Assembly: GCA_013141505.1 (NCBI GenBank)
Contig: JABFQX010000009.1
Location: 1 to 64,000, forward strand
From: Methyloglobulus sp.
Lineage (GTDB): Bacteria; Pseudomonadota; Gammaproteobacteria; Methylococcales; Methylomonadaceae
Length of the DNA: 64,000 bases
Direction of reading: 5' to 3'
Positions 1-64,000 of this stretch are shown here, piece after piece. Below the pieces are notes generated by a model. It saw only the letters and a program-made list of their open reading frames with translations, did not search any database and was not told the origin of the DNA. A program made the position numbers and the translations under genes. Within the stretch, counting starts at the first letter, position 1. Each line of letters opens with the position of its first letter.

Positions 1-129
1 CTGATGGAGATGTGGCATCGTCAGCAAACTTTTAAGGACAATCAAGACAGACACCTTCAATTAGGCCGCTTTATCAACTTCTACAATACCGTTAAGCCCC
101 ATAAGGGTTTGAACAACTCAACACCTTGA
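1..129 (+). mobile_element. Transposase C-terminal fragment (integrase core, cut by window edge)
   Basis: Frame 1 is open from the first base to a TGA at 127-129 and encodes 42 residues ending in RFINFYNTVKPHKGLNNSTP. That pattern (F-x-x-FYN-x-x-KPHKGLN) is the usual C-terminal end of rve/DDE integrase-type transposases of the IS3/IS481 kind. The catalytic residues lie upstream of the window, so the family cannot be fixed and it is unknown whether the element is intact. A palindrome-rich stretch follows directly. Confidence 0.7.
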
Positions 130-383
130 AGGAGTACACGGAAGCGTAACGCGAGTGGAGCGGTGTACGACGACCCCCGCGTAGCCGTAGGGGCCGGGCG
201 TGTTGACGGAGTTGGAGCGCGAGCGGAAGCGTAGTCAACATGCAAGGCCATCCGACACGGCGTCAAGTCATTTGGGCAGTCGTGATGCACAGCGTACCGA
301 AGGGGAGTTGTGCATCGTGACGAACCGAGGACGAACGCGGGCAGCCGAAGGCATTAACCGCCACGTGATTTTTCGCCGCTAAA
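130..383. repeat. Palindrome-rich intergenic stretch
   Basis: This segment is a run of short inverted repeats: GTTGAC (about 199) against GTCAAC (about 234), a GTGATGCACA / TGTGCATCGTGAC pair at about 282-321, and CCCC/GGGG arms around 173-192. A small plus-strand frame (200-382) is rich in Arg and looks like translated repeat rather than protein. Composition resembles the palindromic repeats seen elsewhere in the window (8.2 kb, 49.9 kb). No gene is supported here. Confidence 0.45.
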
Positions 384-423
384 ATCGGATGGATCCCATT
401 TTAGCTTTCGCGAAAAATAGTGG
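361..423. repeat. Long imperfect palindrome
   Basis: The arms are CCACGTGATTTTTCGC-CGCTAAAAT and the reverse complement of ATTTTAGCTTTCGCGAAAAATAGTGG, separated by a short GC-rich loop containing GGATCC. Nearly every base of the left arm pairs. It could be the end of the mobile element at position 1 or a bidirectional transcription terminator; there is no clear U-tract to decide. Confidence 0.5.
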
Positions 424-521
424 CGCGCTTAATGAAATACTTTATCAATATTTTAATCAACCCATCTGTAAACAACCCTGAGATTTCTTACAGATAACAT
501 CATATGCAGAATATGATGTGC

Positions 522-615
522 TATACCAATTCCAATCAGTTCTCATTGTTCCCTTCCCTAAAGGGAGAAGGCTAGGATGGGTGAATTTATTTAAAAATTT
601 TTCGGTATTGGCATT
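522..615. repeat. MITE-like element, copy 1
   Basis: A 94 bp unit begins TATACCAATTCCAAT and ends GGTATTGGCATTA. A second 95 bp unit with matching ends lies at 49511-49605 in the opposite orientation. Both contain the core GGGAGAAGG(C/T)TAGGATG. The ends form imperfect terminal inverted repeats, as expected for a non-autonomous miniature element. No coding capacity. Confidence 0.6.
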
Positions 616-715
616 ATTTCTTTGTAATCAGATGAGCCAAGTAAACCAAAACCAACATTAATAAGGCAATCATAGGCAACGCAACTGCAAAATACTTAAT
701 GCAATTGATCAGCAT
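614..715 (-). CDS. Possible 33-residue membrane peptide
   Basis: A minus-strand frame from ATG at 713-715 to TAA at 614-616 encodes a very hydrophobic peptide (one predicted membrane span, ending LAHLITKK). It lies downstream of the cytochrome gene on the same strand. There is no strong ribosome binding site and its stop falls in the end of the MITE-like repeat. It may be the remnant of a longer gene, because another short open stretch with a small hydrophobic segment lies between it and the cytochrome gene. Very tentative. Confidence 0.15.
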   Translation of the reverse strand: MLINCIKYFAVALPMIALLMLVLVYLAHLITKK

Positions 716-840
716 TGCTTTAATCACTAATTAGCATTGGAATCTCATGGGCAATTCTAACTTGAGCCGACATAAAGAACCAGCGATGATCGCTAACAAA
801 CCGCCGCTGGCAAAACTCTGCCTGTTGTTCGGTGTATTAT

Positions 841-1542
841 TCAATGATTTTGCGTAAGTACCGTTTTAGTGCTTGTTTTAGCACCAGCGGCATTTCTACA
901 GTAAATATCGGCAGCATAGTTTTCAATACCTTTGACTGTCGATGCTGACTTGTTCACGTTTACTGTAAACGTTCCAGCCGTACCCAAAACTGAAACCACA
1001 GTGCTGTATAAAGTGTCGCCGTCTTTGGAATCGGCACTTAGAGTGGAAGACTTGGTTCCTTTCTTAGCCTGAATACTGATCGAAGGTGAAAGGACAGGTG
1101 CCAAATCCTTTACTCGCACGTATAAGTTGGTGGTTCCAGCACCACAAGTGACCGTATAACCATCGGTTGCCGCCACACCAGTCGAAGAACTTCCCACTGC
1201 CCCTGAATTCGGCATCTGTGCCTGACACAGGAATGTGGTCGGATTTACGGCTTGTCCGGCTGGGCAGGTGCCATTAATCACATTTTTGAGGCGTGTATAC
1301 CCAGATGAGTCAGCACGCCAAGCATCACTGTAGGTTTTGGCGGGGAGGCTTCCAGAAACCGACTTGAACCCACTGCCACTGGATGATATGTGACAAGACG
1401 TACAAGCAGTCACTTTAACGCCTTTGGAAATAGCACTCGACAATATCCCCGATGTTGCCCAGGCGGGCGTTACCATGAATAAAGATATCACCGCAACCAT
1501 CAGACTAGACTTAAAATTCATTAACGTTTTTGCTTTGTTCAT
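841..1542 (-). CDS. Secreted monohaem c-type cytochrome-like protein, paralog 1
   Basis: The start at 1542 (MNKAKTLMNF...) is chosen because it gives a normal Sec signal peptide ending AWA at residue 29 and has GAAGAA upstream; a longer in-frame start at 1596 would add an unlikely leader. The mature protein has one CxxCH haem-binding motif (CTSCH, residues 47-51), so it should carry one covalent haem in the periplasm or outside the cell. The remaining residues (about 100-233) form a Cys-containing, Gly/Ser/Thr-rich domain of predicted beta structure with no family I recognise. It is a tandem paralog of the gene at 2026-2733; the C-terminal 130 residues are almost identical. No Met axial ligand is obvious. 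Function unknown; an electron-transfer role is inference from the haem motif. Confidence 0.8.
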   Translation of the reverse strand: MNKAKTLMNFKSSLMVAVISLFMVTPAWATSGILSSAISKGVKVTACTSCHISSSGSGFKSVSGSLPAKTYSDAWRADSSGYTRLKNVINGTCPAGQAVNPTTFLCQAQMPNSGAVGSSSTGVAATDGYTVTCGAGTTNLYVRVKDLAPVLSPSISIQAKKGTKSSTLSADSKDGDTLYSTVVSVLGTAGTFTVNVNKSASTVKGIENYAADIYCRNAAGAKTSTKTVLTQNH

Positions 1543-1569
1543 ATAGTTCTTCAAAATTAAATTACCGGG

Positions 1570-1623
1570 TTTAAAAATCAATAAACAATTGATCACATTT
1601 ACTAACTTTTAAAAGTCGGCTTT
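1570..1623 (-). promoter_or_regulatory. Conserved upstream block of cytochrome paralog 1
   Basis: A stretch of about 54 bp here is nearly the same as 2804-2857 upstream of paralog 2. Both contain CAATAAACAATTGA and TTTACTAACTTTTAAAA. The two blocks sit at different distances from the start codons (about 28 and 71 bases), which suggests retained regulatory sequence, though recent duplication could also explain it. The CAAT-N5-ATTG core is a small palindrome. Confidence 0.45.
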
Positions 1624-2025
1624 AATGCCTATGGCTAAAAACCAACAGTTTCTTAAGTAGTAGGCTCAATATAACGATATTCATTTATAAAAAATGCGAC
1701 ATGCATGGCACTTTGTTGAAGAAAAATCAATAATGTGAACTACTTAACGATAATAAAACAATGTGAAGACCTCGGGTTACTTTTTCAATAGCTTTGCCTG
1801 TGAACAAGAATACCTTCCCATCGACCACACAGGGAAGCCAAGTAACCCCACATCCAGAAGCAATAAGGCCGAGCGTTTCCGCCCCACAAGGGCCACTACC
1901 TGAAAACGCCCGACAATAAGGAATCGCGTCAAGTCATTACTCAACACGTTTTTGCCACTTGCTTGAGCTGGTGGGAGAACCCAAGCAAGTCTTCGCAAAA
2001 ATAGCGACTCCCCTTCTTTATTTAC
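1624..2025. other. Intergenic region between cytochrome paralogs
   Basis: About 400 bases with no gene I can support. The 3' part (about 1770-2000) is GC-richer than its surroundings and contains a minus-strand frame of 73 codons (1777-1998) with no ribosome binding site and no recognisable family. The sudden composition change suggests a foreign or RNA-coding remnant, but I could not identify it. Confidence 0.3.
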
Positions 2026-2733
2026 TTAATGATTTTGTGTAAGTACCGTTTTGGTGCTTGTCTTAGCGCCCGTGGCGTTTCTACAATAAATATCAGCAGC
2101 GTAGTTTTCGATCCCTTTGGCTGTCGATGCTGATTTGTTCACGTTGACCGTAAACGCGCCCGCTGTACCAACAACCGAAACAGGTTTGCTGTATGAGGTA
2201 TCGCCATCTATGGGATCGGCGCTTAAAGCGGAAGACTTGGTTCCTTTCTTGGCCTGAATACTAATTGCAGGTGATAGAACAGGAGCCAAATCCTTTACAC
2301 GCACATACAAATTTGCCGTTCCAGCACCACAAGTGACGGTATAGCCATCGGTTGCCGCCGCGCCCGTTGACGCGCTACCCACTGAACCGGCGTTCGGTTT
2401 TTGAGCTTCACACAGGAAAGTAGTTGGATTAACCGTTTGTCCGCCAGCGCAGGTGCCGTTGACTACATTTTTAAGCTTTGTAAAACCAGTCTTATCGGCA
2501 AGCCAGGCATCCCGGTAAGTTTTGGCAGGGAGACTCCCAAGCACCGGCTTAAGATTACTTTTGGTGCCATTGGCTGATGTGTGACAAGAGGTACAACTTG
2601 TCGCTTTCACACCTTTAGCCGCCGCCGCCGCCATTATCTCTGGGGTTGCCCAAGCCGAAGCAACCACAACAAGGGATGCTGCCACCGCTATTAAACCGGT
2701 TTTTAAATACAATATATATTTGGTTTTATTCAT
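2026..2733 (-). CDS. Secreted monohaem c-type cytochrome-like protein, paralog 2
   Basis: The start at 2733 (MNKTKYILYL...) has GGAG 6 bases upstream and begins a clear signal peptide ending AWA at residue 29. The haem motif CTSCH is at residues 47-51, the same place as in paralog 1. The region around the haem and the C-terminal beta-rich domain (from about residue 95, including VKDLAPVLSP and AADIYCRNA) are shared with paralog 1, while the signal peptide and the segment after the haem have diverged. No specific family is recognised. The pair is likely a tandem duplication with both copies still intact. Periplasmic or surface location and electron transfer are inferred from the signal and haem motif. 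Confidence 0.8.
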   Translation of the reverse strand: MNKTKYILYLKTGLIAVAASLVVVASAWATPEIMAAAAAKGVKATSCTSCHTSANGTKSNLKPVLGSLPAKTYRDAWLADKTGFTKLKNVVNGTCAGGQTVNPTTFLCEAQKPNAGSVGSASTGAAATDGYTVTCGAGTANLYVRVKDLAPVLSPAISIQAKKGTKSSALSADPIDGDTSYSKPVSVVGTAGAFTVNVNKSASTAKGIENYAADIYCRNATGAKTSTKTVLTQNH

Positions 2734-2803
2734 ATTTATCTCCACACAAATTATTATTTCGCATGATCTACTGTTATACAAATCTCGCGAATGAAGTGCC
2801 GCG

Positions 2804-2857
2804 TTTTAAAAAACAATAAACAATTGAGCGTTTTTACTAACTTTTAAAACCGACTTT
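2804..2857 (-). promoter_or_regulatory. Conserved upstream block of cytochrome paralog 2
   Basis: Counterpart of the block at 1570-1623, with the same CAATAAACAATTGA and TTTACTAACTTTTAAAA segments. It lies about 71 bases upstream of the chosen start. Candidate promoter or operator; no known regulator motif is assigned. Confidence 0.45.
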
Positions 2858-3267
2858 TTCAGGCTACCTGTTAAAAATTAACGGTTTCTTAAATATAAAT
2901 ATTTAAATTTACACTTATGTTTTTCTTATTTTTTTAATAAAAACGTTTAATAACAATTATTTATAAATATTCAATAACTTATAAATCATTGCTGTAAACA
3001 TAGTTTTTACCAAATTCCAACAGAACCTAATTCGAAAGTGCGAACCATTTCACACTTAAACAATTTCATCTTTGAATATTGTGACCAACCTAACATTGTT
3101 CAATATATTTACTTTTTAAGAGTTCTTTAATGTTCAATAATTAGCATAGCTCTTCACTTATACGGTTTTCTGTAGCTTGCTAGCTACTTGGCGCATCAGA
3201 TTTTTGATTGCTTGAGTGCTACTGAGCTGGGTGCTATTTCTTTAACGGATTGTTTTTAAGGTGGTTT
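2858..3267. other. AT-rich divergent promoter region
   Basis: No gene is visible. The stretch is strongly AT-rich (about 2870-3130) and separates the minus-strand cytochrome genes from the plus-strand thioredoxin operon, so it probably carries promoters for both. A small hairpin GTAGC-TTGCTA-GCTAC lies near 3172-3187. No confident -35/-10 pair is assigned. Confidence 0.35.
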
Positions 3268-3774
3268 ATGAAATTGAATAAAAAATTGCGTTCTTTTGCA
3301 TTTGTTATGTTAACCGGTGCTACTTGCCTTAGTGCTCACGCAACGGATGTCGGCCAGCCCGCCCCCCAGTTCACTTTGCCAACTTTGCAGCAAGACCAGC
3401 CGACTGCTTTAAAGCAATTTGCCGGTAAAGTTGTGTATCTTGATTTTTGGGCTTCATGGTGTGCGCCTTGCCGTACCTCTTTCCCGTTATTGAACAAGTT
3501 GCATGAAAAACTTAAAGCCAAAGGTTTTGAAGTTGTTGCCATCAATTTAGATGAAGATAAGGCTAATGCCGAAAAATTCCTGAAAGAATTCCCAGTCAGT
3601 TTCACTGTATTGCGTGATGCCAAAGGCGAATGGGCAGATCAGTTCGTCGTAGAATCCATGCCGACCTCTTTTATTATTGATAAGCAAGGTGTCGTGCAAA
3701 ATATTCATCATGGCTTCACCAGCGAAGACATCAAAGAACTTGAACCCAAAATCACTGCGTTGTTGGGAAAATAA
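3268..3774 (+). CDS. TlpA/ResA-like periplasmic thioredoxin
   Basis: The start at 3268 is preferred because AAGGTGG lies just upstream and the product begins with a signal peptide (MKLNKKLRSF...LSAHA). The mature part is a thioredoxin fold of the AhpC/TSA-TlpA type with the active-site motif WCAPC (Cys 65 and 68) and the cis-Pro region SMPTSFI. Such proteins reduce or exchange disulfides in the periplasm. It is followed after 10 bases by a DUF4266 lipoprotein whose tail carries two Cys, then a DUF3570 barrel, then dsbD, the membrane supplier of periplasmic reducing power. The context suggests that the TlpA protein keeps partner thiols reduced; the substrate is inferred, not shown. Confidence 0.85.
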   Translation: MKLNKKLRSFAFVMLTGATCLSAHATDVGQPAPQFTLPTLQQDQPTALKQFAGKVVYLDFWASWCAPCRTSFPLLNKLHEKLKAKGFEVVAINLDEDKANAEKFLKEFPVSFTVLRDAKGEWADQFVVESMPTSFIIDKQGVVQNIHHGFTSEDIKELEPKITALLGK

Positions 3775-3784
3775 AAGGTTACTC

Positions 3785-4000
3785 ATGAAATTCATCAATT
3801 ATTTTATTTTGGCAGTGCTTGTGCTTTCCGCGACTGCTTGCACTGAAGTCATGCCAAGGCAGCGTGGTAATTTGGCGCTTTCGCAAATGGCCTTCAACAC
3901 CGATGGACTGGAGTTTGGTTTGCGCCAGCATACCGCTTACAGTAAGGAGGCCGCTGCAGGCGGTTACGGCGGCGGTGGCGGCGGTTGCGGTTGTAATTGA
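3785..4000 (+). CDS. DUF4266 small lipoprotein with GGGCGC tail
   Basis: A 71-residue protein with a short hydrophobic signal and a lipobox (SATAC), so the mature protein should start with a lipidated Cys. The DUF4266 hallmark RGNLA..QMA follows, then KEAAAGG and a C-terminal run of Gly ending GGGCGCN. Apart from the lipidated residue the only Cys are the two in that tail, a possible disulfide or metal site. ATG at 3785 has AAAGG upstream. It is more diverged than the three copies at 38.0, 41.2 and 45.4 kb. DUF4266 genes are typically found next to DUF3570 genes, as here; the function of the family is not known to me. Confidence 0.85.
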   Translation: MKFINYFILAVLVLSATACTEVMPRQRGNLALSQMAFNTDGLEFGLRQHTAYSKEAAAGGYGGGGGGCGCN

Positions 4001-4049
4001 ACCTTCTGCACACACACTGACATTAACGGATAGATGAATTGTTATTGAT

Positions 4050-5354
4050 ATGAAAAACAAAAAAAAATCAACCATTGCTACCCAACTGACCTGCGCTGCG
4101 CTGGCGTTGCCGGGCTTAATCCAGCCCGCAGTCGCAGGTCGTGTAGAGGAGACCTATAACGCGGACTTTCAATACGGCAATTATGTTGAGAGCAGCAGCC
4201 GTATGAAAGTGGATATTTTTGAAGGCGCATTGTCGGCTCCTATCGGTAAGTCCATGACCGCCAATGTTAATTTGGTGCGCGACAGTATCAGTGGTGCATC
4301 CCCCATCTATAACACGAGGGATCCTATCACGGGAAAAATTAGCCAGGTTGTGAGCAGCGCGTCGCCGACAAGCTCCTGCGGCAAATCCATCTGCGAACAG
4401 CGCGACGGCATCAGTGCCGGGCTAAGCAATTTCTTTGATTGGGGTAGCCTCAGTTTGGGTGGTGGTTTCTCCAGGGAACACGACTATATGTCCAAATATT
4501 TCAACACAGCCGCCAGCGTGGATTTAAACAAAAAGTTAACGACCTTAAATTTTGGCGCTTCAGTGTCTTTTGACGAAATAACGCCATCGCCTTCTACCTG
4601 GAACAATACTGTGGTGGACAATAAAAACCCCGATAATGGTTTCAATGCCCACAAAACCAGCCAGCAGTATTTATTAGGTTTTTCCCAAGTCATTGACAAA
4701 GACTCATTAATCTTGAGCAATATGACTTTTGGTTATCATAGTGGCTTTTTGACCGACCCATATAAATGGGTGGGTTATACAGACACTATTTTAATTCCTG
4801 GGATTCCGCCAATCCAGTTTAGTAATATTGCCGGTGAAAGGCGTCCCAGAGAACGATTTGAATGGGCTTGGCTAACTCAGTACGTCCGGCATTTTGAACA
4901 GTTTAACCATGCGGCCTTACATGCGGATTACCGATTCAGCACTAACGATTGGGGGGTTAACGCCCATACATTGGAGCTGAGCTGGCATCAACCCATTGCC
5001 GATGGATGGCAAATCATCCCTCGCTTTAGGTACTATTCCCAAGATCAAGCGGATTTTTATCAGCCTACCTTTAATGGCTCCTTCGTCAATGATCCGGTTT
5101 CAGGCCTGTTAGTTGCCAAAAATTTAGATTTTTATTCTAGTGATTACCGTCTGGCGAGTTTTGGAACGCTTTCTGGCGGCTTAAAAATCACCAAAGAAAT
5201 TAACCAGCTCAAACCATTTGAGCAGATCAAGTTCCAGACTGGAATTGAATATTACGACCATAGCGCTTCATACCAGTTAGGGGGCAATAAACTAGGTAAT
5301 TTTGCTGATTTTAATTATTACCTGATTACCGCATCATTTAATCTTAAATTTTAG
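4050..5354 (+). CDS. DUF3570 outer-membrane beta-barrel protein
   Basis: A 434-residue protein with a signal peptide (basic MKNKKK start, hydrophobic core, cleavage near VAG) followed by alternating hydrophobic/polar strands and a C-terminal Phe (ASFNLKF), the normal signature of an outer-membrane barrel. Shared DUF3570 landmarks with the larger paralogs are SGASP, DDW/NDWGVNAHTLE, PRFRYYSQDQADFY, SSDYRLASFG and FQTGIEYYDH. A Cys pair (SSCGKSICEQ, about residue 110-117) could form a disulfide. It starts 49 bases after the DUF4266 gene with its own ATG and lacks the second C-terminal barrel present at 38-48 kb. Role unknown; partnership with the DUF4266 lipoprotein is inferred from linkage. 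Confidence 0.85.
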   Translation: MKNKKKSTIATQLTCAALALPGLIQPAVAGRVEETYNADFQYGNYVESSSRMKVDIFEGALSAPIGKSMTANVNLVRDSISGASPIYNTRDPITGKISQVVSSASPTSSCGKSICEQRDGISAGLSNFFDWGSLSLGGGFSREHDYMSKYFNTAASVDLNKKLTTLNFGASVSFDEITPSPSTWNNTVVDNKNPDNGFNAHKTSQQYLLGFSQVIDKDSLILSNMTFGYHSGFLTDPYKWVGYTDTILIPGIPPIQFSNIAGERRPRERFEWAWLTQYVRHFEQFNHAALHADYRFSTNDWGVNAHTLELSWHQPIADGWQIIPRFRYYSQDQADFYQPTFNGSFVNDPVSGLLVAKNLDFYSSDYRLASFGTLSGGLKITKEINQLKPFEQIKFQTGIEYYDHSASYQLGGNKLGNFADFNYYLITASFNLKF

Positions 5355-5499
5355 TTTTGTAAAAAAGATCACACGGGGAGTCTCGCGTGAAAATTTTAGT
5401 TAAAAAGGGATTTAATAGTTAAGGAAGGTATACGTAAAAATGGACGCTTGGCTTGCTGAGTGCCTGAATTTGTTAACCCAATAGGCTAATGGTTTATTT

Positions 5500-5548
5500 G
5501 GTTTTTAAAATCACAAAATTTAAGTAAGGGTATTGTGATTAAAAAACC
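5500..5548. repeat. Stem-loop between DUF3570 gene and dsbD
   Basis: The arms GGTTTTTAAAATCACAA and TTGTGATTAAAAAACC pair with one irregularity around a short AT-rich loop. It may end the upstream transcript or modulate dsbD expression. The A/T content of the stem means either strand could give a U-tract. Confidence 0.5.
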
Positions 5549-5589
5549 GCTTAGGCCATTAACCATCACTATGTTGTTAGGTGAATAAT

Positions 5590-7515
5590 ATGAAGAACTT
5601 ATTATCAATCGTAATACTAGGGCTGTTAAGTATGAGCTTGGCTCATGCTGAAATACCCAAAGCAAGTATCAGTGCCGCACCACTGAATGGTAACCAATGG
5701 CCTGCACAGTATCGTTTAACGATGACTGTGCCCAAATACCATCACGCCTATTTGAATACTGGGGATGAAAAGATTTACATCCCGGTTTCGATAGACCCTG
5801 ATGCAAAATTGGCCGCTTCCGGCTTGGTGATCCAGAATTTAGTAAAGCCGTCGGGTGTACATGACGACCTAGTGAAAGCCAACGTGCTGCGCGACAAGGG
5901 CGATTTTACTCTGGAGTTGGCGCAATCTGGCTCAACCCCGGTAAGCGCCAAAGCGACTGATTTGGAAGTCACTTATCAGTTGTGCAACGAACTCACCAAT
6001 GTGTGTTTCCGTCCGCAAACAACACAAGTCAACCTCGCCTTACCCGCTGCGACTGTAGCGACATCTGCCCAGGCTAATGCCTCAACAGAAGATGAATCGT
6101 TGAGCTTTATGGATAAATTGCTGGGGCTGTTTGAACACAACAAAAACAACATGTTCATCATGTTTGGTTTGATGTTCATTGCTGGCCTGCTGTCAGTAGC
6201 GACACCTTGCGTTTATCCGATGTTGCCGATAACTTCGATGTTTGTTGTTGGTCGAGCCAATGGCGATGCCAGTAAGGAAAAACAACATGCCCTCGCCTAT
6301 TTTGCCGGTATGGTTCTTACCTATATGGCATTGGGATTGATGGCCGGAATGACAGGCGGTGCCTTTAACACCTTTATGCAATCCGCTTATGTCAACCTGG
6401 GCTTTGCGGTGTTTTTTGCTTTCTTTGCCATTTCGTTATTGGGCTTCTATGAACTGAGCTTTATGCAAAATGAAGTTCATTCATTGGATCAACAAACCTC
6501 TCGCGTAAAAGGCGTGACAGGTACATTGTTAATGGGCAGCGTTGCTGGCTTAGTTATTTCACCATGTGTTGGCCCCATCGTATTTGCATTGTTGTTGCAA
6601 GTTGCAGATAACATCGCCGAGAAAGCGGCCGCTCTTGCAGCCGTTAACCAAAGCCTGGATTTTTGGGGTAAATTAGCCATATCGGGTCAAGGCAGCGTGA
6701 TGATGGCTGGTTTTGGTTTGGGCGTGGGTTTGCCTTTCTTTATCATCAGCGTTGTAAAGTTTAAAAAACTGCCTAAAGCCGGTTACTGGATGAATAAAAT
6801 CAAATATGCGTTTGGTTTTATGATCCTGTACTTTGCTTATATCTATCTGGAAAAAGGCATGGGCGTATTGGGCGTTGAATCGTCAACAACCGTATCGCTG
6901 GCGATTGGCATGGTGGCTATTTGGGTTGCTGTTGTCCATTGCCACGTACTGACCTTGTTGCCAAGAGATGCACAACCTAACCAAAAAGTACAACATTACG
7001 TTGGTGTACTAACAATTCTGGTTGGCGGCTGGCTGGTATTTGCCAGCTTAGGACATCTGCCATTTATGAAAATGGCACAAGCAGAAACATTTGCACAAAA
7101 CGGCGCTGTCCAAACCGCAAAATCGGGTGTTGTACCAACAGCATTAGCAGTGCAAGAAGAAGCAGGCATATCCTGGTACAGAAGTTTTGAAGAGGCAAAA
7201 AAAGTCGCCCAAAAAACTGGCAAACCCATCTTTGTTGATTTTTATGCAAGCTGGTGTGCCAACTGTACCGAGTTTAAAAAAGAATCGGCTAACAATGCAG
7301 AACTGAACCAAGCGCTGCGCGAAAAAGCGATTGCCGTGAAATTGGTTGACAAAGAACCTGAATTTGAAAAGTTTCGTGCCAGCCAAGAACATCGCCAGTT
7401 AAAAATAGGTCTTCCTTATTTTGCCATTATCAAACCCGACGGCAAAGTAACCTGGTCAGGCACCGATTACAAAGCCACCCAAAAAATGGTTGCTGAACTT
7501 AATCGCCTGTCTTAA
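5590..7515 (+). CDS. dsbD: Thiol:disulfide interchange protein DsbD
   Basis: The ATG at 5590 is favoured over the GTG at 5581 because AGGTG lies at proper distance and a signal peptide starts directly (MKNLLSIVIL...AHA). Order of domains: periplasmic alpha domain with the Cys pair in YQLCNELTNVCF, a membrane domain of about eight spans with the redox Cys in ATPCVYPMLP and ISPCVGPI, and a C-terminal thioredoxin domain with WCANC (Cys 556 and 559). DsbD carries electrons from cytosolic thioredoxin across the membrane to periplasmic partners. Length (641 aa) is slightly longer than typical. Its position after tlpA, DUF4266 and DUF3570 genes suggests it feeds electrons to that set. The 3' end and terminator are partly duplicated at 14394-14472. 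Confidence 0.95.
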   Translation: MKNLLSIVILGLLSMSLAHAEIPKASISAAPLNGNQWPAQYRLTMTVPKYHHAYLNTGDEKIYIPVSIDPDAKLAASGLVIQNLVKPSGVHDDLVKANVLRDKGDFTLELAQSGSTPVSAKATDLEVTYQLCNELTNVCFRPQTTQVNLALPAATVATSAQANASTEDESLSFMDKLLGLFEHNKNNMFIMFGLMFIAGLLSVATPCVYPMLPITSMFVVGRANGDASKEKQHALAYFAGMVLTYMALGLMAGMTGGAFNTFMQSAYVNLGFAVFFAFFAISLLGFYELSFMQNEVHSLDQQTSRVKGVTGTLLMGSVAGLVISPCVGPIVFALLLQVADNIAEKAAALAAVNQSLDFWGKLAISGQGSVMMAGFGLGVGLPFFIISVVKFKKLPKAGYWMNKIKYAFGFMILYFAYIYLEKGMGVLGVESSTTVSLAIGMVAIWVAVVHCHVLTLLPRDAQPNQKVQHYVGVLTILVGGWLVFASLGHLPFMKMAQAETFAQNGAVQTAKSGVVPTALAVQEEAGISWYRSFEEAKKVAQKTGKPIFVDFYASWCANCTEFKKESANNAELNQALREKAIAVKLVDKEPEFEKFRASQEHRQLKIGLPYFAIIKPDGKVTWSGTDYKATQKMVAELNRLS

Positions 7516-7570
7516 TCCAGCAGCAGTTAGTCCTGTAAGCATCATTCGGTTTATTCCGAATGATGCTTAC
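7501..7570. repeat. Direct repeat copy 1 at dsbD 3' end, left flank of R-M island
   Basis: AATCGCCTGTCTTAATCCA plus GTAAGCATCATTCGGTTTAT here recur at 14394-14472 as AATCGCCTGCCTTAATCCA and GTAAGCATCATTCGGTTTAT. Copy 1 includes the last dsbD codons and its terminator. Together the two copies bracket the whole restriction-modification island. Confidence 0.65.
7535..7570 (+). terminator. dsbD terminator hairpin
   Basis: A perfect 15 bp inverted repeat, GTAAGCATCATTCGG and CCGAATGATGCTTAC, with a TTTATT loop, starts 20 bases after the dsbD stop. There is no long U-tract, so it may be a weak intrinsic terminator or an RNA-stabilising stem. Confidence 0.65.
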
Positions 7571-7964
7571 CCATCAGCTTCACATCAAACCAAAGCGGAA
7601 AAAAGTTAACAACTTTTTCCACCCCCCGCCCCCTCAGTCGATTGACCTGTCAAGTGCTGATCAACCTAAAAGTGATTTTCTCGCGAATGCGGAAAAACAC
7701 ACCTAATTTTAATCAACTAAAAATAGAAAACTGCTGTAAACGGCATAAGTTGAACGCGATAACTTCGTCAATCCGTTTGGTATTGCAGTCATCCAACAGA
7801 TTGAAGCCAGCAATATTAGTGTTTGTCACCCGTAACCGACAAATAGCCTGACACCTATGTTATGGGATTATTTCAATCCCCATAATTTGTACGCCCTGTC
7901 GATGTGCAATTTCTAAATTAATCTATAGTTAATGTAGATTACTTAACAGAACCCAAGCGCACTG
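7571..7964. other. Intergenic region upstream of the R-M island
   Basis: About 390 bases without a supported gene. A 69-codon plus frame at 7642-7851 has no ribosome binding site or recognisable motif and is probably spurious. The promoter of the methyltransferase gene should lie in the AT-rich part near 7900-7960. Confidence 0.35.
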
Positions 7965-8973
<1,009 letters not shown>

Positions 8974-8984
<11 letters not shown>

Positions 8985-10782
8985 CCTAATCCCAGCAACG
9001 AAGCAGCGTGTGGCCAGCAAAGCCGAAGCGCGTGTGCAGGAAGCGCCTATAGCGTACGAACCTAGTTCTTCCGCACCCACTACCCGTAATCAAACAGCGC
9101 GAAACTCACAAAACCAGCCAATAACCCCTGATTTAAACGCCCCGCTTGTCGAAGAGCAACGTATTACGCCCGTTCAGCCTGAGCTTGAGAGTTCTGTTCG
9201 TTTTTATACACCACAGGGAACTGAGCCTGTCGATTCCGCTCGTCCTGAGCCTGTCGAAGGACAGCCACAACAAATCAACTACAACCCCGACGTACTCACC
9301 TGTCTGGCAAACCTGAGCAATGATGAAATCTTCACCCCGCCAGAGTTGGCCAACCAAATGCTGGATCTATTGCCAGCCGAATTATGGCAAAACCCAGAAG
9401 CCAAATTTTTAGACCCCGTCACCAAATCCGGCGTCTTTCTACGGGAAATCGCCAAACGCCTGAATGCCGGTTTGGCAGAGCAAATCCCAGACCTGCAAAC
9501 AAGGCTGAACCATATCTTCACCCAGCAACTTTATGGCATTGCCATTACCGAGCTCACTTCGCTGTTGGCGCGGCGCAGTGTGTATTGCGCCAAAAAAGCC
9601 AACAGCCCTTATTCCATTTGCACGGCGTTTACTACCGAACAAGGCAATATCCTGTTTAGTCGCATTGACCACACCTGGAATAACGGCAAATGCACTTACT
9701 GCGGCGCAAGCGAAAAAGAGTATGCGCGTGATGCAGGCTTGGAAAGCCATGCTTACCAATTTATACATACCGACCAGCCACAAAACTTATTTGGAAAAGA
9801 CATGAAATTTGATGTGATTGTTGGGAATCCGCCGTATCAGTTAGGCGATGGTGGAGCTGGAACAAGTGCTACACCAATTTATCAATTATTTGTTAAACAA
9901 GGGATTAAGTTAAATCCAAAGTTTTTATTAATGATTACTCCTGCACGATGGTTTTCAGGTGGTAAAGGATTAGATGATTTTAGAAAAGATATGCTAAATG
10001 ATAGATGCATACGAGAAATTCATGATTTTCCAGATGCCTCTACCATTTTTCCTGGTGTGCAAATAAAAGGAGGGATTTGTTATTTTCTGAGAGAAAAAGA
10101 GCAAGAAGGGCTTTGCCGTGTTTCTTCTTATAGTGCTGAAAAGTTAGTTTCCAAGATGGAAAGACCACTACTAGAAAAAGATGCTGATAGCTTTATACGA
10201 TATAACGAGGCAATTTCTGTAGTTAAGAAGGTGAAAAAGGCAAACGAAAAATCAATAATGCCTCAAATAAGCTCAAGAAAGCCATTCGGATTATCAACCA
10301 CTTATAAAGGGAAAAGTCAGGTTTTTGAAAATGCTATAAAGCTCTATCAAAACGGTGGAGTAGGTTATATTGCAGGCGATGTAATAACAACAAATTTGGA
10401 AATAATACATAAATTTAAAGTGTTAATTCCAAGGGCTGGCAGCGGTAGCGATTCATTTCCATATCCAATATTAGGTAAGCCTTTTGTTGTAGAGCCTAAT
10501 AGCGCATGTACTGAAACATATATTGTTGCTGGTAACTATGACAATAAGGCCCAAGCAAATAACCTTGCTTCGTACATAAGAACAAAATTCTTTCGGTTCA
10601 TGGTGCTGCTAACTAAATCAACTCAAGATGCATCATCAAAAGTTTACAAATTCGTACCAATCCAAGATTTTACTCAAAGCTGGACAGACGAAAGACTCTA
10701 CCAAAAATACGGCTTAACTCCTGAAGAAATCGCTTTCATTGAATCCATGATCCGCCCCATGGAGTTAGCAAGCGATGAGTGA
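8974..10782 (+). CDS. Eco57I-type adenine methyltransferase / specificity subunit
   Basis: A 602-residue protein starting at ATG 8974 with GGAGG upstream and an 11-base overlap with the previous gene. After a low-complexity N-terminal 110 residues (including a translated repeat at 9221-9265) come EIFTPPELANQMLDLLP, a degenerate motif I (FLDPVTKSGVFLREI, lacking the usual G-x-G), a possible zinc site (CTYCGASE), and motif IV VIVGNPPYQLG, the adenine-N6 catalytic motif. The C-terminal half (about residues 285-560) should be the target-recognition region; it is strikingly AT-rich compared with the first half. It may act as a pair with the phase-variable subunit, which has the good cofactor motif but no NPPY. 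Confidence 0.8.
9221..9265. repeat. Palindromic repeat inserted in methyltransferase gene 2
   Basis: The sequence has two copies of GAGCCTGTCGA, the same repeat arm as in the intergenic elements at 38283 and 41493. It is translated as EPVDSARPEPVEG, a peptide typical of this repeat when it lands in coding sequence. Confidence 0.6.
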
Positions 10783-10871
10783 GTCAATTTTTCCACCTCG
10801 TCATCCTCGTCTAGTGGCAAGTGTTCAATGCTAAAATTATTGCTTAATCAATGGATTTTGGATAGCAAAGC

Positions 10872-11894
10872 ATGGGTGAACGGTTAAATACAGGCGAAAT
10901 ACTCATTTATAAAAATGTTGAAGGCAATATTGCCTTGGATGTGCGGCTAATGGATGACACGGTGTGGCTAACGCAAGCGCAAATGGAGGCATTGTTTGGT
11001 AAGGCAAAATCAACCATTAGCGAGCATATTAGCAATGTGTTTGCCGAGGGTGAATGTGATGCAGAAGTGGCTGTTCGGGATTTCCGAATAACCACTGCAC
11101 ATGGCGCTATTGCTGGCAAAACGCAGGAATCTCCCATTAAAGCTTATAACCTTGATGTGGTGATTTCGGTAGGGTATCGGGTTAAGTCGCCTCAAGGTAC
11201 GCAGTTTAGAATATGGGCAACACAGCGGCTTAAAGAGTACCTTGTTAAAGGCTTTGCACTGAATGATGTGCGCTTTAAAACGGGCAATGCTGTGCAATAT
11301 TTTGATGAATTGCAAGCACGCATTCGTGAAATACGCCTCTCTGAAAAGTTTTTTTACCAAAAAATTAAGGATATTTACACTACCAGCATTGATTACGACC
11401 CTAAAGATGAAGCAACGATCCGCTTTTTTAAATTGGTGCAAAATAAATTGCTGTGGGCAATATCTCAACAAACTGCCGCAGAGTTAGTGTACCGCCGAGT
11501 GGATGCTAACTTGCCTTTGCTGGGCATGTTATCGGTAGATAATAAAGGTGCAAGCATCAATAAGGCGGATATTAGCATTGCCAAAAATTACTTGAATGAA
11601 GATGAGCTTAAATTGTTAGGCTTGTTGGTTGAGCAATATTTAGCTTTTGCCGAAACAATGGCACAACAACAAACACCCATGACGATGAAAGATTGGGCAG
11701 CGCGACTAGACAGTATTTTGCAGTTAAATGGGCGCGAGTTGCTTAGCCACGCGGGTAAAATTAGCCACCAAATGGCGGTTGAAAAATCGAATCGTGAGCT
11801 AGAAAAATACCAAGCTGCAAAAAAAATAATCGAAAAAGAACAAAGCCTAAAAGAAATAGAACAAGATATTAAACAACTTACAAAGCCAAAATAA
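10872..11894 (+). CDS. RhuM family protein
   Basis: A 340-residue protein opening with GEILIYKNVEGNIALDVRLMDDTVWLTQAQMEALFGKAKSTIS split across positions 7-50, the signature of the RhuM family (helix-turn-helix-like N-terminus with WLTQ-x-QMA). A conserved YNLDVVISVGYRVKS segment follows at about residue 95, and the C-terminal 60 residues are a charged coiled coil. RhuM proteins commonly sit inside type I/III-like R-M loci or next to Fic-like toxins; the biochemical role is not settled. Here it lies between the methyltransferase and the restriction gene, separated by 89 bases from the former and 3 from the latter. Confidence 0.85.
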   Translation: MGERLNTGEILIYKNVEGNIALDVRLMDDTVWLTQAQMEALFGKAKSTISEHISNVFAEGECDAEVAVRDFRITTAHGAIAGKTQESPIKAYNLDVVISVGYRVKSPQGTQFRIWATQRLKEYLVKGFALNDVRFKTGNAVQYFDELQARIREIRLSEKFFYQKIKDIYTTSIDYDPKDEATIRFFKLVQNKLLWAISQQTAAELVYRRVDANLPLLGMLSVDNKGASINKADISIAKNYLNEDELKLLGLLVEQYLAFAETMAQQQTPMTMKDWAARLDSILQLNGRELLSHAGKISHQMAVEKSNRELEKYQAAKKIIEKEQSLKEIEQDIKQLTKPK

Positions 11895-11897
11895 AAC

Positions 11898-14384
11898 ATG
11901 AGCCAATTGCTGTTTCCACCCCTAAATCCCCCCAAAATCTATGCCTACTCTGATAGCCGTTTTACGGGTTGCCTGAAAGTGGGCTATACCAGCAAGAGCG
12001 TACAAGAACGGGTTGCCGCACAATACCCCGTTAATTTACCAGCGCAATCTTACACAATAGAGTTAGATGAAATTGCCATGCGTGAGGATGGCAGTTTTTT
12101 TACTGACCATGATGTGCATGGCGTGTTAAGTCGAAAACAAGTTAAACGCCTTGAGGGCGAGTGGTTTGAATGCAGTTTAGAGGCGGTAAAAGCAGCGATT
12201 GTTGAAGTTAAAACCGACAAACGCCATGAAGATACCCGCACGTTGAACTTTGGCTTGCGCCCTGAGCAATCCGCCGCCGTGGCTAAGGCAATGGCTTATT
12301 TCAAGGGCTTTAAACAAGATAAAGAAAATAAGGATAAAACACCGCATTTTTTATGGAATGCCAAAATGCGTTTTAGCAAAACTTTTGCTACGTATCAATT
12401 AGCGAAAAAGATGGGCTGGACGAAAATTCTCATCCTGACTTTTAAGCCTGCGGTACAAAATGCCTGAGAGGAAGATTTAGCCAATCATCTGGATTTTGCC
12501 GGCTGGCAGTTTGTTTCTAAAAAAAGCTTGGATTTAAAAGAACCTGATACCAACAAACCGATGGTGTGCTTTGGCTCGTTTCAGGATTATTTAGGCAAAA
12601 ATAAAGCTGGTGGCATTAAAGCCCAAAATGAATGGGTGCATACCACCAATTGGGATTGTATCGCGTTTGATGAATATCACTATGGCGCGTGGCGCGAAAG
12701 TGCCAAAGAGTTGTTTGAAGCGGAAAGTGCAGGTGAAATCGGCGAGGGGCTGGATTATTTTGATGAAGCCAATATGCCGATTACCACCAGTGCGTATTTG
12801 TATTTGTCTGGCACACCGTTTAGGGCGATTTCATCGGGTGAATTTATAGAAGAACAGATTTATAACTGGACGTATTCGGATGAGCAACGCGCAAAAGAAG
12901 CGTGGCAGACGGAGAACAATCCTTATGCCAGTTTACCGCGCATGGTGATGCTGACCTACCAATTGCCTGATGCGATACGTGATGTCGCCATGAAGGGTGA
13001 ATATAACGAGTTTGATTTGAACGAGTTTTTTAAAGCGGAAGGGCAAGGTAAACAAGCACAATTCAAATACGAAAGCGAGGTGCAAAAATGGCTGGATTTA
13101 ATCCGTGGCGCGTTTGCAGAAACCACCATTGATAACCTGAAACTGGGCGCAGAAAAACCGCCGATGCCGTTTTCCGATGTACGCTTGCTGAATGTGCTAT
13201 CGCATACCTTTTGGTTTTTACCCACGGTCGCGGCCTGCCACGCCATGAATAATTTAATTGGGCAAAAAAAAAACACGTTTTATCACGATTACACCGTGGT
13301 TGTAGCGGCTGGGTTTGATGCGGGCATTGGCGTGGCGGCATTACCGCCGGTTAAAAAAGTCATGGGCAACTCATTAAAAACTAAAACCATTACGCTGTCT
13401 TGCGGCAAATTGACCACCGGTGTATCGGTCGCACCGTGGACGGGCATGTTGATGTTGCGGAACGTCACCAGCCCGGAAACTTATTTTCAGGCGGCGTTTC
13501 GGGTACAAACGCCGTGGGTGTTGCGTGGGCATGATGCTAATGATCCAAACAATGAACTCATTGTTAAAAACGAATGTTATGTGTTCGACTTTGCCCCCGA
13601 CAGGGCGTTGCGCCAGATTGCCGATTACAGTTGCCGCTTGAATGTGGACGATAGCAATCCAGAAGCCAAAGTTGCGGAGTTTATCCACTTTTTGCCTGTA
13701 TTGGCGTATGACGGCAGCTCCATGAAGCAAATCAACGCTGCCGGTATTTTGGATATGGCTATGAGCGGTACCACGGCAACTTTATTGGCGAGGCGTTGGG
13801 AAAGTGCGTTACTGGTGAATGTGGATAACGGCACGCTGGAAAAACTCATGCGAAACGAAGCCGCCATGAAAGCCTTAATGAATATCGAAGGTTTTCGTAG
13901 CTTAAACCAAGACATTGAAACTATCATCAATAAATCGGAATCGGTTAAAAAAGCCAAACAAGAAGCCAGTGAGCGCGATTTGACTAAGGACGAAAAGAAA
14001 CAGATGACGGATGAAGAAAAAGAATATAAATCACTGCGCAAACAAATCCAGGAAAAACTGATTAAATTTGCCACGCGCATCCCCGTGTTCATGTACTTGA
14101 CCGATTACCGGGAACGCAGCCTGAAAGATGTAATTACGCAACTTGAACCCGACCTGTTCAGAAAAGTGACGGGCTTAACGCAAAAAGATTTTGAATTGTT
14201 GGTAAGTTTAGGTCTGTTTAACAGTGGCTTATTGAATGATGCGGTTTATAAATTCAAACGCTATGAAGACGCCAGCCTGGAATACGTTGGCATCAACAGG
14301 CACGAAGGCGAAAATGTTGGCTTGTATGATACGGTTTTAAATGCAACCGATTACCAGGATAGCTTTGACGCTTTAAGTGTGTAG
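11898..14384 (+). pseudogene. GIY-YIG/DEAD-helicase restriction subunit broken by one nonsense codon
   Basis: One frame runs from ATG 11898 to TAG 14384 and would encode about 828 residues except for a TGA at 12465-12467. Restoring Trp there gives AVQNA-W-EEDLANHLDF, which matches how relatives read through this point. Domains: an N-terminal GIY-YIG/T5orf172-like nuclease (KVGYTSKSV at about 25-33), then a superfamily 2 helicase with a Walker A-like WNAKMRFSKTFA (the usual Gly before Lys-Thr is Ser), a DEAD-box-like FDEYHYGAW, and the motif III-like YLSGTPFRA. The second part could restart at TTG 12528, but it would lack the ATP-binding loop. Probably the lost restriction subunit of this R-M locus; a sequencing error is the alternative. 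Confidence 0.8.
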
Positions 14385-14393
14385 CTCAAATTC

Positions 14394-14472
14394 AATCGCC
14401 TGCCTTAATCCAACGGCTTTTCCCTTCCTTTCAGCGTAAGCATCATTCGGTTTATCCCAAGCAACACTTAAC
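14394..14472. repeat. Direct repeat copy 2, right flank of R-M island
   Basis: It begins AATCGCCTGCCTTAATCCA and contains GTAAGCATCATTCGGTTTAT, matching the dsbD 3' end and terminator at 7501-7570, with a short insert between the two conserved parts and a decayed right arm of the hairpin. Confidence 0.65.
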
Positions 14473-14934
14473 AGCAAGTTGAAAGCCATTACAAAAACTT
14501 TGCCTCTCCCTTAGTGTACCGCCCTTTAACCAGTGTGGTTGCTGTTGTCTATAAATTTAAGATACCCCCCAAACTCCCCCCTATATCCAAGCCCGCAATT
14601 TCACGGCAAAGTCAAGCAACGGCTATCTGAAACGGCGTAGCTTTATTCATCGAGTATCCGAATAATTTGCTAAAAAACCCCCAAGCAAATTCTTCGGTTC
14701 ATCGATTTTTCCATTTTCTTCAATATCTTATATTTTTATTGTATTTACTTAAATATTTTTAATTTGGATGTGATTGACAGGATTATATAACTTGATATTC
14801 TACGCTCGCATATACGAGAATTTGCTTGCAACCTATGTAATATCATTCGTCAAAATATGTTGTGTAAAACCTGCACAGGTACTGTTCAGTTGTTTTATTT
14901 TATGGAAAACCACACATTGATTTAAGGAGGGACA
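14473..14934. other. Intergenic region upstream of metallophosphatase gene
   Basis: No gene is seen. The stretch from 14700 to 14890 is AT-rich and probably carries the promoter of the downstream gene. No confident promoter boxes or known repeats were recognised. Confidence 0.3.
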
Positions 14935-17295
14935 ATGACTGTCCTGCGTATATTCAAATCGTTGCCAAGCGCGACAAAATTTCTTTGTTTTACTTTCGGA
15001 ATACTATTTTTAGGTCTACAACACGCCCAAGCCGTTCCACGGCAGATAGGAGTTTGTAACAGCACAAAAGCAACCCAACCGATAAGTTTTGTACACATTT
15101 CCGATTTACATGGTCGGTTTGGTGCCAGTTTTGCCGATAAATGGGCCAAACTTCGCTATTATTACGAACTCGCTGCAACCACAAACCCTTACACTGTTTT
15201 TACCGATGCCGGTGATGATTACGAAAAAGGCTCCGTTGCCGAATTAATTTCTGAAGGCGCCGCAGCCCGGGAAGCTGTTTTTGCAATGGGCTTTGATGTC
15301 CGCGCTTTGGGTAATCACGATTTCGCTTGGGGTGAAAAAGAGTTACTGCCGTATTCGCACGATCCGAAGTCAATCGTACTGGCATCTAATACCGCTTACA
15401 GAAGCACTAACCCTTCAGGTTTTGGTGGAGTTGATTACGCGGAGTTGCAAGTTGGCTGCGTTAAGGTTGGTTTTTTTGGCATGGTTTCACAGCCGTGGAA
15501 CGAGTTCGACTCTCAATATGTCGGTGATTTCCTGCCCAACTTTACCCAACGCTGGGATTGGGTGACACGGGCACAAGAAATTATCACCGCACATCGTAGC
15601 AGCGTTGATATATTGGTGATGGTCAGTCATCTCGGCTTTAACACCGATGCGGTGGTTGTCAACGGCACACCCAAAGCGACTGATGCAACAACCAGTAACA
15701 TAGACTTGGTACTGGGCGGACACAATCACGACGGCTTTCAAAGTGCCATTGCAAAAAAGACTTTAATCGTCCAGCCCGAATACTTTGCTAACGGTCTGAC
15801 CCAAATTGACCTGGTTTGGGATTTGAAGAGAAAAAGGCTCGTTTCCCGGCTTCCAACCCCAAAAAACGTCTATACCACCGTCATTACAGGGACGAATACA
15901 ACCCTACAACAATCTTTGCGTAACATTGCTGACAAATATGCACCCGAGGCGGAAAAACAAATCGGTCAAATGGAAGTAGGACACAACTATGTACAGCTGG
16001 CTACTATTGCTGCCACCGCGGGCATGTTTGACTATCAAGCTGATGCCGCATTGATCGATCCGACCAAAACCTGGGTGGCCTCATACAATGCCGGCCCTGT
16101 TACACAACAAATGATGCTTAACCTCTATCTGGTTGAACGGCAAAAATCAGGCACCCCCGGTTTCAACGGATTTTACACCGCCACCGTCAGCGGTACCGAC
16201 CTTGCCGCGATGAAAGCTGCACAACCAAGTTGGGTTTATGTGGGTGCCTCATCACCGTCACCAACCGCTTTGTATACGGTGTTGTTGCATAAAGCACCGG
16301 CATTAAATCCAGCCAGTTTTTTTCCTGCGACAACCCGCTTAACGAATGTTGCCTTTAAATCGGAAGCCTGGCTTGCGTTGGATCAATATGCACGTTCGCG
16401 GACAGCGGCCTGCCTTTATATGGACACCAACAATACCCTGCCATCCTGCCAACAAGATACATTCACGACTGTGTGGAACTTTAACGATTCAACCCAGCCT
16501 TTCCTGAAAGATCGCGGCACGGCTGCTTTGGCGTATCGTGACACTGCAAACTCAGGCTGGGGGCCACAATTTACGGCATTCGCATCAACCACAGCTCTTG
16601 GCATACCTAACTTGCCTAATGGTGCATCAGGTGTAATGGCATTTCCCAGGACTTTTCCGACCGAGGGCTATACCATTACTCATGGCTTTCCAGCCAATGG
16701 GGCTTTTAATGCCAATGGTTTAGTGTCAAATTACACATTGGTGATGGATGTGCTTTGGCCGTTTAGCAGTGACGGCTTGTGGCGGTCTTTATTGCAAACA
16801 AATCTGGCGAATAATGACGATGGTGATTGGTTTGTAAATAACGTCAGCGGCGGAGGCATTGGCATTAACGGGCAATATTTTGGCTCGCTTCAACCCGGTG
16901 TTTGGAATCGCATTGGCATTGTAGTCACTGCCCAAGCCACAGGCGGCACCCTGCAATTCTATATCAATGGTCAATTGGCAGGTACGATTACGTCTGCAGG
17001 TCAGCGCTTCGCCCTCAGCAACCAATTGTTGGCATTTACCGACGATGACAGCGAAACGGCACCGGGATACCTTAACGCGATGCTGTTAAGCAACCGCGCA
17101 TTTACCGCAACGGAAATTGCTTCCCTGGCCGGCCCTTCCGCAATTATGACTTGGCCGACAAGCAATGCGGCAACCCAAGCGGCATCACCGCTCAATGGCG
17201 TTAGTTTAAGTCAGCCACCTACAGTTTATCGCGGCCCTATGCCTCAAAACGGCATGGAGCATGATAATAAGGCGGCGAAATTGCGGCTGCAATAA
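14935..17295 (+). CDS. Secreted metallophosphatase/5'-nucleotidase with C-terminal LamG-like domain
   Basis: The ATG at 14935 follows AAGGAGG. A signal peptide (cleavage near AQA, residue about 32) precedes a calcineurin-type metallophosphoesterase domain with all core motifs: HISDLHGRFG, TDAGDDYEKGS, GNHDFAWG, VSHLGF and GGHNHDG, which bind two metal ions. A 5'-nucleotidase C-terminal-like domain follows (about 330-500). The last 250 residues look like a concanavalin/LamG jelly roll (NYTLVMDVLWPF, GVWNRIGIVV, LQFYINGQLAG). The product is probably exported and hydrolyses nucleotides or other phosphate esters; the LamG domain may bind carbohydrate. No C-terminal anchor is evident. 786 aa. It is alone, followed by its own terminator. 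Confidence 0.85.
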   Translation: MTVLRIFKSLPSATKFLCFTFGILFLGLQHAQAVPRQIGVCNSTKATQPISFVHISDLHGRFGASFADKWAKLRYYYELAATTNPYTVFTDAGDDYEKGSVAELISEGAAAREAVFAMGFDVRALGNHDFAWGEKELLPYSHDPKSIVLASNTAYRSTNPSGFGGVDYAELQVGCVKVGFFGMVSQPWNEFDSQYVGDFLPNFTQRWDWVTRAQEIITAHRSSVDILVMVSHLGFNTDAVVVNGTPKATDATTSNIDLVLGGHNHDGFQSAIAKKTLIVQPEYFANGLTQIDLVWDLKRKRLVSRLPTPKNVYTTVITGTNTTLQQSLRNIADKYAPEAEKQIGQMEVGHNYVQLATIAATAGMFDYQADAALIDPTKTWVASYNAGPVTQQMMLNLYLVERQKSGTPGFNGFYTATVSGTDLAAMKAAQPSWVYVGASSPSPTALYTVLLHKAPALNPASFFPATTRLTNVAFKSEAWLALDQYARSRTAACLYMDTNNTLPSCQQDTFTTVWNFNDSTQPFLKDRGTAALAYRDTANSGWGPQFTAFASTTALGIPNLPNGASGVMAFPRTFPTEGYTITHGFPANGAFNANGLVSNYTLVMDVLWPFSSDGLWRSLLQTNLANNDDGDWFVNNVSGGGIGINGQYFGSLQPGVWNRIGIVVTAQATGGTLQFYINGQLAGTITSAGQRFALSNQLLAFTDDDSETAPGYLNAMLLSNRAFTATEIASLAGPSAIMTWPTSNAATQAASPLNGVSLSQPPTVYRGPMPQNGMEHDNKAAKLRLQ

Positions 17296-17342
17296 AAACG
17301 GTTAAGTCTTAACTAAACCGTTCATTGCCCTTCGACTAAAAG

Positions 17343-17385
17343 CAAGCTCGTCAAAGATAAATATCTTTTGTACGAGCTTGTTTTT
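17343..17385 (+). terminator. Intrinsic terminator after metallophosphatase gene
   Basis: CAAGCTCGT and ACGAGCTTG form a stem, with a nested AAAGAT-AAAT-ATCTTT pair inside the loop, followed by TTTTT. This is a standard Rho-independent terminator lying between the convergent metallophosphatase and feoC genes. Confidence 0.8.
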
Positions 17386-17433
17386 GTGTGTTATTGAAAT
17401 CAAGTATTGCGAATGTTGTGAGTTGCAATACTT

Positions 17434-17658
17434 TTATTTTTCGACCCATTCATAAAGTTCAGTCAGTGCAGGATCGCATTTACAACAGCCTGTGCTGCAC
17501 GATGTGCCGGAAGGCATTTTCCTGACAGCACCTTTGGCGATCCATTTCGACAACATGCCACGCAAAGCATCGGCATCGATATTAAAATGGTTTTCCATAT
17601 CCTTTAATGCGACACGTTTTTGCTGTTGTAAATAACTCCGTAACTCCGACAAGATCAT
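17434..17658 (-). CDS. feoC: FeoC-like iron transport accessory protein
   Basis: A 74-residue protein with the FeoC winged-helix pattern (MILSELRSYLQQQKRVALKDM...) and a C-terminal Cys cluster (CSTGCCKCDP) that in FeoC proteins may bind an Fe-S cluster. Its start overlaps the feoB stop by 4 bases (ATGA-type), so it is the last gene of feoABC. FeoC is thought to regulate or stabilise FeoB; direct evidence in this lineage is unknown to me. Confidence 0.85.
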   Translation of the reverse strand: MILSELRSYLQQQKRVALKDMENHFNIDADALRGMLSKWIAKGAVRKMPSGTSCSTGCCKCDPALTELYEWVEK

Positions 17659-19976
17659 AATATCGCTCTTTGTCTATGGGTTGGATGCGTATTCCTACCC
17701 AACAACCAAAGACTAAACAACACCACAACAAATCCAGACAGCAATCCTACTATCCAAATGAGCGAGTATTGAGGATGCTGGTTATAGGTCATTAATTGAT
17801 AAAAAACAGTTGCCGCCATATAGGCTATGCCGGTCGTCCAAAACACCACAAACACAGTCCAATTGAGGTTGGTTTCCCTGAGAATAGCGGCGGTTGCGGT
17901 AACGCAAGGCGCATAAAGCAAGATAAACAATAAGTAAGCAAACGCCCCGGTTTTGCCATCAAAACTTTTCTGCATTGCGGCAAAGGTAAGGGTTTTTACC
18001 TCTTGTTCACTGGCGGCAGCTTCTAAATCCTTTACATTGCCGATATTAAGCCCTAAAGGATCCAAAACATTATCGGCAAGTTTCTGCAAGTTTTCAGGAA
18101 CGGTCTTGCAGGCATTAATCAGGGCCTCCTTAAGATTGAAGGGTGCTTTGTCGGCTATTGTATTCACCGCTCCTAACTGGCTATACAACGCATCCAAGGT
18201 ACCAACAACGGCCTCTTTCGCCATTACGCCCGTAAATATACCTACCGTAGCAGGCCAATTTTCATCGTTGATTCCCATGGGCTTAAATAACGGTGTCAGG
18301 CTTTTGCCTATTTTGCTGAGTACCGAATTATTGCTGTTTTCGTTACCTAATGTACCATCTGCACCCAAGGCATTTAGGAAATTTAACACCAATACCATCG
18401 GTACGATTACCTTCCCTGCATTGACCAGAAATGACCGGAGCCTGTCCCAAGTTCTCGTCAACATGCCGCGTAATGTTGGTAAATGATAAGTCGGCAATTC
18501 CATAATAAACGGCATGGATTCACCCTTGAATAAGGTATGCCGCATAATCAGCCCGGTCAAAACAGCGACAGCAATACCTAACAGGTATAAGCCGAACACC
18601 ATGTTTTGCCCGCCCGTGGGGAAAAAAGCCGCTGCAAATAAAGCATAGACCGGCAATCTGGCACCACAGGACATAAACGGGTTCATCAGGTTGGTCAGAA
18701 TCCTGTCCCGCTGACTTTCCAATGTTCGAGTCGCCATAATTGCCGGTACATTACAGCCAAAACCAACAATCATGGGCACAAACGATTTACCGGGCAAACC
18801 AATCATCCGCATGAACCTGTCCATGACAAATGCAGCTCGCGCCATATAGCCCGAGTCTTCCAGCGCCGACAAAAACAGGAATAAAAAGCCAATAATCGGG
18901 ATAAACGTAGCAACCACTTGTACGCCACCACCGGCACCATTGGCAATCAATACAACCAACCATTCTGGCCAGTTCAATTTTCCTAGCTGTTCACTTAACC
19001 CATCAACTAATACTGCACCTACCACTTGGTCAAAAAAATCGACGAATGCTGTACCCAGGTTGATCGTAAACATGAACATCGCATACATAACTAGCAAAAA
19101 TACCGGTATGCCTAAAAACCGGTTTAGCACAATACCGTCTATCCTATCGGTCGTACGCCGACCTATATCGCCCTGCCTACATACGGCAATCTGGGTCAAT
19201 TGATTAACAAAACCATAACGCGCATCAGCTGCCAGTATATCAATTTCATCATTAGTTTCTGTCTCGACCCGGCTTTGTAGCTCTGCCACTAATGGGAATA
19301 TGCCAGGATTGGCAATTTGTCTAGCTAAGGTATCACCTTCTAACAAACGTACCGCTAACCAGCGTAAATTAAAGCGATTGGCAGTTATTTTGAGCACCAA
19401 TGAAAGCTCAGCTATAGCTTGTTCAAGCGCCGGAGGGTACTGAATGAGTGCGCTTGGGACAGTTTTATTTTGTGCAGAAAGATTAATGGCTTGTTTTAGG
19501 CTTGTTATCCCCTTTTTTGTTGTTGCAGAAATTGCAACAACAGGGCAACCTAATTCTTGGGCAATTAGCTCCGCATCTATATTGACACCCCGTTGTTTAA
19601 CAACGTCCATCATATTAAGCACCAAAATCATTGGTACTTGCATTTCTACCAATTGGGATGTTAGGTAAAGATTTCGTTCTATGCTGGAAGCATCGACAAT
19701 ATTGACGATAAGATCGGCGTTACCCGAAGCCACATAGTCTCTGGCGACCTTTTCATCCAACGATACTTGATCATCTGAAGATTCGAGCGAATAGGTTCCG
19801 GGTAGATCTACAACATGAACGATCTGACCATCAAAAATGTATTCACCGGTTTTTTTTTCTACAGTAACACCCGGCCAATTGCCTACCTGTTGGCTAGCAC
19901 CAGTGAGAGCATTGAAAAGCGTAGATTTCCCACAATTGGGATTACCGACGACACCAACGGTAAAGCGTTTTGCCAT
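17655..19976 (-). CDS. feoB: Ferrous iron permease FeoB
   Basis: A 773-residue protein with the N-terminal G domain ([15 protein letters not shown]1, DLPGTYSL G3, LNMMD G4, ISATTKKG G5), a helical switch region to about residue 260, and a polytopic membrane domain with the two Gate motifs (MSCGARLPVY and TAVV-region FTGVMAKEAVVG). FeoB imports Fe(II) across the inner membrane. Length is normal for the family. It shares one base with the feoA stop and four with feoC. Iron supply fits the high demand of nitrogenase and haem proteins in this genome, though this is inference. Confidence 0.97.
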   Translation of the reverse strand: MAKRFTVGVVGNPNCGKSTLFNALTGASQQVGNWPGVTVEKKTGEYIFDGQIVHVVDLPGTYSLESSDDQVSLDEKVARDYVASGNADLIVNIVDASSIERNLYLTSQLVEMQVPMILVLNMMDVVKQRGVNIDAELIAQELGCPVVAISATTKKGITSLKQAINLSAQNKTVPSALIQYPPALEQAIAELSLVLKITANRFNLRWLAVRLLEGDTLARQIANPGIFPLVAELQSRVETETNDEIDILAADARYGFVNQLTQIAVCRQGDIGRRTTDRIDGIVLNRFLGIPVFLLVMYAMFMFTINLGTAFVDFFDQVVGAVLVDGLSEQLGKLNWPEWLVVLIANGAGGGVQVVATFIPIIGFLFLFLSALEDSGYMARAAFVMDRFMRMIGLPGKSFVPMIVGFGCNVPAIMATRTLESQRDRILTNLMNPFMSCGARLPVYALFAAAFFPTGGQNMVFGLYLLGIAVAVLTGLIMRHTLFKGESMPFIMELPTYHLPTLRGMLTRTWDRLRSFLVNAGKVIVPMVLVLNFLNALGADGTLGNENSNNSVLSKIGKSLTPLFKPMGINDENWPATVGIFTGVMAKEAVVGTLDALYSQLGAVNTIADKAPFNLKEALINACKTVPENLQKLADNVLDPLGLNIGNVKDLEAAASEQEVKTLTFAAMQKSFDGKTGAFAYLLFILLYAPCVTATAAILRETNLNWTVFVVFWTTGIAYMAATVFYQLMTYNQHPQYSLIWIVGLLSGFVVVLFSLWLLGRNTHPTHRQRAIL

Positions 19977-20203
19977 TAAAGTTTCTCGATTTGTAAAACA
20001 GATGCCTCATCTTTTCGCAAAGTAAGCGCAAATCCCCGTAAACTGATCTGAACCGGATCGCCCATCGGCGCGAAACGAGTCACGCTGAATTCGATTCCTG
20101 GGGTTAAGCCCATAGCCAATAATTTTTTACGATACGCCTTACCCGATGGCTCAAAACCAACGATTCTAGCGAGATCACCAACTGCAAGACTTTTAAAATC
20201 CAT
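19976..20203 (-). CDS. feoA: FeoA iron transport protein
   Basis: A 75-residue SH3-like protein (MDFKSLAVGDLARIVGF..., with GLTPGIEFSV and the final LRKDEAS) that partners FeoB. The ATG at 20203 is chosen over 20257 because AGGG lies directly upstream and the product then matches the usual FeoA length. Its stop overlaps the feoB start (TAATG). First gene of feoABC, preceded by a Fur-box-like site. Confidence 0.92.
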   Translation of the reverse strand: MDFKSLAVGDLARIVGFEPSGKAYRKKLLAMGLTPGIEFSVTRFAPMGDPVQISLRGFALTLRKDEASVLQIEKL

Positions 20204-20256
20204 CACCCTATTATTCCCCAAACCGGCTATCAGGAATGATCTGCCCGCCAATGGCA

Positions 20257-20280
20257 ATCAATAATCATTCTCATTAGTAT
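20257..20280 (-). promoter_or_regulatory. Fur-box-like operator upstream of feoABC
   Basis: On the minus strand the sequence reads ATACTAATGAGAATGATTATTG, which resembles overlapping NATWAT hexamers of the Fur consensus. It sits about 55 bases upstream of feoA. Iron-responsive repression by Fur is the expected regulation for feo operons. Confidence 0.65.
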
Positions 20281-20748
20281 CGAATATACCATATATCACC
20301 TACTAATCAAATTAAAGATATACCGCACAGTTTAAAGAGCAAGGGGAGAACAGGATGATCGGGATGGCATTCCCAAGGTTGTGCAGGTTTTAGTGATTGC
20401 AGAGGCGAACTTGTATGCCTGGCGAGCCTTACGTCGGCAAACAGGGGGCAATCCTTTGAAGACAAAAAGCCTCAACAAAGTGAAATGGCAAGGCTTAAGT
20501 CATGTAGGTCACGTTGCCGCGTGAGTGGTTATGTGACATTTGGAATATATAAATGTCAGGTAGCGCGAACGCAACAACCTACCAAGCCGACAATGGTACG
20601 CCCGATGGCATCGCGGGGTAAAACTCCCTGTCTTTTGATCGCAACTCAGCGGTTCCCGATTCGCTAAATTGGTAGCCCTGTAGCCGTTCTTGTAACCGGA
20701 ACCAACCGCACCAAACAGTATATCCCAACCAACCCGCCCAGTCCGCTT
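20281..20748. other. Intergenic region with no clear gene
   Basis: About 470 bases with short frames on both strands, none with a start signal or a family I recognise. Given the adjacent decayed insertion element, parts may be remnants of further mobile DNA. Confidence 0.3.
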
Positions 20749-21574
20749 TGTAATGGCCAACTAAAGCCGGGCACTTATTTAGACGGCCTTCCTATAAAAA
20801 TCCCGCTCAAATTGCAGCGGGGATTGATAGCCTAATTTTGAATGAGGCCGTTTTCCGTTATAAAAAGCCAAATAACCAATAATACTTGGCTCAGCCGATG
20901 CTTCAGCCCTAAACTTATTCATAATTCAGCCGCTCATGTTTAAGGCTACGGAAAAACCGTTCTGCCGGGCTGTCATACCCAAGGGCAGGCCTCCCGACAA
21001 TTACCTTTACCGGCCCATACCCAAAGGGCACAAGCGCTTTGTGCCCTTTTCATGGCAGCCAAATGCTTACGGTAGCCATGGCTGGCATATTGGCCGCCCC
21101 GATCCGAATGATGGGGCAAGCCGGGCTTTGGTTTTCTGCGCCCTTGTGCCTTTATGCCCTGTGGGTATCCGACTTCCTTGGCTTCGATGCCTGCGGCCTT
21201 TTCGAGCGCCCCTTGTGGGTATTATGCTTTCACGCCCCATGCGTAAACGTTCGATCTCTTTGTGTAGCCGTAGCAATTCAGCTTGTCCCGCCAGGCCCAA
21301 GGTTGCCGTCTCGATGCCAGATGGGTTTGCAGAACCACGCCTGCCCTCGGCCAACGGCCTATCGCACCCAACGAAATACCCAGGCTATCTGCCGCTTGTT
21401 GATGGGTGTGGCCTTGTTCCGTGACCAACTTGACGGCATCTTGTTTAAACTCTAATGTGAATTTAGGATTCGGTCGCTTTATTTGATTGTTCATGTTCAC
21501 CTCCAATGGCATTGCTTGTGCCCCTTGGCATAAGCCTGCCTCTAGACGTGTCCTGTTAAATTAAACCATTACAA
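20749..21574 (-). mobile_element. Decayed IS3-family insertion sequence
   Basis: Imperfect terminal inverted repeats lie at 20749-20775 (TTGTAATGG...) and 21548-21574 (...CCATTACAA). On the minus strand, orfA begins at 21494 (MNNQIKRPNPKFTLEFKQDAVK split over the start) and keeps the helix-turn-helix HTHQQAADSLGISLGAIGRW, then breaks by frameshift into IETATLGLAGQAELLRLHKEIERLR. The rest of orfA and most of orfB are deleted, leaving HHSDRGGQYASHGY, AERFFRSLKHERLNYE and GYQSPLQFERDFYRKAV. Several short inserts with ATACCC and GGGCACAAG sit at the breakpoints. It is inactive. Confidence 0.8.
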
Positions 21575-21672
21575 CCTGCTCACGGCTCTTGTGCCCCAGA
21601 GGGTATATGTCGCTTGGATAACCCATCTGCATGATTATCAGAAAGTCGCAGCAACAAAGTCAAAAACAGACA

Positions 21673-22539
21673 TTAGGCCAAGTACCTTCGAAAATTATCC
21701 GCAACTTTAGTAGCTTCCAAAAGGTCTTCAATATCTGCATCTAAGATTTCCAAGCCTATTTTTTTACAATAGCGTACTTCTTTGGGGGTAGGGTTTTTGT
21801 TTAACACCCAGCCTTTATGTTCTGCTGCTCCGTGAACAATATCGCTCATGACCATACGTTCTGAATCCCTATTTAGCGGTAAGCCGATTAATAAATATTG
21901 CTTGCCCTTGCGATATTCTTTAAGGAAGTCTGGAATAGCAAAGCCGCCCATTAACTCGGTAATGTAATCCACATAATCGGCATCTGAAGCGATGAAGTTG
22001 GCTTCAGGCTTAGGGCTACCCATAGGTTTAAATAAAACGGGGAGTGAGGTATCTACCTGTTCCTGATTTATCTCGGTGTAATGGTTGCCATCATAGTGAT
22101 AGATTTTAAAGCGGAAATGGTTGGCAGTGATTCTTGCTAAACCCAGAATCAGCGTATGTTTTTCATCGGCATAGCTATCTTGTAGTTGCGTATCCCTATT
22201 CACATCAATGACATAAGCAGGTTTCCATTCTGCCAGCCAATTGTGAACCGAAGCACGTGTATATTCGGTGTCACCATATAACTTGGTAAGAAATTGGCCG
22301 AGAAAATTTCTGCCTCTTTTAAGTTCCTGGTTCATAGCGGCACGAGGAAATTCATACATTAATTTCGGTGCCATGGGTCTGCCGTTATTCATTGCCAGAA
22401 TCAAACTGTTGCTATCGGCGGGCATTGCTTCCCCCGTTAGTTTATTGGTTGCATCAAAAAGCGCCCCCGGACCCATATAAGGAATAACTTTGTTTTCGTG
22501 CAGACCATTTAATATTTGAGAAAAATCAACTGATGACAT
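21673..22539 (-). CDS. SIR2-like protein divergent from nifH
   Basis: A 288-residue protein resembling SIR2-like domain families, with VIPYMGPGAL near the N-terminus in place of the sirtuin GAGxS nucleotide loop, and a middle section (PVLFKPMGSPKPEANFIAS) similar to the HGD/K-x-x-G stretch of SIR2-like proteins. The ATG at 22539 has GGAG upstream. It has no signal peptide and should be cytoplasmic. It is transcribed away from nifH, with which it shares a 412-base promoter region. Whether it binds NAD, or acts on nitrogenase or in phage defence, cannot be told; the Gly-rich loop differs from true deacylases. Its location next to nitrogenase is notable. Confidence 0.65.
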   Translation of the reverse strand: MSSVDFSQILNGLHENKVIPYMGPGALFDATNKLTGEAMPADSNSLILAMNNGRPMAPKLMYEFPRAAMNQELKRGRNFLGQFLTKLYGDTEYTRASVHNWLAEWKPAYVIDVNRDTQLQDSYADEKHTLILGLARITANHFRFKIYHYDGNHYTEINQEQVDTSLPVLFKPMGSPKPEANFIASDADYVDYITELMGGFAIPDFLKEYRKGKQYLLIGLPLNRDSERMVMSDIVHGAAEHKGWVLNKNPTPKEVRYCKKIGLEILDADIEDLLEATKVADNFRRYLA

Positions 22540-22777
22540 TGCAAGCTCCATAAAAAAGGATGTGTATCTTTAGAAAGATATAGCAATAATCACTCCAGTT
22601 TCTTAAAAAATGCCAGTAATCATAATAACCTAATGATAAATATAAGGTTAAGTAAGTCTACAAACTAATAAATTGCATAGGTATTTCTGGATATTGTTCG
22701 GTTCATTACAAATTTGAGTGTTGTAAAGGTTACCTATGTGCGGCGTAAACTAACAATTACAATTTCCCTACAATTGC

Positions 22778-22793
22778 TGTGGGTAAGCCTACA
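22778..22793 (+). promoter_or_regulatory. NifA upstream activator site
   Basis: TGT-GGGTAAGCCT-ACA fits the NifA consensus TGT-N10-ACA exactly. It lies 96 bases upstream of the -24 element of the nifH promoter, in the usual range for enhancer binding. Between the SIR2-like gene and this site (22540-22777) nothing else is recognised beyond AT-rich DNA. Confidence 0.8.
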
Positions 22794-22888
22794 GAAGCGT
22801 AACAAAATGTTAGAAACACAACGCTAATTAGTTATTGTCACATAATAAAAATTCTATGTATTCAGTAGCTTAAATAATTATTCATTGC

Positions 22889-22904
22889 TGGCACAGCGTT
22901 TGCT
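22889..22904 (+). promoter_or_regulatory. Sigma-54 (-24/-12) promoter of nifH
   Basis: TGGCACAGCGTTTGCT matches the RpoN consensus TGGCAC-N5-TTGCW. It lies 47 bases before the nifH ATG, which has GGAG upstream. With the NifA site it indicates NifA/RpoN control of the nif operon. Confidence 0.92.
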
Positions 22905-22939
22905 TACTCCATAATGTCATTAACAACAACGTCCTATAA

Positions 22940-23836
<897 letters not shown>

Positions 23837-23847
23837 AAAATGAAAAC

Positions 23848-23877
23848 CTGTAGAGACGAAATTTTGCGTCTCTACAG
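23848..23877 (+). repeat. Stem-loop between nifH and nifD
   Basis: CTGTAGAGACG and CGTCTCTACAG form a perfect 11 bp stem 11 bases after nifH. In other diazotrophs such a stem raises nifH mRNA relative to nifDK by stabilising or partly terminating transcription. The GTAGAGACG/CGTCTCTAC motif is also a frequent dispersed repeat in several bacterial genomes. Confidence 0.7.
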
Positions 23878-23936
23878 ATCTCTGTCCTAAAACCTGTCTG
23901 TTGGGGGATTGCCCACGACATAAGTAGGAGACAATC

Positions 23937-25418
23937 ATGGCCGCTCTAACAAGAGAAGAGACCGAAGCGCTTATACAAGAAGTACTTGAAGTCTATCCCG
24001 AACAAGCAAGGAAAGATCGCGCTAAGCATTTAGCCGTCAACGATCAATCTTTGGAAAAATCAAACAAATGTATTACTTCAAACCGTAAATCCCAACCTGG
24101 CGTAATGACCATTCGTGGTTGTGCTTATGCAGGATCCAAGGGTGTGGTTTGGGGGCCGATTAAAGATATGATCCATATCTCTCACGGTCCAGTAGGTTGT
24201 GGTCAGTATTCCCGTGCCGGTCGTCGTAACTATTATGTTGGTACGACAGGTATTAATACTTTCGGCACCATGAATTTTACGTCCGATTTCCAGGAAAAAG
24301 ACATTGTTTTTGGCGGTGATAAAAAACTAGCCAAAATAATGAATGAAATCGAAGAATTATTCCCGCTTAACAAAGGGATCAGCATCCAATCAGAATGCCC
24401 AATTGGTTTGATTGGTGATGATATTGAAGCGGTGGCTAAAAAAGCCAATAAGGAAATTGGCAAACCAGTCGTTCCCGTGCGTTGCGAAGGCTTTCGCGGC
24501 GTATCACAATCGTTAGGTCATCACATTGCGAATGATGCAATCCGCGACTGGGTTTTGGAAAACCGTGATGGTGATGAAAGCTTCCCCACCACACCTTACG
24601 ATGTCGCTGTAATTGGTGACTACAACATCGGTGGTGATGCCTGGGCTTCACGTACTTTACTGGAAGAAATGGGTTTGCGTGTAGTTGCCCAGTGGTCTGG
24701 TGACGGTACCATTGCTGAGATGGAAAAGACGCCTAAGGTCAAACTGAATTTGATCCATTGCTACCGTTCAATGAATTACATTGCCCGGCACATGGAAGAA
24801 AAGTACAAAATTCCCTGGATTGAATACAACTTCTTTGGCCCAACCAAAATCGCCGAATCATTACGCAAAATCGCTTCACACTTTGATGAAACGATTATGG
24901 CAGGTGCTGAGAAAGTTATCGCCAAATACCAATCTGAATACGATGCGGTTATTGCTAAATACAAACCACGCCTGCAAGGCAAACGTGTGATGTTGTACGT
25001 CGGCGGCTTACGCCCACGTCACGTGATTGGTGCCTATGAAGACTTAGGAATGGAAGTGGTGGGTACGGGTTATGAATTCGGGCATAACGACGATTATGAC
25101 CGCACCATCAAAGAAATGGGCAATGCGACATTGATTTATGATGATGTCACTGGCTATGAGTTTGAAGAATTCGTCAAGAAAGTCCAACCTGACTTGATTG
25201 GTTCCGGTATCAAGGAAAAGTACATTTTCCAAAAAATGGGTATCCCATTCCGGCAAATGCACTCCTGGGATTATTCCGGCCCTTATCATGGCTATGACGG
25301 TTTTGCCATATTCGCCCGCGATATGGATATGACCTTGAATAACCCGTGCTGGAAGCAAGTGAAAGTGCCCTGGAAAACAGATGACACTTCAAAGGTAGCT
25401 GTCGCAGCCAGTGCATAA
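23937..25418 (+). CDS. nifD: Nitrogenase MoFe protein alpha chain NifD
   Basis: 493 residues. P-cluster Cys ligands are visible in [20 protein letters not shown] and [12 protein letters not shown]; the FeMo-cofactor ligands are Cys in [10 protein letters not shown] and His in [12 protein letters not shown]. NifD pairs with NifK to form the site of N2 reduction. Preceded by TAGGAG. Length is normal. Confidence 0.99.
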
Positions 25419-25452
25419 GCCTGGACTGTAACCGCGAAGTAAAAACGAAGTT

Positions 25453-25521
25453 GTAGGTTGGGCTAAGGGATGAAGGCCGACAAAATTTGTTGATGCATTT
25501 TTTTGCCTCACCCCAACCTGC
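25453..25521. repeat. Palindromic repeat between nifD and nifK
   Basis: GTAGGTTGGG and CCCAACCTGC form the ends of a hairpin with a T-rich loop part. The GTAGGTTGGG motif is a common dispersed repeat type in Gammaproteobacteria. It may affect nifD/nifK transcript processing. Confidence 0.5.
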
Positions 25522-25574
25522 ACTTTTTTCCTTCAAAACGTCGTCCACAGATTGGTGGCGCGTAGGAGATTATC

Positions 25575-27146
25575 ATGAGTCAAGAAGTCGATAACATTCA
25601 ACCCAGTTACCCTTTATTCCGTAATGATGAATATAAGGAAAGTCTGGCAAACAAACGTGAAGCTTATGAAGAGCGTCATCCCCAGGAAACCATTGATGAA
25701 GTCTTCCAATGGACGACGACCAAAGAATACCAGGAACTCAACTTTAACCGTGAAGCATTAACGGTTAATCCGGCAAAAGCCTGTCAACCACTGGGCGCTG
25801 TGCTTTGTGCATTAGGCTTTGAAAAAACGATGCCTTATGTACACGGTTCACAAGGTTGCGTTGCGTATTTCCGTACCTACTTTAACCGTCATTTTAAAGA
25901 GCCGGTCGCTTGCGTATCCGATTCGATGACTGAAGATGCGGCGGTATTCGGAGGCCAAAAAAACATGTTTGCTGGCCTTGAAAATGCCAAAGCTTTATAT
26001 AAACCAGAAATCATCGCCGTATCGACGACTTGTATGGCTGAAGTTATTGGTGACGATTTAAATGCGTTCATCAACAACGCCAAAAAAGCAGGCCATATCG
26101 AGCAGGAATTCCCTACACCTTATGCCCATACGCCTAGTTTTGTCGGCAGCCATACAACGGGTTGGGATAACATGTTTGAAGGCATGCTGCGCTTTTTCAC
26201 CCTTAACTTCATGGATGACAAAAAAGTCGGTTCCAACGGCAAGATTAACCTGGTGCCGGGCTTTGAAACCTATCTGGGTAACTACCGGGTCATGCATCGC
26301 ATGATGAAGGAAATGGGTGTCGATTACACCTTAATGAGTGATCCGTCCGAAGTATTGGATACGCCCGCAGATGGCACATTCCGCATGTATGCTGGTGGTA
26401 CCACCCAAGCTGAAGTGAAAGATTCGCCAAACGCAATTGATACCCTGCTGCTGCAACCTTGGCAGTTGGAAAAAACCAAAAAGTTTGTGCAAAACATCTG
26501 GCATCAACCAGCTACAGCAATCAACATTCCGATGGGATTGGAGTGGACTGATGAGTTCCTGATGAAAATTTCAGAACTCACCGGAAAACCGATTCCAGCT
26601 TCATTAGAACTGGAGCGTGGCCGATTGGTAGATATGATGACCGACTCACACACCTGGATGCACGGCAAAAAGTTTTCCTTGTATGGCGATGCGGATTTTG
26701 TCATGGGCATGACCAAATTCCTGCTGGAAATGGGCGCTGAACCTACCGATGTATTGTGCAACCATGCCAACAAACGTTGGAAAAAAGCCATGGACAAAAT
26801 GTGCCAGGACTCTCCTTATGGACAAAAAACAGAAGTCCATATTGGACGGGACTTATGGCACTTCCGGTCATTGGTATTCACCAATAAACCAGACTTCATG
26901 ATCGGTAACTCCTATGGCAAGTTTATCCAAAGGGATACCTTCTATAAAGGTGAAGAGTTTGAAGTACCGTTAATCCGCATTGGCTTCCCAATCTTTGATA
27001 GGCATCACCTGCACAGAATGACAACCTTGGGTTATGAAGGCGCTATTTATATGCTGACCACCTTGGTTAATGCCGTGCTTGAGCAATTGGATAAAGAAAC
27101 CAAAGGCATGGGTACTACGGACTATAACTACGATTTGATTCGTTAA
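25575..27146 (+). CDS. nifK: Nitrogenase MoFe protein beta chain NifK
   Basis: 523 residues with the P-cluster Cys in NPAKACQPLGAVLCALGF, HGSQGCVAYFRTYFNRHF and STTCMAEVIGDD. It begins after GTAGGAG with the extended N-terminal region typical of gammaproteobacterial NifK. Forms the alpha2beta2 tetramer with NifD. Confidence 0.99.
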   Translation: MSQEVDNIQPSYPLFRNDEYKESLANKREAYEERHPQETIDEVFQWTTTKEYQELNFNREALTVNPAKACQPLGAVLCALGFEKTMPYVHGSQGCVAYFRTYFNRHFKEPVACVSDSMTEDAAVFGGQKNMFAGLENAKALYKPEIIAVSTTCMAEVIGDDLNAFINNAKKAGHIEQEFPTPYAHTPSFVGSHTTGWDNMFEGMLRFFTLNFMDDKKVGSNGKINLVPGFETYLGNYRVMHRMMKEMGVDYTLMSDPSEVLDTPADGTFRMYAGGTTQAEVKDSPNAIDTLLLQPWQLEKTKKFVQNIWHQPATAINIPMGLEWTDEFLMKISELTGKPIPASLELERGRLVDMMTDSHTWMHGKKFSLYGDADFVMGMTKFLLEMGAEPTDVLCNHANKRWKKAMDKMCQDSPYGQKTEVHIGRDLWHFRSLVFTNKPDFMIGNSYGKFIQRDTFYKGEEFEVPLIRIGFPIFDRHHLHRMTTLGYEGAIYMLTTLVNAVLEQLDKETKGMGTTDYNYDLIR

Positions 27147-27158
27147 GTCAACCATAGT

Positions 27159-27186
27159 ATGCAGGGGTGCTCATACACCCCTGCAT
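27159..27186 (+). repeat. Stem-loop between nifK and nifT
   Basis: ATGCAGGGGTG and CACCCCTGCAT form a perfect 11 bp stem followed by TTTAA. The U-tract is short, so partial termination or mRNA stabilisation after nifHDK is likely rather than full termination. Confidence 0.65.
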
Positions 27187-27212
27187 TTAATCGCGTGTAA
27201 ACGGAGAATTCA

Positions 27213-27434
27213 ATGCCTAGTGTCATGTTGAAAAAGAATGCCGAAGGCAAATTAATCTTCTACGTACCCAAAAAGGATTTGGAAGAAGTGGCGGAATCTG
27301 TTGAATTCGATAGCCCTGACAAATGGGGTGGCGAAGTGTTGCTCAGTGATGGTTCAACTTATTATTTTGAACCGCAAGCACAACCGGATTTCCCCGTTAC
27401 CTTACGCGCAAAACGTCTAGATTCAGGAGAATAA
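27213..27434 (+). CDS. nifT: NifT/FixU protein
   Basis: A 73-residue protein (MPSVMLKKNAEGKLIFYVPKK split at the start) of the NifT/FixU family, found directly after nifK in many diazotrophs. Its role is unclear; mutants in other species still fix nitrogen. Start has GGAG upstream; it is 2 bases from the ferredoxin gene. Confidence 0.93.
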   Translation: MPSVMLKKNAEGKLIFYVPKKDLEEVAESVEFDSPDKWGGEVLLSDGSTYYFEPQAQPDFPVTLRAKRLDSGE

Positions 27435-27436
27435 TC

Positions 27437-27637
27437 ATGGCTTTATATATTGTTGAAGCGGATTGTATTTCATGTGGCGACTGCGAACCCGTCTGCCCAA
27501 CCAATTCCATCACAGAAGGTTCCATTGTTTTTAAAATAGATAAAAAAACGTGTACGGAATGCGAGGGTGATTTTGATGTGCCCCAGTGTGTCAAGGTTTG
27601 TCCTATCGATAATTGCATTCTGCCGTTAGAGGCATAA
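27437..27637 (+). CDS. 2[4Fe-4S] ferredoxin (FdxN-like)
   Basis: 66 residues with two Cys motifs, CISCGDCEPVCP and CTECEGDFDVPQCVKVCP. The larger gap in the second motif and its place in the nif operon resemble the nif-linked ferredoxins that donate electrons to NifH or aid cofactor assembly. AGGAG precedes the start, and nifY follows after 4 bases. Confidence 0.92.
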   Translation: MALYIVEADCISCGDCEPVCPTNSITEGSIVFKIDKKTCTECEGDFDVPQCVKVCPIDNCILPLEA

Positions 27638-27641
27638 TGCC

Positions 27642-28355
27642 ATGAGTAGCCAGAACACGCTCTCAAGAGAACTGGCCTTACGGATCGGGCTTGCCGCTCG
27701 TGCTTTGCCCGATACTGATGCCAAGCGCCTGTTTACCGTGCTGACTGATTGCGTTGGCTTGCCCATAACCGAAGATAAACTTATTGGCCTCAACCTGAAA
27801 ACGTTTAAGTCAGCACAAGGTGGGGAATTTACCGGGTTAGACGACGTTACCCTTAAATCTGCATTGCACATACTTAAGCATCAAGTTGAAGCAGCTGAAA
27901 CACTAAAACCCAAAATTCTTGATTTTAGTGAAGGGGACATGCCAGGGTCGGTTCGCATTGCCGTCGCCAGTGACGATAATATTAATGTCAATGGTCATTT
28001 TGGTTCGTGTACTCAATTCATGATTTATCAAGTCTCCGCCGATGAGATTCGTTTAATCGACATTCGTGGAACAGCCATCCCGGCAGATTTAGAAGTGGAT
28101 GATAAAAATGTATTTCGGGCAGAGCTTATCCAAGATTGCCAAGTGCTTTATTTGACATCAGTCGGTGGGCCCGCAGCAGCCAAGATTGTCAGGTTGGGTA
28201 TCCACCCAATCAAATTGCCCTCTGTTGAATCGATAATACAAGTTGTAGGCCAATTACAGGGGGTCATAGCTGGCACACCTCCACCATGGCTTGCTAAGGC
28301 TATGGGTATTGAATCTGCCGACCGATTCAGGTTTGAAAGGGAAGCAATAGGATGA
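27642..28355 (+). CDS. nifY: NifY/NifX-type FeMo-cofactor binding protein
   Basis: 237 residues with a helical N-terminal domain (about 1-100, TLSRELALRIGLAARALPD) and a C-terminal dinitrogenase iron-molybdenum cofactor domain (VRIAVASDDNINVNGHFGSC with the conserved HFG). The N-terminal extension fits NifY better than the short NifX. NifY binds apo-dinitrogenase or FeMo-co during MoFe-protein maturation. The next gene overlaps by 4 bases (ATGA). Confidence 0.88.
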   Translation: MSSQNTLSRELALRIGLAARALPDTDAKRLFTVLTDCVGLPITEDKLIGLNLKTFKSAQGGEFTGLDDVTLKSALHILKHQVEAAETLKPKILDFSEGDMPGSVRIAVASDDNINVNGHFGSCTQFMIYQVSADEIRLIDIRGTAIPADLEVDDKNVFRAELIQDCQVLYLTSVGGPAAAKIVRLGIHPIKLPSVESIIQVVGQLQGVIAGTPPPWLAKAMGIESADRFRFEREAIG

Positions 28356-28618
28356 TCAGCGCAGAGCAACTCAACGAAATTGCCGTAAATATTGAAACAT
28401 TAGGTGTGGATGAATCCACCGTTTCAACGCTAAGGCAGCAATATCAACCCATACATTTTACTTACTGTATGGATGATGATTTACCTAATAATGAGCCAAT
28501 CATCGAAAAACCGGCTTTTAACCTGTATCTGGTTGACGGACGCGAACACTGCATGTGTTTAACCAATGATTATGAGGCTGCAACGGGAATTGTCGTGGCA
28601 GAAGTTATCCCAGACTAA
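28352..28618 (+). CDS. Small nif-linked protein of unknown function
   Basis: 88 residues, acidic, with FTYCMDDDLPNNEPIIE, YLVDGREHCMCLTND and a C-terminal AEVIPD. Three Cys (one in YCM, two in HCMC) could bind metal or a cluster. No known domain is assigned with certainty; I believe similar small proteins (DUF6129-like) occur in nif operons. Translationally coupled to nifY by overlap and 14 bases from the next gene. Confidence 0.7.
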   Translation: MISAEQLNEIAVNIETLGVDESTVSTLRQQYQPIHFTYCMDDDLPNNEPIIEKPAFNLYLVDGREHCMCLTNDYEAATGIVVAEVIPD

Positions 28619-28632
28619 ACGGAATAGAGTGT

Positions 28633-29412
28633 ATGTCTAGTGGGGAAAAACCTGTTAGCGTTCCCGTTGCGAATTGCAGCTTATGCCCTTTTCGTGGCAA
28701 AACGCTCTTGATGGGGCGTTGTATGCCTGGCGATACTTGCGTGTTTATTGAAAGTGGGCGGCAAATCGACCGTTTTTTCCGCCTTAACCCAGCCTATGCC
28801 GAACAGTACCTACATGATAACTTTTGGGAAAGACGCGCAATTGCCGTCCGTTATGCACCACAAAAAGCGTTGACTGATCTTATTCATGATGTGGATGAGG
28901 TGGTAAGGCGTGCGGTTGCCTATCGTATTCCCCAAGCGCAACTTATTCACCTGATTGACGACCCAGATCGGGAAGTGCGGATGACTGTCGCAGATCGTAT
29001 CGCGCCGGAAGAGTTGGAAAAACTGGCTAACGACCCAGATTATATTGTCAGATTAACCGTCGCAAGAAGATTGCCAACAGGCCGATTGTTCCGACTGATT
29101 CGGGATAAGGATATGCAAGTCAGGAAAGTAGTGGCGGAACGCTTGCCCGAAGTCAGTTTAGGTTTGATGGCGGATGACGATGCCCCAGAAGTGAGACGCA
29201 TCGTTGCTGAACGTATGAGCCCAACTGATGCCGTGATCTTATTGAATGACCCCGATTGGGTGGTGCGTTATACGGCAGTCCAACGGGTTGCCCCAGAGGC
29301 ATTAGCCTGCATGATAAACGATCCAGAACCCGATGTCAGGGCGGCGGTACAGGAACGGTTGAACCGTACTGCACAAGGATGTCATCGAACCGAACAACCG
29401 GAAGCAAAATAA
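28633..29412 (+). CDS. 4Fe-4S LRV (leucine-rich variant) repeat protein
   Basis: 259 residues. The N-terminus has four Cys (NCSLCPFRGKTLLMGRC, GDTC), matching the Fe-S domain of the LRV protein of Azotobacter. After it come about eight repeats of 24 residues of the form DPD-x-x-VR-x-x-VA-x-R-(I/L)-x-x-x-x-L, which form a curved alpha/3-10 solenoid. Function unknown; nif linkage is common. Its stop overlaps the next start (TAATG). Confidence 0.88.
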   Translation: MSSGEKPVSVPVANCSLCPFRGKTLLMGRCMPGDTCVFIESGRQIDRFFRLNPAYAEQYLHDNFWERRAIAVRYAPQKALTDLIHDVDEVVRRAVAYRIPQAQLIHLIDDPDREVRMTVADRIAPEELEKLANDPDYIVRLTVARRLPTGRLFRLIRDKDMQVRKVVAERLPEVSLGLMADDDAPEVRRIVAERMSPTDAVILLNDPDWVVRYTAVQRVAPEALACMINDPEPDVRAAVQERLNRTAQGCHRTEQPEAK

Positions 29413-30374
29413 TGGATGATCTTGATTCTAAACTTAACGGCCAGCAGATCGCAAAACTCTGCAAGCAGATTCTACCTAGCGCGGATGACGAATTGTTGCT
29501 TGCTAAACTTCAAGAGCTTATTCCAAGCCATAAAGTAAGGTTAGCCAGAATTGGGGATGAATGGTATCGGCTTGGGGGTATTGTTGATATGCAAGGTAAC
29601 CGTATTGCTCAGGATTTGGTGGAGTGGACGGAAAGGACTTTTATCAATTGTGGCAAAAACTTACAAACCTTAATCGAACACGCCCAAGAAGAAAAGTTGA
29701 TTGCCACACGACAAACCGGAAATACCCTGCATTTTGTTGTTCAAACCGGAACTAAAGCCGAAGATTTTATCCAGATCGACATCGATAAAACCCATGAAAT
29801 TTCGGATCGGTTATTGGTTAGTGAGCATAATCCACCGGAAGATTTAGAAGAATTTATTGATCCACTTAACCCTGATTGCTTAGAAGCTTTCAGCATTGGT
29901 GCCGCGCGTTATTCCTACAAGCGTAAAACCGATGTCGCGGTTTTTATGGATGAAATCAATAAATACCATATTGAAGAACATCCGGTACAGCGTTTTATGG
30001 ATGATTGGAACAGAAGCAGTGCACAACAAAAAGCTGTCCTTTCTGATGACTGGATTGTCAGGCCGTTCCGCAATACTGGGCGATTTGGTGAACAGATAAT
30101 CAACGTTGAAATCGTCAATACCCAGCAAAAAAATGTCCTGCAAATGAAGGATGTTAGTGGAAAAAAAGGGACATCGTTGGCTAACCTGCTGACCCGTTTT
30201 GACCGTCAGGTAGGCTATCCATTTGCCTGGTTTTTTTACATGGTAAAAGGCAAGTTGGTTTTACCGCAAACCGGTGTCGCTGTGTACACGGATGTTAATG
30301 GAGATTTTTCTTACCTGCCGGAACGCGATGTTGCGGTACTAAAAGATTGGGTTAATGCACCTTACAGCGTATAG
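29412..30374 (+). CDS. Nif-linked protein of unknown function
   Basis: 320 residues from ATG 29412, which overlaps the stop of the LRV gene; an upstream in-frame extension to 29256 is rejected since it runs through the LRV coding sequence. It is soluble and charged, with no signal peptide and no Cys cluster (few Cys). Conserved-looking parts are WYRLGGIVDMQGNRI, FMDDWNRSSAQQKAVLSDDW and GYPFAWFFYMVKGKL. I recognise no domain. Its place inside the nif transcript implies a role in nitrogenase assembly, protection or regulation. Confidence 0.75.
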   Translation: MDDLDSKLNGQQIAKLCKQILPSADDELLLAKLQELIPSHKVRLARIGDEWYRLGGIVDMQGNRIAQDLVEWTERTFINCGKNLQTLIEHAQEEKLIATRQTGNTLHFVVQTGTKAEDFIQIDIDKTHEISDRLLVSEHNPPEDLEEFIDPLNPDCLEAFSIGAARYSYKRKTDVAVFMDEINKYHIEEHPVQRFMDDWNRSSAQQKAVLSDDWIVRPFRNTGRFGEQIINVEIVNTQQKNVLQMKDVSGKKGTSLANLLTRFDRQVGYPFAWFFYMVKGKLVLPQTGVAVYTDVNGDFSYLPERDVAVLKDWVNAPYSV

Positions 30375-30436
30375 CTTGAACAAAGATTTTATCAACCGCT
30401 TTGAAATTCAAAGCACACAAAATAGGAGTAAGTACT

Positions 30437-30655
30437 ATGTCAATTGCACAAATAAAAGCATTTTCTGAGCAAGCTAAAGCAGACCCTGAATTAAAGGAGA
30501 AACTGTTAGGCGTTCAAAAAATCAGGGAATTGATCGCACTGGGCAAAGAATATAACTTTGAATTGGATGAGGTAGAACTTTATCCACCCAACGAACCGCA
30601 ATTTGTCGAAGCACAACTGTCAGAAAAAATGACTAAGGCGTTACTCAGGATTTAA
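30437..30655 (+). CDS. Nif11 domain protein
   Basis: 72 residues with the Nif11 pattern at the start (MSIAQIKAFSEQAKADPELKEKL), chosen at ATG 30437 because AGGAG lies 8 bases upstream. Nif11 was named from nif clusters, and related domains serve as leader peptides of some ribosomally made peptides. No Gly-Gly cleavage site or Cys-rich core follows here, so it looks like the nif-type version. Last gene of the operon before a palindromic repeat. Confidence 0.85.
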   Translation: MSIAQIKAFSEQAKADPELKEKLLGVQKIRELIALGKEYNFELDEVELYPPNEPQFVEAQLSEKMTKALLRI

Positions 30656-30720
30656 ATGGTAAAGGTTGTACCGACTAAAGTGCAACCAAGCATTAAATCA
30701 TTGCAACTTTCAAAGTTCTT

Positions 30721-30803
30721 TGTCATTTCGAACGGTAGTGAGAAATCTTAAACCTTTATACATGCACCAACCCTTAAGATTTCTCGCTCTGCTCGAAATG
30801 ACA
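30721..30803. repeat. Palindromic intergenic repeat
   Basis: TGTCATTTCGA...GAGAAATCTTAA and TTAAGATTTCTC...TCGAAATGACA form a long interrupted palindrome. This GAGAAATCTTA repeat is widespread in bacterial intergenic DNA. Here it may also end the nif transcript. Confidence 0.7.
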
Positions 30804-30916
30804 GCACTAATTAAGCGCTTTGTAAGATAAGGCTGAATACTTATTAGTCTTGCTGATGGGGGATTTTATAACATTACTTCCGCCATCATAAACACCCACA
30901 AATACATTAAAAGCTA

Positions 30917-31360
30917 ATGAGTCCAGAAAGCGCTTTCGCCAAACACCGTCTGCTGCTCTACTACAAAGGCGACATCAGCGCGTTGACCTTGTTTGCCCAA
31001 CACAGTAATGGGAGCATTTGTTTTCCTGAGCCATTACCGGCGTTATCCAGTGCGTTGGAAGAGGAAGAATTTGAAGAGACTAAAGTGAGTTTGCATCCAG
31101 CCATGCTGGTTAATCATATCAATCAGCTATTAAACTTGGATAATGATTTATTGAAAGCCGAAGCAGGCTTTAGCGAACAAATCGACACACCGGCTGGCAT
31201 CATTACAGTTTATATGGCACGTTTCATGTTGCTGGATCCGCCACATAAATTGATGGAAAGCAGGGATTGCCGGATGAGGACGTTGCCGGAATTGCGGACT
31301 CGGCCACCTGCCGAAATGCAATTACTACGGCGTGCCTATGTCAAGGTGATGGAGTCCTGA
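30917..31360 (+). CDS. Conserved-looking protein of unknown function after nif operon
   Basis: 147 residues, soluble and acidic in the middle (SALEEEEFEETKVSLHP), ending with PAEMQLLRRAYVKVMES. No domain is recognised. The downstream Fe-S gene starts 1 base after its stop, with its ribosome binding site (GGAG) inside this gene's last codons, so the two are translationally coupled and probably act together. Confidence 0.7.
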   Translation: MSPESAFAKHRLLLYYKGDISALTLFAQHSNGSICFPEPLPALSSALEEEEFEETKVSLHPAMLVNHINQLLNLDNDLLKAEAGFSEQIDTPAGIITVYMARFMLLDPPHKLMESRDCRMRTLPELRTRPPAEMQLLRRAYVKVMES

Positions 31361-31361
31361 C

Positions 31362-32612
31362 GTGTTTGAGTATATGGACATGGATGTCACTGAACCCGAA
31401 GGGCGAACTGACTCCGGGCCATATATCCCTGATGCCGGGGAGTGTATTCGCTGCGGCATGTGCGTCAGTAGTTGCCCGACTTTTCGCTTGTTCCAAACTG
31501 ATGAAGAAACCCCGCGTAGGCGTATCCGTACCATCAGCAAAATCCTGGTTGAAAAATTACCGATTACTGCCGAAGAAAAATTCCATTTGGATAATTGTGT
31601 GCAATGCCGTGCCTGTGAGATGGTTTGCCCAAGCAAGATGGCTTACGGGCAATTGTTCGATGATGCTCAAGCCCAGATAAGCAATAAGCCGATTTGGTTG
31701 GCAAAACTGGCATTTTGGCTAATAGAAAATAAGCAGTGGCGAAGTAGGCTAATGCCATTGCTTGCTGCTTATTTGAAATCGGGTTTACAACAACCACTTC
31801 GGCGTAGTGGGTTACTGAACAAATTGCGCTTGGCTGACGCTGAATCGCTTATCAGAACACCGGCTTTAACCCCATTGGCCGGTTTCTACCCAAGCTCTAT
31901 CACCAAACGTGGACGGGTTGCATTGTTCACTGGCTGTATTGCTGAACATTTCGACCGCGAAACTTTGTTGGCAGCGATTAGGCTATTAAACGCCATAGGT
32001 TTCGAGGTGCTTTTACCACCACAACAAGGCTGTTGCGGCGCGATTCACCAACACAATGGTCAATCTGCCAAAGATCTTATCAATAACAACATTAAAACTT
32101 TCAATGCATTGGATGTTGAAGCGGTGCTTTATACCGCCAGCGGTTGCGGGGCAATGTTGAGTGAATATGACCGAAGCGATGATGACGCAGGAAAGCGATT
32201 CAGTGGGCGATTATCTGACGTAAATGATTTTTTGCTAAAACATTGGCCGGATGATTTGCAGTTAAAGTCATCCAACTTGAAAGTAGCAGTACACGAGCCA
32301 TGTAGCCAACGCAATGTCCTCAAAAACCAGCAAGTTGTTTATGCGTTGCTACAAAAAATTTCAGGAATAAGTATTGAAGCCTTGGCGGATAATCATATCT
32401 GTTGCGGCTCAGGTGGCAGTTATATGTTGACCCACCCTGAAAATACCGCACACCTAAAGGCATTGAAACAGCAAGCCATTATTGCAGCGCACGCTGATGT
32501 GGTTGTTAGCAGCAATTTCGGCTGTGCACTCTTTCTAGCTGACGAAAGCATTAAGGTTGAGCATCCTTTATTGCTGCTTTCAAGACAGCTTTACAAAGCC
32601 GCGCTCAATTAA
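31362..32612 (+). CDS. GlcF/HdrD-like Fe-S oxidoreductase subunit
   Basis: 416 residues from GTG 31362 (GGAG 7 bases upstream). Two 4Fe-4S motifs lie near the N-terminus: CIRCGMCVSSCPTF and CVQCRACEMVCPS. Two CCG domains follow: GCIAEHF...GCCGAIHQHNG and HEPCSQRN...CCGSGGSYML. This matches the glycolate oxidase iron-sulfur subunit GlcF or related lactate/heterodisulfide-type subunits. No glcD or glcE is next to it, so its flavoprotein partner is unknown; nearness to nif suggests an electron-transfer role. Confidence 0.85.
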   Translation: MFEYMDMDVTEPEGRTDSGPYIPDAGECIRCGMCVSSCPTFRLFQTDEETPRRRIRTISKILVEKLPITAEEKFHLDNCVQCRACEMVCPSKMAYGQLFDDAQAQISNKPIWLAKLAFWLIENKQWRSRLMPLLAAYLKSGLQQPLRRSGLLNKLRLADAESLIRTPALTPLAGFYPSSITKRGRVALFTGCIAEHFDRETLLAAIRLLNAIGFEVLLPPQQGCCGAIHQHNGQSAKDLINNNIKTFNALDVEAVLYTASGCGAMLSEYDRSDDDAGKRFSGRLSDVNDFLLKHWPDDLQLKSSNLKVAVHEPCSQRNVLKNQQVVYALLQKISGISIEALADNHICCGSGGSYMLTHPENTAHLKALKQQAIIAAHADVVVSSNFGCALFLADESIKVEHPLLLLSRQLYKAALN

Positions 32613-32805
32613 AGACGATTTGGTAACAATCCTCACCTTGTGAGGTTGAACCGCGATTTATTTGCATAAGCAGATGGGAATGGTCAAGCTAAAATGGCAT
32701 AAACATAAATCTTATGCGCTTCGTCCATACGGTGACGTAAGCCATAGCACAATAAACATTCCCATTTATGCCCTCGATTACACGGGAGCGGTTGTGACCA
32801 GTCTT

Positions 32806-34845
32806 TTAATAACTGACTCTAAATCCAACTTCCGCGCCACGTCCGGCTTCCGGGGCAAAGTTACGTAAATACGAAGTCGAATTGCGGATATTTTCATTCA
32901 ATAGATTGTTGCCTTTGGCGAATAACATTAATTGGGCATCTTTATAGGCTTTAAGTTTATATTGCGTACCCATATTCAAAAGAAAATAACCCGCAGTCGC
33001 GGGTTCAAAGTTGCCCGCGTTAGTTTGTGGCTCCGCACGGGTGAAGCGTAGATAACTGGTAAGATCGTCCTTGCCATAATCCAATTGTAAGCCGTAGCGT
33101 AACGGCGGCATACGCGGTACGTCACTGCCGTCATCAAATTGACCTCGGGTATAATCGCTGAATAAGGTCAAATCCAGAAAGCCAACATTATTTTCCATCA
33201 GGTTAAAAATTAATTTGGCTTCGTAACCTTTAAATATCGCATCGGCTTGGGTCGTGACCGCTAAGGGAACGCAATCAAGAAGGCAGGCTTCGCCATTTTG
33301 CCCGACAAATTGCCCACTGCGTTGTTGGGCTATGTAATTGCCCGCCCAATTGTGGAATAAGTCGATTTCAGCACGCAGCCAATCTGCTTTAAAGCGGTAA
33401 CCCAGATCAAGATTATAAGACGTTTCCTCTTGCAGCGCGGGATCACCGCGTTCAAAACTGCGGGTGGCATCGTGATAGCCATTGGCTAGTAATTCCTGCA
33501 CATTCGGCGCACGGGCCGAACGGGTGACCGCCAAGTTCAAGCTGTTGCGGTCGTCCAGTTTCCACAAGGCCGAAACCGACGCACTGACTGGGGTATAACT
33601 CAAGTTAGAAAAATCATCCGGCTCGATGTCGGTTTGTTCGACACGTAAACCCAATTGATATTTCACCTTGCCAATATCGAACGATTCCACCGCAAACACG
33701 CTGTAGCTGTTAATGTCGGAACGCGGGACAATTGAATCACCCGTGAGTTTTTCGGTGGCGTTGAAATCACTGGCTTGTGCCTGAAAGCCGACCATGCCGT
33801 GCAGTATTCCTAAATCCTGATGCGTTAGCTCAATCCGTCCTTCATAAGCCTTGTTGGTAAAGAACGCCCCTGGTTCGCCGTTAGTCACTTCGGTATGTTG
33901 ATAATCAGTGTAACCCAGGCGGGTACGCAGGCTTGTTGCGAAGTGGAACGGGTTTTTCAGCTCGCTTTTAAAATCGTACTTATTTTGCCTGAGTTCAATG
34001 CGCGTGGTTTCCTGCCCCTGTCCATCAGGCGCAATACCATAGTTATTGCTCAGATGATTAATCGAGGCACCCGCAAATCCGGGGACGCCAATCCAGGACA
34101 ACCCCACCGAACCGCTGATCGCTTCCGCATCGGTATTGTTTAAATAGCCTTTCGGGTTATCAACCACCGTCAATAACGGATCGATAACAGCAACCGCCGC
34201 CGTATCAATACCACGACCACCAATAGCGAGGTTATTGCGGTTACGATAAAAACCGTCGAGGTGATAAGCTATATTGCCTTGGCCGCCTTCCAGCTTCATG
34301 GTCGTGCTGGTTTCATCGGATGTGGAATCGAAGCGTTGTTCAAGCGCACCCGCCAATACTTTATCCTGCATCATGTTAGGGATGCGATTGTCGATAACAT
34401 TCACTATCCCGCCAATTGTACCGCTGCCGTATTGTAAAGTCGCAGGACCACGCAGCACTTCGATGCGTTCAGCAAGCAGCGGTTCTACGCTGGTGGCGTG
34501 ATCCGGGCTGATTGCCGAAACATCATTACTGCCAATGCCGTTATTCAGCACCCTTACCCTGGAACCGGCCTGACCACGTATCACCGGCGTGCCGACACCG
34601 GGACCAAACGACTGGCTGCTAATACCCAACTCGTTTTTCAAGGTGTCGCCGATGCTATTGCCAATTTTCATGCGTAGTTCATCGTCAGCTAAAGTAGTAA
34701 TCGGGGCAATTTGATTTCCGCTATCCTCTTGGGGCGATGCAGTAACGGTTATCGGCTCCAGTTCTAAAGCGGGTTGCTCTTCAGCGAACACCGGCAACAC
34801 AATCATGGTTACCGGAACAGTGAAATAAATAAGTTTTTTTCGCAT
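32806..34845 (-). CDS. znuD: TonB-dependent outer-membrane receptor, ZnuD-like
   Basis: 679 residues with signal peptide (ending VFA), a TonB-box-like segment EPITVTASP, a plug domain (DTLKNELGISSQSFGPG, PVIRGQAGSRVRVLNNG, IEVLRGPATLQYGSGTIGG) and a 22-strand barrel ending FRVSY. The plug resembles ZnuD of Neisseria, which takes up zinc or haem. It lacks the long His/Asp-rich loop of the neisserial protein. A Zur-box-like palindrome upstream and the neighbouring zur gene support zinc uptake. Confidence 0.85.
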   Translation of the reverse strand: MRKKLIYFTVPVTMIVLPVFAEEQPALELEPITVTASPQEDSGNQIAPITTLADDELRMKIGNSIGDTLKNELGISSQSFGPGVGTPVIRGQAGSRVRVLNNGIGSNDVSAISPDHATSVEPLLAERIEVLRGPATLQYGSGTIGGIVNVIDNRIPNMMQDKVLAGALEQRFDSTSDETSTTMKLEGGQGNIAYHLDGFYRNRNNLAIGGRGIDTAAVAVIDPLLTVVDNPKGYLNNTDAEAISGSVGLSWIGVPGFAGASINHLSNNYGIAPDGQGQETTRIELRQNKYDFKSELKNPFHFATSLRTRLGYTDYQHTEVTNGEPGAFFTNKAYEGRIELTHQDLGILHGMVGFQAQASDFNATEKLTGDSIVPRSDINSYSVFAVESFDIGKVKYQLGLRVEQTDIEPDDFSNLSYTPVSASVSALWKLDDRNSLNLAVTRSARAPNVQELLANGYHDATRSFERGDPALQEETSYNLDLGYRFKADWLRAEIDLFHNWAGNYIAQQRSGQFVGQNGEACLLDCVPLAVTTQADAIFKGYEAKLIFNLMENNVGFLDLTLFSDYTRGQFDDGSDVPRMPPLRYGLQLDYGKDDLTSYLRFTRAEPQTNAGNFEPATAGYFLLNMGTQYKLKAYKDAQLMLFAKGNNLLNENIRNSTSYLRNFAPEAGRGAEVGFRVSY

Positions 34846-34882
34846 TCCTTATACCCAATATTTCATATGCTTATATTTTTAA

Positions 34883-34897
34883 TGTTATATCGTTACA
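34883..34897 (-). promoter_or_regulatory. Zur-box-like site upstream of znuD
   Basis: TGTTATATCGTTACA, an imperfect palindrome with outer TGTTA and TTACA, lies about 40 bases upstream of the receptor start. It resembles the site at 35478-35492 and the gammaproteobacterial Zur consensus with ATGTTATA half-sites. Confidence 0.55.
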
Positions 34898-34941
34898 ATT
34901 ATTAGCAAAATAATTGATGTTATTCTTTCATACTTTGCCAG

Positions 34942-35451
34942 CTAACTGTTCGCCTGAGATTGTTTACAATGCTTACAGATGCCTTGTATTTCGATGGCTT
35001 TTCGATGAACCGTAAAGCCCGCCTGTTCGAGTTCTCTTGACACAGCTTCCATTACCATCATGCCTGGCCTTTCCTCGACTTCCTGACACTGTACACAAAT
35101 CAGGAGCAATTGTTCATGTTGTTGATCGGAACAACTGCAACCGATAAACGCGTTAAGGCTTTCTACTCGATGTATAAGCCCTTGTTCCAATAGAAAATCA
35201 AGAGCTCGGTAGACAGTTGCAGGTTTGGCTGACTGTTGCAGTGGTTTCATCTGATCAAGCAGGTCATAAGCCTTGACCGCTTTATGATTCCCCCAGATCA
35301 GTTCCAATGCCTTACGACGAATCGGCGTTAACTGCACACCGCGTTCCGCACAAAGTTTATCCGCAGTTTGGACTGCCTTATTACGGCAATCGTCATGGTT
35401 ATGGGTAGGTAGAGGTAATTCAATAAAATCCGAAACGGGTACAAAGTTCAT
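34942..35451 (-). CDS. zur: Fur-family zinc uptake regulator Zur
   Basis: 169 residues from ATG 35451 (GTGGGG upstream). Fur-family winged helix (LTPIRRKALELIWGNHKAVKAYDLLDQM, AKPATVYRALDFLLEQGLIHRVE split across 50-95) and metal sites: CSCSDQQHEQ and the C-terminal CKHC. The Cys-rich pattern fits Zur rather than Fur. It probably represses itself and the receptor gene when zinc is plentiful. Confidence 0.9.
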   Translation of the reverse strand: MNFVPVSDFIELPLPTHNHDDCRNKAVQTADKLCAERGVQLTPIRRKALELIWGNHKAVKAYDLLDQMKPLQQSAKPATVYRALDFLLEQGLIHRVESLNAFIGCSCSDQQHEQLLLICVQCQEVEERPGMMVMEAVSRELEQAGFTVHRKAIEIQGICKHCKQSQANS

Positions 35452-35477
35452 ATAAACCCCACAATTATTTATATAAT

Positions 35478-35492
35478 TGTTACTATATAACA
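35478..35492 (-). promoter_or_regulatory. Zur-box-like site upstream of zur
   Basis: TGTTACTATATAACA, with perfect outer arms TGTTA/TAACA, lies 27 bases upstream of the zur start, in a good position for autorepression. Confidence 0.55.
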
Positions 35493-35502
35493 TATCAATC
35501 AA

Positions 35503-36130
35503 TAGATCAATATTTAAGCTAGGGGATTTATAGATATTCCGAGAGCGTTCCGGCAGATAGCATTTGCAGATTATAAATGAACCCCTAAAAATTGCGCTTC
35601 ACAGTCTCAGCCCCCCCAATACCCAACGCAAAACCCCAAAACGGCACGCAAGACAAAGAAAAAACTGACCAAACGCAAGTTTACGGGTGCGTCAAATTGT
35701 CGCACCCCCAGAAGGCACATTTAAGCGTCAAAACCCAACTCGAAAAGAGCCGGTAAAATCGGCTGAGGCCATAAATACCAAGGCTTCGCAAAAAATATCG
35801 GCGACAAAAGATTTCTACCTCATCCCCCGAGAAATGAAGGGCAGGTGTGCAAAAAAACGCCACTTAATGGCAAAAGTTTATTTGACAAGGCAAAAGCCCA
35901 CACCTAAACTCCGTTGCAAGAAAAACGCTCCACCAAAAAAATAATAAAGCAGTATCCAAATTTTGAGAGAGAGGAAACCGGGGGGGTTGTTTACACCCAT
36001 CGTTGTCAACAACGACGGGACAGTTATCCGCAAAGGATAAGCGCGTAAACGAAAGCCTTAACCGTTGGCATTGATCGGCGATAACCCGTTCAGTGCTGGT
36101 TTGTACAATTTAATTTGTAGAAGGTTAACT
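35503..36130. other. Intergenic region between zur and HEAT-repeat gene
   Basis: About 630 bases. An 85-codon plus frame (35687-35944) encodes a very Lys-rich product without ribosome binding site or family resemblance and is probably not a gene. Promoters for the flanking genes must lie here. No repeats recognised. Confidence 0.35.
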
Positions 36131-37051
36131 ATGGGATCCTCTCGATCCTCACATTTTGCTTGGCAATTTCTGTTTGCCTGTTGGGCGTTAATCGCCGCAG
36201 GTAAACCTGTGCTTGCCCAACAGCCAGCCGACCAGAGCTCGCAACTTGGCCAGATGCCGAGCATACAATTCACCGTTATCCAACGACCAGCACCCTTGCT
36301 GCATCTCGAAGCCAGAAGTGCGCCGTTAGCGCAAATCCTGAAAACGATCGCCGACAAAACTGGCGCATTAATTCATTATTCCGTCTTGCCGGAAGCCCCA
36401 GTCACTGCCACATGTGTTGGCAGTTCAACCCAAGAAATCATGGATTGCCTGGTCGCCAAACAAGTTGGGCTGGTTGCCCACAAACCACAAAAAGACAAGC
36501 CTGCCGAATTTTGGTTGCTAGGATCCAGCGTGGGGAGTTGTCAGGCGGTGACGGTTGCGCCAGCGGTATCGCCAATCGCAGCAGTCGAACAGCAGCCCAC
36601 ACCTGAAGAGCAAGCGAAAATAGATCAGATGCTGCAAGAACAAATCGATCAACTGCTAAAACAAGCCGAATCCAAAGATCCTAACGTTCGTTCTATGGCA
36701 ATCAATTCCCTCGGTTCGTTGGGCGCTAAAAATGATCCTAATGTCGCTGAAGTCTTACGAAATGCACTGACCGATAAAGATGTCAATGTGCGTTCCCAAG
36801 CGATAACTGCCATCGCCGAACGTGGTGGGTCTGACGTTGCAGAACAACTCAGCGTAGCACTTAAGGATAATGACGCTAGCGTGAGATTATCGGCTGTGGG
36901 GCTGGCGAAAGAGGACGACATTGGTATTTTTCAGCAAGCCCTGAACGACAGCGACCTAACCGTTAAGGAGTTGGCGCAAAGCAGGCTTCAAGGACTGTCA
37001 TCCCCACAAAACCAAGGCAGCGAGGTAGAAGCGGTGGTGCCAGAAAACTAA
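36131..37051 (+). CDS. Exported HEAT-repeat protein with STN-like N-terminal domain
   Basis: 306 residues from ATG 36131 (GAAGG upstream), with a signal peptide ending near LAQ. Residues about 50-115 (HLEARSAPLAQILKTIADKTGALIHY) resemble the secretin/TonB short N-terminal domain. Residues 155-290 are HEAT-like repeats (SKDPNVRSMAINSLGSLG, TDKDVNVRSQAITAIAERG, KDNDASVRLSAVGLA). It probably acts as a periplasmic scaffold. The structured leader that follows suggests its transcript ends there. Confidence 0.7.
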   Translation: MGSSRSSHFAWQFLFACWALIAAGKPVLAQQPADQSSQLGQMPSIQFTVIQRPAPLLHLEARSAPLAQILKTIADKTGALIHYSVLPEAPVTATCVGSSTQEIMDCLVAKQVGLVAHKPQKDKPAEFWLLGSSVGSCQAVTVAPAVSPIAAVEQQPTPEEQAKIDQMLQEQIDQLLKQAESKDPNVRSMAINSLGSLGAKNDPNVAEVLRNALTDKDVNVRSQAITAIAERGGSDVAEQLSVALKDNDASVRLSAVGLAKEDDIGIFQQALNDSDLTVKELAQSRLQGLSSPQNQGSEVEAVVPEN

Positions 37052-37071
37052 ATGAAAAAATGTACAAAAAC

Positions 37072-37219
37072 AGCCTAGCTACTTGGTTAACCAAGCAGCT
37101 AGGCTCACGGAACAAGCGATAGGGAAATCGCTCACCGGTTGCTGTAGAAGAGCAACCGGTAATAACGGCGGGTGGAGTTTTCCACTGCCAAACATCAGAT
37201 CGCTGGGTAACTCGGCGAT
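37072..37219 (+). ncRNA. Candidate structured leader with five hairpins
   Basis: Five successive stems in about 150 bases: AGCCTAGCT/AGCTAGGCT enclosing TTGGTTAACCAA (37072-37105), AGCGAT/ATCGCT (37115-37132), ACCGGTTGCT/AGCAACCGGT (37134-37160), a GGC-GGTGGA/TCCACT-GCC stem (37168-37189) and ATCGCTGGG/CTCGGCGAT followed by TTTTATAATT (37199-37228). The last stem lies just before the ribosome binding site of the gene at 37253, as in riboswitch or attenuator leaders. I cannot match it to a known riboswitch class. The first stem could be the terminator of the HEAT-repeat gene. Confidence 0.5.
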
Positions 37220-37252
37220 TTTATAATTCTTATGTCCACTTGGAGATATTAA

Positions 37253-37816
37253 ATGAAAAAAACTACGTTGAGAACTCTTTTAGCTGTTTCAGCCTTATCG
37301 ATTGCATCTGGTTATACCGTATTGGCACAGGCGCATTGTATTGGTGCACAAGTTGCCGCACCTATAACTGTTGCACAATTTAATCCATCAGAAATTGTCA
37401 ACGACAGCACAAACGCATTGCAATACGACAGCTATACAACCATCTGCCCGGCAGGCAGCACTAAAATGGTTGGAAGGGTTGCCAGGATTGCCGGCCCTGC
37501 TGCTGGAAACATAACACTTAGGATTGTCAGAAATACCGGTGCCGGCCTTTCTACGGCTGTAAGTGATGCAGCCCCCGGTGTAAACCAATGCGATACGAAT
37601 GCTGATGCTATAAGTGGCGCCGGTGTACCCAGTGCTTTTACAACCAGTGCTGGCGGCGCAGGGGAATATATTCTCATGGTGTCTAAGGATGATGCCGGGG
37701 CTTCTGGGACATATAACGTAGAAGCGCATTGCCAGGATGCTGCTGGCAATGAGTTCGACCCTAATAGACCTTCCGCGTCTGCACTCATCGGATGGGACAG
37801 GGTTTTCAACCACTAA
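37253..37816 (+). CDS. Secreted protein of unknown function
   Basis: 187 residues; GGAG lies upstream of ATG 37253. A signal peptide ends near AQA. The mature protein is small, Ala/Gly/Thr-rich and has five Cys (for example AHCIGAQ, TTICPAGS, NQCDTN, EAHCQDA). Its layout (D-x-YT..C.AG, then RV, ending with a Cys in a AHCQDAAGNE-like segment) resembles the C-terminal domain of the cytochrome-like proteins at 841-2733 (DGYTVTCGAGT...DIYCRNAAGAK), without a haem motif. Expressed from a structured leader. Role unknown. Confidence 0.7.
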   Translation: MKKTTLRTLLAVSALSIASGYTVLAQAHCIGAQVAAPITVAQFNPSEIVNDSTNALQYDSYTTICPAGSTKMVGRVARIAGPAAGNITLRIVRNTGAGLSTAVSDAAPGVNQCDTNADAISGAGVPSAFTTSAGGAGEYILMVSKDDAGASGTYNVEAHCQDAAGNEFDPNRPSASALIGWDRVFNH

Positions 37817-38023
37817 TGATCATCTAACTGGGGCGGTAGGCTAAATCCATCCAGCCTGCCGCCTTTTCAGCTTAACTATTGTTAATTTAATTGAGGATAA
37901 CGTTTGCAACGATATTCTCAATTCTACATATTCCAGAAAGATTTAACTGGCAAATTCGTATACCAAAGAAACTAAAAATAAAAATTAGGACAGCCACACC
38001 TACTAAAAATAACAGGGGAATTT

Positions 38024-38242
38024 ATGATCAGCAGTATCAATACAGCAAAAATATTATTCGTTGCCGCTTTAATTTCAGCCTGCGCCCCGGTGCAGCCCTG
38101 GGAGCGCGGCAACCTTGCCAAGCCGCAGATGGCGTTAGATCCATATCCGTTACAAAGTGCGTTAAGGGCGCATAATTATGGTAGCCGCGAAGCGGCGGCG
38201 GGTGGCAATGCCGCGCAAGGGGGTGGTTGTGGGTGTTATTAG
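38024..38242 (+). CDS. DUF4266 lipoprotein, cassette 1
   Basis: 72 residues with lipobox (ISAC), then PWERGNLAKPQMALDPYPL and the C-terminal QGGGCGCY. A block of 34 residues from VQPWERG to NYGSRE is identical in the cassette 2 and 3 paralogs, although about half the codons differ by silent changes between copies 1 and 2. The mature form is lipid-anchored, probably in the outer membrane, and carries just two other Cys, in the GCGC tail. The end of the gene (AAGGGGG then GTG) may serve as ribosome binding site and start of the overlapping barrel gene. Start has AGGGGAA upstream. Confidence 0.88.
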   Translation: MISSINTAKILFVAALISACAPVQPWERGNLAKPQMALDPYPLQSALRAHNYGSREAAAGGNAAQGGGCGCY

Positions 38243-41174
38243 CAGGAAAGCAAAAAAGCCTTATCTCAGGCATTTGATTAAGTCCTTCGACAGGCTCAGG
38301 ACGAACGGTAATCTATTAAGTTCGGTGGCGTTGAGTCCGTTCGTGGTGAGCCTGTCGAACCATGAGCGGACTCAACTGGCTAATAGATTGCTTAAAAAGC
38401 CGGAATGTGCCTCTTTACAAGCATTAACCGCCGCTGCCCTTATCTTACCGGGCTTATTCCAGCCAACAGCAAAAGCCGCCGAGGATGACAGCGTCGATTT
38501 TCAATATAACCATTACCAGGAAGGCAAGCGTGATGGTATTAATCTATTTCTTACAAATAAGGATACGAGTATAGCCAGCAAGTACGCTTACGCTATCCCC
38601 AAAAAACGCAACCCTATCGAGGTAGATAGCCTGCATGGCAGTGCCAGGGTTAGCCTGACTGACAGGGTCAAATTTGCTTTTAACTACATCGAAGACACTT
38701 GGTCGGGAGCCACCCCTTTTGGTAGCGCACCGGAACAGTCCGGCGCCAATGGCGGTGGCAGGGGAGGTACTACTTTTTTAGATGGTAAGCCCATTATTAG
38801 CGGCGCAACACCGATAGCAAGATCCAACACCTATCTGGATGGACAAGGCAATAGCTTTTACAAAGTGACCGATCCCATTACAGGGCAATCATCCTTTTTG
38901 AAAGACCGGGCGGTGCATGTGCTGGGTTATGCTTCGCCGGAAACCCGCAAGCAAGGCGACTTTAAGCTCAGTTACGAATGGGATGAGGCGGCTTTGAATA
39001 TGGGCGGGGGCATTTCTATCGAACGGGATTATGAATCCCGTTTTGTTAACTTGGGAGGCCGCATGGATTTTAACCAGAAGCAAACCACGGTCAATTTAGG
39101 CTTAAGTTATACCAACAGCGCGATTAGTGCAGTGATTGATCCATCTGCCTTTCACTGGACATCAAAAATCGAGGAGAATAAATTGATCACTCATAACCCA
39201 ATAACTTCTCTGAATACCTTAAACAGCAACCGAGAGGATTGGGCGGCCCATCTGGACTTAACCCAAGTGATTAACCCCAACACTGTAATGGGGTTGGGTA
39301 TGGGTTATACCCGCAGCACCGGTTATCTGGCAAATCCTTATAAGTTTGCCTGGATTTATGGGGTAGACCCCAATTTACCCGACCCTATTTTTGAAGGGCT
39401 ACCGACTGGTATCTTTAAAGCCCATTCGGGCATGTTCCTTGAACAACGCCCGGATGTGCGTAACCAATGGAACTGGTCTGCCCGCTGGACGCAATATTTG
39501 GAGCCTTTGAATGCAGCGGTGCATGTTGGCTATAGCTTTGCCCATGACGACTGGGGCATTAACGCCCATACGTTTGAGGGCGATTGGGTGCAGCCTTTGG
39601 GGGCGGGTTGGACGGTAACGCCACGTATCCGTTACTACTCGCAAGAGGCGGCGGATTTTTATCAGCCTATCTTCAAGGTTAACGCAACAATTGACCATTT
39701 AACAGGTACTTTAGACGTTCGCCAATTGAATATCCCCGATAATTTTTCCAGCGACCAGCGTTTGTCTGGGTATGGCGCGTTAAGCGGCGGGGTGACCGTT
39801 GCCAAGGAGTTTGCCAAAGGCATCGGGCTGGAAGCAGGATTTGAATATTACACCCACCAGGGCAGCCTGAAGCTAGGCGGCGGCGGTGAACAAGCCTTTG
39901 CCGATTTTGACTACTGGGTTGCCAATGCTGCGCTTAAGGTTAATTTATCTGCTTTGGGGCAAGGCGGAGCAAGCGGTGGTGGCGGACACGGCAACCATAA
40001 CGACCATCCCAATATACCGGCTGGCATCCTATTTGCCCATACTTTGGATAAGGCTGGGGACATGATGGTCGGCTACCGCCACAACCGTGCCATGCAGGGC
40101 GGTGATTACCTCCACGGCACCCAACACGTCGGTGAGCCGCAGGTAGTCGCCCAGGGTTGCCCAGGATCACCTCGGCAGGGGTCAGTTGGTCAACCTGACG
40201 GCTGTTCCCTCCTGCCTGGGGAAATGGCCATGACCATGCACATGCTGGAATTGATGGTTGCCCCCACTGATTGGCTGACCTTGATGCTGATGCCACAGTT
40301 TATGGATATGGCGATGGAAATGGATATGACTATGGACAACACCTCGCAGCCGTCAGCCCACGCTGCTTTAGGCCATAGAAGGGAACATGAGACTGGCGGC
40401 ATTGGCGATACGGGCATGTACGCCTTGGTTAAACTGTTTGATACGCCTCAGCACCATATCCATGCCAGTTTGGGCTTCAGTGCCCCTACAGGTGATGTCG
40501 GCATTAGGCGAGCAGAAGGCGGCAATTATAGTGGCCCGTTTATTGACTATGGCATGCAGTTGGGTAGTGGTACCTGGGATTTCAAGCCCAGCCTGACTTA
40601 TACCGGCAAAGCCAATGACTGGTCTTGGGGCGCACAAGTCGGCGGCATCAAACGTCTTGAAGGCAGCAATCAATCCGGCTATGCCTTGGGTGACTTGTTT
40701 GAAACCAGCGTGTGGGGTGGTTACGATCTGACCCGCTGGCTGTCCGCCACAATACGGGCATCCTATACTTGGCAGGGGGTAATCAAAGGTAGGTATCCCC
40801 GCCGTAAAGCGATTGATGCATCGATTGAATTGCAGTGCAAAATACAGTCTACTGATCCTGATTCATACGATGAATTTGGTGTCCTTAGGCCGTCGGTATT
40901 CCATCCCGATGCTTATAAACAATGTCTTATTGATTCTGAAAGTGCGAAACAACTTGCCGATGCCGCAGACCGCCCTTCTCCATCGGATTTCCCTGCCAAT
41001 TATGGCGGCCATTATGGCGACATCGGCTTTGGCCTGAGTGCTACTGTACCCACTGGTGCATTGGCTGGCAATAAACTCAGCTTTGAATGGCTGCAACCCG
41101 TGTACACCGATGTCAACGGCTACCAGCTAGACCGCGACGGCGCGTTATCGTTTACTTGGAGCTATGGGTTTTAA
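38229..41174 (+). CDS. DUF3570 barrel fused to a second Met/His-rich barrel, cassette 1
   Basis: The chosen GTG at 38229 lies inside the DUF4266 gene in the +1 frame, behind its AAGGGGG; no ATG exists in frame between that gene's stop and the signal peptide core (LTAAALILPGLFQPTAKA), so a TTG at 38388 or another GTG is possible. Residues about 85-580 are DUF3570 (EVDSLHGSARVSLTDRVKF, DDWGINAHTFEGDWVQP, PRIRYYSQEAADFYQP, EAGFEYYTHQGSLKLGG). After GGGGHGNHNDHPN a second barrel-type domain has a Cys pair (CPGSP...DGC), MHMLELMVAPTDWLTLMLMP and MDMAMEMDMTMD, and ends LSFTWSYGF with the terminal Phe of outer-membrane proteins. The translated leader includes a palindromic repeat (38283-38389). Met/His richness suggests copper handling, unproven. 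Confidence 0.8.
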   Translation: MGVISRKAKKPYLRHLIKSFDRLRTNGNLLSSVALSPFVVSLSNHERTQLANRLLKKPECASLQALTAAALILPGLFQPTAKAAEDDSVDFQYNHYQEGKRDGINLFLTNKDTSIASKYAYAIPKKRNPIEVDSLHGSARVSLTDRVKFAFNYIEDTWSGATPFGSAPEQSGANGGGRGGTTFLDGKPIISGATPIARSNTYLDGQGNSFYKVTDPITGQSSFLKDRAVHVLGYASPETRKQGDFKLSYEWDEAALNMGGGISIERDYESRFVNLGGRMDFNQKQTTVNLGLSYTNSAISAVIDPSAFHWTSKIEENKLITHNPITSLNTLNSNREDWAAHLDLTQVINPNTVMGLGMGYTRSTGYLANPYKFAWIYGVDPNLPDPIFEGLPTGIFKAHSGMFLEQRPDVRNQWNWSARWTQYLEPLNAAVHVGYSFAHDDWGINAHTFEGDWVQPLGAGWTVTPRIRYYSQEAADFYQPIFKVNATIDHLTGTLDVRQLNIPDNFSSDQRLSGYGALSGGVTVAKEFAKGIGLEAGFEYYTHQGSLKLGGGGEQAFADFDYWVANAALKVNLSALGQGGASGGGGHGNHNDHPNIPAGILFAHTLDKAGDMMVGYRHNRAMQGGDYLHGTQHVGEPQVVAQGCPGSPRQGSVGQPDGCSLLPGEMAMTMHMLELMVAPTDWLTLMLMPQFMDMAMEMDMTMDNTSQPSAHAALGHRREHETGGIGDTGMYALVKLFDTPQHHIHASLGFSAPTGDVGIRRAEGGNYSGPFIDYGMQLGSGTWDFKPSLTYTGKANDWSWGAQVGGIKRLEGSNQSGYALGDLFETSVWGGYDLTRWLSATIRASYTWQGVIKGRYPRRKAIDASIELQCKIQSTDPDSYDEFGVLRPSVFHPDAYKQCLIDSESAKQLADAADRPSPSDFPANYGGHYGDIGFGLSATVPTGALAGNKLSFEWLQPVYTDVNGYQLDRDGALSFTWSYGF
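38283..38389. repeat. Palindromic repeat at the 5' end of barrel gene, cassette 1
   Basis: TCCTTCGACAGGCTCAGGA and CGTTCGTGGTGAGCCTGTCGAA are inverted arms, and AATCTATTA (38310) pairs with TAATAGATT (38381). The same repeat sits at the matching place in cassette 2 but not in cassette 3. It keeps the reading frame open. Confidence 0.75.
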
Positions 41175-41224
41175 CGTATTCAACCCAATCATCACTTTCA
41201 ACTTTTTGGATTAAGTAATTGAGC

Positions 41225-41449
41225 ATGGCCTTATCAAAACCATTTATTAGCTTAAGCTTTTGTTTAACCCTTTTGTGTCTTGTTGCCTGTGCCACGGTAC
41301 AACCTTGGGAACGCGGTAATCTTGCCAAACCGCAGATGGCTTTAGACCCTTATCCGCTGCAAAGCGCGCTACGGGCACACAACTATGGTAGCCGGGAAGT
41401 GGCGGCGGGTAGCAATGCGGCGCAAGGAGGTGGTTGTGGGTGTTATTAA
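41225..41449 (+). CDS. DUF4266 lipoprotein, cassette 2
   Basis: 74 residues from ATG 41225 (a TTG at 41219 is also in frame). Lipobox LVAC, then the same 34-residue block as the other two cassettes and the tail AAQGGGCGCY. Differences lie only in the signal peptide and the spacer (SREVAAGSN). It begins 50 bases after the cassette 1 barrel gene. Its 3' end supplies the perfect AAGGAGG ahead of the next gene's GTG. Confidence 0.88.
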   Translation: MALSKPFISLSFCLTLLCLVACATVQPWERGNLAKPQMALDPYPLQSALRAHNYGSREVAAGSNAAQGGGCGCY

Positions 41450-44336
41450 CAGGACAGCAAAAAAACGTTATTTTAAGGCATCATTGATTAAGTCCTTCGA
41501 CAAGCTCAGGACGAACGGTAATCTATTGGGTTCAGCGGCGTTGAGTCCGTTCGTGGTGAGACTGTCGAACCACTTGTGCCGCAATAGGTATGAACGGAAG
41601 CAACAGGCTAATAGATTCCTTAAAAAACCGGAATGCAACTCCTTACATGCCCTCACCGCCGCCGCCTTGGTGTTACCGGGGCTGATGCAGCCTATATTGG
41701 TTAACGCCACCGAAGATGACAGCGTGGATTTCCAGTACAGCCATTACCAGGAAGGCAAGCGCGATATTTATCAAGGCGTATATTTTTCAGACCTAACTGC
41801 TGGTATATCAGGCATTAATGGCAGCCATAAACAAAGCTACAACAATCCGATTGAGGTGGACAGTGTGCATGGTAGCGGGCGCTTTAGCCTGACTGACCGC
41901 ATCAAGTTCAGCTTTAATTATCTGCAAGATACCTGGAGCGGTGCCACGCCGGTCGGCACTGCACCAGCGCTTTTAAGTGCGAATGGCAGTTATTCCCCAG
42001 AGATTGTCAATTCGGGCGCATCGCCTTATGGCTCACCTAGTATTCCCACTGTTTATATAGACAATAAAGGGAACATGTACGGCGTGAAAAACAGTTTTAT
42101 TGACGGCTCGAATACAATAGGCGCTCAAAGTAACCAGATTACCCATGTGATGTCCTATGCTTCGCCGGAAACCCGCAAGCAGGGCGACTTTTCCTTGAGT
42201 TACGACTGGGACGAGGCAGCCGTGAATGTGGGCGGCGGCATCTCGGTGGAAAACGATTATGAATCGCGCTTTGTTAACCTGGGTGGGCGTATGGATTTCA
42301 ACCAGAAACAAACCACGGTTAATGTGGGCGTTAGCTATACCAACAGCGACACCTTTGCTAAGTTGGACCCGGACTCTTTGAATTTTATTAGCACTGAAGG
42401 CTATGATGAGCAATATTTTGATGACACCGATGGTTCTTATAAAGGTTACCGGCCTATAGCAGGTGCCCCTGGACAAATCGAAAGTGATTATACCAGCCTT
42501 AGTGATGGCGGGAATTTTCGATCAAGCGCGATACTGCACGGTAAACGCCAGGATTGGGGCACCCAACTCGGCCTGACCCAAGTGCTTACTTCGGAAAGCA
42601 CAATGGAGCTTGGCTTTGGTTATACCCGCAGCACCGGGTATTTGGCCAACCCTTATAAGTTGGTCTATTTTTTAAGTGGTACGCTTAATGTGGGCGACGA
42701 TCCCAATGCCCCTATCTTATACAACACAGGAGGCGGCGCACGCTTGGAAAAACGCCCCGAAGAACGCAATCAGTTCAACTGGAACCTAGGTTATAACCAT
42801 TACCTGCCGTTTTTCGATGCCGCCTTGCATTTTGACTATCGCTTTAGCCACGACGACTGGGGCATCAATGCCCACACCTTTGAAGCGGACTGGGTGCAGC
42901 CTTTGGGAACGGGTTGGACGGCTACGCCGCGCATCCGTTATTACAGCCAGTCCGGTGCCGATTTTTATACCCCGTTTGTTAAGACCCTTGCCGTTAACGA
43001 TCCAGCCACTGGGGAAAAGGTAAACAGCCCTTATACCCGTGAAGCGCCTGAATTTTATTCCAGCGACCAGCGCTTGTCCGGATTCGGCGCATTAAGCGGC
43101 GGGGTGACGATAGCCAAACAATTCGGCAAAGGCGTTAGCCTGGAAACCGGTTTTGAGTATTACACGCACCAAGGCAACCTAAAAATAGGCGGTGGTGGCG
43201 AACAAGCCTTCGCCGATTATGATTATTGGGTAGCCAATGCGGCGTTAAAACTAAATCTGGAAGCCGCTGGCGCACCCGGCAGCTCAACGGGACATATAAG
43301 CCATCACCAACACAGCAACTCACCAGCGGGGGTCATGTTTGACCACGCCTTGGAAAAGTCCGGCGACTTTATGGTGGGTTACCGTTATATGCGTAGCGAA
43401 CAGGCAGGCAATATGCTGTTGGGCAGCCATTCAATAAGCCCAGATAATACGAGAAACAATGGTTGTGGTGACCAAGCATGTGCGGTTGCCCCAAAATCTA
43501 TGGTTATGAATATGCACATGCTGGATTTGATGGTGGCACCAACCGATTGGTTTAGCTTGATGCTGATGCCGCAGTGGATGGATATGAATATGGACATGAC
43601 ACCATTGTCTGGTTTTGTTTCACAAACCGGGCATAACCACGGTGGTTCAACACATAACCATCAAACTGGTGGTATTGGCGATACCGGACTTTATGCCTTA
43701 TTTAAGCTGTTCGACCAACCTAATCAGCATTTGACGTTAAGTTTGGGAGGTACAGCCCCGACCGGGGATGTCGATATAAAATTGAGAACAACATCAAGCA
43801 TTACTAATAAAGTAAAAAATGTTCCGCTCCATTACGGTATGCAACTGGGCAGTGGCACCTGGGATTTCAAGCCCAGCCTGACTTATACCGGCGAAGCTGA
43901 CAGTTTTATTTGGGGCGCACAAGCAACCGGCACCAAGCGCCTGGAAAGCCGCAATTCAGCAGGCTTTGCTTTCGGCGACAGCTTCCAGGGCAGCGTCTGG
44001 GGCGGCTACCAGTGGACAAACTGGCTGACCACGACTGTGCGCGGCATTTATGCCACCCAAGGCTCGATACGCGGCGAATACCCGGCTGTTTATTATGCTA
44101 ACAGGAAACCACCGCAAGAATTCAAGCTTATCCACGTTGGCCCTTTCGATAAAACCAACAACTACGGCGGTAAGTTTTGGGATTTGGGCTTGGGTGTCAA
44201 TATCAATATTCCCCACGGCACATTTGCGGGTAATAGCCTGAAGTTCGAATGGCTGCAACCCGTCCATACCGACTACAACGGCTATCAACTGGATCGGGAC
44301 TATACGTTTAACTTTACTTGGAGTTACGGGTTTTAA
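41436..44336 (+). CDS. DUF3570 barrel fused to a second Met/His-rich barrel, cassette 2
   Basis: GTG 41436 has a perfect AAGGAGG five bases upstream, inside the DUF4266 coding region, and is the best start signal of the three paralogs; there is no in-frame ATG before the signal core (ALTAAALVLPGLMQP). Same two-domain plan: DUF3570 landmarks (GSGRFSLTDRIKFSFNYLQDTWSG split, DDWGINAHTFEADWVQP, PRIRYYSQSGADFY), His-rich linker HISHHQHSNSP, a Cys pair NGCGDQACAV, Met-rich MNMHMLDLMVAPTDW and MDMNMDMTP, a His-rich HNHGGSTHNHQTGG, and the final WSYGF. The FKBP gene follows closely. Outer-membrane location is inferred from the C-terminal Phe and strands. Confidence 0.8.
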   Translation: MGVINRTAKKRYFKASLIKSFDKLRTNGNLLGSAALSPFVVRLSNHLCRNRYERKQQANRFLKKPECNSLHALTAAALVLPGLMQPILVNATEDDSVDFQYSHYQEGKRDIYQGVYFSDLTAGISGINGSHKQSYNNPIEVDSVHGSGRFSLTDRIKFSFNYLQDTWSGATPVGTAPALLSANGSYSPEIVNSGASPYGSPSIPTVYIDNKGNMYGVKNSFIDGSNTIGAQSNQITHVMSYASPETRKQGDFSLSYDWDEAAVNVGGGISVENDYESRFVNLGGRMDFNQKQTTVNVGVSYTNSDTFAKLDPDSLNFISTEGYDEQYFDDTDGSYKGYRPIAGAPGQIESDYTSLSDGGNFRSSAILHGKRQDWGTQLGLTQVLTSESTMELGFGYTRSTGYLANPYKLVYFLSGTLNVGDDPNAPILYNTGGGARLEKRPEERNQFNWNLGYNHYLPFFDAALHFDYRFSHDDWGINAHTFEADWVQPLGTGWTATPRIRYYSQSGADFYTPFVKTLAVNDPATGEKVNSPYTREAPEFYSSDQRLSGFGALSGGVTIAKQFGKGVSLETGFEYYTHQGNLKIGGGGEQAFADYDYWVANAALKLNLEAAGAPGSSTGHISHHQHSNSPAGVMFDHALEKSGDFMVGYRYMRSEQAGNMLLGSHSISPDNTRNNGCGDQACAVAPKSMVMNMHMLDLMVAPTDWFSLMLMPQWMDMNMDMTPLSGFVSQTGHNHGGSTHNHQTGGIGDTGLYALFKLFDQPNQHLTLSLGGTAPTGDVDIKLRTTSSITNKVKNVPLHYGMQLGSGTWDFKPSLTYTGEADSFIWGAQATGTKRLESRNSAGFAFGDSFQGSVWGGYQWTNWLTTTVRGIYATQGSIRGEYPAVYYANRKPPQEFKLIHVGPFDKTNNYGGKFWDLGLGVNINIPHGTFAGNSLKFEWLQPVHTDYNGYQLDRDYTFNFTWSYGF
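41493..41618. repeat. Palindromic repeat at the 5' end of barrel gene, cassette 2
   Basis: Counterpart of the cassette 1 repeat (TCCTTCGACAAGCTCAGGA ... GTTCGTGGTGAGACTGTCGAA, with AATCTATT and AATAGATT outside). The right part has an extra 21 bases compared with cassette 1, which leaves the frame unchanged. Confidence 0.7.
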
Positions 44337-44391
44337 CTTGCATAGACAGAATCTTTTCAAAATCAATACCATCAAGCTATTTATGTGCAAA

Positions 44392-45156
44392 ATGAACAGA
44401 CGAATACACCTTTTAACCCTTGCCCTACCCGCGCTTTTACTGGGCTGCGCGGCAACCCCACCCACAGGCAACAAAGCGCCGGTATTGTCCACCGATATGC
44501 AAAAGTCAAGCTACGCCCAGGGCGTACAGTACATGCAGATATTGCAACAAAGTGAAATCCCGCTCGATACCGGACTGTTCCTATTGGGCATCAACGATGT
44601 CTTGGCTAAACAGCCGTTGCGCCTGAATAGTGAGCAACTACAACGCGGCAAGGACTGGGTATATGTGCAGCAGATGTTATATCTGGATCGTACCAGCAAG
44701 AAGAATTTGGCAGATGGCGAAGCGTTCCTTAAGCAAAATAAAACCAAGGGCGGTATTGTCAGTTTAGCCAGCGGTGTCCAATACAAAGTGCTGGCTGACA
44801 GCGGCAAGACACTTAAACCGACATTAAAAGATACGGTCGCGTTACGTTACCGGATAAAAAAACTGAACGGCGAGGAGGTTTTTGCCACGGACAGCACATC
44901 CAAGCCGGAAGCCATTAAGGTAGCCAATGTGCTTAAAGGCTGGCAAGAAGCCCTGCTATTAATGCCGGAAGGTTCAAAATGGGAGATCTACGTGCCAGGG
45001 TCTTTGGCTTATGGGGAAAACGTCGCCCCGGAAAGCAAGGTCAAGCCGAATGAGTTGATGGTTATTGACGTTGAACTGGTTGCGATTAACCCGCCTACCA
45101 GCGCAGCCAATAATGCAAGTGCGAAGCCAATCATTAAAAAGACATCAAGCTGGTAG
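44392..45156 (+). CDS. FKBP-type peptidyl-prolyl isomerase lipoprotein, cassette 2
   Basis: 254 residues from ATG 44392, chosen to match the cassette 3 paralog; ATG 44383 is equally in frame. Lipobox LLGC. An N-terminal helical FKBP_N domain (LSTDMQKSSYAQGVQYMQIL) is followed by the FKBP domain (DTVALRYRIKKLNGEEVF, LKGWQEALLLMPEGSKWEIY, YVPGSLAYGENVAPE, ELMVIDVELV). Such isomerases speed folding of exported proteins. Its place right after the large barrel gene suggests it helps fold that barrel or its partner. Confidence 0.88.
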   Translation: MNRRIHLLTLALPALLLGCAATPPTGNKAPVLSTDMQKSSYAQGVQYMQILQQSEIPLDTGLFLLGINDVLAKQPLRLNSEQLQRGKDWVYVQQMLYLDRTSKKNLADGEAFLKQNKTKGGIVSLASGVQYKVLADSGKTLKPTLKDTVALRYRIKKLNGEEVFATDSTSKPEAIKVANVLKGWQEALLLMPEGSKWEIYVPGSLAYGENVAPESKVKPNELMVIDVELVAINPPTSAANNASAKPIIKKTSSW

Positions 45157-45376
45157 CCCGTTAGTACGCATAAGGGCGGGGCAATAATTTGAAATAGCCT
45201 ACCCATAACCCTAGCTTACTTTAAGGCACAAGCCTTACCTATTGGGGAGATGAAAAATGGACAGTCGTTTAGGATGCCCTGTACGCACCAAATCCGATGC
45301 ATGGAATACAGGCTACCTCGCCATACCTATAAAACGCCGCCCGAAAACAACAATAAAAACACTAACAAGGCATGAA

Positions 45377-45601
45377 ATGAGGCTAATTGAACTAACCACA
45401 AAAGTGTTGCTGACCGTAACAGCGATTTGGCTTACCGCCTGCGCCCCCGTGCAACCTTGGGAGCGCGGCAATCTCGCCAAACCGCAAATGGCATTGGATC
45501 CTTATCCTTTGCAAAGTGCTTTACGAGCGCACAACTATGGTAGCCGCGAGGCGGCGGCGGGTGGCAATGCCACGCAAGGGGGCGGTTGTGGCTGCTATTA
45601 A
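45377..45601 (+). CDS. DUF4266 lipoprotein, cassette 3
   Basis: 74 residues from ATG 45377 (AAGG upstream); the longer frame from 45257 lacks a signal peptide at its start and is rejected. Lipobox LTAC, then the invariant 34-residue block and the tail NATQGGGCGCY. It lies 220 bases after the FKBP gene of cassette 2. Confidence 0.88.
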   Translation: MRLIELTTKVLLTVTAIWLTACAPVQPWERGNLAKPQMALDPYPLQSALRAHNYGSREAAAGGNATQGGGCGCY

Positions 45602-48404
45602 AAAGTTAAACCGTCATTACGGCAGGAATGACGAAGATTGTTTTGACTTAACAGGATTTTCAAAAAGCGAAGTGCTGGCTAAAACCCTATCCTTATCCCT
45701 GCACGCACTAACTGCCGCTGCCCTCATTTTGCCGGGTCTACTTCATCAAACTGCCCAAGCCGCCGCCGATGACGACGAAATTGATTTCCAATATAGCCAT
45801 TATCAGGAAGGTAAGCGCGATCAGGGTCAAGCTACACGTCCATTTAATGACGGCACAAAGGACGTAAATTTAAAGCTACCCAGTTATCGCAATCCCATTG
45901 AAGTTGAAGGTGTTCGCGGAAGTGCTAGGATTAGCTTGACAGACAGGGTCAAATTCGCTTTCAACTATATCCAAGACACTTGGTCTGGGGCGACCCCATT
46001 GGCTACCGCACCGGAGCACAGCTTAAAGGTTAATCAATTAGGTAACGATCAAAATGGCAATCCTATCATCGTTAGTAGAGCTACACCGGAACTGACCTAT
46101 CTGGATAGTAAAAATAGGCCTTACTATTTCAATGACCAAGGTACTTTGCTTAAAGATAAATATTTGCATATTTTATCGTATGCTTCACCGGAAACCCGAA
46201 AACAGGGTGATTTCAAATTGACCTACAATTGGGATCAAGCCGCACTTGATATAGGGGGCGGTATTTCAGTAGAAAATGATTATGAATCCCGTTTTGCTAA
46301 CATAGGTGGTCGTTTGGATTTTAACCAAAAACAAACAACCGCAAATGCCGGAGTTAGTTATACGAATAGCGAGATTAATGCTAATGTTAATTTTGGCGGT
46401 ATTGAATTGTTGAATGCAACCAGGCAGGATTGGGCCAGCCAAATCGGCCTGACCCAAGTGATCAATCAAAACGCCATATTAAATCTGGGCATCGGTTACA
46501 CTCGTAGCACCGGTTATCAAGCCAACCCCTACAAAGCCGCAGTGTTTTACTACAAACGAAATGACCCTTACGATCCATCTTATGCAGACTACATTATTGG
46601 TAATAAAGTCCGCTCTGAAGGTTTTACCGTGTTGGAACAACGACCTGATGTTCGCAACCAGTGGAACTGGAGTTTACGCTGGCTGCAATACATTAAGCCA
46701 TTAGATGCCGCACTGCATTTTAACTACAGTTTTAATCTGGATGATTGGGGGATTAATGCCCATACCTTTGAAGCAGATTGGGTGCAACCATTGGGGAAGG
46801 GATGGACAATCACACCGAGAATCCGTTATTACTCTCAAGAATCTGCTAGTTTTTATCAGCCGACATTTGTTGCTGGTGGTAAATATGATCCATTAAATTA
46901 CCCCTACATCCTCGATAAACTGCCAAATTATTTCTCCAGCGATCAGCGCCTGTCCGGTTACGGTACCTTAAGTGGCGGTATTTCCGTAAGCAAAGAATTT
47001 GCTAAAGGCATTCGCCTGGATACGGGCATTGAATATTACACGCACCAAGGCGCACTTAAACTGGGCGGCGGGGGTGAGGCAGATTTTGCCGATTTCGATT
47101 CTTGGGTTGCCAATGCGTCACTTAAAGTTAATTTATCGTCAGTAGGGCATGGACTTGTTCATGGTGACTCTGCCCATGGAAACCAACATCGCCACCCAAA
47201 CATACCGGCAGGGGTATTATTCGGTCATACCCTAGAAAAAGCGGGCGATGTGATGGCGGGCTACCGGTATATGCACGGCTGGCAAGCCGGGCATTTCATG
47301 CAAGGAGACAGTAATGTTAACGAACAACAGATTTTGAATAATAGTTGCCCTGGCTCAGTCCGATTTGATGAGGTACAGCAGCAATTATATTTTGATGGGC
47401 CATGTACATCATTACCCCAGTCAATGTCGATGAATATGCACATGCTGGATTTGATGTATGCTCCAACAGATTGGCTCACCTTAATGCTGATGCCGCAATT
47501 TGTTGATATGCAAATGGATATGTATACGCCGGACTCGGCAACAACATTAGGTCATTCCTCGCATGGCGGAGGAGGCAGTCATAGCGGGCACACAACACAA
47601 AGCGGAGGAATCGGTGATACGGGGATGTATGCATTGGTAAAATTATTTGATAATTCCCAGCATCACGTCCACATCACTTTTGGTCTCAGTGCACCCACCG
47701 GGGATGTTGGTATTAAACTTAAAGGCGGCATCGAAGATTTACATGGGCCAGCTAATGTTGACGGTGCCTACACCCATTATGGCATGCAATTAGGCAGCGG
47801 CACCTGGGATTTAAAACCTAGTTTGACGTATACAGGAGCATTTAATGATTGGAACTGGGGAGCGCAAGTAGCGGGGACTAAACGCCTGGAAAACAGCAAT
47901 TCCTCAGGTTATGCCTTGGGTGATATCTTTGAAACCAGCCTTTGGGGTGGATATGATTTAACTCATTGGTTATCCACCACCCTAAGGGTCGCTTACAGTT
48001 GGCAAGGTGCTATCAAAAACCATTATCCTTATGGTCGTAAAGATTATGTGGCTCCTGACTGTAAACAGAGTGATTATATACGCGCTGACGATAATAACGG
48101 CGATGGTATACCAGACAGCGCTGCTTATTTTCATCAAAGTGAGTTTAGTAGTTGCCAGATTTTCATTTCAACTTATAGAAGGAGAATAGATAGTCTGGAT
48201 CGTCCTTCCCCGATGGACTTCCCGCAAAACTACGGTGGTCATTATGTCGATGTTGGCTTCGGCATTGCCGCGACAATACCGGACGGTGCTTTTGCTGGCC
48301 ATCGCTTTGCATTTGAATGGTTACAACCTGTTTATACCGATGTAAATGGTTACCAACTTGATCGAGATGGTGCATTGTCTGCAACCTGGAGTTACGGGTT
48401 TTAG
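45588..48404 (+). CDS. DUF3570 barrel fused to a second Met/His-rich barrel, cassette 3
   Basis: GTG 45588 lies inside the DUF4266 gene after AAGGGGG; a GTG at 45672 directly before the signal peptide (LAKTLSLSLHALTAAALILPG) is the main alternative. No palindromic repeat is present in its leader. DUF3570 domain with GSARISLTDRVKFAFNYIQ, DDWGINAHTFEADWVQP, PRIRYYSQESASFYQP. Linker HGDSAHGNQHRHPNIP is His-rich. The second domain has a wide Cys pair (NNSCPGS...GPCTS), MSMNMHMLDLMYAPTDW, MQMDMYTP, SSHGGGGSHSGHTT, and ends LSATWSYGF. A stretch NNGDGIPD near residue 850 looks like a calcium-type loop. The FKBP paralog follows 111 bases later. Confidence 0.8.
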   Translation: MAAIKKLNRHYGRNDEDCFDLTGFSKSEVLAKTLSLSLHALTAAALILPGLLHQTAQAAADDDEIDFQYSHYQEGKRDQGQATRPFNDGTKDVNLKLPSYRNPIEVEGVRGSARISLTDRVKFAFNYIQDTWSGATPLATAPEHSLKVNQLGNDQNGNPIIVSRATPELTYLDSKNRPYYFNDQGTLLKDKYLHILSYASPETRKQGDFKLTYNWDQAALDIGGGISVENDYESRFANIGGRLDFNQKQTTANAGVSYTNSEINANVNFGGIELLNATRQDWASQIGLTQVINQNAILNLGIGYTRSTGYQANPYKAAVFYYKRNDPYDPSYADYIIGNKVRSEGFTVLEQRPDVRNQWNWSLRWLQYIKPLDAALHFNYSFNLDDWGINAHTFEADWVQPLGKGWTITPRIRYYSQESASFYQPTFVAGGKYDPLNYPYILDKLPNYFSSDQRLSGYGTLSGGISVSKEFAKGIRLDTGIEYYTHQGALKLGGGGEADFADFDSWVANASLKVNLSSVGHGLVHGDSAHGNQHRHPNIPAGVLFGHTLEKAGDVMAGYRYMHGWQAGHFMQGDSNVNEQQILNNSCPGSVRFDEVQQQLYFDGPCTSLPQSMSMNMHMLDLMYAPTDWLTLMLMPQFVDMQMDMYTPDSATTLGHSSHGGGGSHSGHTTQSGGIGDTGMYALVKLFDNSQHHVHITFGLSAPTGDVGIKLKGGIEDLHGPANVDGAYTHYGMQLGSGTWDLKPSLTYTGAFNDWNWGAQVAGTKRLENSNSSGYALGDIFETSLWGGYDLTHWLSTTLRVAYSWQGAIKNHYPYGRKDYVAPDCKQSDYIRADDNNGDGIPDSAAYFHQSEFSSCQIFISTYRRRIDSLDRPSPMDFPQNYGGHYVDVGFGIAATIPDGAFAGHRFAFEWLQPVYTDVNGYQLDRDGALSATWSYGF

Positions 48405-48515
48405 GCGAACGATTTAACTTGTTATTTTTACTTGGCTCGGACTGATTTTATAGCCAATAGCTGAGCTTTGCAGTCTGAACGGTTTTTAAAATTTTATGAT
48501 TATGTGTGAGCCTTA

Positions 48516-49292
48516 ATGAATAAACCACTATTTCCCTTAGCAATTTGCTCTCTAACTCTAATTATTGGTTGTGCCACAACGCAATCACCAACACCTGTTG
48601 CAAGTAAAGAACCGGTATTAAGCACGGACATGCAAAAATCCAGTTATGCCCAAGGCGTGCAATACGCTGAACTGTTACAACGTAATGAGATACCGGTTGA
48701 CGGTGATCTATTTTTGTTGGGAATAAATGACGTACTTAATAAAAAACCGATGCGGCTTAATCCCGAACAATTACAACGCGGCAAGGATTGGCTTTATGTG
48801 CAACAGATGTTATATATGGATAGGACTAGCAAGAAAAACATCGCGGATGGCGACGCTTTTCTAAAGCAGAATAAAAATAAGGCGGGGGTGGTCAGCCTGC
48901 CAAGTGGGGTGCAATATAAAATAATTTCTGGCAGTAAAAACAAGCAAAAGCCGACCCTAAAAGACACGGTAGCTATGAACTATAAAGTCCGCAAACTGGA
49001 TGGTGAGGTGTTTTTCTCAACCGAAAAAGAGCCTAAAGCACCGATAGTGAAAGTCAGTACCGTAATTCCGGGCTGGCAGAAAGCCTTGTTAAAAATGCCG
49101 GTTGGATCGAAATGGGAGCTTTATGTGCCTGGGCCACTAGCATACGGTGAGAATGTGGCTCCGGAAGGAAAGCTAAAGCCGAACGAATTAATGGTTATTG
49201 AAACAGAACTGGTGGAAATTAACCCAGTCCAAACTATCTCAAGCAAGGACTCTGCTAGTAAGCCAATCATTACAAAAACTTCAAGCTGGTAG
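48516..49292 (+). CDS. FKBP-type peptidyl-prolyl isomerase lipoprotein, cassette 3
   Basis: 258 residues, lipobox IIGC, FKBP_N domain (LSTDMQKSSYAQGVQYAELL) and FKBP domain (DTVAMNYKVRKLDGEVFF, IPGWQKALLKMPVGSKWELY, PGPLAYGENVAPE). Both FKBP paralogs end with KPII(K/T)KTSSW. Sequence is close to the cassette 2 copy throughout. No FKBP gene follows cassette 1. Confidence 0.88.
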   Translation: MNKPLFPLAICSLTLIIGCATTQSPTPVASKEPVLSTDMQKSSYAQGVQYAELLQRNEIPVDGDLFLLGINDVLNKKPMRLNPEQLQRGKDWLYVQQMLYMDRTSKKNIADGDAFLKQNKNKAGVVSLPSGVQYKIISGSKNKQKPTLKDTVAMNYKVRKLDGEVFFSTEKEPKAPIVKVSTVIPGWQKALLKMPVGSKWELYVPGPLAYGENVAPEGKLKPNELMVIETELVEINPVQTISSKDSASKPIITKTSSW

Positions 49293-49510
49293 CTTCAAAA
49301 TACCATATAAATTAACGAATATAACAATGTGTAAAGATATATAAATAGTTAAATATGCAACCAATTTTTGCACCGAAAAGCTCGGCAGACGCAATGCTGT
49401 GCCGGATCGCGGTTGCCGGTGTTATTAATCTATCGCCCTGAATTTTTATGGTATCGATATCCATGAACCTTTTTGTATTGTTTTCTAATGCCTACCCTGA
49501 AATCCGAAAG
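49293..49510. other. Intergenic region after cassette 3
   Basis: AT-rich, with no gene seen and no clear terminator. It leads into the MITE-like element at 49511. Confidence 0.3.
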
Positions 49511-49605
49511 TAATGCCAATCCCAATAGGTTTTTATATTGTCCCTTCTCCAATGGGAGAAGGTTAGGATGAGGCTTTCAAATAAGAACTTATTGGGATCG
49601 GTATA
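49511..49605. repeat. MITE-like element, copy 2
   Basis: A 95 bp unit in reverse orientation to copy 1 (522-615). Its ends, ATGCCAATCCCAATAGG and (reverse complement) ATACCGATCCCAATAAG, are inverted repeats with about 20 of 24 bases matching. The core has CCCTTCTCC-AAT-GGGAGAAGG, a small hairpin. Confidence 0.65.
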
Positions 49606-49616
49606 ACTCAATCGCT

Positions 49617-49889
49617 GTGCCAGAAGAGGATTCCATCGAGCAATTGAACACGCTGTCCGAACAGGATTTGGTCTTGCTAAAAGCGAAGATTGAATCCGAA
49701 CGCCGGTTGATTGATGCGCTTTTGACCGATGCGGAAAAGCGCGGCAACTACAATGACGACTGGCATGTGCGGGCAACCCGTGCTTACCGGGCTAAAGGCC
49801 AGTTCATTTTCCGTATTGCCCAAGAATTGGCTAAACACAAAAAAGATAGTAAAACACAAGATGAGCACACGACCTCGCTACCCATTTGA
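49617..49889 (+). CDS. Small hypothetical protein
   Basis: A 90-residue frame from GTG 49617 encodes a charged, helical product (IEQLNTLSEQDLVLLKAKIE). No ribosome binding site is clear and no family is recognised. Amino-acid composition is normal for a real protein, so it may be a gene or a remnant of one. Confidence 0.35.
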   Translation: MPEEDSIEQLNTLSEQDLVLLKAKIESERRLIDALLTDAEKRGNYNDDWHVRATRAYRAKGQFIFRIAQELAKHKKDSKTQDEHTTSLPI

Positions 49890-49926
49890 TAAAATTTGTT
49901 ATAGATTCGGCCTTAAGAAGTCTTCA

Positions 49927-50050
49927 GCACCCTTCGGCTTCGCTCAGGGTGCCTTGTTCTTTGGCGCAAGGTTCCCGAAGGGGATTTTATTCTCTGATGC
50001 AAGATTCCCTGAGCGAACTTGTGCTGAGCGAAGCCGAAGCAGCCGAAGGA
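49927..50050. repeat. Palindromic repeat with inverted arms
   Basis: CACCCTTCGGCTTCGCTCAGGG on the left and CCCTGAGCGAACTTGTGCTGAGCGAAGCCGAAG on the right (shown in parts) contain inverted copies of CTTCGGCTTCGCTCAG. It is the same general class as the repeats in the barrel and methyltransferase genes. It lies between a hypothetical gene and mobA. Confidence 0.6.
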
Positions 50051-50144
50051 AACAAATACGCAAGATAGTTAAACCTGCATGAGATCGAAGCAATAAAACG
50101 ACAAAGACATACTTTGGGATGCTCCGATCAAGTCTTTTGACAGA

Positions 50145-50759
50145 TTAGCGGCCTTTGAGGCGAACGGTTTCAATACACTGCTCTAAATTTTTCAATTCTG
50201 GCAGGGTATTAATATTGGTGAAAATATACGGCTCGGTGCTGAAATCCACTTTAATCATTTTATGCTGTTCCAACCAAGTGTGCAGTTTGCGTTGTCCGCT
50301 GTTTAAATAATCTTGTAGATGTTCCTGCAACGAAACTTTTATCGCCAAAAACACCGGATGTACGCGCACCCCGTCGAAAGCAACGGCAATATCGGCATCA
50401 TTTTCTGCACGTACCGACAAAATTTTTTGCAGGTGATGAGCTTTGATTAGCGGCGAATCACACGGCATAACCAACAGTAAGCCATGCTTGGCAAAAATCA
50501 TTGCCGCCAATATGCCTGCCAGGGGGCCGTCAAAACTATCGGTTTGATCGCTGATTACCGTTAAACCCAAAGCACGGTAGCCTGAAATGTTGCGGTTAGC
50601 GTTGATGATCGTCTCATCCGCCACGGTTTTCATAGCTTCTATAGCATAGCTCACCATTGGTTGACCTTTAAAAAGTACCAGGCCTTTATCCCGGTTATTC
50701 ATCCGGCGGGCACGTCCACCCGCCAAAATCACCCCAGTGACTTTTGTTTGTGAGTCCAT
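50145..50759 (-). CDS. mobA: Molybdenum cofactor guanylyltransferase MobA
   Basis: 204 residues with the nucleotidyltransferase start VTGVILAGGRARRMNNRDKG (GTP-binding loop), LGLTVISDQTDSFDGPLAGI and LLVMPCDSPLI. MobA links GMP to molybdopterin to form the guanine dinucleotide cofactor. It stands alone on the minus strand, divergent from the DUF302 gene 43 bases away. Confidence 0.93.
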   Translation of the reverse strand: MDSQTKVTGVILAGGRARRMNNRDKGLVLFKGQPMVSYAIEAMKTVADETIINANRNISGYRALGLTVISDQTDSFDGPLAGILAAMIFAKHGLLLVMPCDSPLIKAHHLQKILSVRAENDADIAVAFDGVRVHPVFLAIKVSLQEHLQDYLNSGQRKLHTWLEQHKMIKVDFSTEPYIFTNINTLPELKNLEQCIETVRLKGR

Positions 50760-50802
50760 GATGCTAAGCTCTGCGTTATTTTTTTGATGAATCGACGGTC
50801 AA

Positions 50803-51258
50803 ATGTCTGCACGGTTTTTTATTTTCGCAAGCCTGTTATCAATTGCCAGTTGCGCTACCGCGCCAATGAGCGAAATCGTGCCGTATTATGAAGTGGCAAC
50901 CGGCAAACCCTACGATGATGTGCTGGCTGAACTTGAAGTCGCCATCGCCGAAAATAATTTCAGGATTACCGGTCATAGTCGTGTCGGCAAAGTAATCCGC
51001 GACCGTGGCACACTTAACTTTCCCGAGTACGACACCGTTCAGTTTTGCAACTTGACCGAGGCAAAAACCATCTTATTAATGTCACCGCAAGCCATCAGGC
51101 ACATGCCTTGCAATGTAGTCACTTACCAATATCAAGGCAAGACCATTATTAGATCTCATCTGCTTCCGATTGATACCGACAACAAAACCTTAAATGAGTT
51201 TTCAGTTAAAATGAATCAGATTTTAAAAAAGATAGTTGATTTTGCGGCAGACGAATAA
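50803..51258 (+). CDS. DUF302 domain lipoprotein
   Basis: 151 residues with lipobox IASC and a DUF302 fold (ELEVAIAENNFRITGHSRVGKVIRDRG, split at 45-72; VQFCNLTEAKTILLMSPQA; MPCNVVTYQYQGKTII). DUF302 proteins are of unknown function, possibly ligand binding. Two Cys lie in the domain. Confidence 0.8.
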   Translation: MSARFFIFASLLSIASCATAPMSEIVPYYEVATGKPYDDVLAELEVAIAENNFRITGHSRVGKVIRDRGTLNFPEYDTVQFCNLTEAKTILLMSPQAIRHMPCNVVTYQYQGKTIIRSHLLPIDTDNKTLNEFSVKMNQILKKIVDFAADE

Positions 51259-51349
51259 GGCTAGTCAATTCAAGCAATGGCACATATCATAATTGCTGAT
51301 ACATTACGTCGACAATGTAATGTTTAACATAACAGGAAAAGTATTAATC

Positions 51350-51748
51350 ATGAAAAAACCAATAACCTCTTTTTTGCTTGGCTTGATTACCGTCATTGCG
51401 GCAACGGGCTGCACTTCAACTCCCGAAAAAACACCGGAACAAGCCGAGCCACAAGCCTTGAAGGCCAACGACTTTCCAACTCGTGACCGTGTCGAATATG
51501 TTTTAAACTGCGTCGCGCAGCATGGTGGACTTACTTACATCACCCAATATGCCTGCGGTTGCAAAGTAGATAAAATTGCTGAAAAACTCAGTTTTACCGA
51601 TTATGAAGCCGCCAGGACTTTTTCAATGCTAAAAAGTACACCCGGCGAAGCGGGCGGCGTGTTCCGTGATCCACAGCAATCCAAAGATTTACGGAAACAA
51701 CTTAAAGACGCTGAGGCTTACGCAGAAAAGCAATGTTTTGTTAAGTAA
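51350..51748 (+). CDS. Small lipoprotein of unknown function
   Basis: 132 residues from ATG 51350 (AGGAAAA upstream), chosen to start the signal peptide; lipobox ATGC. The mature part has CVAQHGGLTYITQYACGCKVDKIAEKL, a conserved-looking Cys-rich helical segment, then a C-terminal Cys. No family is recognised. It follows the DUF302 gene in the same direction and may be co-transcribed. Confidence 0.7.
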   Translation: MKKPITSFLLGLITVIAATGCTSTPEKTPEQAEPQALKANDFPTRDRVEYVLNCVAQHGGLTYITQYACGCKVDKIAEKLSFTDYEAARTFSMLKSTPGEAGGVFRDPQQSKDLRKQLKDAEAYAEKQCFVK

Positions 51749-51781
51749 ACCCACTTGAACAGATTGTTATTTCAATTTATA

Positions 51782-51852
51782 GATCCGGCCTTTTAATATT
51801 TGAAGTAGTTGTGATACCATTCGGCTTCGCAACTACTTCATAAGGCCGGATC
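51782..51852. repeat. Long hairpin repeat, copy 1
   Basis: GATCCGGCCTT pairs with AAGGCCGGATC and inside it GAAGTAGTTG pairs with CAACTACTTC, forming a stem over 71 bases. The parts GCCTTTTAATATTTGAA and AAGGC(C/T)GGATCA recur at 63173-63261. It lies between convergent genes and may act as a two-way terminator. Confidence 0.7.
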
Positions 51853-51891
51853 AATAGAAGGCCATATAAATAAGCGACCTTTATTCTGCAC

Positions 51892-52236
51892 TCACTCAAA
51901 GCCTAATGCCGTATCAATCTCGGCAGGATCATAACCCCTGATAACCGTATCGTTGTTGATGACAACTATAGGTACGCCATTCGCTCCCATTTTCTGGTAA
52001 GCTGACTTGCCTTCGTCTGTGGTTTCGACATCAATATCCTGATAGCTGATGTTGTTATCGGCAAAATACTCACGCGTTTTGGCACAATAGCCGCACCACG
52101 TAGTTGAATACAGGACAACCTTGTCGTTACCTGGAATTCTTGGCGGCGGCGGATTAAGCCAGTGTTGAATCTTGGTGTGGTTCTGCCATGCGCCGCCCAG
52201 CAACGCTATAAGCAACAGGAACTTAGTATTTGACAT
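51892..52236 (-). CDS. Membrane-anchored glutaredoxin-like protein
   Basis: About 114 residues from ATG 52236; ATG 52269 upstream is also in frame and neither has a strong ribosome binding site. A short hydrophobic N-terminus (KFLLLIALLGG) is followed by a Pro-rich linker and a glutaredoxin fold with active site TTWCGYC, the cis-Pro NGVPIVV and GYDPAEI. It may act at the inner membrane on glutathione- or thiol-linked substrates; its partner is unknown. Confidence 0.85.
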   Translation of the reverse strand: MSNTKFLLLIALLGGAWQNHTKIQHWLNPPPPRIPGNDKVVLYSTTWCGYCAKTREYFADNNISYQDIDVETTDEGKSAYQKMGANGVPIVVINNDTVIRGYDPAEIDTALGFE

Positions 52237-52451
52237 GGTTGTATACACGGTTTGCCGGTGAAGAGCCATTCTGCCATTTTATTTTACCGGTAGCAAAACA
52301 ATGGTGTTGCAACCAGTTCTTTTTAAAAAACAAAAATATAGTTGGCTATGATGTCTTTTAACATTTGTCCGCAACTGTTCTGCACAAAAACTCCATAAAA
52401 AATCCTTAGCAGCTCCATTTGTGCTGCACATCGTCCTGTCATCATAGCGAC

Positions 52452-53993
52452 ATGGACATTCAATTTAAAAAACATAGCTACCTCCCCTTTCGCGGCTATC
52501 CATCAAGCTATCAGCTTTTGATGGGCTTAGGAATGCTATTGCTGGCAATCGAACCGATTGGCTGGCTCACGAACTCATGGTTAGAACCGGCGCACGATTC
52601 CAAAGGCGGTTGGGTGTTTTTGCTGTGCGCGGGGTTATTTCTTTGGAGTATCCGCAGCCCCATTTCAGCCGCTGCTAATCAGCCCCATAAAAAGGCCATT
52701 TTGCTGTTAATCGTCACCGCCTTCACTCGTGGATTTGGTCAGGTTTTTGCAGTCAATGTGTTGGGCGCAGTGGCATTGGCGATTGATGTTTATGCAATCG
52801 GCTTGCTAACCAGATTAAGTGATAGAAAAAATTCGCTCTCTCCGGGGTGGTTGGCGATTTTATTCGCCTTTTCATTGCCACTAGAGCGCATTTTGCAACG
52901 GCTCATCGGCTTTGGTTTGCAACATTTGTCTGCGGATGGTGCGTGTACAGTGCTACAAAGCTTATTTGCCAACGTGAAATGTGCAGGCATCAGGATACTA
53001 TTGGCCGGTCGTGATGTATTGGTTGATCTGCCTTGTTCTGGGGTAAAAAGCCTGATGTTGTTGTGCATCCTGTACGCCGCGTTGATGTGCGTGTTCAGGC
53101 TGACCTTACCAAGAAGTTTAATGGTCGGCATCGTGACACTGGCAAGCGCGTTGCTGGCGAATATAATCCGCATTGTGTGCCTGTCTATTTTCATCGCTTT
53201 CCCCGAAAAGATAGGCGGTATCAATGTGATGGCGCAGCCGTGGCATGACTTGATCGGTTTGTTTTGTTTGACGTTAGCAGCCCTGCCCTTAGCATTGCTC
53301 AGTGGTCGGCGGCAATTGCATCAAGCCATTATTGTAGGCCAACCTGATAATCAAGCGCCGGTCATTTCAAACAGCAAAACAAAAACATTGCTTGCCCTTG
53401 GTTTTGTAAGTTTTGCGGCGGTGATCGTATCGCTGCCTCGCCAGCCTTTGGATATTTCCGATAACCGCACCGCACTTAACCTGCCGGTTTTTTTGGCTGG
53501 ACAGTTTGGGCAAACCGTCGCATTAAACGAGCAAGAGCAAGACTATTTCACCCAATTTGGCGGCACTGCATTAAAAGTACGTTATGGCGATAACAGCGCC
53601 ATGCTAATCCGCAGTAATTCACCGTTACGTCATTTACATGCACCCGATGAATGCTTACGTGGCCTGGGCTTTGATGTCAAATATCAAGGTATTCAGTATC
53701 AACCGTTGCCGACGGCCATTTATATTACCACCGCTCCCGATGGCTTACAGTGGCGGGTCGCGGTCACGTTTTATTCCCAGCAAGGGCAATTCACCACCAA
53801 TATTTCGGAAGTCGTATGGCGTTGGTTGCAAGACCCGCACAGCACTTGGTATGCCTTGCAACGTATTACCCCTGTTTCCACCCCCGACGCTAGCGTTCAA
53901 GAATGGGATTCCGCCCTTTTTGCTGCGTTAGATTTAACCTCAACCAACCACTACCCCAACCCAAAGGAGAATTCCAATGTTAAAAGTCATTAA
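52452..53993 (+). CDS. Exosortase with EpsI-like C-terminal domain (XrtT-like)
   Basis: 513 residues from ATG 52452 (GTG 52419 is also in frame). The first 290 residues have about eight membrane spans and the exosortase catalytic set: Cys 195 in PCSGVKSL, Arg 240 in ANIIRI and His 265 in PWHDLIG. The C-terminal 200 residues resemble the EpsI/DUF3485 domain (LHAPDECLRGLGF). Exosortases process C-terminal PEP-CTERM tails. The next gene overlaps by 17 bases and encodes a protein with such a tail, so the pair is probably enzyme and dedicated target. The order of neighbours recalls the exosortase T class; naming is tentative. Confidence 0.85.
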   Translation: MDIQFKKHSYLPFRGYPSSYQLLMGLGMLLLAIEPIGWLTNSWLEPAHDSKGGWVFLLCAGLFLWSIRSPISAAANQPHKKAILLLIVTAFTRGFGQVFAVNVLGAVALAIDVYAIGLLTRLSDRKNSLSPGWLAILFAFSLPLERILQRLIGFGLQHLSADGACTVLQSLFANVKCAGIRILLAGRDVLVDLPCSGVKSLMLLCILYAALMCVFRLTLPRSLMVGIVTLASALLANIIRIVCLSIFIAFPEKIGGINVMAQPWHDLIGLFCLTLAALPLALLSGRRQLHQAIIVGQPDNQAPVISNSKTKTLLALGFVSFAAVIVSLPRQPLDISDNRTALNLPVFLAGQFGQTVALNEQEQDYFTQFGGTALKVRYGDNSAMLIRSNSPLRHLHAPDECLRGLGFDVKYQGIQYQPLPTAIYITTAPDGLQWRVAVTFYSQQGQFTTNISEVVWRWLQDPHSTWYALQRITPVSTPDASVQEWDSALFAALDLTSTNHYPNPKENSNVKSH

Positions 53994-56115
53994 CCACACT
54001 GCTTGTTTGGTTTTGCTGTTGTTAGCCTGTTCTGTTGCTGAAGCAGCCGACATGGGCGGTACTATCGAAGCCCTTGCCGATGGCAAAAGAATTAACTTCC
54101 CGTTATTAAAAACCGAAATGCTTGCCAAAGTAAAAGGCGATTTAGTGACGGTAACGGTCAAACAAACCTTTACTAATCCTACAGATAAGCCGTTGCATGC
54201 GACTTATTTATTTCCATTGAACCAAGATGCTGCCGTTCATAAGATGGTGATGGAAGTCGGTGATGAACGTGTGGAAGCGAAAATCCAACGTATCGAAGAA
54301 GCCAAAGCGACGTTTGAACATGCCAAACAGCAAGGCAAAGCTGCTGCTTTACTAACTGAGCATCGTCCTAATATGTTTACCCAGGATATTGCCAACCTCA
54401 TGCCTAAACTGCCTGTGCAGGTTACGCTCACCTATAGCCAAACCTTGCCTAAAGTCGATGGGCATTATGAACTGGTTCTGCCTTTGGTTGTTGGCCCGCG
54501 TTATCAAACCGCAGGTGCAGGTATTCCACCAACGCCTACTGCCAAGGTTGACAGCAAGACGACGTATGGGCAATGGGAAGTGGAAGATTTACCCGCTTAT
54601 CCTGTAGTGGCAGGGGCAGGGTTAAATAGCCCGGAGATTATTGATAAAGACCGCGTTGCCATTCGTGTTGAACTGGATGGAGGGTTGCCAATTTCTGAAC
54701 TGAGCAGTAAAACCCATGTCATTGCCGAAGAAAATATTTCAGAAAATCAACGGGTCGTACAACTCGCCAAAGGCAAAACCATTGATAACAAAGATTTTGT
54801 GTTGCGCTACCGTTTAAGTGGTAATAACACACAGGCAGGTTTGCTGGCACACCAGGACGAACGCGGCGGATTTTTTAGTGTTCAGCTTGAGCCTCCCGCC
54901 GTGCCAGCCGTCAAAGACATCGCTGCACGGGAAATGGTTTTTGTATTGGATACCTCCGGCTCTATGGATGGCGAACCGATAGCCGCCAGCAAGCAATTTA
55001 TGACCCATGCACTCCATAACCTGCATCCAAATGATTATTTCCGGATTATTCATTTCAGCAACAATGCCGAAGAATTTACTGCCCAACCTGTTGCCGCCAC
55101 ACCCGAAAACATCAAGCAAGGTCTGTTTTATGTGGATGCGCTAACTGCCGATGGCGGTACGGAAATACCAACGGCAATAGAGCAAGCCTTTGGCAAACCT
55201 GCCCAACAAGGTACTTTGCGTATGGTGGTGTTCCTGACTGATGGTTATATCGGTAACGAAGCGGAAGTACTCACACAAATTGCTGAAAAGATTAGCGACG
55301 CCAGAATTTATGCACTGGGTGTCGGCACGTCGGTCAATCGGTTTTTGCTGGAAGAAATAGCGATAAAAGGACGAGGTTTTGCCCGGTTTATTGACCCTAC
55401 CGAAAAAGCCGATGATGTCGCCATAAAACTTGCCAGCAAACTGGAAAGCCCGGTACTGACTGACATTACAGTCGATTGGGGTGATTTACAGGTCAGCGAC
55501 ATTAGTCCCAGTAAGATCCCCGATTTGTTTGCCGGTGGTGCGGTACGTATTCAAGGCAAATACCAACAATCAGGGCAACACACCATTAAAGTTAGTGGCT
55601 TGGTAAACGGACGCAAAGCCGAGTTGCCGATCACCGTCAACTTACCTGCCAATGCTGACATCAATTCAAGCAAACATGACGACCCGATCCCCGTGATTTG
55701 GGCGCGGTCACAAATTGCCGATGCCATGCGCCAGATCAATACGCCAAGTTATATGCGTCCTGAAGGTATTGCGGAGAATGACCTGAAAGATAAGGTGACA
55801 AAATTAGGCTTGGACTTTTCCTTAACAACACAATGGACTGCTTTCGTTGCCGTGTCGCAAAAAATAGTCAACCAACATCCTGAGCAAGCCGAACACAGCA
55901 ATGTGCCCTTGCCTATGGTAAAAGGCGTAACCGAGGAAGCCTATGGCGAATCGCAGCAGCTTGCCGCCACGCAGCCCATGATGACGGCACAACATTTTTC
56001 GGGTGGCGCAACACCGGAGCCTTCAACGATCGCAGGATTGATGGTTATGGCGGCAATAGGTGCTTGGACGGTCTATCGTCGCAAGAAACACGGCATGGGT
56101 TATGTAGGCCGTTAA
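53977..56115 (+). CDS. VIT and vWA domain protein with PEP-CTERM tail
   Basis: 712 residues; AAGGAG precedes the ATG. Signal peptide ends near AEA. A VIT (inter-alpha-trypsin) domain spans about 25-160 (VKQTFTNPTDKPLHATYLFPL split). A vWA domain from about 318 has the MIDAS motif DTSGSMDG (Asp 325) and DGGTE. The tail at about 680-705 has PEP (TPEPSTIAGLMVM), a hydrophobic stretch, and YRRKK, the exosortase sorting signal. It would be cut and released or anchored by the upstream exosortase. It may be an adhesive or sensing surface protein. It resembles the single target of the proteobacterial dedicated sortase system but with an exosortase tail. Confidence 0.9.
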   Translation: MLKVINHTACLVLLLLACSVAEAADMGGTIEALADGKRINFPLLKTEMLAKVKGDLVTVTVKQTFTNPTDKPLHATYLFPLNQDAAVHKMVMEVGDERVEAKIQRIEEAKATFEHAKQQGKAAALLTEHRPNMFTQDIANLMPKLPVQVTLTYSQTLPKVDGHYELVLPLVVGPRYQTAGAGIPPTPTAKVDSKTTYGQWEVEDLPAYPVVAGAGLNSPEIIDKDRVAIRVELDGGLPISELSSKTHVIAEENISENQRVVQLAKGKTIDNKDFVLRYRLSGNNTQAGLLAHQDERGGFFSVQLEPPAVPAVKDIAAREMVFVLDTSGSMDGEPIAASKQFMTHALHNLHPNDYFRIIHFSNNAEEFTAQPVAATPENIKQGLFYVDALTADGGTEIPTAIEQAFGKPAQQGTLRMVVFLTDGYIGNEAEVLTQIAEKISDARIYALGVGTSVNRFLLEEIAIKGRGFARFIDPTEKADDVAIKLASKLESPVLTDITVDWGDLQVSDISPSKIPDLFAGGAVRIQGKYQQSGQHTIKVSGLVNGRKAELPITVNLPANADINSSKHDDPIPVIWARSQIADAMRQINTPSYMRPEGIAENDLKDKVTKLGLDFSLTTQWTAFVAVSQKIVNQHPEQAEHSNVPLPMVKGVTEEAYGESQQLAATQPMMTAQHFSGGATPEPSTIAGLMVMAAIGAWTVYRRKKHGMGYVGR

Positions 56116-56168
56116 AGCTCAAATCCTGTTGACACAACAAATAACCTGTCGTTTTCTGGCTTTGCTTG

Positions 56169-56199
56169 CTGATGGACTGTTTTACCAACAGTCCATCAG
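56169..56199 (+). repeat. Hairpin after VIT-vWA gene
   Basis: CTGATGGACTGTT and AACAGTCCATCAG pair perfectly around a short loop. It has no U-tract, so it may be an RNA-stabilising stem or weak terminator ahead of the M23 peptidase gene. Confidence 0.6.
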
Positions 56200-56281
56200 T
56201 TGAACAACAAGGCTTTATTCGAGTTTTTTATTGCCAGAACTGATGATATTTTATAAAGCAAATTTCTTCGCAAACCCACAA

Positions 56282-56812
56282 ATGACGACAAATCCAACCC
56301 GAAAAACGCTGTTCATAGCGCTATTTGCACTATGCTTAAGCGGCTTTATCCTACCCGAAGGCCGCCAGATACCAGTAGCTGGGGCAACCTATAAAGACTG
56401 GAATCCGTCATCGTTCTGGTACACTCCTTGGGGACGTTCGGGCGTACACAAAGGCATCGACATATTTGCCAAGGAAGGCACACCTGTCGTTGCAACCACC
56501 AGCGGTTTAGTTGTGTATTCCGGCAATATTGATATGGGCGGAAATGTGGTGCTGATATTGGGTAGCAAATGGCGGCTATACTACTATGCACATTTAAAGG
56601 AAATTAGCGCACGCGCAGGGCAATGGCTAAATACCGGGGCAGTTCTTGGCACGGTTGGCAGCACAGGCAATGCAGTAGGCAAGCCGCCGCATTTGCATTT
56701 TGCGATCAACAGTTTATTTCCACTGTTTAGCCAGTATGACCCAAAATTGCCGCAAGCCTGGAAGCTTATGTTCTATATTGACCCCAATGCGGTTTTATTG
56801 AATACAGATTGA
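56282..56812 (+). CDS. M23-family peptidase (LytM type)
   Basis: 176 residues from ATG 56282; starts at 56243 or TTG 56231 cannot be excluded since none has a good ribosome binding site. A hydrophobic N-terminus (KTLFIALFALCLSGFIL) suggests export. The zinc site is present: His 56 and Asp 60 in HKGID and His 137/139 in HLHF, so it may cut peptidoglycan cross-bridges or be a structural relative. It ends 2 bases before the response regulator gene, placing it in the exosortase gene set. Confidence 0.85.
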   Translation: MTTNPTRKTLFIALFALCLSGFILPEGRQIPVAGATYKDWNPSSFWYTPWGRSGVHKGIDIFAKEGTPVVATTSGLVVYSGNIDMGGNVVLILGSKWRLYYYAHLKEISARAGQWLNTGAVLGTVGSTGNAVGKPPHLHFAINSLFPLFSQYDPKLPQAWKLMFYIDPNAVLLNTD

Positions 56813-56814
56813 CC

Positions 56815-57504
56815 ATGACCAAACATATACTCGTTGTTGATGACGATGCCCATATCCGGGAAGTGATTAGCTTCGCACTTGAAAAAGCGGGGATGACAGT
56901 CACTTTGGCTGGTGATGGCCGTGAGGCTTTATCCCGATTTAATGCTGCTATTGACCTGATCGTGCTGGACATCAATATGCCGGAACTGGATGGCTTGGAA
57001 GTATGCCGAGAACTCCGTAAAACCTCGGATATTCCTATTTTGTTCCTGTCTTCCCGCGATGATGAAATTGACCGTATTTTAGGCCTGGAGATTGGAGGTG
57101 ATGATTATGTCACCAAACCCTTCAGTCCACGGGAGTTGGTGGCGCGGATTAATGTGATCCTTAAACGCAGGGTTGGTGCACCCAAACCGCCCTCTTCCAC
57201 CAAAAACCTAGCACATGGCAAATTACAAATTGTTCCAGAACAACATATTGCGCGTTGGGATGGTCAGGCGGTCAATCTCACGGCAACGGAATTTGCCATG
57301 CTGCTGCTGCTGGCAAGTCAACCGAGCCATGTTTTCAGCCGGGACATTATCATGAGCAAGGCTTACGACAACCATGTCTATGTCAGTGACCGCACCATCG
57401 ACAGCCATATTCGCCACATACGGCAAAAATTTTCTGAGGTGGGCTGCCCCGCCATCATCGAAACTGTCCACGGCGTTGGTTACAAACTCAACACATGCCT
57501 ATAA
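56815..57504 (+). CDS. OmpR-type response regulator
   Basis: 229 residues from ATG 56815 (TTG 56809 also in frame). Receiver domain with acidic triplet VVDDDAH, phospho-acceptor Asp in LIVLDINMPELDG and Lys in VTKPFSP; then a winged-helix DNA-binding domain (LTATEFAMLLLLAS, DRTIDSHIRHIRQKF, VHGVGYKL). It overlaps the kinase gene by 10 bases. Together they probably sense envelope state and control the exosortase target genes. Confidence 0.95.
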   Translation: MTKHILVVDDDAHIREVISFALEKAGMTVTLAGDGREALSRFNAAIDLIVLDINMPELDGLEVCRELRKTSDIPILFLSSRDDEIDRILGLEIGGDDYVTKPFSPRELVARINVILKRRVGAPKPPSSTKNLAHGKLQIVPEQHIARWDGQAVNLTATEFAMLLLLASQPSHVFSRDIIMSKAYDNHVYVSDRTIDSHIRHIRQKFSEVGCPAIIETVHGVGYKLNTCL

Positions 57505-59093
57505 ATGTCCAATTCCCTTTCTTAAAGCATCGGCTATTCAGGCTACGTAATATCCTGCTTATCGTGATGCTAATGGTCTTGGCATTGCCTTTGGGCAGTT
57601 TGTATTTTTTTCGCATCTACGAAAACGAACTGGTACAGCAAACCGAACGTGAGCTGATTTCCCAAGCTGCGGCTTTGTCGGCAGGATTTCGAATGTTAGC
57701 GCGTAATCTGCAACCCGAAGGCACAGTGTATGGCAAATTTTTACCAGATCTGCTGCAATCAGATTCAGATTATCAACCGATTACGCCCATCTTGAGTTTA
57801 ATCAAGCCGATTGAGCCGCGCCGTCCAGAACCCGTGGCGACTGAAACCCGGGCTGATGCCATCGCCCAAGAAATAGGCGCTCAATTAAAACCGGTCATGA
57901 TGGATACCTTGCACATTACGCTCTCAGGTATACGATTGCTCGATTTTAATGGCATTGTGATTGCCGGAAGTGAGGAGATGGGGTTATCGCTCGCCCACAT
58001 CCCGGAGGTACAGCAAGCACTACAAGGCAATTATGCCAGTGTGATACGGCAACGCTTGTCCGACCAACCGCCACCGCCATTATATTCCATCAGCCGTGGC
58101 ACATTAATCCGTGTGTTCGTGGCGTTTCCGATTATTGAAAACCGACACTTGCAAGGTGTGCTGTACCTGTCGCGCACGCCTGAAAATATCCTTAAACACC
58201 TGTACGCTGTTAAAGAAAAAGTGATCGCGGTTTCGTTGATTTTATTAGCGTTATTGGCATTACTGGTCGCATTCGTATCGTCTTCAATCTCCAGGCCGAT
58301 ACGTGAGCTGATTGAACAAACCCATCGCATCCGGCAAGGTGAACAAAAACAAATCGAGCCGTTACACTATCCGGTAACGTATGAAGTGGCGCAACTGTCG
58401 GAAAGTTTTGTCAGCATGTCGCACGCATTGACGGAACGCACCGATTACCTGCGGCGCTTTGCCACCCACATGTCGCATGAATTCAAAACGCCGCTCACAT
58501 CAATCCAAGGCGCGTTGGAGTTGTTGCACGACCACATGGACACTATGCCCAAAGAACGCCGACTGCGCTTTATAGACAATCTGTTGGTGGATACCTTACG
58601 CCTCAGACAATTGGTAAATCGCCTTCTGGAACTGGCCCGTGCCGATGCGATTGAAACCAGCCATAAAATTTGCCGCTTGCAGGAGGTTTTGGATGAATTG
58701 CAAAGCCAATTCTCAGATCGCGGCTTGATTTTGCATTACTCAAACATGTCCGATATTGTTCTAGCGATTGCACCGGAAGTTTTGGTAATGGCATTCTATA
58801 ACCTACTGGAAAACAGTCTCCAGCACGGCGCCAATCAAATCGAAATCAAAGCAGAACAACACGGCAATAAGCTGGAAATTTTTCTCCACGACAATGGCAA
58901 CGGCATATCCCAAGCTAATCAAGACAAAGTTTTCACGCCTTTTTTCACCACCCGAAGAAGTTCTGGAGGTACCGGACTAGGTCTGGCAATTACCCTGTCG
59001 CTGCTTAAGGCGTACCAAGGATCACTAGATCTATTGCCTTGTGAACAAGGTGCTTTATTTTTGATCACATTAAATTTAACGGATAGCGGCTAA
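57495..59093 (+). CDS. Sensor histidine kinase
   Basis: 532 residues with an N-terminal membrane span (NILLIVMLMVLALPLGSLYF), a periplasmic sensor of about 200 residues, a second span (LILLALLALLVAF), HAMP (SSISRPIRELIEQT), HisKA (FATHMSHEFKTPLTSIQG) and HATPase (NLLENSLQHG, DNGNGI, GGTGLGLAI). The arrangement matches the kinase of the proteobacterial dedicated sortase system. Paired with the response regulator by overlap. Confidence 0.95.
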   Translation: MPINVQFPFLKHRLFRLRNILLIVMLMVLALPLGSLYFFRIYENELVQQTERELISQAAALSAGFRMLARNLQPEGTVYGKFLPDLLQSDSDYQPITPILSLIKPIEPRRPEPVATETRADAIAQEIGAQLKPVMMDTLHITLSGIRLLDFNGIVIAGSEEMGLSLAHIPEVQQALQGNYASVIRQRLSDQPPPPLYSISRGTLIRVFVAFPIIENRHLQGVLYLSRTPENILKHLYAVKEKVIAVSLILLALLALLVAFVSSSISRPIRELIEQTHRIRQGEQKQIEPLHYPVTYEVAQLSESFVSMSHALTERTDYLRRFATHMSHEFKTPLTSIQGALELLHDHMDTMPKERRLRFIDNLLVDTLRLRQLVNRLLELARADAIETSHKICRLQEVLDELQSQFSDRGLILHYSNMSDIVLAIAPEVLVMAFYNLLENSLQHGANQIEIKAEQHGNKLEIFLHDNGNGISQANQDKVFTPFFTTRRSSGGTGLGLAITLSLLKAYQGSLDLLPCEQGALFLITLNLTDSG

Positions 59094-59286
59094 AATCCAA
59101 AACCCACGCCAACTTTACTGATGCCACAAACAAGCGATAGTTGCTTACGGATGAGTATTATAAACCACACCATCCCAAGCCATTAATATTGGAACGGCAA
59201 GAGATGGAATTTAGCTATTATCGGTACAAAGAAGGTACAGTCAGCTAGGAACCAAGCTAAAGTAACTCGCAATTTATTGATTCTAT

Positions 59287-59363
59287 TGGTGGCGATAGGT
59301 GGACTTGAACCACCGACCCCGGGGTTATGAATCCCGTGCTCTAACCAGCTGAGCTATATCGCC
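59287..59363 (-). tRNA. tRNA-Met (CAT)
   Basis: The minus strand folds into a cloverleaf: acceptor GGCGATA/TATCGCC, D-arm GCTC...GAGC, anticodon loop TTCATAA with anticodon CAT, T-arm GGTGG-TTCAAGT-CCACC, and an encoded CCA end. A C/A mismatch closes the anticodon stem. The A-T/G-C acceptor pairs fit elongator tRNA-Met better than initiator; tRNA-Ile with a modified CAT anticodon remains possible. The gap 59094-59286 holds no other feature. Confidence 0.9.
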
Positions 59364-59417
59364 TTATGCGGGGGTGTAACAAACAGCCGCGAATTATAGG
59401 TTTCGAGCCTCGCTTTG

Positions 59418-60509
59418 TCAAACATTGAAGCGGAAATGTACAACATCACCATCTTTAACGACATATTCTTTGCCTTCAAGTCGCCATTTACCGGCATCTT
59501 TTGCGCCTTGTTCGCCTTTGTAAGCAATAAAGTCCTGATAGGAAATGACTTCGGCGCGAATGAAGCCTTTTTCGAAATCGGTGTGGATTACACCTGCGGA
59601 TTGGGGAGCGGTCGCGCCAACAGGGATAGTCCATGCCCTGACTTCCTTTACTCCAGCAGTGAAATAAGTCGCCAGATTTAGCAGGCTATACCCTGCCCTG
59701 ACAACGCGATTTAGCCCCGGCTCTTCTAAGCCTAGATCATCAAGGAATTCTTTCTTTTCACTGTCTTCAAGTTGGGCGATTTCCGCTTCAATCGCCGCAC
59801 AAATGGCTACGACCTTCGCGCCTTCATTATCGGCAAAGGCTTGAACCTTCTCGAGCAAAGGATTATTGGTAAAGCCGTCATCCTGAACATTGGCGATGTA
59901 CATGGTGGGCTTGAGGGTTAGCAAGCACAAATCTTTGATGAGGGCTTTTTCTTCATCATCGAGATCCAGCCCTCGCGCGGGTTGTCCGGCATCAAGCTGC
60001 TGATAAACGCGTTCCAAGACCTGCTTTTTTGCCAATTCGTCTTTGTTACCAGACTTTGACGCTTTGCTGACGCGCAGCAATGCCCGCTCTATGGAAGCCA
60101 TATCGGCCAAAGCCAGTTCGGTATTGATGACTTCAATATCCGATAGCGGATCAATTTTTCCGGCTACATGGACAATATTGTCATCCTGAAAGCAACGAAC
60201 GACATGGGCAATCGCATCGGTTTCGCGGATATTCGCCAGGAACTGATTACCCAAACCTTCGCCTTTTGATGCGCCTGCGACAAGACCGGCAATATCGACA
60301 AACTCAATGGTGGTAGGAAGAATGCGCTCAGGTTTAACGATTTCTGCCAGTTTATCCATCCGAGGATCAGGCACAAGCACTACACCGACGTTGGGATCAA
60401 TGGTACAAAACGGATAATTTTCCGCCGGAATTTTTGCCTGGGTTAATGCGTTAAACAAGGTTGATTTGCCCACATTAGGTAAACCAACAATTCCACAATA
60501 AAGTGCCAT
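59418..60509 (-). CDS. ychF: Redox-regulated ATPase YchF
   Basis: 363 residues with the Obg-like N-terminal motif [15 protein letters not shown], the YchF-specific FVDIAGLV, the NVQDD (in place of NKxD) and the C-terminal TGS-like domain ([32 protein letters not shown]). YchF binds ribosomes and hydrolyses ATP. Length matches the family exactly. Confidence 0.97.
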
Positions 60510-60618
60510 AGTGTTGTATTTAGAGTTCTCTTGAGATTACGGAAGACTTAAGTGATAAGGAGGGAATATGACTTAAATAACCCGTGCATTATACAAGTTC
60601 CCAACATAATCTGAATAA

Positions 60619-61047
60619 TTAATGCTGCTGGCTTTGTTCATGTGCGGTCATTTTCAGCTTAACGATAAGTTGCCGGTATTCATGTTCAGCCAATGAATCA
60701 TTAGCAATAAGTAATGGTGGTTTATTCTGCATGTGCAGAAATATAAAAAGAGTTGTGACGACCGTTGATTTTAAAATCTCCACAGCCGTAAACTCTTGCC
60801 CTTCGGACATTGCCCAACCACGTGCTTCCGTATATTTGATGCTGTGGTTTTCAATCTTAAGGCGTTTATATTGAATGGTAAAGTTTAGTGTGATTAGCAT
60901 GGAAAGCAACAGTTTTAAATACAGCGGAAAAGCATTGGCGAAACTCGCGGCTAACGCGAGTGCATGAATTAGGATACATAATTGCCTTAGCTTTTTTGAG
61001 GGCTTCAGCTCAGCAACAAACGGTAAACTGTATTTTTTGGTATACAA
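60619..61047 (-). CDS. ygfX: YgfX-like membrane protein
   Basis: 142 residues with two adjacent membrane spans near the N-terminus (LCILIHALALAASFAN, LYLKLLLSMLITLNF), matching the YgfX/CptA pattern, in which a small membrane protein is divergent from ygfZ. In Escherichia coli it is encoded with sdhE; no sdhE reading frame fits here. Assigned mostly by length, topology and place. Confidence 0.6.
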   Translation of the reverse strand: MYTKKYSLPFVAELKPSKKLRQLCILIHALALAASFANAFPLYLKLLLSMLITLNFTIQYKRLKIENHSIKYTEARGWAMSEGQEFTAVEILKSTVVTTLFIFLHMQNKPPLLIANDSLAEHEYRQLIVKLKMTAHEQSQQH

Positions 61048-61210
61048 ATCATTTTCCAGGGTTTGGTTTTGTTATTTTACGCTAAAGTTCATTGTCATTT
61101 TCAAGCTAGGGCGTTCAGGTTTTAACTACATAAACCCGCCAGATTCCCCACCTTATAATTCATGGCACAAGGTATAATCGCTTAATATTTATTGGCAATG
61201 AAGACATTTT

Positions 61211-62197
61211 ATGAATTTGAATTGGGAAGCCTTTTTGCTTAATCAGCAAGCGAATATCGAAAGCGGAAACCATGTTGTTTTTCCGCGCATAGAAAACAGC
61301 TGCAACGAAAGCATTTCCCCGGTTACGCACCTTAACGTGTTGACGGTATCTGGTAATGATGCGGCAAAACTATTGCAAGGGCAAATCACCTGCAATGTGA
61401 ATGACATTAGCGAAATAAAGAGTAGTTTAGCCGCTATCTGCAATCCAAAAGGCCGGGCGATTGCAACTTTTTTGCTGGTGAAAAAAGCAGACACCTTTCT
61501 TTTAATTCTTCCGATTGAGCTATTGGAGACCGTCAGGAAAAGGCTGCAAATGTTTGTCTTGCGCTCTGATGTCAAGATTACTGATAGCTCCGATGAGTTG
61601 TGCCTATTGGGACTATGTGAATCGGGACAGCCTGCAAAACCTTTTGTTAATGACACGTTTCAAGGTATTACCGGCATTAGCTTACCGGGTCTTATTAAAC
61701 GTAGCCTGTTGATAACTGATGTCGACACTGCCATTGGTTTTTACTCTGAGTACATCAATGACAAAGGCTTCCGGTTGGCGAGTTCTGATGACTGGCGTTA
61801 CCTTGATATTGTCTCCGGCATTCCTTGGCTGACACTGGCAACTTCCGAAGAATTTATTCCGCAAATGCTAAACCTCGATAAATTAGGCGGAATCAGTTTT
61901 AACAAAGGTTGTTATACCGGCCAGGAAATTGTTGCTCGTACGCACTATCTGGGCAAATCCAAACGAGAGATGTTACTCGCCGAATGCACGACAACAACGC
62001 CGCCTGAACCTAATGCGACGATTATCAACCGCGATAGCAATGACCAGAAAGGCGTCGGTAAGGTATTGCTGGCGCATCAAAACCAAGGGACATGTACGAT
62101 GCTTGTTGTTCTCCAAGAGACTGATCTTGCCTACAGCCAGCTTGCACTGAAAGATGACACGCTAACCTCTCTCAAACTATTATCCTTTCAAGCATGA
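61211..62197 (+). CDS. ygfZ: Folate-binding Fe-S assembly protein YgfZ
   Basis: 328 residues of the GcvT-like fold with the signature KGCYTGQEIVARTHYLG (its Cys is needed for activity in Escherichia coli YgfZ) and N-terminal LLQGQITCNVNDI. YgfZ assists iron-sulfur cluster assembly or repair with folate. It overlaps the next gene by 4 bases. Confidence 0.93.
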   Translation: MNLNWEAFLLNQQANIESGNHVVFPRIENSCNESISPVTHLNVLTVSGNDAAKLLQGQITCNVNDISEIKSSLAAICNPKGRAIATFLLVKKADTFLLILPIELLETVRKRLQMFVLRSDVKITDSSDELCLLGLCESGQPAKPFVNDTFQGITGISLPGLIKRSLLITDVDTAIGFYSEYINDKGFRLASSDDWRYLDIVSGIPWLTLATSEEFIPQMLNLDKLGGISFNKGCYTGQEIVARTHYLGKSKREMLLAECTTTTPPEPNATIINRDSNDQKGVGKVLLAHQNQGTCTMLVVLQETDLAYSQLALKDDTLTSLKLLSFQA

Positions 62198-63174
62198 TAG
62201 ACCCAAAAACAGCTCATTCTTTTCGCCGGTTAGCGATGCTGACCGTTATCGCAGTTTACTTTTTGATACTGGTTGGCGGCATTGTCCGCGCTTCTGGTGC
62301 AGGGATGGGCTGTCCTGATTGGCCGACCTGTTTCGGACGATGGATTCCACCCACTGAGGAATGGCAATTACCGATGGATTATCATCAACGCTATATCGGC
62401 TACGGGAACACCCAATTTAACGTGGTTAAAACCTGGACAGAATATCTCAATCGCTTGACTGGTGTGACGATAGGCTTCTTGATTTTTCTGACGGCATGGA
62501 AATCACGGATATACCGCAAACATGACAAGCCGATATTTTACCTATCATGGGCGGTATTTTTTCTGGTCGGCTTTCAAGGCTGGCTGGGTTCTACGGTGGT
62601 CGCCAGTAACCTCAAACCGGGAATTATTACCTTGCACATGTTGTTGGCTTTATTGATTGTGGCGTTGCTTATTTATGTTCTTGTCCGTTCCCAAAAGGAC
62701 GTATTGCCCCATGTGGACTTAAGCGCATTACCCAACAAGTTCCGGCAGGTATTGCTTGCGGCTATGGCAATGACCTTAGTGCAGGTCATCATGGGCACAC
62801 AGGTCAGGGAGGCAGTAGACATGATTGCCAACAACCATAATTATATCGACCGAAAATATTGGCGCGATGATTTCCCGATTATTTTCTATGTCCACCGCTC
62901 GTTTTCGTCGATTATCTTGTTCACAAATGCCTGGTTGTTTTGGAAGATTGTTAAGGGAATTGACCGAAGCTCTCTGCTTTTTAAACTGGGGTGCCTGCTA
63001 ATTGGCTTGGTTGTAACAGGCATAATCGCTGGCATCATAATGGACAGGTTAGGTATGCCTGCGGTGGCTCAACCGATTCATTTATTGGTGGCCAACCTTA
63101 TTTTTGGTACGCAATTTTATTTGTTTATTTATCTGGCGTATTTAAGGCGACTTGATGAAATTCGGAGTTATTGA
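62194..63174 (+). CDS. ctaA: Haem A synthase COX15/CtaA
   Basis: 326 residues with about eight membrane spans and conserved haem-ligand regions: VRASGAGMGCPDWPTCFG, EYLNRLTG, TLHMLLAL, and VHRSFSSII and PIHLLVANL. The enzyme converts haem O to haem A for aa3-type cytochrome oxidases. Start overlaps ygfZ (ATGA). It lacks the Cys pair seen in some Gram-positive CtaA loops, apart from CPDWPTC. Confidence 0.93.
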   Translation: MIDPKTAHSFRRLAMLTVIAVYFLILVGGIVRASGAGMGCPDWPTCFGRWIPPTEEWQLPMDYHQRYIGYGNTQFNVVKTWTEYLNRLTGVTIGFLIFLTAWKSRIYRKHDKPIFYLSWAVFFLVGFQGWLGSTVVASNLKPGIITLHMLLALLIVALLIYVLVRSQKDVLPHVDLSALPNKFRQVLLAAMAMTLVQVIMGTQVREAVDMIANNHNYIDRKYWRDDFPIIFYVHRSFSSIILFTNAWLFWKIVKGIDRSSLLFKLGCLLIGLVVTGIIAGIIMDRLGMPAVAQPIHLLVANLIFGTQFYLFIYLAYLRRLDEIRSY

Positions 63175-63261
63175 TTCCGCCTTTTAATATTTGAAACCGT
63201 TCGTACCCAAAAGCCCACTAGGGCAAACGGCAGTTAAGTTAAGACTTCACAAGGCTGGATC
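63173..63261. repeat. Long hairpin repeat, copy 2 (diverged)
   Basis: It begins GATTCCGCCTTTTAATATTTGAA and ends AAGGCTGGATCA (in parts), matching the outer parts of the hairpin at 51782-51852. The inner part differs. It lies at the 3' end of convergent ctaA and the small membrane gene. Confidence 0.55.
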
Positions 63262-63528
63262 AGATGGTTTAACAGGGATTGTCGTCGTTAATTTCGGGTT
63301 TTCGACTGGAGGTTTAATGGCCAATCCACTTGGGGTAAGTTGATTTAGGGCTGACTGAGATGCATTCGGCACTTTTGCTTTCGGCAATTCACGCGCCAGA
63401 CGTATCAGCTCTTGCCCTTGGATGACCTCCTCGCCGCTGTTTTTGTGGGTTGTGAAAGCACCGCTTTTGTATTCCCACATCAGCAGAAATAAATTGGCTA
63501 AAATAACTAACAAGCAAAGTATTTTCAT
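63247..63528 (-). CDS. Small membrane-anchored protein of unknown function
   Basis: 93 residues with one N-terminal membrane span (ILCLLVILANLFLLMWEY) and a Pro/Lys-rich periplasmic tail. Its start overlaps the coaX stop (ATGA), so it is translationally coupled. Similar short anchored proteins follow coaX in related genomes, often with a SPOR domain, which is missing here. Role unknown. Confidence 0.65.
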   Translation of the reverse strand: MKILCLLVILANLFLLMWEYKSGAFTTHKNSGEEVIQGQELIRLARELPKAKVPNASQSALNQLTPSGLAIKPPVENPKLTTTIPVKPSDPAL

Positions 63529-64000
63529 TCGGGTTGATGCACCGTCAAAGCAAGGCCACGCAGCACTAAATCAGGATCGATAAATGCTTCCCTATATAAA
63601 TGGCTGGCAACAACTTGGGCATCGCCGCCTGTCACAATTAATTGCAACGTGTCAGGTTGATTTTTTAAAATATACTCAATCATTCCGCAAGCCGCCGACA
63701 ACGTACCATTATGGATTGCCGCATCGGTTTTGACTGCCAAACCAAACGGATACGTTGCATCCGGCAACTTGAGATATGCCGTACGTTTCGCCAACGATTC
63801 TTTCATCAAATTAAGCCCTGGGCTTATCAAACCGCCCAAGTGCTTACCGGATACATCGACAAGATCGACCGTAATGGCAGTTCCGCAATCGACGATGCAG
63901 AGCGCTTTCTGGAAGTTTTGATAGGCTGAAACCATGCACAGCCAGCGGTCAACGCCTAATTTCCCCGGCTCCTGGTACGCATTAGTGACACCCAATGCTG
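63525..64000 (-). CDS. coaX: Type III pantothenate kinase CoaX (C-terminal part, cut by window)
   Basis: The visible 158 residues include GVDRWLCMVSAYQ, CIVDCGTAITVDLVD, GGLISPGLNLM and IVTGGDA, all typical of CoaX, which phosphorylates pantothenate in CoA synthesis. The N-terminal third lies beyond the window end, so the start is not seen. Confidence 0.93.
   Translation of the reverse strand, partial: ALGVTNAYQEPGKLGVDRWLCMVSAYQNFQKALCIVDCGTAITVDLVDVSGKHLGGLISPGLNLMKESLAKRTAYLKLPDATYPFGLAVKTDAAIHNGTLSAACGMIEYILKNQPDTLQLIVTGGDAQVVASHLYREAFIDPDLVLRGLALTVHQPE

Follow-up and report, generated by a model that had tools for sequence, protein, structure and literature searches.

Gene layout of the cassette group and the short unit

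The analysed stretch of DNA, hereafter the window, comprises 64,000 nucleotides of the genome of a methanotroph, Methyloglobulus sp. Three diverged tandem cassettes are located at 38–49 kb, each composed of a DUF4266 lipoprotein and a DUF3570 protein to which a second barrel is joined. Genes for FKBP-type isomerases are present behind cassettes 2 and 3. The head of the locus, formed by HEAT-repeat and "sml" genes, lies upstream of cassette 1.

36065–37051, forward: exported HEAT-repeat protein, head of the cassette group (Pfam HEAT_2, E 4.8e-15; own HMM, E 2e-80)
37253–37816, forward: small secreted sml-family protein, with His as the predicted first residue after cleavage at AQA–HCIG (sml HMM, E 8e-18)
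38024–38242, forward: cassette 1 DUF4266 lipoprotein, C-terminal CxC (GGGCGCY; PF14086, E 2.4e-22)
38178–41174, forward: cassette 1 DUF3570-barrel fusion, signal peptide from near 38412, start codon uncertain (PF12094, E 4.3e-118)
40017–41174, forward: cassette 1 second, Met-rich barrel (alignment A1; METB HMM, E 4e-149)
41219–41449, forward: cassette 2 DUF4266 lipoprotein (PF14086, E 6.1e-21)
41385–44336, forward: DUF3570-barrel fusion of cassette 2, with its signal peptide near 41640 (PF12094, E 1.9e-116; AlphaFold2 pLDDT 84.3, pTM 0.83)
43323–44336, forward: second, 12-stranded barrel of cassette 2, with a channel fold of the COG4313/FapF type (VIA-align against 4rl8: Z 23.9, rmsd 2.7, 252 residues)
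44338–45156, forward: FKBP-type peptidyl-prolyl isomerase lipoprotein after cassette 2 (PF01346, E 5.9e-17; PF00254, E 1.8e-14)
45257–45601, forward: cassette 3 DUF4266 lipoprotein, ORF limits, domain at 45449–45595 (PF14086, E 8.7e-22, genome search)
45516–48404, forward: cassette 3 DUF3570-barrel fusion (PF12094, E 1.7e-110)
47205–48404, forward: cassette 3 second barrel (METB HMM, E 3e-147)
48516–49292, forward: FKBP-type peptidyl-prolyl isomerase lipoprotein after cassette 3 (PF01346, E 1.5e-18; PF00254, E 1.3e-17)

The Pfam matches to DUF4266 and DUF3570, and those to FKBP_N and FKBP_C, bear out the three tandem cassettes and the two isomerase lipoproteins described in the first-pass annotation. 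The window copies of DUF4266 terminate in GGGCGC followed by Tyr or Asn. The DUF3570 domain scores 370–395 bits in all three cassettes, against a Pfam cut-off of 25, and spans only approximately the first 500 residues of the fusions. The open reading frames of the fusions are 962–998 residues long, which takes in an upstream extension overlapping DUF4266, and the true start is therefore uncertain; the 938–981 residues given earlier should be read accordingly. Genes for TlpA and ApbE are absent beside the three cassettes, and a matching ApbE is encoded on contig C69.

A short unit at 3.3–7.5 kb has the order TlpA–DUF4266–DUF3570–DsbD, and its DUF3570 protein lacks the second barrel, as had been noticed in the first pass. 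Two secreted proteins with one CxxCH motif apiece are encoded upstream of it on the reverse strand.

841–1596, reverse: secreted CxxCH (haem c-like) protein with a C-terminal sml domain (sml HMM, E 7e-26; CTSCH motif)
2026–2781, reverse: second secreted CxxCH protein with a C-terminal sml domain (sml HMM, E 4e-29; CTSCH motif)
3250–3774, forward: thioredoxin resembling TlpA, in the short unit of classical type (TlpA HMM, E 2e-58)
3677–4000, forward: short-unit DUF4266, given by its ORF limits, with the domain at 3848–3997 (PF14086, E 2.9e-17)
4050–5354, forward: short DUF3570 protein without the second barrel (PF12094, E 1.1e-103)
5581–7515, forward: DsbD-type transmembrane thiol-electron carrier with a C-terminal thioredoxin region (PF02683, E 1.8e-29 within 6157–6852; TlpA HMM, E 1e-6)

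The linkage of DUF4266, TlpA and DsbD to DUF3570 has been published previously (Meheust et al. 2021 eLife, PMC8238504). The TlpA–DUF4266–DUF3570–ApbE (DsbD-type) clusters described there share the four core genes, the CxC lipoprotein and the FMN acceptor motifs with the system presented here, and the short unit is of their type, except that no ApbE adjoins it. The 38–49 kb cassettes differ from these clusters in the fusion of DUF3570 to a second, Met-lined barrel, in the gain of HEAT, H313 and sml proteins by the operon, in the location of ApbE in trans in this genome, and in the increase of the cassette to 13 copies.

An assembly artefact and a recent tandem duplication were both rejected, as the second barrels are 52–57% identical between cassettes. 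The same tandem layout is found on other contigs (L030 and L032). Cassettes 1 and 3 belong to a different supported subclade than cassette 2, and cassettes 1 and 2 each group with copies in Methyloglobulus sp. WB-IL-21. Gene conversion of DUF4266 was likewise discarded: intact copies are 92–100% identical as proteins and 78–87% identical as DNA, and their likeness is explained by purifying selection. A plasmid origin was dismissed, as there was no match among plasmids.

Conserved operon and its distribution

Another 78 loci contain the fusion; they come almost entirely from Methylococcales, with the addition of Nitrosomonadaceae. This spread argues against the artefact that the first-pass annotation had considered. 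The operon is single-copy in many Methylomonadaceae-type genomes, and the genome of the window contains 13 fusions. Of 398 sampled Pseudomonadota genomes, three encode AmoA/PmoA; two of these contain the fusion, and the 395 others lack it. This association is based on few genomes, one of which is the window's own.

The operon plan over the 78 loci is H313–HEAT–sml–TlpA–DUF4266–fusion–ApbE. DUF4266 is linked to 62 of the 72 fusions with enough upstream sequence and ends in GGGCGC[YN] in all 71 copies from related loci. Linkage in testable loci was found for TlpA (36/46), ApbE (36/59) and sml (45/50). The window criterion left only three testable loci for HEAT and H313, which is uninformative, and cluster counts per locus were used instead (HEAT 45/78, H313 43/78, sml 63/78). 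The search for the fusion and the tally of its neighbors thus established conserved linkage for DUF4266, TlpA and ApbE, and agree with the earlier suggestion of a distinct outer-membrane system. The isomerase, previously called dedicated, is an accessory of a minority, since FKBP accompanies 4 of the 13 fusions in this genome and 5 of the 78 other loci.

Neither sml nor H313 could be assigned to a family by Pfam or NCBIfam searches. The sml proteins contain two near-invariant cysteines and a conserved QxQ end. Most sml and H313 proteins have a predicted histidine as the first mature residue. All 29 aligned members of H313, which were chosen by the AxA–H pattern, carry the N-terminal histidine; the pattern is present in 43 of the 51 family members. 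A search of the H313 sequence against solved structures gave nothing usable. The H313 model (pLDDT 74, moderate) has its best PDB matches in YcnI, with a Z-score of 10.5 over 125/129 residues (top matches 7me6, 8um6 and 7mek, Z 10.1–10.5). H313 thus resembles the copper-binding YcnI/DUF1775 proteins (PMC8424229) in fold, N-terminal histidine and the presence of an invariant tryptophan, but it is longer, only 7–8% identical to YcnI, and contains an extra invariant HxC. None of the 29 members matches DUF1775 of Pfam at E 1, and the invariant tryptophan (column of W228) may or may not correspond to YcnI Trp137 beside the copper site.

The predicted flavin barrel and the methionine-rich barrel

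The AlphaFold2 model of the fusion (pLDDT 84, pTM 0.83) contains two separate complete barrels, as had been proposed in the first pass. The strand list of the model gives 16 strands in barrel 1 and 12 in barrel 2.

Barrel 1 is the DUF3570 domain, an experimentally demonstrated substrate of ApbE flavinylation with two [ST]GA[ST] sites (PMC8238504). The earlier remark that DUF4266 and DUF3570 co-occur is correct, whereas their function is better established than it stated. Cassette 1 contains SGATP twice, at residues 176 and 208, and cassette 2 contains SGATP and SGASP. Cassette 3 retains the first motif, SGATP, and its second, SRATP, is off the [ST]GA[ST] pattern. In the alignment, the acceptor threonine of site 1 (DTW[SGA]GATP) and the acceptor serine or threonine of site 2 are retained in 77 of 77 fusions. 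The chemistry is known for homologs and, judging from the acceptor residues, ApbE probably attaches FMN to the window fusions as well.

Barrel 2, the 337–399-residue second half of the fusions, contains 5.4% methionine, versus 1.1% in the first half. Neither the second half nor three stand-alone relatives have a Pfam match, and barrel 2 did not match PF13557, a family expected for it. Searching the fusion sequence against solved structures gave nothing usable, and fold comparison alone helped: the best matches are the COG4313 channel (Z 23.9) and FapF (Z 23.1). Barrel 2 thus has a known channel fold but no assigned role, and it is linked to DUF4266. The 12-strand fold is common to barrel 2, COG4313 channels (Pput2725, PDB 4rl8; PMC4493636) and FapF (PDB 5o65), with Z-scores of 23–24 over 252–261 residues. 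Barrel 2 differs from them in its sequence, only 15% identical, its own conserved methionine ladder, an invariant cysteine pair (in the fusions) and the DUF3570 fusion.

Methionines 578, 621, 623, 625, 627, 631, 641, 643, 649, 651 and 734 are 99–100% conserved across the fusions. Strand alternation and hydropathy suggest that the ladder is mostly lumen-facing, as the methionines of strands 1–3, before Pro644, fall on the polar, lumen-type face. Six ladder columns are also retained in 26–33 of the 33 stand-alone relatives, one of which adjoins a PCuAC copper chaperone.

Since FapF is an amyloid-export channel, barrel 2 might secrete the sml proteins, whose disulfides or folding would be served by the flavin barrel, TlpA and FKBP. 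The frequent linkage of sml, its cysteine pair and QxQ end, and the FKBP genes behind some copies fit such a role. We consider it quite unlikely, however, as the likeness to FapF is no stronger than that to COG4313 uptake channels, the near-invariant methionine ladder has no obvious part in protein export, and the stand-alone relatives lack sml neighbors in the loci examined.

It is also conceivable, though unlikely, that the system has no copper role and releases electrons from the cell to Fe(III), to minerals or to a soluble shuttle, with barrel 1 as a flavin conduit through the outer membrane and barrel 2 as a structural element or shuttle channel. The flavinylated DUF3570 has been put forward for electron transfer, and some of its clusters adjoin the VIT1 ferrous-iron transporter (PMC8238504). 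Methylobacter carries out extracellular electron transfer (PMC13322032), and the combination of a CxxCH haem motif with an sml domain in the two window proteins indicates that the sml family has redox members. This explanation does not account for the methionine ladder, the N-terminal histidine of most sml and H313 proteins, the YcnI-like fold, or the restriction to AmoA/PmoA organisms, and a separate MtrAB-type locus has been proposed for the task in Methylobacter (PMC13322032). The first-pass suggestion of metal or electron handling was apt, as there is evidence for both.

A candidate system for copper reduction and import

We hypothesize, with a probability of roughly 0.45, that the cassettes encode paralogous copies of an outer-membrane redox system which depends on flavin, belongs to methane and ammonia oxidizers, and reduces and imports copper. 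A copper role of the fusion system is suggested by the methionine ladder and the YcnI-like partner, and an outer-membrane methionine track for Cu(I) is already known from OprC, a copper-binding TonB-dependent transporter (PMC8610252). The fusions share with OprC the Met-rich path, but they are two barrels with flavin sites rather than a TonB receptor, and no cassette protein has a Pfam match to plug or TonB receptor domains. Weighing against this hypothesis, Met649 and Met651 are on the opposite face by the alternation and hydropathy count, the COG4313 channels are thought to import hydrophobic molecules (PMC4493636), and the ApbE of the operon has no signal peptide, which complicates the placing of flavinylation in the cell. 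The latter is not a specialty of methanotrophs, as ApbE beside plain DUF3570 in other Pseudomonadota likewise has no obvious one, and its absence in such ApbE seems to be general.

The methionine ladder and the proteins with N-terminal histidine would also fit if the cassettes exported or detoxified copper, with Cu(I) leaving through the Met-lined barrel and flavin redox holding the Cu(I) state. In favor of this direction, copper resistance likewise involves Met-rich proteins of the outer membrane (CopB/PcoB type). It appears improbable, since inspection of the conserved operon genes revealed no cluster for CusCBA, CopA or a multicopper oxidase, and YcnI is described as a component of copper acquisition.

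For reduction and import of copper, we infer the route of the electrons, copper as the substrate and the direction of transport as follows, and regard the complete scheme of a flavin-driven metal reductase-importer as tentative. An inner-membrane DsbD-type carrier would pass electrons to the TlpA thioredoxin, from which they would reach the paired CxC cysteines in the DUF4266 lipoprotein and then one or two FMN groups, attached by ApbE, on the DUF3570 barrel. Extracellular Cu(II) would be reduced by the flavins of barrel 1, and the resulting Cu(I) would enter the periplasm by way of the methionine ladder in the fused barrel 2. Periplasmic proteins with N-terminal histidine, the YcnI-like H313 and sml, might take up Cu(I) for the copper monooxygenases pMMO and AMO. 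FKBP may aid the folding or assembly of some copies.

Gammaproteobacterial methanotrophs need copper for pMMO. Copper handling in the methanotroph literature involves methanobactin with TonB transporters, and surface proteins of the CorA/MopE type. The conserved operon of a presumably flavinylated barrel, a Met-lined channel and YcnI-like partners is a specific candidate for the reduction and uptake of copper, and one that can be deleted. If confirmed, this would be the first physiological role of the DUF3570/DUF4266 system, which is flavinylated but lacks a known substrate. Porin-cytochrome conduits (MtrCAB; Methylobacter locus, PMC13322032) would also gain a counterpart that works with flavin: electrons would likewise cross the outer membrane inside a barrel, with flavin replacing the multihaem cytochrome, for which the conserved operon contains no gene.

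Cassettes in the window and in the host genome

Three consecutive units, each composed of a DUF4266 lipoprotein and a long open reading frame, were identified at 38-49 kb of the window by ORF and Pfam searches. The lipoproteins have the C-terminus GGGCGCY. The long frames encode 962-998 residues, of which the first ~500 match DUF3570 (E ~1e-110) and the last 337-399 match no Pfam family. FKBP lipoproteins directly follow units 2 and 3. The tandem DUF4266/DUF3570-fusion units described in the first-pass annotation, with FKBP in the second and third, are therefore present, as is the shorter fourth unit lacking the second barrel.

Features of the window:
3.3-7.5 kb, short unit: TlpA, DUF4266, plain DUF3570, DsbD
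7965-12467, after the short unit: block resembling DNA-methylase or restriction genes, with a RhuM-type-like ORF
36065-37051, HEAT-repeat protein, upstream of the cassettes
37253-37816, small secreted protein, upstream of the cassettes
38286-38359, 41496-41518 and 9236-9258 (-), palindromic dispersed repeat (TTCGACAAGCTCAGGACGAACGG)

The repeat is positioned between the DUF4266 stop and the fusion signal peptide in cassettes 1 and 2, where it leaves the long reading frame open, and is absent from this position in cassette 3.

Compared with the second barrel of cassette 1, the paralogues show 52-65% identity in this domain (cassette 2, 52%; cassette 3, 57%). In a tree of 95 fusions, cassettes 1 and 2 belong to two different supported groups and have copies from Methyloglobulus sp. 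WB-IL-21 as their respective neighbours, and the copy at locus L041, which groups with cassette 2, is also adjoined by FKBP. These sequence comparisons indicate that the array is old; the 52-57% identity and the separate groups with WB-IL-21 copies rule out an assembly error as its source. Intact DUF4266 copies are 92-100% identical in protein and 78-87% in DNA, and the near-constancy of the protein while the DNA diverged indicates strong constraint.

The host genome (3.87 Mb) is that of a methanotroph and contains two PF02461 (PmoA/AmoA family) genes. DUF3570 occurs at 15 places, of which 13 are long fusions; the other two are the short protein and a broken fragment. Among the 12 DUF4266 copies, one has an internal stop and one lacks an adjoining fusion, which points to birth and death of cassettes.

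Remnants in the host genome, by locus:
L012:7018-7518 (-), truncated DUF3570
L015:6508-6711 (-), DUF4266 with in-frame TGA
L021:8784 (-), DUF4266 with no fusion adjoining

Fusion protein and secreted partners

The AlphaFold2 model of the cassette 2 fusion (77 sequences; pLDDT 84.3, pTM 0.83) has a strand list that reads as two barrels, one of 16 strands (~28-540) and one of 12 (577-898), joined by a His-rich linker. Residues ~25-540 were matched to porin-like barrels by VIA-align. The predicted second barrel resembles the COG4313 channel 4rl8 (residues 564-898, Z 23.9) and FapF (554-898, Z 23.1). The model thus agrees with the earlier proposal of two joined barrels.

Barrel 1 carries two ApbE acceptor sites: DTW[S/G/A]GATP in strand 3, and a [TVSA]GA[ST]P-type site in the long loop following that strand. 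The acceptor Thr or Ser is kept at both sites in 77/77 fusions. The acceptor loop of the second site would face outside if both termini are periplasmic. The function of DUF3570, initially regarded as not established, has a precedent in Chlorobium luteolum, where flavinylation at such sites was demonstrated (PMC8238504).

Methionine makes up 5.4% of the second barrel versus 1.1% of the first half, and eleven Met positions are 99-100% conserved. By hydropathy alternation, the conserved Met in strands 1-3 before Pro644 lie on the polar, putatively lumen-facing side. The first loop holds two invariant Cys. Six of the Met columns persist in the stand-alone relatives (26-33 of 33 sequences), but the Cys pair does not. 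One stand-alone copy directly precedes a PCuAC copper chaperone (L146); the neighbours of the others are mixed.

Two secreted families with an N-terminal His accompany the fusions, and neither matched a Pfam family. The small family (sml) has an AxA|H-type junction in 72/89 members; aligned sequences keep His1, two Cys (99%), a His-Cys pair, an HTGT motif, and a QxQ end. Two secreted window proteins, at 841-1596 (-) and 2026-2781 (-), combine a CxxCH haem-type motif with a C-terminal sml domain, so the family appears to have haem-bearing relatives. For the ~313-residue partner (H313), pattern matching gives the N-terminal His in 43/51 sequences, and every one of the 29 aligned members has it; an HxC and one Trp are also invariant among these. 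YcnI was already a lead for H313 ahead of the structure search. No solved structure matched the H313 model better than YcnI (Foldseek rank 1, E 2.4e-3; Z 10.5, 125 of 129 residues); H313 is predicted to share the fold of YcnI and, like it, has an N-terminal His. In YcnI, the N-terminal His, a Glu, and a Trp close by bind Cu(II) (PMC8424229).

Operon plan and proposed redox chain

Clustering of all proteins around second-domain loci gave a common plan: H313, HEAT protein, one to three sml, TlpA, DUF4266, fusion, ApbE, and a spermidine-synthase-like protein. Among loci with enough sequence, sml is present in 45/50, and the claimed DUF4266 linkage holds, the lipoprotein being upstream of the fusion in 62/72. 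TlpA and ApbE, also listed at first pass as neighbours to tabulate, are found near (36/46) and downstream of (36/59) the fusion, respectively; neither is in the three window cassettes. Four ApbE genes are present in the host genome. The operon-type one (E 4e-174), on contig C69, adjoins its usual spermidine-synthase-like neighbour with no cassette beside it, and therefore would act in trans. The spermidine-synthase-like family adjoins ApbE in 35/78 loci; one member, a membrane protein of 516 residues, is at L025:6086-7636 (-) (PF01564, E 0.014).

The operon ApbE has no signal peptide in 38/39 cases, and ApbEs linked to plain DUF3570 clusters also appear without an obvious one; such enzymes with an exported outer-membrane target are at L025:8226-9158 (-), L033-L106, and L156-L180. 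Since cytosolic ApbEs exist (PMC12052999), flavinylation may precede export of the barrel.

We propose that electrons would pass from DsbD/TlpA through the DUF4266 CxC to FMN on barrel 1, and this core redox chemistry is likely. The flavin chain would reduce Cu(II) at the cell surface, and Cu(I) would enter through the Met-lined barrel 2, for which OprC provides a precedent of a Cu(I) methionine track (PMC8610252), and be passed to the His-N-terminal proteins. We give this reading a probability of about 0.45. Copper as the substrate is hinted at by the Met ladder, the YcnI-like partner, the taxonomic restriction, and the one PCuAC neighbour, none conclusive; transport is presumed to be inward. 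The two haem-type sml proteins of the window suggest that electrons may go to acceptors other than copper.

Taxonomic distribution

A second-domain scan of bacterial genomes yielded 78 loci, nearly all from Methylococcales (Methylobacter, Methylovulum, Methylomonas, Methyloglobulus, Crenothrix), plus one from Nitrosomonadaceae. The domain was matched in 33/61 genomes (own and relatives), mostly in ORFs of 850-1000 residues and usually in one or two copies; three genomes of the window's genus have 14, 13, and 8 matches.

Among 398 sampled Pseudomonadota genomes, only the host genome and G162 encode the fusion. Elsewhere DUF3570 is a protein of 389-492 residues, and the core TlpA-DUF4266-DUF3570 is kept, mostly with ApbE. 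PmoA/AmoA exceeded the cut-off in only three sampled genomes, including these two; as the host genome was selected through the finding itself, it adds no independent support, and among the rest the fusion is present in one of the two PmoA/AmoA genomes versus none of the 395 others. In copper-monooxygenase organisms, the fusion therefore appears to elaborate on a DUF3570 system of wider occurrence.
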